Positions 1 through 37,533 of a DNA stretch of 37,533 nucleotides are shown one piece after another. Numbering within the stretch: the first letter of the stretch is position 1; every line of letters begins with the position of its first letter. Below the pieces are notes generated by a model, which had not been told where the DNA came from, made no database searches, and saw only the letters and a program-made list of their open reading frames with translations. The DNA lies in the IMG/VR virus record IMGVR_UViG_3300045125_000038, positions 1-37,533 of that record. One strand, given 5' to 3'. Made by a program: the position numbers and the translations under genes. Source of the DNA: a virus.

Positions 1-1119
1 CCCCTCCGGGAAGGACCCGTCCCAACTTCTTTGGGAATCGTGCCATTCTGGCAGTCTGCCACTACGGCAGGGCGTCCAGCACACCAACCCCCGCCACCAC
101 CGCCTGCTCTGTCCCTGCTGCCGTCGTGAACGTGGATTCTTGATTGTGGCTGTCCATTCGTCATCCTCGCTGCCTGCTGTCCCGCCTGACATTGTCCACG
201 ATACGCCCGTAAGTCTGCCTCAATCGTGATTGCGTTTCCAGTAACTGATCGTAATCGTTTGTATCCACTGAAATCACCGCCAAGCCTGACAAGCGTCAGC
301 AGCGCATCATCGGACACAATCGAAGTCACGCCCGTGACCGTGCGGCCTTTGATTGCCTCACCCAAATCACAGCAGCAACGTCTTGGCCTCTCCCGTGTAA
401 TGGGTCAGCACTCGACTGGTCAAGCAACATGTCATCGGCCCCGCTCCATTGTAATCGTTCTCGACCTGAACTCAGAAACGCCACCCGCCCGCGAATCCCC
501 AACACTGCCGACCGGCTGCGAAATTCCGCACCACACCACCGCCAAACGATAGCGCGCAGGTGTCACCCCTGATCCGCCAACGCCCGCCCCGCAGCCCTCC
601 AGCCCTGCGAAGCTCGCCCCCGCATTGTGAATCTGCCCGTACCTCACATCAGCACCCTTCGTCAACGTCGTGTTGTGCCGCGATTGCCGCTGCTGTCCAG
701 CCCGCTGTAAATCAACAGTAAACGTAGTTGCCCCCAATCGTCAGCGTGTACGTCTCCGCAGCCGCGTCTGGCGCGTCACTGCACGCACCGACCAGCACGG
801 CCAAACCATAACTCACGCGGTCGCTGACAATCAGCAGGCTTGCAGCTGTGGCCAGACCGCTCGCAGCTCCGCTACACAATGCTGCTGGCTGCTGGCAATC
901 GCTGCCGAACCAACCACGTTCTGGCCTGGAACGCATGCACGCGTCTGAGGCCACGTGATTACTGCCAGTCACCTGAACCGTAGCGTTGGTTCGCGTCTCT
1001 CTGTGCCAGCAGCACGCTGTCCGCAGGTAACCCGCTCGCGCGGATGTCCAGCGCCGACGCCGATCGCGGCCTCGGTCAGTCTCCTGCGCTTGTCGCAGGT
1101 TGCTGGTCGCCGTATCCAC
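1..1119 (-). CDS. Fragmented beta-rich protein, possibly fibre-like (runs off left edge)
   Basis: Parts in several frames. ATVQVTGSN, then LLIVSDRVSYGLAVLVGACS and AAAETYTLTIGG around 850-720, TTFTVDLQR and LTKGADVRYGQIHNAGASFA at 735-600, GVTPARYRLAVV, and nearer the edge RTVTGVTSIVSDDALLTLVR. Beta-structured and compatible with tail or fibre proteins, but start, stop and gene number cannot be resolved from this sequence. Confidence 0.3.
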
Positions 1120-1814
1120 TCAGCACGACCCGCGGCGCCACGCCCGCCCACGCCGGATCACCAGGACTAAGCCGAAACGGCCGGGAAATCGCCACGCCCG
1201 CAATCGACCCGACAGACCCCACCACGTCGCCGCTCGACACTGCCTGTGACGCCAGCCACCGCCCCCGCCTGCGGAGCTGCTGACGGTCGCGGGGAACGTG
1301 GCCGCAGGAACCCCGTCGGCTGCGTGTAAGGTCGCCATGCGTGACGATATCGATACTGCAGCGTCGATCCTCCCTGAGCTCCGTCCCGCAACCCGGTCCG
1401 CACTCCTCCAGCCGTCGGCGTCGAAATCCGACCTCCGCGGGGCACGCCAGAGACGGTACTGCCGCCGCCGTCGCCAGCTCCGCCTGTGGTGCTTGTTGCG
1501 CCCGTCTGCAGTGCGTCGTGGAACACACTGGCCAGCAGAACTGGTCCAGTGATGCGTTGCCATACCAGTGTGCCGTATTTACCGCATACAACACTAATCG
1601 GCCCACCGTGTCAGTGTTGCCAGTAGTCAATGCACCGAGTAAATACCCATTGCCGATATGCGTGACGAGCGCCGCGCCCGATAACGTTGCTGCCGTGCCA
1701 TTACCCTGCGACGCCAAAATCGACCGACCACAGCAGTAGTTACCGCTGCCCTGTTCGCATCGAGGACCGGCCCGACGATCACCGTTGATGGTGTGACGGT
1801 TTCAGTAGCTTCAT
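1076..1814 (-). CDS. Fragmented fibre-like protein
   Basis: From ATG at 1814. VTPSTVIVGPVLDANRAAV, GNGTAATLSGAALVTHIGNG, LTTGNTDTVGRLVLYAVNTA then MATHHWTSSAGQ/VFHDALQTGATSTTGG in alternating frames: a beta-repeat typical of phage tail-fibre or adhesin modules. Further on, SSGDVVGSVGSIAGVAISRP and PRVVLSGYGDQQPA are plausible. At least five frame changes make the exact protein uncertain. The 1500-1250 stretch is Gly-rich in every frame. Confidence 0.4.
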
Positions 1815-1866
1815 GTTAACACTCGGCCCAGCAGATTAAATAAACGTCGCTCGCCTGTTCACGGCC

Positions 1867-2591
1867 TCACTCTACATAACCCCGTCGCAGCGGTCCCGCC
1901 GTCCGCGTGCGAAACACGCCACCACGGCCAACGTGGATAATGCAGTGAAATTTCAGCGGGCGAAATTGGTCGATTCCAAAACACCAAATCGGAAACCTTA
2001 CCAACCCAACCTACAGCCCCAAGGTGCGCTCCAATTTGCCCCATCCGCACAACGCCAGGCCAGCCCGCTGACATACCTTGATATTTTCCCTGCAGATAGA
2101 ATTCGACTGATGCTGGCAGCACACGCCAGCAAAAGTGCGCCACGTGTTCAGAGCGAAACTGTCCAGCAGGTGATCGTCGTGGCTGCCAGAAAATATGGTA
2201 GACTGGTTGCCCCACATATTCGCAGTGTTAGCTGCAGACATGTACAGTAGATAATCATTTGTCACGTCTGCTGCTCGCCCCAGTCCGCCAAGCAAATTGA
2301 CGCCGAAGCTTCCACCCTCGTGTCGCACCCATCCACACACTGACCACTCACGGCTGCACTGGAATTCAGTCAACGCATGGCATCCGATCCGCTGTATGTT
2401 ATAGTATCCACCCACGCGGATGCTAAAGTTAACCCAGACCCGTTACCATGATTGCGGCGAAGGCCATGGTCGATAAGAATATTGCCAGTCGGACCAAGAC
2501 ACGGTGCCCACGCGCCAACCACCCCATCCCACAATTCGGGGTAGGCTGATTCGTCGAAGGTGCCGAAGTCCCGCCAACTTGGCCTAGTCAT
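1867..2591 (-). CDS. LamG/concanavalin-like adhesin (tail fibre or host-binding)
   Basis: About 241 residues with frame changes near 2400 and 2120. MTRPSWRDFGTFDESAYPEL, WDGVVGAWAPCLGPTGNILI, DHGLRRNHGNGSGLTLAS, then FQCSREWSVCGWVRHEGGSF, NTWRTFAGVC, FYLQGKYQGM and GKVSDLVFWNRPISPAEISL. The order 'G..G....D.SG..NHG', 'SV..WV', 'W...AGV.D......Y..G', 'G.I.D...WNR.LS..EI..' is the classic LamG jelly-roll layout. In a phage tail region such domains bind surface glycans. Confidence 0.7.
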
Positions 2592-3116
2592 TGATTACAG
2601 TCCTGCGTGGTGTCGGATAACGACGGCTGCCGTTGTCGGTCGCTGTGGTCTCGTCTCGGAATGCCTGCCCCAGATTGTTATCCACAATCGGCACCACATA
2701 ACGCCCACGAGGACGCCAGGATACTCTGATTCTGGATCAACACCGTGTTGCCGTCATTGGTCGCCACCAGCGTAGCCACCGGCGGGCCTGCCTGACGCAA
2801 ATTCGCGTCCAATGTTCCCAGCGTGTAAGCCCCGTCGCTGCCCGTGACCTGGCAGGCCAGTTGCTGTTGTCTGTGCTGCTGATCAGGTACAGCTCCAACC
2901 GCGTTTCCGGCTGTCGGTGCCGTGCCGGTTTCCACTCGCAAGCTCAACAATGTACTCGTCTGCAAAATTCGCTCCGAGATCGACTGACGCACCCTGCCGG
3001 GCTGCCCCGCTTGCGAGTGCATCGAGAGACAGCGTAGCAGTAACGCCAGACGCTCCGGCCTCACCCCACACTATCGCGGTGCCCTGCGTGATCTCGACAT
3101 AATCAGGTAACGCCAT
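2584..3116 (-). CDS. Beta-rich structural protein
   Basis: About 177 residues, with frame changes near 2935, 2870 and 2705. MALPDYVEITQGTAIVWGEA, GVTATLSLDALASGAARQGA, NFADEYIVELA, then YTLGTLDANLRQAGPPVATL and RGRYVVPIVDNNLGQAFRDE. A beta-sandwich-like sequence ending in an acidic segment. It directly precedes the LamG protein and is likely a virion protein of the tail tip or fibre. Confidence 0.5.
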
Positions 3117-3559
3117 TTGTCGCCCCTCCGCTTACTCTGTGCCACTCTCTCGCCGCTCCCACCTGCTGCTGTGTGATCGTCTGGCCTGAATCCGCCAGTG
3201 TGCTCAACTGCTCTGCCTCCGGCTGCGTAATCAGCCCATGCGTGATGCAGTCGGTCACAATCCCCTTGCACTGCCGGATTGTCGAGATTCACCGGCCTTC
3301 CCTGCGACAACCGGGTCATCATCGTGCGGGCTGTGCTGGCTGGCGGGTCGATCGACCCCGGAGGGGCTGCCGCTTCCAATCGTTGCCAGATCCCGAGAGA
3401 CATGCAGGCGTCCATCAGCAACCCCGCATCGACCGGCTGCCGAATTGGTGGTGCAATGGCAGAACAGCGCACCGCACAGCCCTCATCGTTGCCCTCGCTG
3501 AACAGGGCTGCGGCCTGCGGATCGGATTGGATGAGTGTGTAGAGTTCTGCGTCTGTCAT
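3103..3559 (-). CDS. Tail-region protein of unknown function
   Basis: About 152 residues. MTDAELYTLIQSDPQAAALF, NDEGCAVRCSAIAPPIRQPV, GLLMDACMSLGIWQRLE. A frame change near 3235 restores GLITQPEAEQLSTLADSGQT and ITQQQVGAAREW, then the stop overlapping the next gene. The pattern 'AL...I.SDP.A..L...GND...A......' is common in phage genes beside distal tail proteins. Role unknown. Confidence 0.55.
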
Positions 3560-4166
3560 TCGCTCGCTGCCTGTTGTGGTAGTCTTAGTGTGATCGCTGT
3601 GGTCTTCACTGTGGTCGCCGCGTTTCGCAGCTGCCGCACCGCCTGCTGCACTGCAGCCGCTCCAATCCGCTGCTGCCTGTACTCCTCAGATTCGCTCGGC
3701 TGTGCGAGTCAAACTGGCGGATGCCAGCGTCCCCGTCCTGCAGTGGTAAAGCATGGTCCAGTAGGACGTCCAGCCGGTCCACTATCGCCGTCGAGCTCGA
3801 TCGTCTTCTGGTCGATAGCGTCCGTCAGTAAATGACACGGATCGGCCGCCTCCAAATCGCTCGAAGCAGAGCCTTCGTCCTGCTGGAGTGGTAACAGAAT
3901 CTGACCGAACCAGACTGAACAACCTGAGCCATCTTTGAACCCCCTGAGCTTTCTTGACTTCCACCATCACCGCCAGCTGCTCATTCACGCGACACGCATG
4001 AACCCCCAGCAACTGAGGACCGCCGGCGACAATGCCAGCAGAGCCCGCGACGTGAGCACACTGAGCCACGTCGTTTGGCACCAAATTAAACACCGCGACG
4101 CCCATGGCGAAGCATGCCCACGAAATCGAAAGCTGCCTGCCAGTATTCGCCGCTCAAATCAGCCAT
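3556..4166 (-). CDS. Fragmented membrane protein, unknown
   Basis: Up to about 200 residues by joining several frames. MADLSGEYWQAAFDFVGMLR at the start, a hydrophobic segment (LTSRALLALSPAVLSCWGFM), then EQLAVMVEVKKAQGVQRWL, an acidic region (GSASSDLEAADPCHLLTDAI) and the C-terminal helix EEYRQQRIGAAAVQQAVRQL. It ends with TGA overlapping the next ATG. Reading is uncertain between 3950 and 3650. It may be one or two genes. Confidence 0.35.
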
Positions 4167-4365
4167 GACAGCCCCAGACAAACCGCGAGAACAACGATCG
4201 ACAGAGCCAAGGCGAGGACCACCCACACCCACGCCTGCCAGTGTAGTCGAGAAACGTCTGAGCAGTGTCCTCAGAGACCTCGCCCTCGAATCCGGGCGCG
4301 TCAATACGCACCCCTTTTCGTTGCGGTTGCCGTTTCGGCTTGTCCTCTGGTTGTGCGTCTGCCAT
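4154..4365 (-). CDS. Small C-terminally anchored membrane protein
   Basis: About 70 residues. Charged N-terminus MADAQPEDKPKRQPQRKGVR, then GFEGEVSEDTAQTFLDYTG. After a frame change near 4240 a Trp-rich start and long hydrophobic helix follow (WQAWVWVVLALALSIVVLAV), ending SWLI. A tail-anchored inner membrane protein, compatible with a holin or antiholin. Confidence 0.5.
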
Positions 4366-4444
4366 CTCATCAGCTCACCGGCTGTCGTTGATTATCACAC
4401 TGCCTGCCGAAATGCTACCACCGAAACACCTCAAACGCAATATG

Positions 4445-4886
4445 TCAGGGTTTCCCCTCAGTCACTCTGGTTAGCAGCGCCTGCAGCGTCCCTCGTGTGT
4501 ATCCTGTCTGCGTCTGCGTTTTGCCGTCGCTGGTCGTCCACCGAAACGCCGGAATGCGGCTGCTGAAATTTACCCGCTTGACCTCAACGCCAACGTCTCC
4601 AGCTGCCTTGCAGGTCGTGCCCAGAACTGCTGACAAGGCCCGCACCATTCCGCTGCTTGCAACCTCCAGCACTGGCTTCGCCTGGACCACCTCCAGCGGT
4701 TCGGCAACTGTTCGGGATTTTCGAACAGTTGCCCCGCCCTCAATCGCGTCCAGCCGCTCCTCGATCGCAACAATGCGTGCCAGCAGCACCCGCCAGTCAG
4801 GCAATGTGTCAACGGTCTCATCAGCGACCACGCCGACGCAATAGCCGACGCCGACCATCAGCACGACAGCCCATGATCCTCACCAT
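4445..4886 (-). CDS. Secreted or membrane-anchored small protein
   Basis: About 146 residues from ATG at 4886, preceded by GGGGGCGG. Removing one G near 4872 gives MVRIMAVVLMVGVGYCVGVV, a signal peptide or membrane helix. Then VDTLPDWRVLLARIVAIEER, a short coiled coil. The end GKTQTQTGYTRGTLQALLTR is intact. A Gly/Ala cysteine (VASSGMVRALSAVLGTTCKA) is present. Unknown; a spanin-like or peptidase-accessory role is possible. Confidence 0.45.
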
Positions 4887-4931
4887 AACCCGCCCCCTGT
4901 TTCTCGGCAGTCGTGATACCGCTCGACGGCC

Positions 4932-5736
4932 TTATCGGGCATCAGCAGGAAGCCCGCCAAACGGCTCCCACTGTGCCTCCTGCAGTTGCTCATAGCACCG
5001 CTGCGACATCAGGTAATAGCCGTCGCCGTGCGAATTCCAGACGCACAGATACCACTGACCCCGCACCTCCACGGCCCAGATGATTTCGGTTGCGTGTCCG
5101 CCGCCTGCTTCGCGGCATCCGGTCCATGCACCGCTTCGGCCCGCCAACGTCCTGCCAGTCGACGCCCCACTTGGTCCCGATATGACCGCTTCCACCAGCT
5201 GCAACTGCTGCCAGCATCCCGCGAAAATCAGGCAACGGCCCGTGCTCTGTCACGTGGCCCGGGCTGGATCTCGACGCCTTTGCGGCCTGCCTCAAACTGC
5301 CGCTGTGATCGGTAGTATTGTGCGTAAGGCCACGCCTGCTCTGTCGGCAGACCTGGTGCCACGCCTAGCGACGGAATGCCCTCGACCAGCACACTGACGC
5401 CGCTGTGAATGCTGCTGCCCCGGTCGCGTCCAACCTGTGACGGCTGCATCCGGTATTCGCTGGCGTTGTACGCATAGATCTCCGACAGCTGCCGGCATCT
5501 CGACGGAACCCACTGCAATACCAGCTGCCGGTACTCCTCGCCGTTCGCTGTGGCGTTGCCCTGACAGTCGCTGCGCTGCTGTCGCTCAACCTGCATTCGG
5601 GTCAGCGGGTTTCGTGCTGGATCTCTCAGCACCTGCTCGTAATCGTCGAAGTCGCTTCGCGTTCGCACTGCATTTCAGCGTGCTCTGCAGTGCCTCGATT
5701 TCCTCCGGCGTCGGTTCCAGCAGTGCGGTCTGTCAT
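4932..5736 (-). CDS. Papain-like (C1-type) cysteine peptidase
   Basis: About 268 residues with frame changes near 5710, 5670, 5240 and 5125. After an N-terminal extension (LEPTPEEIEALQSTLK) comes the catalytic region RQQRSDCQGNATANGEEYRQ, with Gln for the oxyanion hole and Cys. SSIHSGVSVLVEGI and LPTEQAWPYAQYY follow, matching the papain 'G..P..YPY' step. The catalytic His is in GGGHATEIIWAVEVRGQWYL and the Asn in CVWNSHGDGYYLMSQ (papain has NSWG..WG..G). The papain CGSCWAF is replaced by DCQGNATAN. Located among membrane/secreted genes, it may act in lysis, entry or on host proteins; the substrate is unknown. Confidence 0.65.
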
Positions 5737-6415
5737 CGCTGAAACCTCCGCAGCCAGGCAGCATGTTTTTCAGCCGTCCAGCGTTCGCCGCCGACCTCGT
5801 CAAACTGCTGCTGCAGAAGGTCTTTGCTGAGGTCTTTGCGTGCCTGCAGCAGTGTCGCTGATCAGCCACGCCTCGGCCTCCGGCTCGCTCTTGAACAGCC
5901 CGCTTTCCAGTCGCTCGGCCTGCTCTGCATACGCTTTGCGCCATGCCGCCTCGTAGCCGACGCACCACCTCGCCAGCTCATCGACCGGCTGCGGTCGCGG
6001 TGGTGGCTGTGGCAGCTGCGGTGCCGTCACCTCCAGCAGGATCCGCTGCAGGTCCGGCGGTTCGCCGCTGCCAACTGGAAGCACCAGCAACTCAACTTTG
6101 CCGGCTGCCACACCCTCGACCAGATAGCCGAACTTCCTGCTGACCTTGCGTGACTCGGTCGCCTTTGCCCCGCCTGCAAACCGCCCTCGAATCCGCGTTC
6201 CCTCTGGCTCTGGCGTGATCTCGACCACGCCAGCCGGGCGAGGCGAACACGTGCAACGCCACGTCCGACTTTGGATCAGGTAGATTTGATCGCAAATCAA
6301 ATGCCGTCACCGCATCCGGAACAACCGGCTGCGGTGGCGGATTGACTGGCTGCGGAAGGTCGATTGCTGGCCTGCCGTCCTGCAGCATGACCAGCAGCAG
6401 AAACAGTAGCCGCAT
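5733..6415 (-). CDS. Secreted proline-rich protein
   Basis: About 227 residues. MRLLFLLLVMLQDGRPA is a likely signal peptide or anchor. A proline-rich stretch (DLPQPVNPPPQPVVPDAV) is followed by a beta domain (SDVALHVFASPGW, GVVEITPEPEGTRIRGRFAG, GKVELLVLPVGSGEPP), another Pro-rich segment and a helical end (LARWCVGYEAAWRKAYAEQA, GGERWTAEKHAAWLRRF). Frame changes near 6230 and 5855. The stop overlaps the peptidase start. Presumably exported; partner of the peptidase is a reasonable guess. Confidence 0.5.
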
Positions 6416-6418
6416 GGC

Positions 6419-6813
6419 TCAGTTCCCCTCTGCGACCAGTTCGGCAGCGTCCGTCGGCTGACATCGCCACAAATGACCCGATGCTGTGCACCGCCAGCCG
6501 TCGGGCGCTTTCGCTGTCGATCGCGTAGCGGCCCACGTCTGCAGGTATGCCCGGTTTCTTTTGCCCGCTTCCGCTCATCGCGTGCCCGGGCTTTGCACTC
6601 CTGCAAGATCTTCCCTGCAGCCGCTGGATCTGTCGCTCCTGCCCTGGCCCATTGTGGTCAGCGGCCACAGCTGGCTGCACGTCCTGCTGCTGTCGCTTCG
6701 CTTTGCACTGCTGCACCCAGCCCATGATTGACCGGCAGAATGGTGGTGATCAGCGTGGCTATCGTGACCGGATCAAATGCGACCAGCTCGCCGTTGTCAT
6801 TGCTGCCGGTCAT
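6419..6813 (-). CDS. Membrane-anchored small protein at head of lysis-like module
   Basis: About 131 residues, several frame changes. MTGSNDNGELVAFDPVTIAT, then a hydrophobic helix (TIATLITTILPVIMGWVQQ), a basic/Gln-rich helix (CKARARDERKRAKETG) and, at the end, a cysteine- and Trp-rich segment APDGWRCTASGHLWRCQPTD then AAELVAEGN. Could be a holin- or spanin-like protein by position; not provable. Confidence 0.4.
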
Positions 6814-6898
6814 GCGGTCCGCATTTTGCCCCAACCTGCCGTGCAAAAGCTCCTGCCTTCATTTTCGCAACCCCTCGCGCCCCTCGTGAAAGAATTCT

Positions 6899-6929
6899 GC
6901 CCGGTCGCCGAGGGGTCGGGCGACCGGGC
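6899..6929 (-). other. Second strong hairpin downstream of the terminator
   Basis: GCCCGGTCGCC and its complement form an 11-bp perfect stem around a nine-base loop, 28 bases after the terminator. The following AGAATTCTTT is only weakly U-rich. It may be a back-up terminator or a 5' mRNA structure for the next gene. Confidence 0.6.
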
Positions 6930-6956
6930 ACGGTCGGCGTGCCAACCGGGTATACG

Positions 6957-6991
6957 AAAAACCCGCCAGCAGCTGAAGGTCCGCTGGCGGG
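6957..6991 (-). terminator. Rho-independent terminator ending the replication operon
   Basis: CCCGCCAGC and GCTGGCGGG form a perfect 9-bp stem with a 12-base loop, followed by TTTTT on the minus strand. It is in the 254-base gap between 7068 and 6813. Confidence 0.88.
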
Positions 6992-7067
6992 CAGCCTCGC
7001 GACGATCCGGAGAGTGTGGTGCCGTAGTCGTCGCTGCGGATATTCTGTGACCACTTTGCCGCGTTAG

Positions 7068-7301
7068 TCAACTGGTTTCTTGCGGTTCTGCTGAAAAATC
7101 GCCCGGTTCGTCCAGCCCGTCAGGACCGATCGTGCGGTATCTCGTCGGCCACACCGTCACCAGCAGCTCACCGTCGCCGATCTCGCGGCTGGCTGGCCTG
7201 CCCGTGTCCTCCGCCGCCTGTTGTGCGTCCTCGATCTCCTGCCAGACTTCCAGCAATGATCTCAGCTGCTCGGCTGTCGGTAGTCGTCGTTTGTGTGCCA
7301 T
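7068..7301 (-). CDS. Small hypothetical protein
   Basis: 77 residues, intact, with GAAGGAGAGG upstream: MAHKRRLPTAEQLRSLLEVW, QEIEDAQQAAEDTGRPASRE, GELLVTVWPTRYRTIG. Last gene of the replication operon before the terminator at 6957-6991. No family recognised. Confidence 0.6.
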   Translation of the reverse strand: MAHKRRLPTAEQLRSLLEVWQEIEDAQQAAEDTGRPASREIGDGELLVTVWPTRYRTIGPDGLDEPGDFSAEPQETS

Positions 7302-7375
7302 TGCCTGCCTCTCCTTCGCTCGTTTGAACGCCAGATCCAGAAAAACCGATCCGCCTCAGACAGTGCCTCTACCAT
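7262..7375 (-). CDS. Possible very small protein after the helicase
   Basis: 37 residues from an ATG that overlaps the helicase stop: MVEALSEADRFFWIWRSNER. The overlap style and aromatic-rich sequence support it, but its end overlaps the next gene and could be altered by an indel. Confidence 0.3.
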   Translation of the reverse strand: MVEALSEADRFFWIWRSNERRRGRQWHTNDDYRQPSS

Positions 7376-8552
7376 CGGTCGAACTCCTGAAACGCATCAC
7401 TGACCACAAAACGAAACTTCGCCCCCTCCAGTTGCAGATCCAGCCGCCCGGTCTTGCCGCCTCGGTGTTTCGCGACTTCCACGGATGTCTTCCCGGTGTC
7501 CGCGTCTTTGTGCAGAAGAATCACAATGTCGGCGTCCTGCTCGATTGCTCCGGACTCCCTCAGGTCATGCAAACCCGGTCGGCCTGTTTTCTCCGCGTTC
7601 CGGTTAAGCTGACTGCCCACAATCACCGGCAATTGCAGGTCCATCGCCATGCGTTTCATCTGCCGGCTTGCCTTCGCGATTTCCCGTTCCCGGCCCTCGC
7701 GACCGCTGCCCGGAACCTCCGAGCAGTTGCAGATAATCAATCGCCACGCCGCACAGCTTCATGCGCCGTGCCGTGACTGACACCAGTGCCTGAATCGCCC
7801 CGAGATTGCTCGTGCTGTCGATGTATCGCAGGTTCAGTGCTGCCAACTCTGGCTCGCTGTATCGCGTCCGCAGTCGCTCAATCAACTCCCTGGCCATCAT
7901 CTCCAGAGCTGACCACCAGACCGGCCTGCGCGGCTACTACACGGACCCGAGCAACATCTGCAGCATCAGGACAGACTTCCCGCTGCCCGGTCTGCCACCG
8001 ACCACCACCAACTGACCGGACTTCAGACCGCCGCCCAGCAGATCGTCCAGCGGCTTCAGCCTTCGTCGGGATGAACTGCCGCCGGGTTTCGCCTCTCGTC
8101 GTCTGCTCGCTGGATGGCCTCGGCCTGCGTTACCAAGCTCCGCGTGCTGGCGTGTCCGCAGTTCGTCCAGCCTGCTGATGTATTCGTCGACGTCCGGCGT
8201 TTGGTCGCGGGTCAGTTGCAGCCCCACGATTCGCAGATCGTCGATTTCGTTCAGTTTCGCCAACTGCTCGCAGTAGTACGGAATGTGCTGCGTCTCAAAC
8301 CGTGACGCCTGCAGGTTCGACCAACTACCGCCAGTTCCAGTTTGCTTGCAGCACACCTCGTCGCATGATGGTGTCCAGGTCGAACGGCTCGCCGCGTTCG
8401 GCCCTGCGTTCGAGAATTGCCCAGTATGCCGCCCGGGAAACGTCTCTGATCGGTCTCGGCTGAGTCCGCGCCTGAATCTCGGCTACAAACTCAGGACCGC
8501 ACAGTGCCGCACACAATAAGCCGTTTTCGATGGTGTCACGTTTGGGAATCAT
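7369..8552 (-). CDS. dnaB: Replicative DNA helicase, DnaB-like
   Basis: About 394 residues; unwinds DNA at the phage fork. ATG at 8552 (MIPKRDTIENGLLCAALCG) is chosen because AGGAG lies ten bases upstream. N-terminal domain: RPIRDVSRAAYWAILERRAE. RecA-like domain: Walker A GGRPGSGKSVLMLQM, Walker B AIDYLQLLGG, then SQLNRNAEKTGRPGLHDLRE and SGAIEQDADIVILLHKD, and the final VEVAKHRGGKTGRLDLQLEG. These are the classic DnaB H1-H4 features in order. Frame changes occur near 8350, 8110, 7935 and 7690. It follows the initiator in one operon. Confidence 0.88.
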
Positions 8553-9585
8553 CGCATGGAACTCCTGTTGATTGTCCATTCAGCCGCAAGATCTTTTTTC
8601 GTGTACCTGTCACACTCGACGAATCGCCGTGAACCCATTTTCCGGACGATCCGGATCAACTCCGGCCCGATGTGCTTTTCGCGGGCCTCACGGTCAAAAT
8701 CTGAATCCCCTGGGTATTGTTTGCAGACTTCGACGGCTCGGAGGAAATCAGGGTCTGCCGCTTCCAAAGCTTTTTGCGACTTGCCTCTGTGCTCGCGGGG
8801 TGTGCAATCTTCGACGTTCTTCCAGCCGTTCGCGATTGACCCCTCAATGTCACGCAAAAATGCCTCTGGTGTTTTGCGTCCCATTTTCTGCCACCAGCCC
8901 TGAAGCTGAATCGCGTTGTTCCTGGGATTCTTGTCCGGCATCCCTGCGGCTGTCACAATACGCAAACCACGTCTCAGCAGCCGCCAGACACTCAGGAGTG
9001 TTCAGTTTTTCAGGAATGATCACCTGTTCAATCACCACCCGCACACACCACCGGCCTTTCCGGATCGGCTCCAGGGTGAGGGGGAGGGGAAGGAATAGGC
9101 ATAGAAGGTTTTCCGCTTTTCATTCCGCTATTCGTTTCACATTCATTCCCGTATTCGTCACCTTTTTGGGACGTTATTGGGTCAGATTCGGAACGATTCG
9201 GGGAATGATTAGTGGAATGAATACCGGAACGATTTCCGCCATTCTCGCCAACCGGCGTGTCATCCAGTGATGCGTACTGCTCCGGGACTGTGGTGTAGTA
9301 CTTGCCGACCGCCCTGTTTTGCGGTCTTTCGTACACAAGCCAACCCGCCTCAATTGCCTTGTCTCTGGCTCTGTCCAACTGCTTTGGGGACGTGAACCCC
9401 AGCACGTTCATCAGTTGCTCATTCCAGAATTTGCACGGCCCGGTGTACCGCATTGCGTCCTCAGTGTGAGAGACGTACACGCACAGCAACACCGCCTGCT
9501 GCCCAATCTCCTGAGCAGCGCACGACTTCATCAGCAGTCTGGTGTACTTGTGTGCCCAGTGTGTCGATCTTTTCGGATAGTCCAT
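8549..9585 (-). CDS. Phage replication initiator, O/DnaD-like winged-helix protein
   Basis: About 345 residues. Start MDYPKRSTHWAHKYTRLLMK at 9585, with GTGGAGCA upstream. The N-terminal winged-helix part includes AAQEIGQQAVLLCVYVSHTE, FWNEQLMNVLGFTSPKQLDR and IEAGWLVYERPQNRAVGKYY. A polar linker (RSGIHSTNHSPNRSESDPI) follows, and the C-terminal part IPEKLNTPECLAAAETWFAY and NAIQLQGWWQKMGRKTPEAF, LRDIEGSIANGWKNVED is the domain found in lambda O/DnaD-type helicase loaders. Frame changes near 9060 and 8905. The stop overlaps the helicase start (ATGA). Origins of such phages often lie inside the initiator linker. Confidence 0.7.
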
Positions 9586-9622
9586 TTCTGCTCCACGTCC
9601 ATTGCTCGCTTGCCCCACGCGC

Positions 9623-9665
9623 AAAGAAAACCCATGCGGGACGTGTAACGCCATCCCGCATGGGT
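9623..9665 (-). terminator. Strong rho-independent terminator before the replication genes
   Basis: ACCCATGCGGGA and its exact complement give a 12-bp stem around a 12-base loop, followed by TTTCTTT on the minus strand. It lies 38 bases before the replication initiator start, with no clear promoter in between, so the initiator may depend on read-through or antitermination. Confidence 0.85.
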
Positions 9666-9669
9666 GAAG

Positions 9670-9692
9670 ATCAGGCCGTGGTAGGGCCTGAT
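9670..9692 (-). other. Small perfect hairpin upstream of terminator
   Basis: ATCAGGCC and GGCCTGAT form an 8-bp stem with a seven-base loop, immediately before the terminator on the minus strand. No U-run. The pair may form an attenuator-like structure. Confidence 0.5.
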
Positions 9693-9739
9693 AGTGAATT
9701 CGCGTGTGTCAGCCCGTTACTGCCGCACACGCCCGCATC

Positions 9740-10117
9740 TTAGTCTGCAGGCTGGTCTTTGTCTACAGCTTTCAGCTCAACCGCCCAGACAACGGCATTC
9801 ACCAGCCGCGTGTAAATCGTGTCAAAGCCCGTGATTGCCACATTATCGGCAACCCATTGTTTGATCCGCTCGACTGCAAGCCGTCGCTGCTCATCCATGC
9901 CTGCAGCGTACAATTGGTTGGACGCCTTGTTGATTTGCGCCCGGAGCTCTGCGATTGTCTTTTCCTGCAGCTCGTAATCCGCCCGATACTCAGCCAGCCG
10001 CTCCTGCGTTATGTGCAGTTCCTCCTTCGCCTCCTGCCACTGCTTGAAATACTGGTCCGCCCATCTGGTCTCAGATTCCTCGTGAGTCTTCGCAACCTTC
10101 ACCCTACGCCTTGCCAT
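9740..10117 (-). CDS. Coiled-coil protein, unknown
   Basis: 125 residues, intact. MARRRVKVAKTHEESETRWA, then a heptad helix (YFKQWQEAKEELHITQERLA, LQEKTIAELRAQINKASNQL) and a C-terminal part VERIKQWVADNVAITGFDT. Last gene before the strong terminator at 9623-9665. Confidence 0.55.
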   Translation of the reverse strand: MARRRVKVAKTHEESETRWADQYFKQWQEAKEELHITQERLAEYRADYELQEKTIAELRAQINKASNQLYAAGMDEQRRLAVERIKQWVADNVAITGFDTIYTRLVNAVVWAVELKAVDKDQPAD

Positions 10118-10129
10118 TAATCCACCTCC

Positions 10130-10384
10130 TCAAATAGTGAACGTCGTTTCTGAACCGGCTTCGGTGGCTCCGTGACTTCCTCGGACGAAGTCGTCAAACG
10201 GCTGATCCCCGAAACCGTGCCACAAAATCAACCCTGTATCATGCGTCAGCCATCCCGACCGCGTCGGCGTTTCAATGAGCGTGATGGGTGGCGACGCTGC
10301 CTCCAGTACCCCTGCACAAAAATCTGGTCCCACCGTCCACCCGCGTTCTCGCAGCCAGGCAATTCTCTCTGCGTGTGTCTGCAT
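10130..10384 (-). CDS. Small hypothetical protein
   Basis: 84 residues from MQTHAERIAWLRERGWTVGP, then PITLIETPTRSGWLTHDTGL and ILWHGFGDQPFDDFVRGSH. Sound internal sequence, no family recognised. Confidence 0.45.
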   Translation of the reverse strand: MQTHAERIAWLRERGWTVGPDFCAGVLEAASPPITLIETPTRSGWLTHDTGLILWHGFGDQPFDDFVRGSHGATEAGSETTFTI

Positions 10385-10524
10385 TCGCCGTCCTCCATCA
10401 TGTATGCAATTTGCCACGGTCCCCATTCGGTCGAGACCCTGCCATCGTCGCCAATCAGACGGTGCCGGAATTCCAGCACCGTCCGGTCAGCCTGCCGCCG
10501 GAATCTGATGGATATCAGGTTCAT
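10246..10524 (-). CDS. Small hypothetical protein
   Basis: Start MNLISIRFRRQADRTVLEFR, RLIGDDGRVSTEWGPWQIAY, MMEDGE. After about residue 48 it overlaps the next gene and the sequence is no longer convincing, so the true stop is probably near 10380. No family recognised. Confidence 0.4.
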   Translation of the reverse strand: MNLISIRFRRQADRTVLEFRHRLIGDDGRVSTEWGPWQIAYMMEDGECRHTQRELPGCENAGGRWDQIFVQGYWRQRRHPSRSLKRRRGRDG

Positions 10525-11528
10525 CGGCCTTCAGCCCTCAAAACCGCGATTCGCTGGTTTGCCAGCTTCACCACCCGCTCACCGATTGCTCTGCTCACTT
10601 TCAACTGCCGCAGTGCTGGCACGATGTCTGCCTCAATCTTGGCCTGCAGCAACTCCGGGTCTCCCGTTTCTTCGATCAACCCCAGCACGTCTGCAAACGC
10701 CTGGCGTGTTCCATCCTCCGGTAGTCCGAGCAAATACGGCTGCAGGTCCTCCCGCGTGCCATCGTACAACGCCTGCGGATTGATCTCCGTTTCTGCGATT
10801 CGCGGCAGCGGCGTGTCCACAGAAACGACCGGCTGCACGATTTCATCCTCGGAATCGATCGCCCATTCGCCGCTGACTGCCACCCACAAATCTCGCAGGA
10901 GCCTTCTGCGGGCCTTTGCCTCATGGCCATCCGGACCATCGGACTCGTGATACGGAAGCGCGTACGGCATGTCTTGGGGCCTCTCAACCACAACCGCCTT
11001 GCCATTGTGTGTGCAAGTCGCACGGCCCCACACCAGCATGTCAAATTTTCCGGATGCATTCGGTCGCTGCCTGACGCCCAACGTGCTGACCGTAACCCTG
11101 ATGTCTGTGCAGCCTGACTGGCTCAGTCTGTATCGGTGCCCAGCCTCTTTAATCATCGCCGTTGCGGCTGGCACCCTTCCCGGCAATGATCGTGAAATGC
11201 GGGCCTGCTGCATCCGCCAGCAAATAGCCCCTGCACAGCGCTGACCGCACGGCCTGCAACAGGATACCCTCCGGCAACGGCCGATCCCTCGACTCCGCAA
11301 TCTCGTATGTGCCGAGCTGCCGCCCTGCCTGCAAAATCATTGCCTCCACTGCCGGCTGACACAAAACCGCGTCCATCTGCTGCAGCAGTGCCACGCGCTC
11401 AAGCGAAACCACCAACGCACCTTCAACGGCTTCCGCTCGCTCAGTCCTTGCAGGCTTGTCGCGACTTGTTTCAGTGCTCCGCCTGCCTTGCGTGCCTGTT
11501 CAACCGTAATCACTTCAGTTTTGCCCAT
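10521..11528 (-). CDS. Putative recombination/ssDNA-annealing protein (RecT-like, tentative)
   Basis: About 336 residues; frame changes near 11405, 11180 and possibly 11250. MGKTEVITVEQARKAGGALK, AVEAMILQAGRQLGTYEIAE, LLQAVRSALCRGYLLADAAG, PHFTIIAGKG, then KEAGHRYRLSQSGCTDIRVT, GRATCTHNGKAVVVERPQDM, and KARRRLLRDLWVAVSGEW. The layout 'N.I.GR.Y.T..G....R', a strand-rich core, then 'AEAKA.RR.....W..LTG' resembles a phage protein group related to RecT-type annealing proteins. The last 120 residues are a separate helical domain. It lies between resolvase and replication genes. Assignment is tentative. Confidence 0.45.
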
Positions 11529-11831
11529 CACCAGCCGCCCTCCAAAAATGCCAACACAACTTCACGACTGACCACCTCAGTCAATCGTTTTCGCTCTCGA
11601 TCATGCTGCAGTGCTTCGTCCAGATCCTGCAGCCTCTGACGGTCTGCCTGTCGCAGTTTCCGCAGTGTGTCCTGTATGTCTTGTTCCTGCTCCGGTGTCG
11701 GTCGCTCGTACCGATACCGTCGTCGCGTCACCCTCGCAATTCCTGCCGCCATGCATCGCCACGATGTCAACGTGCTGGAATGCGTCCAGTGCGTCTCGGT
11801 CTGTCCAGACCAGCGGTTTGCCGTCTTTCAA
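11528..11831 (-). CDS. Small charged helical protein, unknown
   Basis: About 101 residues in two frames joining near 11735. MKDGKPLVWTDRDALDAFQH and VDIVAMHGGRN, then RYERPTPEQEQDIQDTLRKL, RQADRQRLQDLDEALQHDRE, ending VVLAFLEGGW. Mostly coiled-coil helix. Possibly an accessory of recombination given the neighbours. Confidence 0.45.
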
Positions 11832-12022
11832 TACGGTATCTCCTCAAAGTCGTGATTGATCGGAACCAGCATAACCTGCATCAGTCCTGCAACGAACGTC
11901 CGATGTGCCACCCGAAACGACTTGTCGCCACGTTGCACCACATCACCAGCCGCCGGCACCGCAGGTACGTTCTCACGCCAGTCTTCGTGAACGTCGCCGA
12001 TGACCGCGAAATGTACTTCCAT
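11828..12022 (-). CDS. Small beta-rich hypothetical protein
   Basis: 64 residues, intact: MEVHFAVIGDVHEDWRENVP, AAGDVVQRGDKSFRVAHRTF, VPINHDFEEIPY. The 'GD.V..G...F.V..R' pattern is common in tiny phage proteins of unknown function. It overlaps the resolvase stop and the next start. Confidence 0.55.
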   Translation of the reverse strand: MEVHFAVIGDVHEDWRENVPAVPAAGDVVQRGDKSFRVAHRTFVAGLMQVMLVPINHDFEEIPY

Positions 12023-12432
12023 CACTCGCCCTCCTGTATCTCTCGCACTGAAACCTGTGTCAGTCCTGTGCCACTGTACCACCGTTTTTGCACCGTCAGA
12101 ATTGCCACTTGGCAATCGTCCGTCCAGTGCTCAGACAACGCATCCAGCACCGCCTTGCCCACGTTGTCCGCGTCCGGTTTTTGTGTGTGCCACCTGAAAT
12201 CATGCTCACGTCGTTTCTTCTTCGACCAGCTTGTCGGCATTGGAAACCATGCCACGATGCACACCTCAACCGCACCCGCGAAAACAACATAGCCGACAGC
12301 CTGCAGTGCGATTGCCTTTTTGTAAACATGAACCGGATGATCACTCGGCAGATACATCCTGGCCCGTTTCCCGACTGTGCAGACCCTGTGCCGTGGCTGC
12401 CCAACCGGCTCACCGGGCACGCTCAGGTGCAA
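12022..12432 (-). CDS. rusA: RusA-type Holliday junction resolvase
   Basis: 136 residues, intact; cuts four-way junctions made during recombination or replication, before packaging. TTG start at 12432 gives LHLSVPGEPVGQPRHRV, the RusA opening. HVYKKAIALQAV follows, then a strand VEVCIVAWFPMP, and the catalytic region QKPDADNVGKAVLDALSEHW with TDDCQVA. The Asp residues of KPDADN, VLDAL and TDD correspond to the metal-binding acidic residues of the family. ATGA-type overlap with the next gene. Confidence 0.85.
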   Translation of the reverse strand: MHLSVPGEPVGQPRHRVCTVGKRARMYLPSDHPVHVYKKAIALQAVGYVVFAGAVEVCIVAWFPMPTSWSKKKRREHDFRWHTQKPDADNVGKAVLDALSEHWTDDCQVAILTVQKRWYSGTGLTQVSVREIQEGE

Positions 12433-12439
12433 CTGCTGT

Positions 12440-12556
12440 TTAGTCTGGCCTGTGCCCGGCTCTGCGCCCTGAACGCCCTGTGATCGTGTAGCTTTGCGGC
12501 TCGCCTCGGCCCTTGCGTTTCGTGGAGGTTGTGTCCTCGTCGTCTGATCTTTTCAT
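12440..12556 (-). CDS. Very small basic protein
   Basis: 38 residues from ATG at 12556: MKRSDDEDTTSTKRKGRGEP, then SYTITGRSGRRAGHRPD. It fills the gap before the resolvase. With a frame change it could be the N-terminus of that protein instead. Confidence 0.3.
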   Translation of the reverse strand: MKRSDDEDTTSTKRKGRGEPQSYTITGRSGRRAGHRPD

Positions 12557-12573
12557 GCGGCCATCCCATTCGT

Positions 12574-12678
12574 TCAAATGCTCATTCGTGAATACAACTC
12601 AGCAAACCACGCCTGTTCTTCCTCTGCCGTCATTCGGTGACGGCGCCCCAGTCGGTCGAATTCCTCGTCAGGCATCAT
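12574..12678 (-). CDS. Very small acidic protein downstream of csrA
   Basis: 34 residues: MMPDEEFDRLGRRHRMTAEE followed by EQAWFAELYSRMSI. It overlaps the csrA stop in an ATGATGCCTGA junction, which supports translational coupling. Unknown function. Confidence 0.45.
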   Translation of the reverse strand: MMPDEEFDRLGRRHRMTAEEEQAWFAELYSRMSI

Positions 12679-12848
12679 TGTCGCCGCCCTCCGGTGTCTG
12701 CTCCAGCAACTCCGCCCGCAGCACCTGCACGTCTCGCGGTGCATCGATGCCGACTCGTACCTTGTCACCGCGTACCTCGACGATCGTGATCGCGGATGTT
12801 ATCGCCGATCGTGATAACCTGACCTTCGCCTCTGCTCAAAACCAACAT
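12668..12848 (-). CDS. csrA: CsrA, carbon storage regulator (phage-encoded)
   Basis: About 60 residues, the normal size. MLVLSRGEGQVITIGDNI and, after one extra C near 12794, ITIVEVRGDKVRVGIDAP then RDVQVLRAELLEQTPEG: all CsrA strands, the 'I.VGIDAPRDV.V.R.E' signature and the RNA-contacting Leu4 and Arg of VLRAEL are present. It would bind A-N-GGA hairpins in mRNA leaders and block or stabilise them. Its own ribosome site, CAAGGAGGATTG at 12854-12865, is an A-N-GGA match, so autoregulation is possible. It begins just after a terminator. Confidence 0.88.
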
Positions 12849-12872
12849 CGCTCAATCCTCCTTGACGTTGTT

Positions 12873-12952
12873 AAAGTAAAACCCACCACCCGCGAATGAC
12901 TTCGCTCGGGAGGCCAGCCCGCTGCGGACCTCGTGACTGCAGGGTGGTGGGT
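12873..12952 (-). terminator. Long-loop terminator
   Basis: ACCCACCACCC (12942-12952) pairs perfectly over 11 bp with its complement at 12881-12891. The roughly 50-base loop holds a small inner hairpin (GCGAA-GTCA-TTCGC). TTTTACTTT follows on the minus strand. It lies after the DGQHR gene and directly before csrA. Confidence 0.75.
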
Positions 12953-12965
12953 GTGGTGTCTGTTT

Positions 12966-13785
12966 CTATTCAACACAATCGCCAATCAGCATCTTTGCTC
13001 GCTCGGCCATTTCTGCTTTGGTTTCGTCGTAGTTTGATATGCGGCTGATTTTGTGCGTTCGACGGTTGTAGTCGAACGCGAGATACACCCGCATAAACAT
13101 TTCCCATTGCGAGGTGACACCGTAAATTATACGAGAGCTGCCCTTGCCGTTGACTATCCACGCATTGAACGCTTGCACGTGCGGCCACATTCCGGCATAC
13201 GACTGCTGAAAAAATAAATTGTACTGTTCCAGCGACTGCTCAATCTGGCTATCTGAACGATCAGCGTAGGCAGTAAGCAGCAACGCGGCTAAAGACGATG
13301 CTGCGCCAGAAATTCGCTTATTGCTTGTGCGAATGCTGTGAACTCGATCAATTTTTGATTGATGCGCTTGGAGTATTTTGTCAATTACGTAAATCGGCAT
13401 AGCACCTCTGGTTATTAACGTGTGCTTTAACAAACGACTAACACATTCAACGTGATCTCGCGGCTTCTGCAAAATGTCGTGCGCTGTTCGCCTAACCCCT
13501 CTGTCCAGTTGCAGCTTCATTGTTTCCTCTGCTGTGTCGTATGTTGCCAGCATCATAGGTCCTTCCCACTGCGCCACAATCACCGCATTCAATCGATGCT
13601 GTCCATCCAGCAAATTTCCATTAGCGTCTCAGTGCAATAGGCTGATGCGTGCAACGCCATTGTCCGGCCTTCATGTCCGCTGCGTATGTTCGCACTGTTG
13701 ATTTACGCAGCGTCCTGTTGCCGTGATTGTTTGCCAGCATCTGCGCCGCCAGTTGCGGCGTCATATGGATCATCTCAATCTTCAT
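12966..13785 (-). CDS. ParB-like DGQHR-domain protein
   Basis: About 273 residues. The N-terminus MKIEMIHMTPQLAAQMLANN, then RTLRKSTVRTYAADMKAGQW, then after one extra base near 13635 DANGNLLDGQHRLNAVIVAQ, TMKLQLDRGVRRTAHDILQK. The 'M..G.W......DG.L.DGQHRL.A......D.G..R...D.L' pattern is a widespread phage family with the ParB/DndB-type fold, of unproven function. The second half is helical (LAALLLTAYADRSDSQIEQS). Base composition is visibly lower in GC than its neighbours, suggesting separate acquisition. The leader TTGAGGGGATTAGAGATG resembles other cassette leaders. Confidence 0.7.
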
Positions 13786-13818
13786 CTCTAATCCCCTCAA
13801 TCAAAACCACACCACACC

Positions 13819-13841
13819 AAACGCGGCACCACACCGCGTTT
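13819..13841 (-). terminator. Weak terminator-like hairpin
   Basis: AAACGCGG and CCGCGTTT form an 8-bp stem with a seven-base loop. On the minus strand the following bases are GGTGTGG rather than U, so termination would be weak. It separates the clamp unit from the DGQHR gene. Confidence 0.4.
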
Positions 13842-13844
13842 CAC

Positions 13845-14066
13845 TCACTCAGCCTGCCTCACTCGCTGCTCGTCGCATTCCGCCAAGAACCAATCCGCCT
13901 CTTGGAATGCTTTTTGCGGGTTTTGCACGCAATGTAGGAAATACTGCAGCGCCACCCGCTCCCGCTCGCTGCCCTGTGGTGCAAGCTTTTCCAATGCTGC
14001 CGCTGCTCTGCGCAGTGTGCTGTCAATCTCGTACAATTGGTTTATGATCTCGCCCAGCTGCACCAT
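13845..14066 (-). CDS. Small helical protein, unknown
   Basis: 73 residues, intact: MVQLGEIINQLYEIDSTLRR, AAAALEKLAPQGSERERVA, LQYFLHCVQNPQKAFQEADW. It starts three bases after the clamp stop, so is translated with it. A helical hairpin; no family recognised. Confidence 0.55.
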   Translation of the reverse strand: MVQLGEIINQLYEIDSTLRRAAAALEKLAPQGSERERVALQYFLHCVQNPQKAFQEADWFLAECDEQRVRQAE

Positions 14067-14069
14067 CGC

Positions 14070-15210
14070 TCACCCCTCCACACTCAAAGGCATGATAACA
14101 CCACACCACAGCCCCGAAACCAGCTTGACGGCACCGTCAACTGTCACCGGCTCACTGGCCCAGCTCAACGTGACCTGATCGCCGCACGCCTGCAATGCCT
14201 GCAGCAGATACACCGCGTCCAGCGTCACCTCGTACCGTCGATCTGCATTGCTTGCGCCGTGTGCCATCTCGCACTGACCATTGCCACCGGCACCCTCTGC
14301 GGAGCACAGGATGACACCTTGGTCAATCGTCAGTGATACGCTTCGGCTCTCTTTGTCGGTCATCGTCTGAACCTGCCGAACGCACGTCGCCAGCTGTGCC
14401 GTAGTGCAGGTGATGCCCACGGCGTTTTTGTCGTCTGGCACCACGTCACGCCACTTCGGGAAACGGCCTTCGGCTTGCCGCACGATTACCCGGTTGCCCA
14501 CCTGATCGGTGACGTACACGTTCCGGTCATCGACCTGCAGCAGCACATGGCCAACGGCCTGCATCGACCGTATAGCCTTGACGGATTTACTCGGAATCAG
14601 CTGCATAATTAGCGGTGTGCAGGCAAGGCTCGCCACAACGGCACGGCTTGCCAGTCGCCTGCCGTCGGTCGCAACGACCATCAGGCAATCCCCAGCGTCA
14701 TAATCAAGTCGCACGGCGCCCAATGCGTAGCGGGTCGATTGGTTGTCGCAGCAAAACGCAACCCCCTGCAGCTGCATCTGACAGCTCGACGTGATCCAGC
14801 GTCAGCCCCACTATACCTGCAGGACTCGCCCAGATCGGGTAGTCCTGCGGGTCTGCTGTTGCCAGTCGCCATCGGCCTCCACCGCTCGTCAGCTGCAGGC
14901 TGGTGTCGTCGGCAGTGATCCGCAGGGTGTCCGCAGTCAACTGCTTTACGATCTCGATGAACTTTTGCGGCAACAGGATTTCCATCGCTGGCACAGTCTC
15001 TGGTCTCACGGATTCCGGCGTCACTACCGCAATCGCCGTCACCTCGCCGTCACTCGCGACCACCTGCACGCCGTGCGCCGTTGCTCGCAGCAGGACATGC
15101 TGCAGCACTTCGCTCTGGTGTCGCGGATTGCAGGCACCTGATACCGCCTGCAGTGCTCGCTGAATTTGACTCACCTGTAGTTCCACGCTCACGTCCCCCT
15201 CAATTGCCAT
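14070..15210 (-). CDS. dnaN: DNA polymerase III beta subunit, sliding clamp
   Basis: About 380 residues, normal for a bacterial clamp. It encircles DNA and tethers the polymerase. Start MAIEGDVSVELQVSQIQRAL at 15210; GACNPRHQSEVLQHVLLRAT-type first domain, VPAMEILLPQKFIEIVKQL, then WRLATADPQDYPIWASPA, the conserved 'F.L.T.D..DYP' step. After one frame change near 14765 domains two and three follow: LMVVATDGRRLASRAVVA, AEGRFPKWRDVVPDD, and the final LWCGVIMPLSVEG, corresponding to the clamp 'Y.IMP.R' C-terminus. A phage-borne clamp is uncommon and suggests a polymerase of its own or capture of the host's. Confidence 0.85.
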
Positions 15211-15528
15211 CACGTCATCAATCCGCACCAGCTGCGTACCGCACGCCGCTGTCACCACCTGCAGCTGCCCGATACGCACGCGGTACGCGAGCACGCCGCG
15301 ACCGATCTGCCAACCACGTTGCCGCACCTCGCGTTCGAGGGCGGCGCCCAGTACCCACCAGCCTGACAGATCAGGCGCCTTTGTTTTCGCTGCCAGCATC
15401 CCCTTCTCCAAAAATAGACCCACACCAAGCCCCACCAAACCCACACAGCACACCAGCCACGCCTGCCGCATCCTGATGCCGCAGTCTCGCGCTGACAGGC
15501 TCGGTGTCGATCGTCTGCGTCTGCTCAT
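15210..15528 (-). CDS. Small membrane protein upstream of the sliding clamp
   Basis: About 106 residues starting MSRRRRSTPSLSARDCGI just after the terminator. A basic N-terminus is followed by a hydrophobic helix (RQAWLVCCVGLVGLGVGLFL). The soluble part includes SGWWVLGAALEREVRQRGWQ and AYRVRIGQLQVVTAACG. In the given frame it runs into the clamp; a one-base change near the end would stop it at the TGA overlapping the clamp ATG. It could also be a membrane-tethered N-terminal extension of the clamp, but the clamp reading below is complete without it. Confidence 0.45.
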
Positions 15529-15542
15529 GGTCTTGCCCCCAG

Positions 15543-15572
15543 AAAAATCGCCCCGCCGCCGATCGGCGGGGC
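15543..15572 (-). terminator. Rho-independent terminator
   Basis: GCCCCGCCG-ATCGG-CGGCGGGGC, a perfect 9-bp stem with a five-base loop, followed by GATTTTTC on the minus strand. It closes the promoter C cassette and precedes the clamp operon. Confidence 0.88.
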
Positions 15573-15580
15573 TTGTGTTG

Positions 15581-15911
15581 TCAGTTCGTCGTGCCGTCGG
15601 TATGTGTACTGCGCGTGCGTAGCGTGCATGCATCGCGGCATTCCACTCTTCGTCGTCGCCGGTTGTTGTGCGTTCTGCCAGATCGTCAGCACTGACGCAG
15701 ATTGCCTGTGTCCAGCTTCAGCACCGGCATTCAGCAGGCCGGAAACACGGCCCCAGCCGTCAATCAGCCGGTAGCCGTCTTCAGTCTCCAGCACAATGAC
15801 CGGCATTCCCTTGTTCGACCGCAGCGGAGAAACGTCGTCGCTGAATCCACCGGGAAACTGAATGTCTTCGGTGTGGACATTGAACAGGCCGGTTTCTGTT
15901 GCAGTTGTCAT
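15581..15911 (-). CDS. ParB-like N-terminal domain protein
   Basis: About 110 residues. MTTATETGLFNVHTEDIQF, then GMPVIVLETEDGYRLIDGWG and RVSGLLNAGA: the 'I....GYRLIDGxxRV.....A' motif marks the ParB/sulfiredoxin fold. Frame changes near 15695 and 15610 affect the C-terminus; EERTTTGDDEEWNAAMHARY-like sequence continues it. There is no C-terminal DNA-binding HTH, so this is a stand-alone catalytic-fold domain rather than a partition protein. It is the only gene between promoter C and the 15543-15572 terminator. Confidence 0.65.
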
Positions 15912-15976
15912 CGTCGTATCCCCTCAGTCTTATCGTTTGCGTTTGTGTCAGTCGCACCACACGTCTGACACCGAAG

Positions 15977-16005
15977 ATATTATCGACGCGTTTTGCAGTT
16001 TGCAA
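15977..16005 (-). promoter_or_regulatory. Promoter C (sigma70-like) with spacer/-35 inverted repeat, for the ParB-like gene
   Basis: Minus strand TTGCAA (16000-16005), 17-base spacer, TAATAT (15977-15982). TTGCA-AAC-TGCAA (15993-16005) covers the -35 box and spacer. The core GCA-N3-TGC and its position echo promoters A and B but the flanks differ. A further related block TTTTGAAAATTGCAAAAC lies just upstream at 16012-16029. The region is locally AT-rich. Confidence 0.7.
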
Positions 16006-16054
16006 TATCACGTTTTGCAATTTTCAAAAGATTTTTGAGATTGCGAAAACGCCG

Positions 16055-16840
16055 TCAAAACAGCACCCCCTGCCGCAGTCGCTCGGCTGCAATCTCGCAA
16101 TACTCGGCGTTTATCTCGATTCCGATGTACTGCCTGCCCATCAGCTTTGCCATCTTCGCCGTCGTTGCCGGAACCGCTAAACGGATCGAGCACCAGATCG
16201 CCCTCGTTGCTCCATGATAGAATGTGGTCGCGGGCGAGTGCTTCGGGAAGATTGCTGGGTGAACATCGTTCGACTCTGTGCGGCGACTCTCCAAATATTG
16301 AATCGAATTCCGAATTTACCAACGACGGACCCTAGCGATTGCTGCCGTCGTTTTTGGCCGTTCACTTCACGCACGCACGATGATCGCGGATCTGTACCGA
16401 CCCTGATGTTCTTCCGGTCTCTGTCACGCGTTGAAATGTTGTTGGTGCGTTCTTCGCCAGCACAAACATATATTCAAACACCGCGGACCATAACGAACCG
16501 CACATGATCCGACAGCAGCTGAATCCGCCTTTTGTTCCAAATCATCGTATCGTGCAACCGAAACCCGATCTCCATGAAGTGCAGTGCCTGCCGGAATGAC
16601 GTGCCTGTCTCGCTGCCGTCAATCGTCGCGTCATTGACCACCCAGACAACGCACGCCGCCCGGCTTCGTCACTCGAAACAATTGCTCCGCCAGTGCCTCT
16701 GAAATCCCACGAGTGCCCGCTTCGTACGTCCGCAGGTTGTCGTATGGCGGACTGGTGACTGTCAGGTCGATGCAGTCGTCGGGAAACGTTTTCAGCGTCT
16801 CCACGTTGTCCGCGTTGATGATTTGATTTGGCGTCACCAT
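16055..16840 (-). CDS. DNA methyltransferase, beta-class (orphan)
   Basis: About 260 residues. Motif IV TSPPYDN near residue 30 comes before motif I DPFSGSGTTAKMAKL near residue 225, the order of beta-class amino-methyltransferases; SPPY enzymes methylate N4-cytosine or N6-adenine. Also ADNVETLKTFPDDCIDLTV at the N-terminus and RQYIGIEINAEYCEIAAERL at the C-terminus. Frame changes near 16655, 16560, 16500, 16370, 16240 and 16165 split it but each segment continues the family. No restriction endonuclease is beside it, so it probably protects phage DNA from host restriction or marks it for regulation. Confidence 0.8.
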
Positions 16841-17001
16841 TCCTCAAAACTCCCCTCCATACACTCGTCGCCGCCTTGATCGCCGGTCAACACGTCGTGC
16901 CGCTGCTCCGGTGGGTCTGAAGCTGACTCCACACGTACAGCCACCAGTCCAGCGCCACGGCACACAATCACCGCTGCGACGATGCCAGAAATCGCAATCA
17001 T
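16834..17001 (-). CDS. Small membrane-anchored acidic protein
   Basis: 55 residues. MIAISGIVAAVIVCRGAGLV is a likely N-terminal membrane segment or signal, followed by an acidic tail ending DECMEGSFEEW. It overlaps the methyltransferase start. Unknown role. Confidence 0.5.
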   Translation of the reverse strand: MIAISGIVAAVIVCRGAGLVAVRVESASDPPEQRHDVLTGDQGGDECMEGSFEEW

Positions 17002-17093
17002 CAGCCGCACTCCCGCTGCCACAGGTCAAACAGCCGCTGATAGCTCTGTCTGCTGAAATGTCTTTGTACCCCAGCGTGCAGCCGCTCACGCAT
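17001..17093 (-). CDS. Very small basic protein
   Basis: 30 residues, MRERLHAGVQRHFSRQSYQR followed by LFDLWQRECG. Start and stop both overlap neighbours by four-base junctions, the style of this operon, which is the main support. Too short to assign. Confidence 0.35.
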   Translation of the reverse strand: MRERLHAGVQRHFSRQSYQRLFDLWQRECG

Positions 17094-17298
17094 CAACTCA
17101 CCCCCATTTCCTCACGCTCAATTCTGATGATTCGCCACGCCAGCCACTCACCAGCCCGCACGCCTGCCCGCAATCGCCGAATCAGTCCTGCCTCAGTGCG
17201 GCAATTCGTCTGTAAATCGACCCATTCATTTGCTTCAAGCAGCCAGACCACACCAGCACCTGCACGCCCTCACTGCTCAGCCCTCCGCTGTGTCTCAT
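17093..17298 (-). CDS. Small hypothetical protein (fragmented)
   Basis: About 68 residues by joining two frames. The C-terminal part NCRTEAGLIRRLRAGVRAGE and WLAWRIIRIEREEMGVS is convincing. The N-terminal part is uncertain, because two different frames are open across 17180-17290. TGA overlaps the following ATG. Confidence 0.3.
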
Positions 17299-17467
17299 CC
17301 AAAATACGCTGTGATTACCTGACACAATTCAGCGTCCAGCACAACGTCATGCAGTCGCCGCAATAGCGCTCTGCTCGTTGCAGTCGTTGCGCCATGCGCA
17401 GAACCTTTGTCTGGTCCATCTGCAGATGTTCTGGCACTTTTCTCAGTTCCCGTGTCTTGCGTGCCAT
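17295..17467 (-). CDS. Small hypothetical protein
   Basis: About 57 residues starting MARKTRELRKVPEHLQMDQ, overlapping the previous stop. A frame change near 17360 gives ALLRRLHDVVLDAELCQV and the end ITAYFG. Helical and basic. No family recognised. Confidence 0.4.
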
Positions 17468-17728
17468 CATTCCACCTCCCTCTGCAGTCGCCCGAGCAAC
17501 TCCCCAACCTGTTCCCATACGTCTGTTCGCTCGCACTCGTCAAACCAGTCCGTGCAACTGTACCAGCCGCAAATGTCGCCGATCATCCGCCGCACCTTCT
17601 CCAGCCGCTCCTGCAATTTTTCCACCTTGGCGTGCAGGTCATCGACCATGGCTGGCAAGCAGCTGATTCGCGTGTTTCAGGTCCTCAATCTGCATCAGTG
17701 ATGCAATATCCAATGGCTGCTCACTCAT
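17467..17728 (-). CDS. Small coiled-coil protein
   Basis: About 87 residues in two frames joined near 17655. MSEQPLDIASLMQIEDLKHA, then VDDLHAKVEKLQERLEKVRR, a clear heptad coiled coil, then ICGWYSCTDWFDECERTDVW. Unknown function. Confidence 0.5.
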
Positions 17729-17923
17729 GATCTGCGCTCCAGTTTTTCCAGTTCCTGATCGATACACAAACGCGATAAATTTTGCGGCCAGTCTCAGCCG
17801 ACAGAGACGCTTGCGTCCGCAGGCCTTGCCGCACTGGCTGCACCGTTCTCGTGGTGGTGGTGGTGATGTCGGATGTCCGGGGATGTTGCCATGTCGCGGC
17901 GGTGGTCCGTTTGGTGGCATCAT
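17725..17923 (-). CDS. Small Pro-rich protein with clustered cysteines
   Basis: About 66 residues. MMPPNGPPPRHGNIPGHPT at the start, then CSQCGKACGRKRLC, a possible zinc site, then a basic helix RLRLAAKFIAF. A frame change near 17765 gives the end QELEKLERRS and a stop overlapping the next ATG. Function unknown. Confidence 0.45.
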
Positions 17924-18169
17924 GTCACCTCCGGCCCAAACAGTTTCAAAAACTCCGCCTCCGGCATCCAGTAGTCGCAATCCTCGAGGCAAAGCCCGTT
18001 GTCCTCGTTGTTCTCGGGTCACGCCGTCGTCGTGAATCGTCAGCGTGATAATGTGGCGTTTGACTGCGCTACTATGTCGCTCGCTCCACTGACAAATCGC
18101 GACAATCCTGTCGCCGACGTATCCTCGGATGTCGTCGACTGTTCGCCAGTGTGGTTTTTTGTCGCTCAC
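17920..18169 (-). CDS. Small hypothetical protein
   Basis: About 83 residues from a GTG start (VSDKKPHWRTVDDIRGYVGD). RIVAICQWSERHSSAVKRH and ITLTIHDDGVTRE follow. A frame change near 18005 leads to GLCLEDCDYWMPEAEFLKLF. Acidic end; no family recognised. Confidence 0.5.
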
Positions 18170-18541
18170 TGCCGCACCTCCGGAATCGTTGACGGCTCGA
18201 TATACCAGTGCCAATCCAGCGGATTTTCCTCACCTGCCGGCGTCCCCCACCAGCGACCGGCGACAGCATCCCACACTGACGACACAATACCGGCAGTGGA
18301 TGGATTTTTATGCCGGAATAGGATCACCGCACGCTTCTCGCCCCTCCAACTCCGCCATCGCCTCCGGCGTGACTGGCTGCAGCACCGGCAGATCGACGGG
18401 GCGGCGGTACAGCCGTAATTCAGTCACCTGCCATCCGACTGCGGTTTCGGCAATAGGCATCCACGTTATTGGCACGATATACAGCCGCTCGTCCCCAGCC
18501 TGCAGCGTTTCGCCTGGCTGCAAATCTCGATAGTATCTCAT
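18166..18541 (-). CDS. Small hypothetical protein
   Basis: 125 residues with one frame change near 18330. MRYYRDLQPGETLQAGDERL, WQVTELRLYRRPVDLPVL, EGREKRAVILFRHKNPSTAG-like junction, then VWDAVAGRWWGTPAGEENPL and DWHWYIEPSTIPEVRQ. It ends with TGA overlapping the GTG of the next gene. Related early-region proteins of unknown function occur in other phages. Confidence 0.5.
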
Positions 18542-18723
18542 CTCACCTCCCCCGTGCTATTGTAAAACCCCCTGCGTGCATCCACCTGCGGCTGCTGTGG
18601 CGGGTTCGCTCGCCGCCTGATAAACAGCCCGCAGACCCAATCAGCGACCAGCAGGAACAACGCCACGGCGCCCGCAGCCTGCGAACATGCCCAAAGCACA
18701 AACCCCAGCGTGAAATCAGTCAT
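18538..18723 (-). CDS. Small single-pass membrane protein
   Basis: 61 residues, intact. MTDFTLGFVLWACSQAAGA continues into VALFLLVADWVCGLFI, giving one or two hydrophobic segments followed by RRR as a positive-inside anchor. ATGA overlaps at both ends. Unknown role in the inner membrane. Confidence 0.6.
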   Translation of the reverse strand: MTDFTLGFVLWACSQAAGAVALFLLVADWVCGLFIRRRANPPQQPQVDARRGFYNSTGEVR

Positions 18724-19477
18724 CGTCGCGCACCTCCCGGAACAGATTCAGAATGACCACCTGCAGCGCGTCGCTTGCCGCTCGCGCTGCTCAGCAGCGT
18801 GTCGGTCTTGATCTTCACGCTGCGACGTCATCCGCACGACCTCGCCCTGAAGGTGTGCTGATCTTCGCCGTAGCCTGCCGCGCGTCGCCCTCTGCCTGCT
18901 CCGACCTCACCTGCAACCCTCGGACCTCCTCGCGTGCCGCATCGCGTTCCGCTGCCACTCGCTCCAGGTCGCTCCGCAGATCCGGCAAGTGCACCGCGGC
19001 CTCCAGCTGTGCCTGTGCCTCGCCGACTGAATCTGTGCTGTCGTCAGTTGCTGCTGCAGGTCGGTCACAGCCGCACTGCAATGTACCAGCGTCGTCAGCC
19101 TGTTGTTGACCTCGTTGCAACCGCTGACGTACCGTTGTGCAGTCTGCCATTCCTGCGTCAACGTCGCAGCCCTGCCCTCTGCCTGCTTCGCCTCGCGTCT
19201 GCCATCGGTCCCGGTCGTCACTCAGTGCTGCCAGCTCCTCGGCTGCGTCTGGCTGTGGCTCTGGCTCTGGCTCTGGCTGTGGCTCTGGCACCTCCTCGCC
19301 GATATACTCCACCAGATCCAGTGAACACTCAACGGATGTCGTGTACCGCCCGTCGTCCCACCTGTGGTTTCCGTCGGTTCCCACCCAGCCGGCATTTTCT
19401 TTGTATCGCCGCACAATGACCATTTTGCCGCCACGTGTTCGCCACGCTCCAGCCTTCACTTCCACCACCATCGTCAT
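18720..19477 (-). CDS. Coiled-coil protein with Pro-Glu repeat linker
   Basis: About 250 residues after three or more frame changes. N-terminal domain MTMVVEVKAGAWRTRGGKMV, GWVGTDGNHRWDDGRYTTSV. Then a charged linker of alternating Pro and Glu/Gln (PEPQPEPEPEPQPD), then a long heptad-rich helix (TLTQEWQTAQRYVSGCNEV, DLRSDLERVAAERDAAREE) ending VVILNLFREVRDDD, whose TGA overlaps the next ATG. Leader GAGGGGAATGACGATG resembles that of the ParB-like gene. Possibly a structural or partner-bridging protein; function unknown. Confidence 0.5.
19254..19291. repeat. Short tandem repeat GGCTCT/GGCTGT (about 6 bp unit)
   Basis: Six imperfect copies of a hexamer that encode the alternating Pro-Glu/Gln linker of the coiled-coil gene. 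Likely to vary in copy number by slippage. Confidence 0.7.
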
Positions 19478-19498
19478 TCCCCTCAAAAACCTCCCGCC

Positions 19499-19527
19499 AA
19501 AAGACCCCGCCGCACTCGCAGCGGGGT
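19499..19527 (-). terminator. Rho-independent terminator
   Basis: ACCCCGC and GCGGGGT form a 7-bp stem around a 10-base loop, followed by CTTTT on the minus strand. It closes the promoter B cassette. Confidence 0.7.
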
Positions 19528-19533
19528 GTGGTG

Positions 19534-19844
19534 TCAATCAGATTTGTTTTGCGGCTCAAGCAACCAGTCGCGGAGAATGCTGCCCGTGCTTCTTTTTCCG
19601 TCTCGGCCATCGCCAACCCGAGAATTTGCCAGCAGCCATTACCCTCGTATCGCTGCACCTGAAACATTTTGGTGCCGCCAAGGTCTTTTGCCTTACCTCG
19701 CGACACTGCCTGCTGCCATTTCTGCTGCCGCTTTGCACCGGCTTTGCCGCAAAACAACCCAGTTTCCGGCATGAACTGCCCGCCCTCGTAAAACTGGCCG
19801 TTTACTTTGCTGGCAAGTCCGCCTGATGGGGCTTTCATCGTCAT
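19534..19844 (-). CDS. Small early protein of promoter B cassette, unknown
   Basis: About 103 residues. MTMKAPSGGLASKVNGQFYE, FMPETGLFCGKAGAKRQQKW, then TKMFQVQRYEGNGCWQILGL and EKEARAAFS. A frame change near 19577 gives the end DWLLEPQNKSD and a TGA just before the terminator; without it the frame would run through the terminator hairpin, which is unlikely. Single gene between promoter B and its terminator. The leader ACTGGGAGTTGAGACGATG is identical to that of the 21978 gene. No family recognised. Confidence 0.6.
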
Positions 19845-19871
19845 CGTCTCAACTCCCAGTCAAGGTTTGTT

Positions 19872-20162
19872 TCACTCGGTCGCTCGTGCGTCCGGTGCGT
19901 GAATACTATCGGCAATCTGCCGATCTGTCAACAGGCTGTTTTCAGAATTTTCAAAAATTGTCCGGAGACGGTCGCGGCCTACCCAGGTTGTCCTGCCGCT
20001 GGCCTCTACGACCTGATAGGTAACCTGTGGCTCGTGCGGGTCTTTGCTGGGTGCAACCAGCACCCCACAGACCGAGACCGGAACCCACCGGCTCGCTGCA
20101 TGGTCGCACGCTCGCAACTCCAATCGCTGACCGTAACAAAACTCGACTCTGTTCCAGTTCAT
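19872..20162 (-). CDS. Small hypothetical protein
   Basis: About 96 residues from MNWNRVEFCYGQRLEL. Beta-rich middle: RWVPVSVCGVLVAPSKD, PQVTYQVVEASGRTTWVG. The last 30 codons run through promoter B, so the true stop may be earlier if there is a frame error near 19985. No family recognised. Confidence 0.5.
   Translation of the reverse strand: MNWNRVEFCYGQRLELRACDHAASRWVPVSVCGVLVAPSKDPHEPQVTYQVVEASGRTTWVGRDRLRTIFENSENSLLTDRQIADSIHAPDARATE
19903..19931 (-). promoter_or_regulatory. Promoter B (sigma70-like) with spacer operator, for the 19844 gene
   Basis: Minus strand TTGACA (19926-19931, consensus), 17-base spacer, TAGTAT (19903-19908). The spacer carries ATCGGCA-GAT-TGCCGAT, a perfect 7-bp-arm inverted repeat with the same core as site 1 of promoter A. 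Upstream, both promoters share TCTCCGG and GAAAAT segments at similar distances. Confidence 0.8.
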
Positions 20163-20204
20163 TCCGCCAGTCCTCCTTCGCTCGTCCTTCGCCACAATCG
20201 TGAC

Positions 20205-20502
20205 TCACTCAACTGCAACGGCTCCGGTTTGACGACCTGCCGCTGAAGCCTCGACAGCTTCTGGCCACTCGGCCCGGATTGCTGCCGTTCGCCGCGCCCA
20301 GTTCCTCGGGTGACAGTTCCTCGAATTGCTGCCGCTCCCTGCGAATGTCGCAAGCGTGCGCGTCGTGCATGACATTCCCATCCAGCCAAACAACCCAGTA
20401 GTTGCCGACTTCGTCCAGTCGCCTGCTGATGCTGCCCGCATACGGGCTGCCGTCGATACTGACCACCACCCGTTCGCCGAGCCTGAAATTTTTGCCCTTC
20501 AT
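20205..20502 (-). CDS. SH3-like small protein, unknown
   Basis: About 98 residues. The start overlaps the CsrA-like stop (ATGA). The N-terminal half FRLGERVVVSIDGSPYAG and VGNYWVVWLDGNVMHDA looks like a small SH3-type barrel. A frame change near 20312 leads into ARRTAAIRAEWPEAVEAS, a C-terminal helix seen at the end of many small phage proteins. Function unknown. Confidence 0.55.
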
Positions 20503-20693
20503 GACTGCAAATCCTCCAGCTCATCCCGCAGGATTGTCACCGACTGCGGTGCCAGAAAATTGACCTGTGCCCAGCCGTCGCCGACTTTGACGACTGTCAC
20601 ACGAATCACCTCGCCGCCAGCGGTCCTGATCCGCACGGCTTGGTCTTCGTTGCGTTTCACGGTCAGACCGCCCCTGCCTTTGTTCGACACCAT
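20499..20693 (-). CDS. CsrA-like RNA-binding regulator (divergent)
   Basis: 64 residues, intact. GLTVKRNEDQAVRI matches the CsrA first strand and turn, VIRVTVVKVGDGWAQVNF the central strands, and LAPQSVTILRDELEDL the last strand and helix, with the conserved Arg of the 'V.R.E' segment (ILRDEL). The N-terminus has eight additional residues and the first loop is longer than in normal CsrA. CsrA dimers bind A-N-GGA sites in mRNA leaders to control translation. The ribosome site here reads AAGGGAA, itself an A-N-GGA match. Confidence 0.6.
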   Translation of the reverse strand: MVSNKGRGGLTVKRNEDQAVRIRTAGGEVIRVTVVKVGDGWAQVNFLAPQSVTILRDELEDLQS

Positions 20694-20804
20694 CTCAAAT
20701 TCCCTTCGTTGAAGAAACCACCGGCGATTCGTTCGCAGCGGGGGCCAGCCGTCAGCGTGCCTGATGCTGTGCTGCGGTGGTGTGTTGTTATTGCCTCACA
20801 GCGT

Positions 20805-21017
20805 TTATTTACTCGCCCTCGGCTCGTGCGTGCGTGCCCACGCCCTCACGTCCCTGATGTTCACCACCAGACTACCGCATCCAAACGTCCGCGAAGGAAT
20901 CCGGCCCTGCGTGACTGCTGATTGCAGCGTAGTGCGGGGAATGCCCACGTATGCCGCCAGGGCCTTACCGACGGTCCAGTGTTGTTTGTCTGCCTGTGTC
21001 ACTGCCTGCCCTCTCAT
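20805..21017 (-). CDS. Small helix-turn-helix protein (excisionase/MerR-like)
   Basis: 70 residues, intact. Central region WTVGKALAAYVGIPRTTLQS followed by AVTQGRIPSRTFGCGSLVV and NIRDVRAWARTHEPRAS. The order helix-turn-helix, 'I..GRIP', then a strand pair and 'VRAWA' resembles the AlpA/excisionase winged-helix group used by phages for DNA binding and regulation. It could be the regulator for the nearby operator-containing promoters, but that is speculative. Confidence 0.55.
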   Translation of the reverse strand: MRGQAVTQADKQHWTVGKALAAYVGIPRTTLQSAVTQGRIPSRTFGCGSLVVNIRDVRAWARTHEPRASK

Positions 21018-21283
21018 TCGACGTCGTAAAACATCACCCAGCTAGCCGACACCACGCCGCCCAGCAGTCGCAGAATGCCGACCTGCGTCAGATCCTCCGG
21101 CCTCGCTTTGGCCTTTGTGTTCGCGAACCAGGCCGCCATCGACTCGCCGACCTCGCCGCGCAACGTCTCCGGCTCGTCTGCAATAACGGCAGCTAACTGC
21201 TTTGCCACCTCCAGATCCCGTTTGCACTCAATCACCACATCATCCATCGAAAATCGAGCAATCACCAAATACGTATCTTCCAT
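21014..21283 (-). CDS. Small hypothetical protein
   Basis: 89 residues, intact. MEDTYLVIARFSMDDVVIEC, LEVAKQLAAVIADEPETL and GILRLLGGVVSASWVMFYDV. Its stop overlaps the next start as ATGA, indicating coupled translation. No family recognised. Confidence 0.6.
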   Translation of the reverse strand: MEDTYLVIARFSMDDVVIECKRDLEVAKQLAAVIADEPETLRGEVGESMAAWFANTKAKARPEDLTQVGILRLLGGVVSASWVMFYDVE

Positions 21284-21296
21284 CTGTTATTTCCTT

Positions 21297-21510
21297 TTAT
21301 GAGCGAGTGGCTTTTAGTTGGTCCGCCAACGTCAAAACAGAATCTGGAATTGCGTCAAAAACATCCTTCAGTGTCACCCCCAACGCGGTGACAATAGCCA
21401 CCCACGCCTGCTGTTTCAGCTTTGCAGCGCGCGCGCGTCCGGATACAAAATTACCGCAAGCATCGGCAGCAGCCGTTCCGCAGTGCCTTCAGTTCGTCGC
21501 TGTCACTCAC
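21297..21510 (-). CDS. Small hypothetical protein
   Basis: About 70 residues from a GTG that overlaps the previous stop (GTGA). Two single-base frame changes near 21475 and 21425 are needed. The resulting sequence has LAERLLPMLAVILYPDARA and KQQAWVAIVTALGVTLKDVF, then DSVLTLADQLKATRS. Helical, with no family recognised. Confidence 0.4.
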
Positions 21511-21686
21511 TCTTCCTGCCCTCCAAAATGTGTCAAATATTCCAGAATCTGCCGCATCTCCTGAATCGCCTTGCGTGTGTCCGCCACACAGCACGCATGG
21601 CAAACCGTCCGCCCGTCCTCCAATTGCCAGCCGCCCGGCGGTCCGCTGTCCTGCCCGATCGGCCCGTTACAGTCTGCACAGTTCAT
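21507..21686 (-). CDS. Small zinc-finger-like protein
   Basis: 59 residues starting MNCADCNGPIGQ, with a GGGAGGGG ribosome site upstream. It has CADC and, 25 residues later, CHACC, a treble-clef or zinc-ribbon arrangement, then a helix DTRKAIQEMRQILEYL. Similar short zinc proteins are common in phage early regions and may bind nucleic acid or a host protein. It begins after a terminator, so it depends on read-through or an unseen promoter. Confidence 0.55.
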   Translation of the reverse strand: MNCADCNGPIGQDSGPPGGWQLEDGRTVCHACCVADTRKAIQEMRQILEYLTHFGGQEE

Positions 21687-21701
21687 TTGTTCACCCCTCC
21701 C

Positions 21702-21727
21702 AAAAATGCCCCGGATTGCTCCGGGGC
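21702..21727 (-). terminator. Rho-independent terminator
   Basis: GCCCCGGA-GCAA-TCCGGGGC, a perfect 8-bp GC-rich stem with a four-base loop, followed on the minus strand by ATTTTTG. Located just after the 21742 stop. Confidence 0.85.
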
Positions 21728-21741
21728 TGTGTTTGTTGTTG

Positions 21742-21978
21742 TCAGTCCATTTTGAATGCAACGTTTACCCGCAGCGGGTCACCAAAATCAGTCCATCCAA
21801 CAACCTTTGTGCCGTGCTGCAGCCAGTATTTTGCAAGTCGGTGGGCGTCGCGACCGTGTCCATCAGCTTTCAAAATGTTCTGCACGTCGATAACTGTGGC
21901 TGGCTGCCCGTTCATCTTGCGAGCCACCAGCTTCTGTACCATCTCAACAACGTCTTTAAGGCTTCGCTTGCTGTTCAT
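21742..21978 (-). CDS. Small early protein of promoter A cassette, unknown
   Basis: 78 residues, intact. MNSKRSLKDVVEMVQKLVAR at the start, then QPATVIDVQNILKADGHGRD and AHRLAKYWLQHGTKVVGW. The middle looks like a small helical DNA- or protein-binding fold but no family is recognised. It is the only gene between promoter A and the terminator at 21702-21727, so it is made from its own regulated unit. The 20 bases before its ATG are identical to those before the gene at 19844. Confidence 0.65.
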   Translation of the reverse strand: MNSKRSLKDVVEMVQKLVARKMNGQPATVIDVQNILKADGHGRDAHRLAKYWLQHGTKVVGWTDFGDPLRVNVAFKMD

Positions 21979-22025
21979 CGTCTCAACTCCCAGTTGAATT
22001 TGTTGTTCGTCTCACCACTGCGGAT

Positions 22026-22054
22026 ATGTTATCGGCAGTTTGCCGAAGAGTCAA
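22026..22054 (-). promoter_or_regulatory. Promoter A (sigma70-like) for the 21978 gene
   Basis: On the minus strand TTGACT (22049-22054), a 17-base spacer and TAACAT (22026-22031). The spacer contains TCGGCA-AAC-TGCCGA, a perfect inverted repeat, so a repressor bound there would block polymerase. The start codon is about 48 bases downstream, preceded by ACTGGGAGTTGAGACG. Confidence 0.75.
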
Positions 22055-22086
22055 CACCCTTTTTCCACATTTTCGGCAAAATGCCG
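22032..22086. promoter_or_regulatory. Paired operator-like inverted repeats at promoter A
   Basis: Site 1 (22032-22046) is a perfect TCGGCA-N3-TGCCGA between the -10 and -35 boxes. Site 2 (22073-22087) is TCGGCA-N3-TGCCGG, one mismatch, upstream of -35. Their centres are about 41 bases apart, near four helical turns, which would allow cooperative binding on one face of the DNA. Confidence 0.65.
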
Positions 22087-22110
22087 GAGACTGCGGAAAT
22101 CAGCGGGTTT

Positions 22111-23049
22111 TTACAACTCGTTATCAACAACCGGCCCGTATACGTACAGCCTGCTGCCCCTTAGCCACCCGCCTGACGGCTGTGGGTATGTTCTCGCCGG
22201 GCTGGCCGTTGACCCGAAATTCCGGGACCATGAGACACTGGCGTCCGTCGCAGAATACGCCGCAATCCCGCCAGTGCTCGGGATCGTCGCCAGATTGCGG
22301 ACCTCGATCGATACCCTGCCCGGGCTGACGTATGCGGCAGGAATGAAGCCAAGTGTGCTGGCTGCCCGGAAATGGATGCTGATGTTTGTCTCGATTAGGC
22401 TCGGGGCTGGGCTGTTGTCGGTGACGTTCGTGCCGCCGAATCCAAACGGATTCACAGTCACGTTTGTGGTCACGCCCTCGGTGTTCTGTGGCCAGATTGC
22501 GAGCACTGCGTTTTCGATGTCCGCTGCGCTGCACTGCCAGTCCAGCCAAGACGTGACTTGAGACGCCAACCCCGTGCTGCTGGCTGGTGTGAACCGGATG
22601 CGGAATTCTCCGGCGTCGTAGCGTTCCCCTGGTGAAGAATACCACTCCCAACGGTACACCCGCGAAATACTGCCAGCAACCGCCAGTCCGCCCGTTACAG
22701 GTGGGTTTGTGTTGTTGTTGTTGCTCCACTTTACCGCAGTCGATGCCCCAACGCTCGGGAACTGACTGCCGTAGATTCGGCTGGCGTCTGCTCCAAACGC
22801 TTTGTCAACATACCCCAGCAGCAGCCGCTTTGATGGTGTCCGAAATTGACTGCCGCCAAGATTGTATGCAATTGTGTATGATGGGTTTGTTGCTGGTGCA
22901 AACACCCTTGAGTATGCGAATGTAAGTAAATCACTACCGCTGCTGTCAAACAGAATCCCAGCCGCTGCGTTGTTGTTGTATTGCGTATTAGTGCTGACTT
23001 CGTCCACGTCGAATTCTGTCAACGTTCCTGCTGCGATATCCGCAATCAC
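22111..23049 (-). CDS. Tail-tip/receptor-binding-like protein (likely C-terminal half of the preceding gene)
   Basis: 312 residues without a break. The first codon is GTG with no ribosome site upstream, supporting fusion with the preceding ORF. Beta-rich: ADIAAGTLTEFDVDEVSTNT, YSRVFAPATNPSYTIAYNL, AVKWSNNNNTNPPVTGGLAV, RVYRWEWYSSPGERYDAGEF and WLRGSRLYVYGPVVDNEL at the C-terminus. It is the last gene of the structural block before promoter A and may contact the host surface. The function is inferred from position and composition only. Confidence 0.55.
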   Translation of the reverse strand: MIADIAAGTLTEFDVDEVSTNTQYNNNAAAGILFDSSGSDLLTFAYSRVFAPATNPSYTIAYNLGGSQFRTPSKRLLLGYVDKAFGADASRIYGSQFPSVGASTAVKWSNNNNTNPPVTGGLAVAGSISRVYRWEWYSSPGERYDAGEFRIRFTPASSTGLASQVTSWLDWQCSAADIENAVLAIWPQNTEGVTTNVTVNPFGFGGTNVTDNSPAPSLIETNISIHFRAASTLGFIPAAYVSPGRVSIEVRNLATIPSTGGIAAYSATDASVSWSRNFGSTASPARTYPQPSGGWLRGSRLYVYGPVVDNEL

Positions 23050-24401
23050 GCCCGTTTTTGTGCTGCTGTTGTAGGTGCGTTTTTGACGTAGATTGCCACC
23101 TTGCCAGACTGCGCCAAGCCCTCAGCCCACGCGCACCTTCCGCCGTATAGCGGCTCGCCGTTTGTATATCGTCGCCAGATCCGGGACCACGGACTGCCGA
23201 CTGTCCAGCCCTCAACCGTTCTTTGATCCTGTCCGCTGTAACCAAAAATCAAAACCGAATTACTCGCTCCGGCGTACATGTCCGTTTGCACTTCAGAACT
23301 GCCCAACGCTGTGTATGTTGGAACCGTGCCGGCAGTCTCTGCAATCAACTTCGATGGTGCCGTGCCGTTGCTCAGACCAAACACATGTCCAACGCTCGAC
23401 GTGACTGCCCCCGTTGACGTGCTCCAACTGACAGCAGCCGCTCGGGTGTTTCGCGTCGCACTCGCTGGTGGTGGAAACGACACAGGGCAGGTGCCGGCTC
23501 GTAGTTCGCCGTCATAACTGCCGGATGTCAGTGGTTCTTCTGCAGGCCCCGGATTGCAGGTATCAGATACAAGCACCCACGTTGACGTTCCGGCGTTCCA
23601 TTGAAACAAACACGAACCACTTCCGCCGGCTGTATATCTCGGGCTGAATCTCAGCCATCCGATATCGCCGTCAGATTGTGACCACGTGACTTGCAAATCA
23701 ATCGCAGTGCCCGGCCACGGCCCGCCCGTTGCCGTCGCTGCGGTGCAGTCTGCCGTTGCCTCAAACAAAGCCTTTACAGCCGCTGCTGTGGCGTTGTATG
23801 GAATGGTAATGGTCTCAAGGCTGGTCAGCGTCCGAACGTACACGTTGCCGCCCTGCATTGTATGGGCGTGCAGCGTGTATTCCTTGTTGGCCGTGTCGGT
23901 GGTGTAGTCAATCCATTCGACAGCCGGATCAACGGAATGGGGCATAAGGTAATCACCGCCAGACAACCCCACCGGCCCTGTCAACCGCGTCAGGTTTAGC
24001 GGGTAGTATCCTCCTGTGGGCTGGTTCTGGAAAATCTCAGGGTACGCAAACACACCGGACATTGTTGCCGATTCAACCTCAGTGCCATCCGTGCTGTCCA
24101 GTTTTACCAGCGTCAGACACTCGCTGCAGTTTGGCGTGAACGCTCGCGTGATCGGATGCCGTCTGCTGCGCCAGATCGGCCAATTGATGCTGTAAAAATA
24201 ATCGTCCTGTGGCACTGCGTAGACAAACCGATCGTCTTCAGTCCAGTCAAAGCGGATGCCGCTGATTCTGTCCGCCCCGTAATGCTGGCACCAAAGACTG
24301 CCCGGACCATACTCCCACTCAGTCACGCCCGTGCTGGCGGTTAGTCCTTTAATCGTGACCGGCTCGACTTGTTTACACTTGCAGCACCTGCCCAAAATCA
24401 T
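23046..24401 (-). CDS. Large tail-tip protein with N-terminal cysteine motif
   Basis: 451 residues without interruption. It opens MILGRCCKCKQVEPVTI, a CCxC motif that may bind metal, and has a second pair in NCSECLTLVKLD. Then a long beta-rich body with aromatic-rich stretches (YSINWPIWRSR, WDYxTD-like WIDYTTDTANKEY) and FGYSGQDQRTVEGWTV. No transmembrane segment. The last residues KNAPTTAAQKRA end at an A-run (CAAAAAC); adding one A would read on as KTGVIADIAAGTL into the next ORF. So this and 22111-23049 are probably one protein of about 765 residues. Confidence 0.6.
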   Translation of the reverse strand: MILGRCCKCKQVEPVTIKGLTASTGVTEWEYGPGSLWCQHYGADRISGIRFDWTEDDRFVYAVPQDDYFYSINWPIWRSRRHPITRAFTPNCSECLTLVKLDSTDGTEVESATMSGVFAYPEIFQNQPTGGYYPLNLTRLTGPVGLSGGDYLMPHSVDPAVEWIDYTTDTANKEYTLHAHTMQGGNVYVRTLTSLETITIPYNATAAAVKALFEATADCTAATATGGPWPGTAIDLQVTWSQSDGDIGWLRFSPRYTAGGSGSCLFQWNAGTSTWVLVSDTCNPGPAEEPLTSGSYDGELRAGTCPVSFPPPASATRNTRAAAVSWSTSTGAVTSSVGHVFGLSNGTAPSKLIAETAGTVPTYTALGSSEVQTDMYAGASNSVLIFGYSGQDQRTVEGWTVGSPWSRIWRRYTNGEPLYGGRCAWAEGLAQSGKVAIYVKNAPTTAAQKRA

Positions 24402-24410
24402 CGCTGCACC

Positions 24411-24779
24411 TCACGCACAATCTGCCGTCACAAGTCGCCATTCGCCGTCGATCCATCGGGCCTCACATGGCACTCCTGCAGCAAATCCGATCCGCTCGAA
24501 ACGATTCACGACCGTTTCGTTCCGCCCAGTGTCCACCATGTCGCCGTTTGCGTCCTTGCCCCAGACGCTCATTGTGGCTGTTGATGGTGCCGTGCCGAAA
24601 TTGCTCGCAGGTGCCAGTGCCGTATCCAATTTGCCGCTGATGTCCAGCGGTTGCCCCACGGACTGCCCCAGCATCCGACTCATCACGGATTCAATCGCCG
24701 TCGTCAGCTCATTCAGGCCCGCTGCTGTCAGCCTCTGGCCCTTCCGGAATGGCTCCGGTCGTTTATCGCCCTGCGTCAT
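24411..24779 (-). CDS. Small distal tail protein, unknown
   Basis: 122 residues, intact, starting MTQGDKRPEPFRKGQRL in an ATGA overlap. It has the helix LTAAGLNELTTAIESVMSR, then FERIGFAAGVPCEARWIDG near the end. The N-terminal 'F..GQ.L.A..LN.L' pattern is frequent in small baseplate or tail-tip proteins that carry an oligomerising helix. Likely part of the tail tip. Confidence 0.5.
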   Translation of the reverse strand: MTQGDKRPEPFRKGQRLTAAGLNELTTAIESVMSRMLGQSVGQPLDISGKLDTALAPASNFGTAPSTATMSVWGKDANGDMVDTGRNETVVNRFERIGFAAGVPCEARWIDGEWRLVTADCA

Positions 24780-25673
24780 GATTGCGCCGTCCACAGCGTG
24801 TTAAAATCGAACTTGGCAAACATGGTGTCCGAGGAATCCGCCGACAATACCCGGTCATAATCTGCCGTATCATCCCGCCACTGATGATTCCATCCGTACA
24901 CCGTACTGCCGGCTGCTGAGTTTGCGCCCCTGGCACTGTTCGCAAATCCCTTCTGCGCCTTCGCCGCAAACCTCAACACCAGTTTCCGCGTGCTCCATTG
25001 TGCATCTGTGCTCAGTGTCACTTCGTCGCTCAGGCCCTCAAACAGCAGCGTTTCTGGCAGGAATGTTTGCGGACCGCCCGGCAGCCTGAATGCCGTTTCA
25101 TTGACGCAGCCTTTCATGTTTTCCAACGTCACCCACGGCACCACCTGCACCTGATGCCATGTCAGCTTCATGCGTGCTGACCGGCTCCGGAATCATCGCC
25201 GAAACATCCGCCGGCAGTGCTTTGTTGTCTGACTCCCATTTGCAGCTTCGCCCCGGAACCGTTCGAAATTCGATGTTGCTTTGTTGGTTGTAGGTGCACC
25301 ACGTTCCGGCGGGTAATGGTGTTGGGTCGTTCGGGTCTTGCTGCTGTTGCTGGTCGCTCTGAAGTGGCGTGTAATTGATGGTAATTTTCGCCTGCGTGTC
25401 GTGTTCCAGTTGCTGGCTGCTTGGGTCTGTGATGCTGGCCTGAATGGGCTTCGGCGTCAGCTTGTCAATCGTAAAGTGATCCGCCAGCACTCCCGGCCAG
25501 TAGGATGAATAGGATGCCGGCAGACCAAACGGACCCGCCTTGTAATGCTCGCTGATGAACGCCCAGCGGTCAGCCCATGCCGTCAGAAAAATGCGAGTGA
25601 ATGACAGTTCGCCGGACCTGTTGCCAGATTCCTGCGGACTGTCTTCGTGTTCGGTGAATGATGGATATGGCAT
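24776..25673 (-). CDS. Distal tail protein, unknown specific role
   Basis: About 298 residues in two frames that join near 25175. The first part starts MPYPSFTEHEDSPQESGNRS and has FTIDKLTPKPIQASITDP and KITINYTPLQSD followed by a short Gln run. The second part reads MKLTWHQVQVVPWVTLENMK and LPGGPQTFLPETLLFEGLS, ending FDFNTLWTAQS. It directly follows the tape measure, where distal tail and hub proteins are encoded; the beta-rich sequence fits. No motif lets me choose among them. Confidence 0.5.
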
Positions 25674-25679
25674 GTTCTA

Positions 25680-27248
25680 TTATCCCAAAATCGGAACCAG
25701 TGGCAGGCCCGTGATTCCTGTGGCAATCGCCCGCTGAACTTCCAGCGACTGTTTCGCCAGTTCAATCTGCTGCTTCGTCATTTCTTCTTGTTTCTTCGGT
25801 GCCAGTTGATCCTGCAGCCGCTGAAACATCTGCAAGGCTCCGCCGCGTTGCACCTGTTGTGCCGCTGCCTGTGCTGCCGCCTGCGGCTGCTGCGGGTGTT
25901 CCGAGTGCACCGCCTCCAAACTCCACCGGCGCAAATCCTCCGCCCTCTCCGGCGGGTTTCGGGGCGTTCCGTGCTGCCTCACGCTCCGCCCTCGCTGCTG
26001 CCAGTTGTGCGTCGATGTTTTCCATGACGCTTGTGGTTGCTGCTGAAGTCTCCGGAGGCTTGAACCCGGTAAACTCCTGCATGGCCTGCAACGTCGGTTC
26101 CGGTATCGTCAGGACTTCATCTGACAACCCCAAGGCAAACGCAATTTGCTCCCCGAGTTGCTGGCTGCCGCGCTCCATCGCGCCCACATGTTTGACGCAC
26201 CTGTGGCGATGTTGCTCATCGCCGTGCTCGTGTTCGCGCAGATCCAATCCAGTGCCGCCTTCGCGTAATTCCGGGATGTCCTCAAACAACCCCGCCCACA
26301 GGTTGCCCATGTCGGCCACCAATGACCCGACCACAACCCCGATATCGGCAAATAGTCTGACGTGCTCGTGAACCACTCGCCCGTTGCAGACAGCATCGGC
26401 CGAATGTCCACGCCAAGTCCATCCATGCTTTGCATCGCACTGATCGACCACTGCAGGAACTGATTCGCGTACGGTAGCACCTGCCGCCGATTTCAATCGC
26501 CAACAATTCCAGATTAGTCTGCGCCTTGGCGAACATGCCCGCTGTCGATTGCGCCACCTTGTCCTGAAATCCGGCCAGCCGTCCGCTTCCGGTTGTCAGG
26601 TCGCTCAGTGCTTGCTTTACCATGTCTGCCGATATCGCACCGTTTTCCATGTCTTTTTTCAGGTCGCCCATGCTGCTGCCAGTCTGCTCTGCGATGACAG
26701 CCAGCGGACTGAAACCTGCGTTTATCAGCTGCAGATTTTCCTGACCTGTCAGCCGTCCCGCCATCTGCACTTGCGACATCGCATAGGCCAGATCCTGCAG
26801 CTTTTCCGTGCTGCTGCCGGCCACCTCGGTCAGTCATGCCCATAATGGGCACCACCTGATCCGATGACATGCCCATCCGCATCATCATGCTGGCAGACTT
26901 CGCCAGATCCTGCGTGCCGAACACCGTTTTCATGTCGATGTCACGCAACTGCTGTAAGCATGGCCTTGCGTTTCCAGCGGACCCGTCAGGACTTCAAACT
27001 CCATCGCGGTCTGCTCAGCTCCGGCTGCCAGTCGTCATCATCGACGTTGCACCCTTGGCAATCCCAGCCGCTGCAAACGCTGCCCCAGTGGCCCTCCCAA
27101 ACTGGTCAGGCTTTCAGTGCAGACCCTGTCGGCTGGTCCGTGCTGTCACGCCGGTCATAGCCTTGGCTGCCTGCCCGGCTGCGGACTGCACTTTCTGCAT
27201 ACCGTCAGCCGAAAAAATCACCTGTGCTTCTTGGACGGTAACGGCCAT
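25680..27248 (-). CDS. Tail tape measure protein (short)
   Basis: About 520 residues once frame breaks near 27120, 26950, 26830, 26470, 26300 and 26170 are bridged. It starts MAVTVQEAQVIFSADGMQKV, a common tape measure opening. It continues MKTVFGTQDLAKSASMMMRM, GRLTGQENLQLINAGFSPL, NGAISADMVKQALSDLTTGS and FQDKVAQSTAGMFAKAQ, all typical of the conserved N-terminal tape measure domain. The C-terminal third is Ala/Gly/Pro-rich and then helical (KQQIELAKQSLEVQRAIA). At roughly 0.15 nm per residue this implies a tail near 78 nm (family-based estimate). Confidence 0.8.
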
Positions 27249-27412
27249 TATTTCACGTCCTGCTTCTGCCAGATGTCTTCAGGGCACCAACACCCGCTAT
27301 ACACTAACGCCTGATACATGGTCAACCGGCTGATTTGCTCAGCCGTCCATCCATACTTCTCGGACAGTCCCCGGAAGATTGCCGCCCACGGTACCGTCCG
27401 ACGTGACGGCAT
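27248..27412 (-). CDS. Tail assembly chaperone, downstream frame (GT-like)
   Basis: About 54 residues from ATG at 27412: MPSRRTVPWAAIFRGLSEKY, then GWTAEQISRLTMYQALVYSG, ending EDIWQKQDVK. The pattern 'W..IF..L...YGWT.EQI..LT.YQ..VY.G' is typical of the second tail-chaperone product that is often made by frameshifting. Its TAA overlaps the tape measure ATG. It may be translated separately or as a C-terminal extension of the upstream frame. Confidence 0.55.
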   Translation of the reverse strand: MPSRRTVPWAAIFRGLSEKYGWTAEQISRLTMYQALVYSGCWCPEDIWQKQDVK

Positions 27413-27913
27413 TGTCACGCCGTCGCCGGTTCCGTGGCTTCGAGTTTCCCAGGATGTCCTGTTCGTGCGCTCTGTGCATCGCTTCAATTATTGCCTGAAT
27501 ATCGTTGAACCATGCGATGAAATTGCAGCCCAACTGGATGCCCTTGTCTGCAGGCAATGCCGGCGGGAACTCCTGCGGATGATGCGCCGACAATGCCCGC
27601 CAGACGTTCCACGCCAGCCCGCGGAACGATCTGTCAAACCGTTCCTCATCCTGCATGGTGGCAATCAACGGACGCGCAATCGTCTCGCCGCAATCTTCAG
27701 GGCCTGCTGTCGCACTGCAGGATCTGTGATCGACTCAATCCCCGCGTACGGATTGCCCATTCGCATCAACATGGCCTCCTCTTTGCGCGCGTACTCCGCC
27801 AGCGGGAAGATTTGCCATCTGATACGTCTCGCCGTCTTTTGTCAGCGTTGCGGTGCGTCCGCCGACCAAAGATTAAACAACCCGTCCGCCACGGTTTCTA
27901 CCTCAAAGGTCAT
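27339..27913 (-). CDS. Tail assembly chaperone, upstream frame (lambda G-like)
   Basis: About 190 residues. It starts MTFEVETVADGLFNL in an ATGA overlap with the tail tube stop. Frame-corrected reading includes GRTATLTKDGETYQ, EYARKEEAMLMRMGNPYAG, then after a missing A near 27683 ARTIARPLIATMQDEERF and FNDIQAIIEAMHRAHEQ. It lies between tube and tape measure, where tailed phages encode chaperones that coat the tape measure. A canonical GGGAAAC heptamer is in the correct phase for -1 slippage near the end of this frame. Confidence 0.55.
27444..27450 (-). promoter_or_regulatory. Candidate -1 ribosomal slippage heptamer GGGAAAC
   Basis: On the minus strand the zero-frame codons are CTG GGA AAC, so G GGA AAC fits X XXY YYZ. 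It lies in the tail chaperone pair, where programmed slippage is well known. After -1 slippage the given sequence reads only ten codons to a TGA. The convincing downstream frame is the third one, so a sequence error between the site and 27415 would be needed for a fusion. Confidence 0.4.
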
Positions 27914-28324
27914 GCAATGATGTCAAACGCTGTGCCTGACTTCGACGGGCGCACCCTGCCCATCGAATGCGTAATCAATCGCCACCGGGTCTCCGCTGTC
28001 AGCGTCAAACGTGATCGGCCCCACTTCAGTGATCACGATGGTGCCGCTGATGTAGTCGTCTGAGTCTGCATGGAACTGCGCCGCCACTTCGTCACCGCGT
28101 GCCAGTGGCTGCGCACCGCCAGCGTGCAGCATGACAGTAACAGTGCCGGACCACTCACCCACGCCGACTGTGGTTTTGCGCCAGCCGCCTGTGCTGTTCG
28201 TAGCGTACTTTGCAGATGCTCCGCCAATTGTCAATTCCCACTTGCCTGTGTGGTCAACCTCGGCCGGAGTTCCGCCGGTTTTGAAGGTCATGGACTTCCC
28301 GGTAAACGGTGTGCCTGCTGCCAT
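27910..28324 (-). CDS. Major tail tube protein
   Basis: About 138 residues, the right size for a siphovirus tail tube subunit. MAAGTPFTGKSMTFKTGG at the start, then KWELTIGGASAKYATNS, TTVGVGEWSGTVTVMLHAG, and FDADSGDPVAIDYAFDGQG, an alternating beta pattern common to tube proteins. A single frame change near 27935 gives the ending KSGTAFDIIA with its TGA overlapping the next ATG. It comes directly before the chaperone pair and tape measure, the conserved siphovirus order. Confidence 0.65.
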
Positions 28325-28339
28325 CGTATCTGCTCCTGA

Positions 28340-28750
28340 TTATGGTTTGGCGATGCCTGAGTAAAGAATCCCGATTTTCAAATTCGTTGCCGTTGTGGCA
28401 ACGCCAAGAATGGTCACAAAATCACCGGACGCAAGGTCCGCATACGGTGCAATGCCTCCGGCGTTCACGCTGGCAACGTACACCTGCCCCACCGTAAACG
28501 CTGAATTGAATGTCAGGTTGCCACCGTAACAGTATTGCAGCGGCTGCCCGTCGCTCGCTCCGTGCATCGCAATGCCGATAACCTTTGACGATGCCAACAC
28601 GTCAGCGTCGCAGGCTTTCAGCTTGTTGCTTGCTGTGGTGTCTGCGTAGACGGGCTGGCCTGCTGTTACCGTGCCGCCAGCAGTGCCGTAGCCAATCAGG
28701 CTGGTAGCGGTTTTCACTACGCTTGCCGCTGTCACTGAAACGTCTGCCAT
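28340..28750 (-). CDS. Beta-rich structural protein (decoration or tail associated)
   Basis: 136 residues, intact. Gly/Ala/Thr/Val-rich beta sequence: TAGQPVYADTTASNKLKACD, SKVIGIAMHGASDGQPLQY, VGQVYVASVNAGGIAPY. Its sequence style, and exactly the same length as 32066-32474, resemble capsid cement or decoration domains. Its place between tail terminator and tail tube is odd for a head protein. It is either a second cement-like protein or a tail-tube accessory. Confidence 0.6.
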   Translation of the reverse strand: MADVSVTAASVVKTATSLIGYGTAGGTVTAGQPVYADTTASNKLKACDADVLASSKVIGIAMHGASDGQPLQYCYGGNLTFNSAFTVGQVYVASVNAGGIAPYADLASGDFVTILGVATTATNLKIGILYSGIAKP

Positions 28751-28753
28751 GCC

Positions 28754-29189
28754 TTACACCCCAGTATGATAAAAATCGAACTGCACGGAGGTCGTCCAGA
28801 TGCCTGTCGCGTCGTCCTGTGTCGTCGTGATTTGCCCGGATGGTTTCGCCGTTGCCACTGTCACCGCTGACCCCGTGTAACCCTCGTTCTGCCAGCTTAA
28901 GACCGCCTGTTGCCCGATTGCCTTGCTGCGGTCGTAGTCGATCGACATGCAGGCCAGACGTCACCGCTGACCGCCAGCCTACTGCTGAATTCGTCCGCCA
29001 GGCTGGCTCACTGACCGCATCGAACACTACCAGGTCGTCAAAATACCCATCATCGTCCGCGTCATCATCGAGAGTCTCTGCGTACTGATCGACACTGGCC
29101 ACCAGCCTGTCAACCGGGACCAGGTCGCACAGTGCAGCCGTTGCGGCCCACCATTCGCCTATTGCCCGATCAATTCCAGTCTCTGCCAT
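28754..29189 (-). CDS. Tail terminator/completion-like protein
   Basis: About 145 residues. First half MAETGIDRAIGEWWAATAAL with an acidic DDDADDDGYFDDLVVFDAV. After a frame change near 28955 it continues SIDYDRSKAIGQQAVLSW and ends IWTTSVQFDFYHTGV. The predicted mixed alpha/beta layout, length and position before the tail tube fit tail terminator proteins, which cap the tube and join it to the head. No decisive motif. Confidence 0.5.
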
Positions 29190-29919
29190 TATCTCACCGT
29201 CGCCTTTTTCTTGCCCGCCTGTGGCCTGAGTTGCTGCTTCAACATGTTCCCGATTTCAGCCCCGAACATGTTCAGATTGGCTTTCTACTGCCGGCTTTAG
29301 GAATGGTCGTGCTTTGCCGTCCTGCCGGAACTCCCACATGGCCATGTAACCGGCCACCTTTTTGTCAACGTATGTCCTCGCCTCCGGCTTCTTGCCCTTC
29401 ATCCGCAGTTCTGCAGTGATGGACTTTCTGCCCTTGCCTGTCCTCATCTTTGGAGGCTCGCCGGGCTTGCTCGCTCCGCTGCCTTCCTTGAAGTCTCCAA
29501 ACGCCGCCCCGGATGTGTCAGCATCACCTCGACAGCGTCACTCCGATTGAATTCTCGTTCCCTCGCCCTCTGATCCCGTCGTGCCTGCGTCGCCGCCTTC
29601 TTCTGCTGCCTTCGCCTGTCCCTCAGTGCCCGCTTCGTCCGTGTCACAAACTGCTTAGCGGCCTTGCGTGCTTTGCGTGCCTGCTTGACCGCTCGCCGTG
29701 TTTGTTTCGCAGCCTCGTTTGCTGGCTCGAATCGCCGCTCTGCGTGCTCGCTTTGCGGTCTTCCGGCCAGCCCTTGCCAGTGTGTTGCTGGCCAGAAACT
29801 TTTCGGTCTTGCGTGTGACTCGCTGGATGCGTTTTCGCGGCTTTAACTCGCTTTGCCACGGCCTTATTGGCCTTGGCTCGCAGCTTTGCCACCGCACTCT
29901 TACGCCTCCGCCGTGCCAC
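29189..29919 (-). CDS. HK97 gp10-like head-tail protein with a histone-like Lys/Arg/Ala-rich N-terminal half
   Basis: About 243 residues after at least four frame changes. The N-terminal 150 residues are extremely basic and Ala-rich in a repetitive style: MARRRRKSAVAKLRAKANKA, RAGRKTAKRARRAAIRASK, TRRAVKQARKARKAAKQF and RDRRRQQKKAATQARRDQ. The C-terminal part GEPPKMRTGKGRKSITAELR, GYMAMWEFRQDGKARPFL matches the HK97 gp10 pattern (GxPPxxRTGxLxxSI, then xxEFGTxxxPARPFLRPA), a protein of the head-tail interface. The stop overlaps the next start as TAATG. The basic region is much longer than is usual for the family. Confidence 0.6.
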
Positions 29920-30157
29920 CGTTTGCGGCCTCCTGTTTCAGTCTTGCCCTCTCCTTCAGTTCTGCCCGCTTCTGCCGTGCCCTCGCGTTCTTTCGGTCCT
30001 TTTCTTCTCGGCTCGGCCCTGTGTATTTCCTGCTAACCATCTGCTGTGCAATCGACCTGCACAGCTTCGCCGCACGCTCAAGGCTTTTGCCGGTCGCCGT
30101 CTCCAATGACCGCATCAGTTCCGGCCTGCGGTCCTTCTTTTTATTCGTGACGCTCAT
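29900..30157 (-). CDS. Basic helical head-tail region protein, unknown
   Basis: 85 residues, intact, starting MSVTNKKKDRRPEL in an ATGA overlap with the previous gene. Strongly charged and helical (SREEKDRKNARARQKRAE), a likely coiled coil. It overlaps the start of the next gene by 20 bases. No recognised family; its position suggests a structural or assembly role. Confidence 0.55.
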   Translation of the reverse strand: MSVTNKKKDRRPELMRSLETATGKSLERAAKLCRSIAQQMVSRKYTGPSREEKDRKNARARQKRAELKERARLKQEAANGGTAEA

Positions 30158-30772
30158 GTGTCGCACCGGGTGCAAATCAGATAGGGCAGATCCACCCGGT
30201 CAAACTGGTTTTCCAGTCGATCAATCCGATACGCTTCCCCGTCTGCATTTGTCACCGTGTCCGCCACGTTTACGTCTCTGAGGCTCTGCAGAATGCAGTA
30301 GTATTCCCCGACCATTGCACGACGTTTGCCGGCCTGTGTCGCGGATATCTCAGCACTCGACAGAAACCACTTGGCCCGGATCTGTGCCACCTCGGAGTCA
30401 ACAAACTGCCGCTCGGCCTTTGCTGGCCCTGTGGCTGTTCGTCGTTGCTTCAGTGTCACAAACTCAGTCAACTGCAGGTGGCAATAAGACCGCTGCAAAG
30501 CCGTCTCTGCAGGATCTGTGAACATCACCACCCACGTTGTGGTTGCGTTCCCTCGCTTTACCCTGAACGTGTCACCTGCGGCCACTGCTGTGGTGCTGGC
30601 TGGCGTCCAGATATGTGCCCGCCTGATCGTCTGCCGCTCTGGCTGTTCGATCAGTCGGACAGTGCGAGGAATCACCACGCCTGCGGAATTCGTCCACGCT
30701 GCCTGCTCACCGAGTTCATCGGTGTTCAGGATCAGCGCAAACGTCTTCCGCAAACTGGTCTCTCAGGCTCAT
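30154..30772 (-). CDS. Head-tail connector/adaptor-like protein
   Basis: About 205 residues. Start MSLRDQFAEDV at 30772. A missing T near 30741 breaks the frame before FALILNTDELGEQAAW. The rest is ordered, with NSAGVVIPRTVRLIEQ, RRAHIWTPASTTAV and ending LPYLICTRCDT, with its stop overlapping the next ATG. The opening, and the place between capsid and gp10-like genes, fit head-tail joining proteins of siphoviruses. Specific family not proven. Confidence 0.55.
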
Positions 30773-31012
30773 CGTGCGGCTCGCTGTCTGCTGTGGTGCT
30801 GCTGCTGCAGACTCTGCCAGCGTGATAAAATCACGACTTGCAAGGCTGTGCAACATCGACTCATCCACCTCATTCACGGAAACGCTGGTCTCTTTATTCT
30901 CGAACACCTCCAGCATCACGCCCGTGGAAAGCATGGTGCGGAATTGTCGCTTGTTCGTCTCTTTGTTCCGGCCTTCAGATGCCGGCCCCAGGCTCACTCG
31001 ATAGGTTTTCAT
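30769..31012 (-). CDS. Small head-module protein, unknown function
   Basis: About 80 residues starting MKTYRVSLGPASEGRN, with GGAAGGAG upstream. Moderately charged, then Ala-rich at the end (ITLAESAAAAPQQ). In the given frame it reads into the next gene. A one-base change near 30790 gives an end overlapping the next ATG in an ATGA arrangement, which is the usual junction in this module. Position after the major capsid gene and before the connector is common for short phage proteins of unknown role. Confidence 0.6.
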
Positions 31013-31038
31013 CGTGTCAACTCCTTCCGCCGAAGAAT

Positions 31039-31093
31039 GCTGCCACCGCATGGCGGATGCAGTGGCAGCCACCGGCAGCCGTCGCTGCCGGTG
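31039..31093 (-). other. Tandem perfect hairpins after the major capsid gene
   Basis: On the minus strand CACCGGCAGC and its complement form a 10-bp stem with a four-base loop (31070-31093). GCTGCCAC and its complement then form a second, 8-bp stem (31039-31069). No U-run follows. Lying between the capsid stop and the next start, they could stabilise the capsid mRNA 3' end or partly reduce downstream transcription. Confidence 0.65.
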
Positions 31094-31116
31094 TTGCTCA
31101 AATCACGCCGCCGTCA

Positions 31117-32037
31117 TCAGGTCGTCAGAGTGCAAAGAATTGATGTCCACCATGCGAAGTATCCCACGTTGTAGCGGGCTTCGGTCATGAACTTCACGTC
31201 CTTCGTTTCCAGGTCGTCGATGCCCTTCATCATGCGGGTCAGCGGCTCACGTCGCTGAAACACGAAAGGCTTCACAGCTTCGCCCGTCTTGAACAGGTAC
31301 AGCTTGACGTCACTGGTCAGGTACGGGCTGGACGACGAATATTCGGACGATCCACAACCACGTTCGTGCTGTTGCCAATCAATTCCGATTCCAGTGCATC
31401 GTACACCAGATCCCGCAACGCCAGCGGAACCAACAACGTCAGGTCATTCAGTCGCCCAACCGTCGGGCGGTTGTACAGCTTGCCCTGATCATTCTTAAAC
31501 GCCAGCATCGTCTTCACCATCTTACGAATGGCGGTCTTCACCTCTGCAACAGTCGGTGCCGAGGTGCTGACAACAGTGCTTGTGATGCTGTTGGACTGCG
31601 TGCCACTGTTGCCCCATGCGTGGTCAGTGTCGAAGAAATACTGACCGTCGAAGCAGGTGCTTGACGCTCCCTGTTCCAGCACGGAAAACCACAGCTCATC
31701 AGGGTGATGCGGCTTCGATGCCCAACTGCTCCAGGACCGGCCCGTACTGTCCGAGGTTGTCGTCAGCAAGGTCCGTTTTCTTGATCAGCAGGCTGCTTTC
31801 CCAGTGCTTGTTTTCAAGCACAAAATTCGCGGCCCGCAGTTCGGAAAACTGACGCTCGCCCAACCACTCACGCATCCCCGGCATGTTGCCGATCCATCCG
31901 TACTTCTCGGATGTCCGCACGCTGGAAGCGTCGTAGCAGACATTCGGGTAAAACGGAGTTGCTGCGGAAACACGGTTGTCAAACTTCGCTGTCAGATCAC
32001 GCAGCTTGACCTGTGCTGATGCAATATCAATCGCCAT
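31117..32037 (-). CDS. Major capsid protein, Mu gpT-like
   Basis: About 307 residues, forming the head shell. Start MAIDIASAQVKLRDL, with AAAGGG eleven bases upstream. Family features: FYPNVCYDASSVRTSEKYGW, MREWLGERQFSELRA, ENKHWESSLLIKKTDLADDN, then HPDELWFSVLEQG and FDGQYFFDTDHAW, the gpT signature of a filled-in 'D-G-Q-x-F-F-x-T-D-H' stretch. The C-terminus VKPFVFQRREPLTRMM and YNVGYFAWW is in a third frame. Frame breaks at about 31715 and 31341 (one T missing from ATATTTCG). Gene order and family make this a confident call. Confidence 0.88.
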
Positions 32038-32065
32038 TGTCGAAACCCTTTCAGGTCAAAAATGA

Positions 32066-32474
32066 TCAGCCCAGAACGTCAATCATGACATCCATCTGAG
32101 TTGCGGAAACGTAGTTCACAGCCCGACCGATTCGGGATGCACTCGTGCTGGTTGCGGTCGTCGTGAAATTGTCCGTGGCGTAGATCAAATCTCCCGCAGT
32201 CGCCTGCGTGAAACTGGTGCCAGTCAGACGGAAAACGCCATCAGTCCACAGCTCCACTGACCTTGTCACCGGCACTGCCGCCGCTGTTGTCGCACTGCTG
32301 ATACACGATGCCCGCAAACGCGTTCGCCCCGGCGTTGTCGTCATTGGTGACGTATCCAGTGGACGCATCCCAAAAGGCAATCGTGTTCTGATACAGGTTC
32401 ACGGCTGCTGCTTTGCACTGGACGATATCGCCAGCGTCCTGCATTAACACCACCTGATTCGCTGTTACTGCCAT
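32066..32474 (-). CDS. Capsid decoration-type protein
   Basis: 136 residues after one frame change near 32255. Beta-rich, small-residue sequence: MAVTANQVVLMQDAGDI at the start, GYVTNDDNAGANAFAGIVY in the middle, ATAGDLIYATDNFTTTA and MDVMIDVLG at the end. Position between protease/scaffold and major capsid protein is where tailed phages encode head-stabilising decoration proteins. It has the same length and a similar style to the protein at 28340-28750, so the two may share a fold. Confidence 0.6.
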
Positions 32475-32487
32475 CGGTCAATTCTCC

Positions 32488-33646
32488 TTACTTCTGAAGT
32501 GGTTCCAGCCCGTCATCAATCCGACGGCTGCGGATGTACTGATCTTCTGAAACGCTCAGAAGGTGCTTGTGCTGTGCAAACTCGGCCCGGTACTTCGCAT
32601 TCGGATCTGCCGGCGGTTCCGGTGCTGCGTCCAGCACACTGCCCCGCTTGCCCATCAGATCTTTCAACGCCGCTTGTGTTTCCTCGACACTGAATCCAGC
32701 ATCAACGAAGGTGTTGAACCTGTCAGCATGTCCGGCCAGGTCGCACAGTGCTCGGATCTTTTGCAGCGGTCGCGGCTCGACCTGTGCCAGGTCTGCGGTG
32801 CTGCTTGTTACGACTTCAGGCACGACATCGACGGCAGACAACTCGGCAACCGGCTGTGTTTCCACGGCTGGCTGCTCGGGCTGTCCAGGCGTCTCTGCAG
32901 GTGCCTGCGGCTCGGTTTCGTCAGCCATCGGCTGCTCTCCCTTGCTTGCAAAATAGCGGTCCAGAAATGCTGCAATGCGGCCCCGGACCACGTCGGGCGG
33001 TGCATCGCCAAAATATGTACTCAGCAGGGCGGTTGCCTGTGCTGGAAGGTCTCGCAAATCGGCCTCAAGCGAGAACATGCCGCCGCGTGTCGCTGCCGGA
33101 TCGTCCACCACGTCGCCCGCTTTGATTGCCTGAAAACGCATCGGCCACATACCACGATCTGCCTTTGGCTTCGCGTCGTTCGCAGCCTGAAACGCCTGCA
33201 GGTCTCCCTGATCCAGCTTCGTTGCCAGACTCACGCCGAACGACTCCGGGTCTGACTCCGCCAGATCCATGACGTAGTTCCCGAGATCGCCCTGCGGACT
33301 GGTAAACGCAGCGTCTGCAATGTGCAAATCTCCGCGCAGTGTGTCGCCGTCAATCCGCAGATTCTTCCAGCGGCCCAAATAGCTGCCCATGCCATCGGCA
33401 GACATATTCGGGTGAGTGAATCGGGCTTTCAGTCCATTCGGGCTGCGTGTGCTCAGTGCCAACGGCCTGATCAAGCGTCTTCGTGTCCACTGTCCACGGT
33501 CGCACCTCAGCATCATTCAGGTTTCCAACCTGCATCAATGACGCGCCGAAAATGACATTGGCCTTCCGGTCAACTCGCACCGGCGGTGCCGGCAGTCGAT
33601 CGGTGCGGAACATGCCCGGATCTGTCAGCGTTTGTAGCGTCTTCAT
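32488..33646 (-). CDS. Prohead protease fused to a scaffold-like C-terminal region
   Basis: About 386 residues, starting MKTLQTLTDPGMFRTDR at 33646. One extra base near 33467 splits the N-terminal part (ANVIFGASLMQVGNL) from the rest. The catalytic part has a possible His in ARFTHPN and Ser in FGVSL, separated by GSYLGRWKNLRIDGDTLRG, consistent with a His/Ser prohead protease fold; the catalytic roles are inferred. After residue 230 it becomes acidic and Pro/Glu/Ala/Val-rich (ADETEPQAPAETPGQPE) and then helical, ending RRIDDGLEPLQK, as expected of an internal scaffold cleaved during head maturation. It sits directly before the decoration and capsid genes. Confidence 0.7.
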
Positions 33647-34034
33647 TGTGCCTTGTCCCTTGCTTCCATCTGCCGCTTGATTTTGCTTGACCAAGCTCTT
33701 GCCGGGATCGCCGCCCCATAACGCCCAAGCAATCCGCCCATTCGACGGATAGCCCGGCTCGCCGGGTGAAAATCCTTCGCCCTGTTTGTCAACTTCGTGG
33801 CGTGCAAAGAATGAGACCATTGCGGCTGATTGTGCTCGGACTCATGGCCTTGCCGTTGCTCAAGTCTCGTGCCCTGGCAATGCCGACAGCCGTTCCGCCT
33901 CGCTTGTGCTCACGTCGCCACTCAAGGCCCTGCCTTGCTTCTGCACGCACTCCTGCCGGCGGTTTGAAATCAATGCCTGTGTACTTCTTCGCGACGGCCA
34001 GCGTGGCAAACGGTGCTCGTAATCCGCTCCGCTA
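33643..34034 (-). CDS. Conserved head-module protein with RIAWALWGGDPGKSW motif
   Basis: About 130 residues between portal and protease. It reads VAKKYTGIDFKPPAGV, RRGGTAVGIARARDLS-like sequence (here HKRGGTAVGIARARDL), then after a one-base insertion near 33820 FFARHEVDKQGEGF and GRIAWALWGGDPGKS. A second frame change near 33690 gives the natural end KIKRQMEARDKAQ and a TGA overlapping the next ATG. This domain recurs in phage head modules beside portal and protease genes, sometimes fused to them. Its function is unknown. The start is uncertain because the junction with the portal is unclear. Confidence 0.55.
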
Positions 34035-35632
34035 TCCTGTTCGTCGTCGTTCGGGTCGTTCGGCGCGTCCGGCTGATCCAACTCCAGATCCGCACGATAA
34101 GCCATCATGCGGGCTTCCATGTCGGCTTTCGCTCGCTGCTCACGCTCGATCTGCTGCAACGTCTCGTCAAAGTCACGGCCACGGCTCGCAAGGCTTTCCG
34201 TCTGCGTCGTCAGGCCCGATTCAATGGCCAGAATATCGGCCTGCACTTCCTTCTGCGGATCAACCCACGGCCAGCCCGGCGGAATCCACTGATGCTGCAA
34301 AAAATGGTCTCGGTTTTCTTCGTACTCGACCGGATCAATCGGCAAAACACCCTGCACCACGCAGCTCTGTCAATGAACCGCGCCCAGACCTTGCGAAACA
34401 CCTGTTCAATCAGGCAGGACTGCCAGACCTTGAACGTAATCCGGCCATCAATCAGGGCAAGACGCCCGCCGCTGAAATTGTTGGTGAATTGCTTCGCGAG
34501 TAGCTCATATGGATAGCCGCAGGGCAGCCGCAACGCCATGCAATGACCACTCAACATATGGTGCCAGTGTTGTTCCCGGTCGTGCTGGGTCGCTAAACGT
34601 GATGCCTTCGCCGTCGGCCAGATATTGGATGCTTCCGGGTGCCAAGTCTTCCAGATTGCTTCGGCATTCGGCCAGCCTCTGCCAGTGATCACCGGATCAG
34701 TCACGCCCGTGACGAATGCCCCGTGGCAGGCTGCCACCTGTTCGGCAATCAAATTTGCGTACACAAAATCCTTCAGGTCTTTCAGTTTCGGCATGGCTGG
34801 TGCCAACCACGGCACACCACGCAACTGCCCCAGCGTCTGCTCTTCATAGCAGTGCAGCAGGTCGTCAAGACTGACCTCCTGTTCCCGCAGGTCGTAACCG
34901 TAGGAATCGTTCGGCAGCGTCTTCGTGACGTATGCCGCAATTGGCTTTCCTTTGGTATCCAGTCGCAGCCCCAAACGCCGAATGGCAGTCGGTGCCAATG
35001 GCCCATAACCAAACAGCGGAATCCGCTGCGGATGGATGACCTGAACCGTCAGCGTGACGGGCTTTGCTGGGTCGTCATCGTCTGCCATGTGCAGCCACGA
35101 TTCGCCGAAAATGGCGTTGCACCGCTCCAGCATCCGCTGCTTCGTGTGCCAGCCCTCAGCCTCCGCCCATTTTCTGGAACAGCCACTCAGACATCGCGCG
35201 GAAGTCTTCGGCCTGTTGTCGGTGTCAGGATGCCGCGTTCCGGCCTGCACTCGACACTGCGGACGAATGCCTACGCCGATGACGTTGTCCACTCGCCCGT
35301 TGATTGCAGATGCCGCGAAAACATCGGTACGGTACAGATCCACCGCCCGGTCAATCAGCGTTTCCAGCTCGGACTGCAGTGCGTCGTTTGTGGTCAGCTT
35401 ACTGGCCAGCCACTTTTCCCCGCGCAGGCGGTCATGCGTCCGCCGCTTCCCACGCTGTGAAACGCTCAGCGGCTCGCTGTGCCATCGCCAGGCGGATTTC
35501 GTGATCCACACGGGCTTTGACTCGTCTGGATGCCCAACGCAGGGCTACGGTCGCAATAACGCGGTCCAGTCGCGTCTGCTGTGCTGCTGCATCGACTTCG
35601 CTTGCGTAGATCAGCTCATTGCGGAACCTCAC
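34020..35632 (-). CDS. Portal protein, lambda gpB type
   Basis: Forms the dodecameric ring through which DNA enters the head. The proposed GTG start at 35632 overlaps the gpW-like stop. N-terminal part: LDRVIATVALRWASRRVK, then LIDRAVDLYRTDVFAASAI and NVIGVGIRPQ. Middle: VQVIHPQRIPLF and RGVPWLAPAM. C-terminal part: WIPPGWPWVDPQKEVQADI, then ESLASRGRDFDETLQQIE, which is diagnostic for lambda-type portals. Frame breaks near 35440, 35200 and 34360 split it. The exact stop (about 34020-34060) is hidden by another frame problem. About 530 residues, normal for the family. Confidence 0.85.
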
Positions 35633-35851
35633 AAGATTCCGAGGACCGTCCGAATGCCGCCGGATGCCTGGCGGCCGCAGGTCTGCAATGCGTGCGTCCA
35701 GCTCTGCCAGCCACGTGCTCGTCGGCTCCCTCTGCACCATCTGCCCGTCAACGGTGTAGCTCACCACAGGCGCACCGGACAGCAAAGCACCCTCGACTTT
35801 GTCGCGGATACCCTCAAACAGTGCCAGACGGTCTGCAGCGGATCGTGCCAT
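35629..35851 (-). CDS. Head-tail joining protein, lambda gpW-like
   Basis: About 74 residues, close to the roughly 68 of lambda gpW, and placed directly before the portal as in lambda. The sequence MARSAADRLALFEGIRD, then GAPVVSYTVDGQMVQREP, then LDARIADLRRQ fits this family of head-completion proteins that close the portal after packaging. One frame change near 35680 restores the typical end GGIRTVLGIL. An alternative ATG lies 12 bases upstream at 35863. The stop TGA overlaps the GTG start of the portal gene. Confidence 0.7.
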
Positions 35852-35878
35852 GCTGCGAATCATGCCGCAGGATGGCAG

Positions 35879-35913
35879 GACTTCCAGACGGGCTTTCCAG
35901 TCGTCTGGAAGTC
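35879..35913 (-). other. 12-bp perfect hairpin between small basic gene and gpW-like gene
   Basis: GACTTCCAGACG and its exact reverse complement flank an 11-base loop. There is no U-run after it on the minus strand, so it is not a standard terminator. It sits just before the start codons of the connector and portal genes and could be an RNA processing, stability or translation-control element. Confidence 0.6.
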
Positions 35914-36048
35914 ACTTTGCTTTCGTCGTTCCTCGCGTGCCTTTTCGTAGGCAATGGCAGCCGCCTGCTTTGGCGGTCTGCCTTCGCGGATCAGCAGCCG
36001 GATATTTTCCGCAATAGCCTGTTTTCCGTAGCCCTTTTTCATCGGCAT
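35912..36048 (-). CDS. Small basic phage protein, KGYGKQAIAENI family
   Basis: About 45 residues starting at the ATG at 36048 (MPMKKGYGK). It has the pattern KGYGKQAIAENIR...REGRPPKQAAAIAY, a short conserved motif seen in many phage genomes next to packaging or head genes; function is not established. As written the frame continues to 35860 across a perfect hairpin. One added A in the AAA run near 35922 would give the natural ending ERRKAK followed by TGA at 35912, leaving the hairpin between genes. I prefer the short version. Confidence 0.6.
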
Positions 36049-36051
36049 TTC

Positions 36052-36245
36052 TCAGCCCCTCCGGATCACAGTCTGAAAACGATTGCCACACCACAGGCTC
36101 TGTACTGTGTCGAAAACTCGCTCTGTGGTCGCTGTGTGCTGGACGGGTGAAAACTGGCCACACTGCGGACACGCACCGCAGCCGGAACCCTGTGCGGTGC
36201 CGTGTAATGGCGTTTGACGTATCCCGGCGGTTTCAATGGCTTCAT
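36052..36245 (-). CDS. Small zinc-ribbon protein
   Basis: About 64 residues. The start ATG at 36245 has an AAGGGTGG ribosome site just upstream and overlaps the likely terminase stop. The N-terminus MKPLKPPGYVKRHY is followed, after one frame change near 36175, by CGACPQCGQF and a later LWCGN, suggesting a zinc ribbon. Without the frame change the reading continues in frame from the terminase, so it could instead be the terminase C-terminus. Function unknown; a DNA- or protein-binding accessory of packaging is only a guess from position. Confidence 0.45.
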
Positions 36246-37533
36246 TTCCACCCTTTCGACGAATTTTTCGGCCTTTTTGCCGGAAATAACGCCGCTTTGA
36301 GGTCTATTTTCCGCAATTTTCTCAGCTCGTTTTTTGTCGAATTCTAACACGGAATGGCCAACGAACGCCAGATAACAGGCGTCCAGAAGGTGGTTCCGGG
36401 TGAATGTCTGCACCCATTTCGTGATCGTCCCTCTGCCCAGCTTGGAATTCCTGCCACCTCGCGTTCGGCTGTCAACTGTTTCGCGACTTCCATCCGGCCT
36501 TCCGGCTTGTCCGTTCGTGGCAGCAACAATGCCGCCGCGGCTGGTGGCGTCAGAACTCAGTGCTTGGTGCACTCGCCGCTTCCAGTGGTCTGCATTGTTC
36601 TGGTACTCTCGCAATCGCTTCCCGCCGTCCAAAAATGCGACATCATGCCACCCCTCGCCAATCCTGAGTGTGACCTTGCTCCGGTCTTTCGGTGCATGGT
36701 AGGTCGTCCCTGAATGCTGCTTGAACCCAAACCCCTTGCAGGTGTTCCATGTGCTGTTGCTGGATACGATATTCCGGATCAGATCCGTTTCCCACCCTGC
36801 GTCAATCATCACGATTTCCGCCGGCTTCTGTCCGCCGTTCTCCAGCTCCCAGCCAGCCTCAAATTTTTCCATCAGCAGCCGCACATTGCCTGCCGAATGG
36901 CTGTCGGCAGGTCCGTCAATTCTCGCTGGATCGGCTCATATCCGTAGTCCACACAAAACGGCTGCCCGCTCGTGTCGTGTTTTGCAATCACGAACCAGTC
37001 CAACTGTGCCGCTCGCACGTCCACACCGGCTGCAATGCGGCTGCAATCTGCCGGGACCAGCCCCGCCTGTACTGGCTTTGGCGGTGCATCACGGTCTTCC
37101 AGTCCAGTGGCTCGACGGCTGTTTCTTTTTCCTTCGCGGGTAGTGCCCATGTCCACTGCAGGATCTCGCGTTCGGAGTTGTCCCGGTCAACCTCCCGCAT
37201 TCCTCGCCATTCATCCGCCCCGACGATGCCAGCCGTGACGAAGGTGTTCGTGGCTGCTGAATAGCGGAATCCCATCGTCTTCGTAGCTGGAATCTCCCCG
37301 TGCACAGATCCATCAGGCAGGATGACCTGCCCACGATGCCCGCAACCTTGCCTGTGTCAGTTGCTGGATCCGCTGCCCGTCGTCAAACAGAATGCCGCAC
37401 GCAGGGCAGGCCCACCGGCTCGCAATCTCCGCCTCGGCTCGGTCATGGCCTCATTGAGCAGAAAACGGCGAAAGCGTTTCGATAAATGCGAAAACGGTTA
37501 AACACCTCAGAAATTGACCGGAACGAAGTACAC
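36242..37533 (-). CDS. Terminase large subunit, GpA type (partial, C-terminal two thirds)
   Basis: Nuclease half and linker of the motor that cuts and packages phage DNA. At the window edge a linker with a cysteine pair (WACPACG, near 37425) follows the missing ATPase domain, as in GpA terminases. The nuclease domain shows an Asp in GVDVRAAQLDWFVI (about 37000), a second in IVMIDAGWETDLI (about 36800) and a late NHLLDACYLAFVGH (about 36375). The gene runs off the right edge and its frame changes near 37310, 37100, 36900, 36530 and 36430, each time with continued GpA-like sequence. The stop is taken as the TGA overlapping the next ATG at 36245, which needs one more frame change. It lies upstream of the head genes, as usual. 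Family assignment is strong; exact ends are not. Confidence 0.85.

Follow-up and report, generated by a model that had tools for sequence, protein, structure and literature searches.

A gene cluster in an uncultured viral contig probably constitutes a lysis cassette whose lysin is a papain-like cysteine peptidase of the C1A type, a judgement that takes together two accounts of the target, the preferred one and a rival in which peptidoglycan is cleaved. The contig, referred to here as the window, is the whole of IMG/VR record IMGVR_UViG_3300045125_000038 and comprises 37,533 bases, linear. According to the preferred account, which may well be correct but is given a little less than even weight, the cassette belongs to a tailed phage that infects planctomycetes, the peptidase replaces the endolysin, and the likeliest target is a disulfide-linked protein wall. 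The genes concerned are as follows.

3788..4166, minus strand: membrane protein (MADLSGEYW...), cluster c7, frameshifted, end approximate; tblastn
4154..4365, minus strand: small protein with a single C-terminal TM segment (MADAQPEDKPKR...SIVVLAVCLGLS), cluster c5; tblastn 1e-23
4445..4886, minus strand: secreted thioredoxin-like protein with a coiled-coil stem and WCGPC (EWCGPC at 4650-4633), frameshifted; tblastn 2e-21
4880..5736, minus strand: gene for the predicted C1A-type papain-like cysteine peptidase, frameshifted; motifs, intact homologues, AF2, Foldseek and tblastn of relatives
5581-5579, 5566-5564, 5096-5094 and 5036-5034, minus strand: peptidase codons for the oxyanion Gln and the catalytic Cys, His and Asn, respectively
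5733..6415, minus strand: partner gene, cluster c2, with signal peptide/anchor, frameshifted; tblastn, AF2, and position immediately 5' of the peptidase gene in 37/37 loci compared
6483..6813, minus strand: protein with one hydrophobic segment, cluster c1, upstream of the partner, ends approximate; tblastn

The window runs from tail genes at its left end through the cassette and genes of DNA metabolism to tape measure, capsid, portal and terminase genes at its right end. Its proteins lie in the same order along the contig as those of a relative, G001 (43,028 bases), which carries a 127-base terminal repeat and is therefore a complete genome. The capsid, portal, terminase and tape-measure genes of the window are split across frames, although G001 has many of the large ones as open frames, and the window is depleted of long G/C homopolymers, on which grounds the frameshifts across the whole contig are taken as probable uncorrected long-read sequencing error. 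Neither the peptidase nor the partner gene is one single open frame in this contig, and the three peptidase motifs span frames. A reading of the frameshifts as marks of pseudogenes was rejected because the structural genes are equally broken and the relatives intact. The frames were left unmended, and searches were run with pieces of the window and with intact relatives.

A preliminary description of this DNA had proposed a papain-like peptidase with Cys, His and Asn in order but without the papain CGSCWAF, ending at 4932 and overlapping by four bases a gene for a secreted proline-rich protein. The three residues were found in DCQGNATAN (5569-5543), GGGHATEI (5105-5082) and CVWNSHG (5045-5025), all on the minus strand, and DCQGNA stands in the place of CGSCWAF. 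The overlap is exact, the partner stop codon (5735-5733) and the peptidase ATG (5736) having ATGA in common. The 3' end had to be moved to approximately 4880, as the conserved C-terminus runs on in another frame (...MPDKAVERYHDCRETGGGLW stop). Repair of the frame does not cost the enzyme its catalytic residues: all of them are present in relatives whose gene is a single uninterrupted frame. Intact homologues occur in more than 50 IMG/VR contigs, and segments of the window peptidase are 55-83% identical to them per segment (tblastn 6e-74). With dN/dS values of 0.03-0.09 between pairs of homologues, this indicates that the ORF is no chance frame; the family is under purifying selection. The peptidase has no apparent signal peptide.

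A piecewise query yielded two intact relatives, whose alignment retrieved 41 loci in viral contigs; a wider alignment retrieved 78, approximately 57 of them core members (at least 43% identity) and 21 distant (25-29%). Across 24 diverse core members there is no variation at Q55, D59, C60, G211-G213, H214, N234, S235, H236 or G237. The oxyanion-hole Q55 lies five residues ahead of the Cys, one less than in the prophage homologue described below (QSSMGSC). In the more distant L061 and L062, Gln, Cys and His are kept and the Asn occurs within ANSH and ANSW, of which ANSW is out of register in the alignment. Neither the window pieces nor the 24 core members gave a relevant Pfam match, and direct Pfam and PHROGs scans of peptidase and partner returned nothing useful. 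The GTDB scan gave no match with a narrow alignment and only L050 with a broader one, and no real relative of the family was found among isolate phages.

Structure prediction, which the preliminary description had put forward as a check, gave an AF2 model of the peptidase (pLDDT 89.9, pTM 0.89) with a papain fold. Foldseek matched this model to 190 PDB chains at E<=0.001, the top match being xylellain (3ois, 3.6e-8); the best 50 of the 190 are all of the papain/cathepsin type, C1A, with no NlpC/P60 or CHAP protein among the matches listed. By sequence, the core family is tied to C1A only via intermediates, namely prophage and host homologues. The family profile reached a homologue in a Planctomycetota prophage (7.5e-11), and a profile built from this and a host homologue reached xylellain (6.5e-16); the family profile also reached an ordinary C1 peptidase in G289 (2.1e-6), which matches xylellain at 2e-72. 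A direct profile search of the PDB (A2) returned a chance match only. Based on the AF2 and Foldseek results and the profile bridge to xylellain, the peptidase is accepted as having a divergent C1A-type fold with its catalytic set intact, and proteolysis is predicted. The family has in common with xylellain and C1A the fold, the Gln-Cys-His-Asn order and the GGHA and N-S-x-G motifs; it differs in the missing CGSCWAF, in a Gln five and not six residues before the Cys, in a core that lies outside Pfam detection, and in the setting of its predicted activity, a phage cassette that also encodes the partner, a thioredoxin and a holin.

The partner gene starts at 6415 (MRLLFLLL...). The signal peptide and two Pro-rich linkers attributed to its product agree with an N-terminal hydrophobic segment and with Pro-rich stretches that flank a beta domain, giving the order signal peptide/anchor, Pro-rich linker, beta-sandwich, second Pro-rich linker and three-helix C-terminal domain. 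The AF2 model (pLDDT 85, pTM 0.48) has strands at 42-132 and helices at 150-230; at this pTM the individual domains are trusted and their arrangement is not. The partner has two forms, a secreted one with beta-sandwich and three helices and, in divergent phages, one made up of a TM anchor and the helical domain only. In a distant group (L131-L151) the peptidase is preceded, at a distance of one to three genes, by a TM-plus-helical gene whose profile similarity to the partner is weak (1e-4 to 4e-4, single comparisons). For the beta domain (L003:5226-5927, residues 41-132), the top 50 Foldseek matches include, among other Ig folds, several weak ones to cysteine-peptidase inhibitors of the chagasin type (amoebosin, EhICP2 and chagasin). 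Chagasin/I42 inhibitors and the beta domain are both Ig-like, but the E values are 2e-3 or worse at approximately 8-17% identity, other Ig folds score alike, and the domain gave no sequence match to I42. A chagasin-like inhibitor role was not adopted, the matches being weak and the domain missing from short partners.

The start of the thioredoxin-like gene (4886) overlaps the peptidase stop near 4880. The motif of its product is WCGPC or WCAPC; the prophage homologue (L061) matches PF00085 at 1.5e-6, above cutoff, and the L003 homologue matches Thioredoxin_7 (PF13899) at 3.9e-5, below its cutoff. Among 65 loci with enough downstream sequence, closely related contigs counted, a secreted CxxC thioredoxin-like protein is encoded 3' of the peptidase in 45 by automatic motif and in 51 after manual reading, which added L140-L143 (CPPC, missed by start choice) and L050 and L102 (CGAC). 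The neighbour is present also at distant relatives (25-29% identity) and in a prophage. On the preferred account it would act as a reductase, as opposed to an oxidase or isomerase. The other 14 of the 65 loci belong to one broad subgroup (L103, L115-L130) that keeps peptidase and partner and has a secreted lipoprotein-like protein instead; since the thioredoxin motif is missing there, reduction is not universally needed. In one subgroup (L038:6861-7616, L125:4819-5424, L127:4816-5412) the thioredoxin-like gene is replaced by one for a secreted coiled-coil protein with a CPGGxCP...RRGLFG tail.

Small single-TM proteins are encoded on both sides of the set. The c5 cluster adjoins the thioredoxin gene in most loci, and its product in the window (4154..4365) is a possible holin or pinholin. 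A c1 homologue matches phrog_13188, a PHROG of unknown function, at 4e-5. In many relatives the cassette is closely preceded by a DUF1353 gene (PF07087, 1.8e-16; L003:4378-4773).

A named holin was found in four relatives and in these loci only, Phage_holin_10 (PF23987) being encoded two or three genes 5' of the peptidase in L034, L036, L037 and L127. In the first three (approximately 1e-17) a single small ORF separates it from the partner that follows; in L127, which belongs to a different subgroup with a peptidase approximately 44% identical to the query, it directly precedes the partner (2.4e-20). The window and most relatives gave no named holin, and the window holin is a guess. The endolysin search covered known families. 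As the preliminary description had it, no standard endolysin is visible in the window, whose ORFs below 24.3 kb match eight Pfam families, none lytic. For G001 (65 ORFs), the 25 Pfam families listed include phage structural and DNA genes and no endolysin family, the rest being weaker than 1e-4, and its ORFs without assignment gave no endolysin among 25 PHROGs listed. The nine Pfam families matched by ORFs without assignment in G015 and in the G216 prophage likewise include none that is lytic. A peptidase without a signal peptide is as expected of a holin-released enzyme. The earlier suggestion of a non-canonical lysis enzyme is thus strengthened by the small-membrane-protein cassette, the holin of relatives and the lack of a recognisable endolysin; it had missed the secreted thioredoxin and could not have seen the link to Planctomycetota. 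The anti-host role that it named as an alternative is still possible.

The relatives indicate that the window phage probably infects planctomycetes. One of them, L050, lies on a 10-kb contig of a Planctomycetaceae MAG and is by itself weak host evidence, given possible misbinning. Stronger evidence comes from G216 (Planctomycetota), which carries a prophage within a 3.02-Mb contig, with terminase, portal and capsid proteins 34%, 36% and 51% identical, respectively, to those of G001; this prophage encodes, in turn, a TM protein, an anchored protein, one more small gene product, the peptidase and a secreted WCGPC thioredoxin.

Whether the planctomycete wall is held together by protein, peptidoglycan or both has been debated for some forty years, and phages must breach this wall for exit. 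Cysteine-rich YTV-domain proteins are found in planctomycete wall preparations, and peptidoglycan genes have been lost in most Planctomycetales (PMC8567305). YTV is confined to Planctomycetia, with a suggested effect on wall rigidity, and most peptidoglycan genes are dispensable in Planctopirus limnophila (PMC10632474). YTV was detected in all four genomes in which the cassette, or a host-chromosomal relative, was first found (G022, G216, G305 and G343), and was not found in G289, which has the ordinary C1 peptidase only. Of the 459 residues encoded by one host ORF with YTV repeats, 61 are Cys, and the N-terminal part of the protein includes a hydrophobic stretch. Among 294 evenly sampled Planctomycetota genomes 23 have YTV, and these include all three cassette genomes in the sample, for which the chance is approximately 4e-4 if genomes are independent; the cassette-YTV genomes are few and non-independent, the peptidases of G305 and G343 being 98% identical, and shared ancestry can explain the association. 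A later, weaker case, G127, which encodes a TM-anchored helical protein, a C1-like protein and a secreted WCTWC protein, is also YTV-positive.

The preferred account would proceed as follows. Synthesised without a signal peptide, the peptidase would at first be cytoplasmic and would enter the periplasm once a small membrane protein, the holin, opens the inner membrane. The partner would be exported and stay anchored, its conserved helical domain lying on the outer side of the membrane; there it may position or activate the peptidase, or link it to the envelope. Reduction of wall disulfides by the secreted thioredoxin-like protein would allow the peptidase to cut the wall, the likeliest target being a protein layer joined by disulfides, for instance the cysteine-rich YTV wall proteins of Planctomycetia. 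The YTV proteins of cassette genomes suggest that a protease and a disulfide reductase may dismantle a protein wall. The account in its full form, in which thioredoxin breaks the YTV disulfides, the holin-released protease digests the proteins, and the lysin is protease plus reductase with no peptidoglycan hydrolase, is put forward as the best single mechanism on offer, though a doubtful one. Its simplest version, a host without any peptidoglycan, was not supported: all five genomes examined gave a MraY match, above cutoff in four, so that peptidoglycan is probably present.

These MraY matches, together with a report of peptidoglycan in planctomycetes (PMC4432640), favour an endolysin that cleaves peptidoglycan cross-links as NlpC/P60 and CHAP enzymes do, with thioredoxin and partner serving in folding or export and no special protein-wall target. 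The cassette evidence supports it equally, and the fold resembles an annotated phage N-acetylmuramidase fragment (A0A8S5PQA2; E 7.5e-7, TM 0.56) and, more weakly, mycobacteriophage lysin A. However, the PDB matches listed are C1A proteases throughout, the peptidase has no recognised wall-binding domain, and the conserved disulfide-active neighbour would be left unexplained; we consider peptidoglycan cleavage unlikely, albeit the strongest of the rivals to a protein target. In many relatives the cassette directly adjoins tail-fibre/LamG genes, and C1A proteins without an assigned role are common in uncultured phages, as would suit a peptidase that is part of the virion, or one that serves entry or maturation, expressed from a late operon and not a lysis protein. 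The neighbouring proteins are exported membrane proteins, however, several relatives have a holin gene two or three genes upstream, and the complete genome G001 would be left without any recognisable lysin, which makes a virion or entry role improbable. Least probable is an envelope-remodelling or anti-competitor module (superinfection exclusion, a secreted effector or a host-beneficial function) shared by phages and host chromosomes: the exported partner and thioredoxin and the trios in the G305, G343 and G127 chromosomes would fit, but the peptidase itself lacks an export signal, the trio is strictly retained in phage genomes beside holin and tail genes, and single-locus host copies may be domesticated prophage remnants.

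The preferred lysis cassette resembles holin-endolysin cassettes in its small TM proteins, in Phage_holin_10 near the enzyme in relatives, in an enzyme without a signal peptide and in the lack of another recognisable lysin. It differs in that the enzyme is of C1A type and not an amidase, lysozyme, CHAP or NlpC, and in the additional conserved anchored partner and secreted thioredoxin-like protein. Endolysins of the CHAP and NlpC/P60 types also belong to the papain-like superfamily and use Cys-His catalysis, but are absent among the PDB fold matches listed, and the window peptidase has the size, Gln oxyanion residue and Asn of C1A. A precedent is offered by the pseudomurein endoisopeptidases PeiW and PeiP (C71), papain-superfamily viral lysins matched to an unusual wall (PMC10318531), which differ in family and host and have no thioredoxin partner. 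No C1A lysin and no planctomycete-phage lysis enzyme was found in the open-access library searched, where absence is not proof. Neither the C1A fold nor the notion of a holin cassette is new; what is undescribed, as far as could be found, is a C1A lysin combined with an anchored partner and a secreted thioredoxin. Should the lysin prove to be a protease with a disulfide reductase, the phage enzymes would be direct probes of the planctomycete wall and a tool for opening cells that are hard to study, and the endolysin concept would extend beyond peptidoglycan. Even on the narrower reading, a widespread group of uncultured phages would gain an assigned lysis cassette that current annotation misses.

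Further observations concern the surroundings of these genes. Replication modules appear to have been swapped beside the conserved cassette: the window has a DnaB-like helicase (7372-8579, minus strand), and near the equivalent place G001 has a primase/helicase (L052:7713-9878). The window also has matches to the DNA polymerase III beta subunit, or sliding clamp (PF00712 and PF02767; 14073-15633, minus strand), and the G216 prophage region likewise contains a DnaN-like ORF (L065:1577-2716). On host chromosomes, trios consisting of an exported helical protein, a C1-like peptidase and a secreted thioredoxin-like protein lie at L067:11903-14334 (G305), L074:594-3283 (G343) and L171:704-3414 (G127), in surroundings free of obvious phage genes. 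These are possibly domesticated lysis units, and the set may have a cellular use; in the G127 trio, the N-terminal TM region of the first protein is, in addition, holin-like.

Follow-up and report, generated by a model that had tools for sequence, protein, structure and literature searches.

An operator that fills the 17-nt spacer between the -35 and -10 hexamers is the classic geometry of steric repression. Lambda CI pairs operators about two turns of DNA apart and forms loops between single operators five or six turns apart; the available part of the same account names no four-turn case (PMC8053113). Phage accessory or moron loci provide a second point of comparison, for control regions that stand before differing genes (PMC7067206).

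Promoter A of the uncultured phage described here resembles OR and OL of lambda in that palindromic operators overlap a sigma-70 promoter and a second operator lies a near-integral number of turns away. It differs from them in its spacing of 41 bp (3.9 turns, against about two in lambda), which is conserved at A and in two other virus records (G001 and G002) but not at the sister promoter B; moreover, the records studied here yielded no CI-like gene. The cassette behind promoter A is like a phage moron or accessory cassette in that a small ORF without a family match, provided with a promoter and a terminator of its own, is set among phage genes, but it differs in its conserved pair of operators and in a leader common to several cassettes. 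In uncultured phages, regulatory sites can rarely be tested from sequence alone; here a 12-letter operator, an exact spacing and the absence of the second copy at one sister promoter are clear enough for a direct bench test, and the operator is a handle for finding its regulator and other cassettes under the same control.

Promoters A and B and their operators

The window, that is, the whole stretch of DNA analysed, is an entire IMG/VR virus record (G000; 37,533 nt, classed linear). The virus probably infects bacteria; a planctomycete host is a guess. In family searches, which covered minus-strand ORFs only and leave plus-strand genes possible, all recognised genes lie on the minus strand: the right part of the window encodes portal, head and tape-measure proteins, and the left part a polymerase clamp, DnaB, RusA and pieces of a DNA methylase. 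The portal has distant matches among named phages (<60% identity, 142 records), in which the promoter-region DNA, the 78-aa protein of cassette A and the HTH_17 protein discussed below found no match. Promoter A is positioned after the structural block and promoter B about 2.1 kb beyond A, and the two are best explained as sigma-70-type promoters that would drive small gene cassettes in a tailed phage.

Promoter A is formed by TTGACT-17-TAACAT on the minus strand (22054-22026; -35 hexamer at 22049-22054, -10 hexamer at 22026-22031), and its 17-nt spacer consists of 2 nt and a 15-nt operator, TCGGCA-AAC-TGCCGA, at 22032-22046 on the minus strand (TCGGCAGTTTGCCGA), which has no mismatch to TCGGCA-N3-TGCCGA. 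On the same strand, the upstream operator CCGGCA-TTT-TGCCGA occupies 22073-22087 (TCGGCAAAATGCCGG) and departs from the pattern at one position. The preliminary description had placed a perfect palindrome inside the spacer and a one-mismatch copy about 41 bases upstream, and both stand: the first is found at 22046-22032, and the two centres are exactly 41 bp apart. This distance equals 3.87-3.94 turns, a near-integral phasing that agrees with the further proposal of two sites on one DNA face. The stretch given for the pair, 22032-22086, does contain both sites but ends one base short, as the upstream site reaches 22087. If transcription starts 6-8 nt beyond the -10 hexamer, the centres are estimated to lie at -19 to -21 for the main operator and at -60 to -62 for the upstream one.

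Two readings of the palindromes were set aside on their form. A terminator at the upstream palindrome finds no T-run beside it. A MerR-type spacer activator works on a spacer of 19-20 nt, whereas the spacers at A, B, G001 and G002 all measure 17 nt.

Promoter B (TTGACA-17-TAGTAT, minus strand, 19931-19903; -35 hexamer at 19926-19931, -10 hexamer at 19903-19908) has its spacer filled by TCGGCA-GAT-TGCCGA at 19909-19923 on the minus strand (TCGGCAATCTGCCGA), again without a mismatch. Upstream of it, 7/12 operator positions are wrong at an offset of 41 and 6/12 at an offset of 42, the latter being the degraded counterpart of the upstream operator (19951-19965, minus strand, 42 bp away). Because six or fewer mismatches are found at 8.2% of all window positions, promoter B has no detectable second site, which upholds the earlier remark that B combines a perfect first site with a degenerate second. 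The region upstream of B can be aligned with that of A and shows one inserted base and a ruined right half; read from this alignment, A and B are sister promoters, of which B lacks the second site.

Over the whole window, TCGGCA-N3-TGCCGA has two perfect copies (19909 and 22032) and two with one mismatch (22073 and 31878), against simulated means of 0.003 and 0.21 in 300 first-order Markov windows. None of the 300 contained two perfect copies, and in none was a perfect copy accompanied, at a distance of up to 60 bp, by a second copy with one mismatch or fewer; chance as the source of the operator pair is excluded. Copies with up to three mismatches are only modestly numerous (41 against 26.6, a count reached in 1/100 shuffles), and promoter-like sites showed no excess in a promoter scan of 18001-37533 (5 against 5.9). 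The case stands on the operator, not on the hexamers alone. Elsewhere in the window, at 15989-16027, two 17-nt direct repeats (CGTTTTGCA...) lie 22 bp apart and adjoin a promoter-like TTGACG-16-AAAAAT at 16058 (minus strand); they are perhaps another operator set.

It is very likely, judging from the arrangement and recurrence of the sites, that the operator pair is a real switch. Under the reading we prefer, to which we give a probability of about 0.6, a dimeric repressor at the spacer operators would shut the cassettes, and a second dimer near -61 would help at A. The dimeric DNA-binding protein on the spacer operator would block RNA polymerase, and a second dimer, bound at the upstream operator and so facing almost the same side of the helix, could stabilise the first through contact across a short bend; promoter A would be shut more tightly than B because of this stabilisation of the spacer-bound dimer. 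That a dimer at the spacer operator represses sterically appears quite probable, while help at A from a dimer nearly four turns upstream seems somewhat better than an even bet. Repression as such is likely, and cooperativity is plausible.

Conservation of the operator pair

A scan of IMG/VR contigs for the spacer operator together with the -35 and -10 letters returned a single locus, L003 in record G001, and a looser -35 returned three: L003, L029 in record G002, and L039. An upstream copy at exactly 41 bp is present at L003 and L029; L039 is a single site without a second. Since G002 had first been met by a two-site pattern, its return with the looser one-site pattern serves as the unbiased test. 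Apart from the pairs at L003 and L029, neither G001 nor G002 contains a site with one mismatch or fewer anywhere in its record. Seven loci were found without the -10 letters, six of them (all besides L003) with one site each and no TA after it, and a search with two 10-letter cores gave 16, among which L003 and L029 share the promoter layout and the other 14 were set aside by eye. A partner at 41 bp is known from A, G001 and G002 only, which makes three upstream copies in all; by their contig names, G001 and G002 share a sample number.

Conservation of the upstream site and of its spacing had been set beforehand as a check on the pair, and the result is favourable: the site recurs at exactly 41 bp in G001 and in G002, with the DNA between the two sites agreeing at 6-10/18 positions. 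Between A and G001 the upstream site agrees at 15/15 positions, the stretch from there to the -35 hexamer at 10/18 and the main site at 14/15; the corresponding figures are 14/15, 8/18 and 13/15 for A and G002, and 14/15, 6/18 and 13/15 for G001 and G002. In the site cores, A matches G001 at 12/12 and 12/12 and G002 at 11/12 and 12/12. Both sites of G002 are perfect, because G002 has a T at the position where A departs from symmetry.

The two relatives differ in how much they can contribute. The window and G001 can be aligned across about 12.4 kb, with 75-77% DNA identity over the late genes. As a control, the 12-position pattern was placed at 7,287 gap-free positions of these gene alignments: it is unchanged at 794 of them, and two such patterns set 41 bp apart are both unchanged at 135 (1.85%). 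G001 alone is therefore moderate evidence, being a fairly close relative in which both patterns can survive by chance; the one-mismatch site at 31878, inside a gene, is changed in it. Between G002 and the window, blastn finds no more than 340 bp of matching gene sequence and 58 bp at the promoter; its divergence around intact sites makes G002 strong evidence at the sequence level and gives it the most weight. The same two records bear on the view that the upstream copy is functionless and common by descent only. The identity of G001 over the late genes and the 1.85% of placements would allow for this, but G002 shares little else with the window and yet has a perfect site at the same distance (between-site DNA 6-8/18 in its comparisons), and the homologous stretch at B has decayed, so that we consider descent alone a very improbable explanation.

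A different role for the upstream site is suggested by the surroundings of G002, where a gene with its own Shine-Dalgarno sequence reads in the opposite direction just beyond the site, and where CCGACA-17-AAATAT can be drawn by eye around it: the site might be the operator of a second, divergent promoter, and a relic at A and G001. CCGACA, however, matches only 4/6 positions of a -35 hexamer and is absent from the promoter scan, and next to the upstream site of A and of G001 the adjoining gene has the same orientation as the cassette, yet the site is still kept. We therefore think this role very unlikely.

The four phage promoters (A, B, G001 and G002) can be aligned through the leader, and three of the four have kept the upstream site. 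Such retention, and estimated centres near -61 and -20, would also suit a regulator that acts as an activator at the upstream site and, once more concentrated, as a repressor at the spacer site, so that the outcome would be a pulse instead of a cooperative lock, as class I activators sit near -61. The hexamers of A and B, on the other hand, are near-consensus and should need no activator, and B does without an upstream site. Activation from -61 is accordingly quite unlikely in our judgement, and repression at the spacer operator, aided at A from upstream, is retained as the preferred reading.

Cassettes, leader and candidate regulators

The first genes behind the A, B and G002 promoters are dissimilar, and the leader ACTGGGAGTTG is common to all; at A the leader ACTGGGAGTTGAGACG, with its Shine-Dalgarno sequence, lies at 21979-21994 on the minus strand and is shared with B and the relatives. 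Because BLASTP found no mutual similarity among the A, B and G002 products, promoter, operator and leader precede different genes. A short hairpin around the Shine-Dalgarno sequence appears in the predicted fold for A and G001 and is absent for B and G002; even for A, 196/200 shuffled leaders fold at least as well as the real one.

Cassette A consists of a 78-aa ORF (21742-21978, minus strand) without a family match, 52% identical to the first gene of G001, followed by a terminator-like hairpin at 21708-21727 (minus strand; GCCCCGGAGCAATCCGGGGC-ATTTTT, 21727-21708), whose predicted folding energy of -19.1 kcal/mol was equalled by 0/200 shuffles. The ORF of cassette B as listed covers 19329-19844 (minus strand), its true end being uncertain, and a predicted hairpin followed by CTTTT, at 19504-19527 (minus strand), missed by the promoter/terminator scan, stands after or inside it (19527-19504, -22.9, 4/200 shuffles as good). 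Whether B is a single-gene unit is uncertain because the listed frame crosses this hairpin, while another frame stops just before it. In G002 the leader core is followed by a 105-aa ORF, which matches PHROG 9437, a family without an assigned function (E 3.1e-12), and then by a hairpin (-21.7, 5/200). A role of the operators as recombination sites at the cassette ends was rejected: no copy with two or fewer mismatches occurs at the 3' ends.

Parts of the cassettes are met in other records. The N-terminus of the cassette B product, FYEGGQFMP (19715-19844, minus strand), also occurs in ORFs of three virus records without the promoter (L004-L006). L040 and L041 were found by the leader alone, and their records hold no operator copy with fewer than two mismatches; the record of L041 contains a 38-bp stretch that is 92% identical to the A terminator. 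A hairpin near-identical to that at 21708-21727 is present at about 7839-7875 of L050, in G005, a record without the operator.

The regulator was sought by Pfam and PHROGs searches of 72 and 38 minus-strand ORFs and by six-frame searches for named domains, in records that are fragments or of uncertain completeness. Six-frame searches found HTH_3 in 0/4 records, S24 in 0/3, no LexA DNA-binding domain in the window, G001 or G002, and no integrase domain in the same three records, which thus gave no sign of lysogeny. No cognate repressor could be named among the window proteins by the Pfam, PHROGs and domain searches. The sole helix-turn-helix found is an HTH_17 match at 20960-20829 (E 1.3e-6, below the curated cut-off), within a 70-aa protein between promoters A and B (20805-21017, minus strand) that is weakly like recombination directionality factors (E 1.7e-5); we regard it as a candidate regulator, no more. 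An autoregulatory role for the cassette A product was considered and is unsupported by its fold and by structure and profile searches. Its AlphaFold model, built from two sequences, has the order helix-helix-helix-strand-strand at a mean pLDDT of 67.4, and its likeness to a winged helix is suggestive. Foldseek gave best E values of 7.0 in the PDB and 2.7 in BFVD, none of 12 chains compared by VIA-align reached a Z of 2, and a profile search of PDB sequences gave a best E of 0.6.

Two CsrA-like matches (PF02599) were found in the window, one between the two cassettes (20514-20666, minus strand) and one split over two frames (12698-12848, minus strand), and a third in the related record G005. 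Control of the leader by CsrA is only a thought. A wider proposal would treat pair, promoter and leader as a portable module placed on unrelated one-gene cassettes, which would form a scattered regulon under a repressor at the DNA and phage CsrA-like proteins at the leader, with the presence or absence of the second operator tuning each cassette; we hold this to be decidedly unlikely.

Operator copies in cellular genomes

Genome contigs were scanned for TTGAC-N3-operator-N-A-N3-T, which gave four loci against about two expected by our own arithmetic (19 fixed letters, 257 Gb). They belong to Bacterium D16-56, a Xanthobacteraceae MAG, a Clostridia MAG and Mesorhizobium, none of them a likely host. 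At two of the four, L007 and L009, the spacer of a TTGACA-17-TATAAT promoter is filled by the 12-letter operator, as at promoters A and B. Both loci differ from promoter A in having unrelated downstream genes and no partner site at 41 bp (11 and 9 mismatches). As their consensus hexamers exceed chance, spacer operators do occur in cellular genomes, so that the range of the single form extends beyond these phages. It follows from L007, L009 and promoter B, all without a partner, that a single operator works, or at least exists, alone.

These loci, and the fact that no phage regulator could be named, lend some support to a host regulator such as host LexA, which would bind the sites and let the cassettes answer to host stress. 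The genome scan, however, yielded no likely host among its four loci; exact operator copies number only one in the L007 genome and five in that of L009, and the promoter form occurs in 1/391 genomes of L007's class, L007's own. A LexA motif of this form was not seen in the LexA-motif literature searched, and in open-licence literature the operator is undescribed in the titles and abstracts on LexA motifs and Planctomycetes, planctomycete phage repressors and half-sites. We regard a host regulator as unlikely and infer that the cellular look-alikes belong to unrelated regulators with a similar box; the repressor of the preferred reading is probably encoded by the phage or by a co-resident phage.

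Further copies of the operator were observed in other settings. At L007 (3085-3113), the consensus promoter with its spacer operator stands before a CsoR-looking ORF and a P-type-ATPase-looking ORF, both named by eye. A GC-rich virus record (L019) has three copies at 914-994, two perfect and one with a single mismatch, 22 and 44 bp apart. In Mesorhizobium (L010), two perfect copies 28 bp apart at 4723-4765 adjoin a divergent GntR-looking gene and transporter ORFs, again named by eye.
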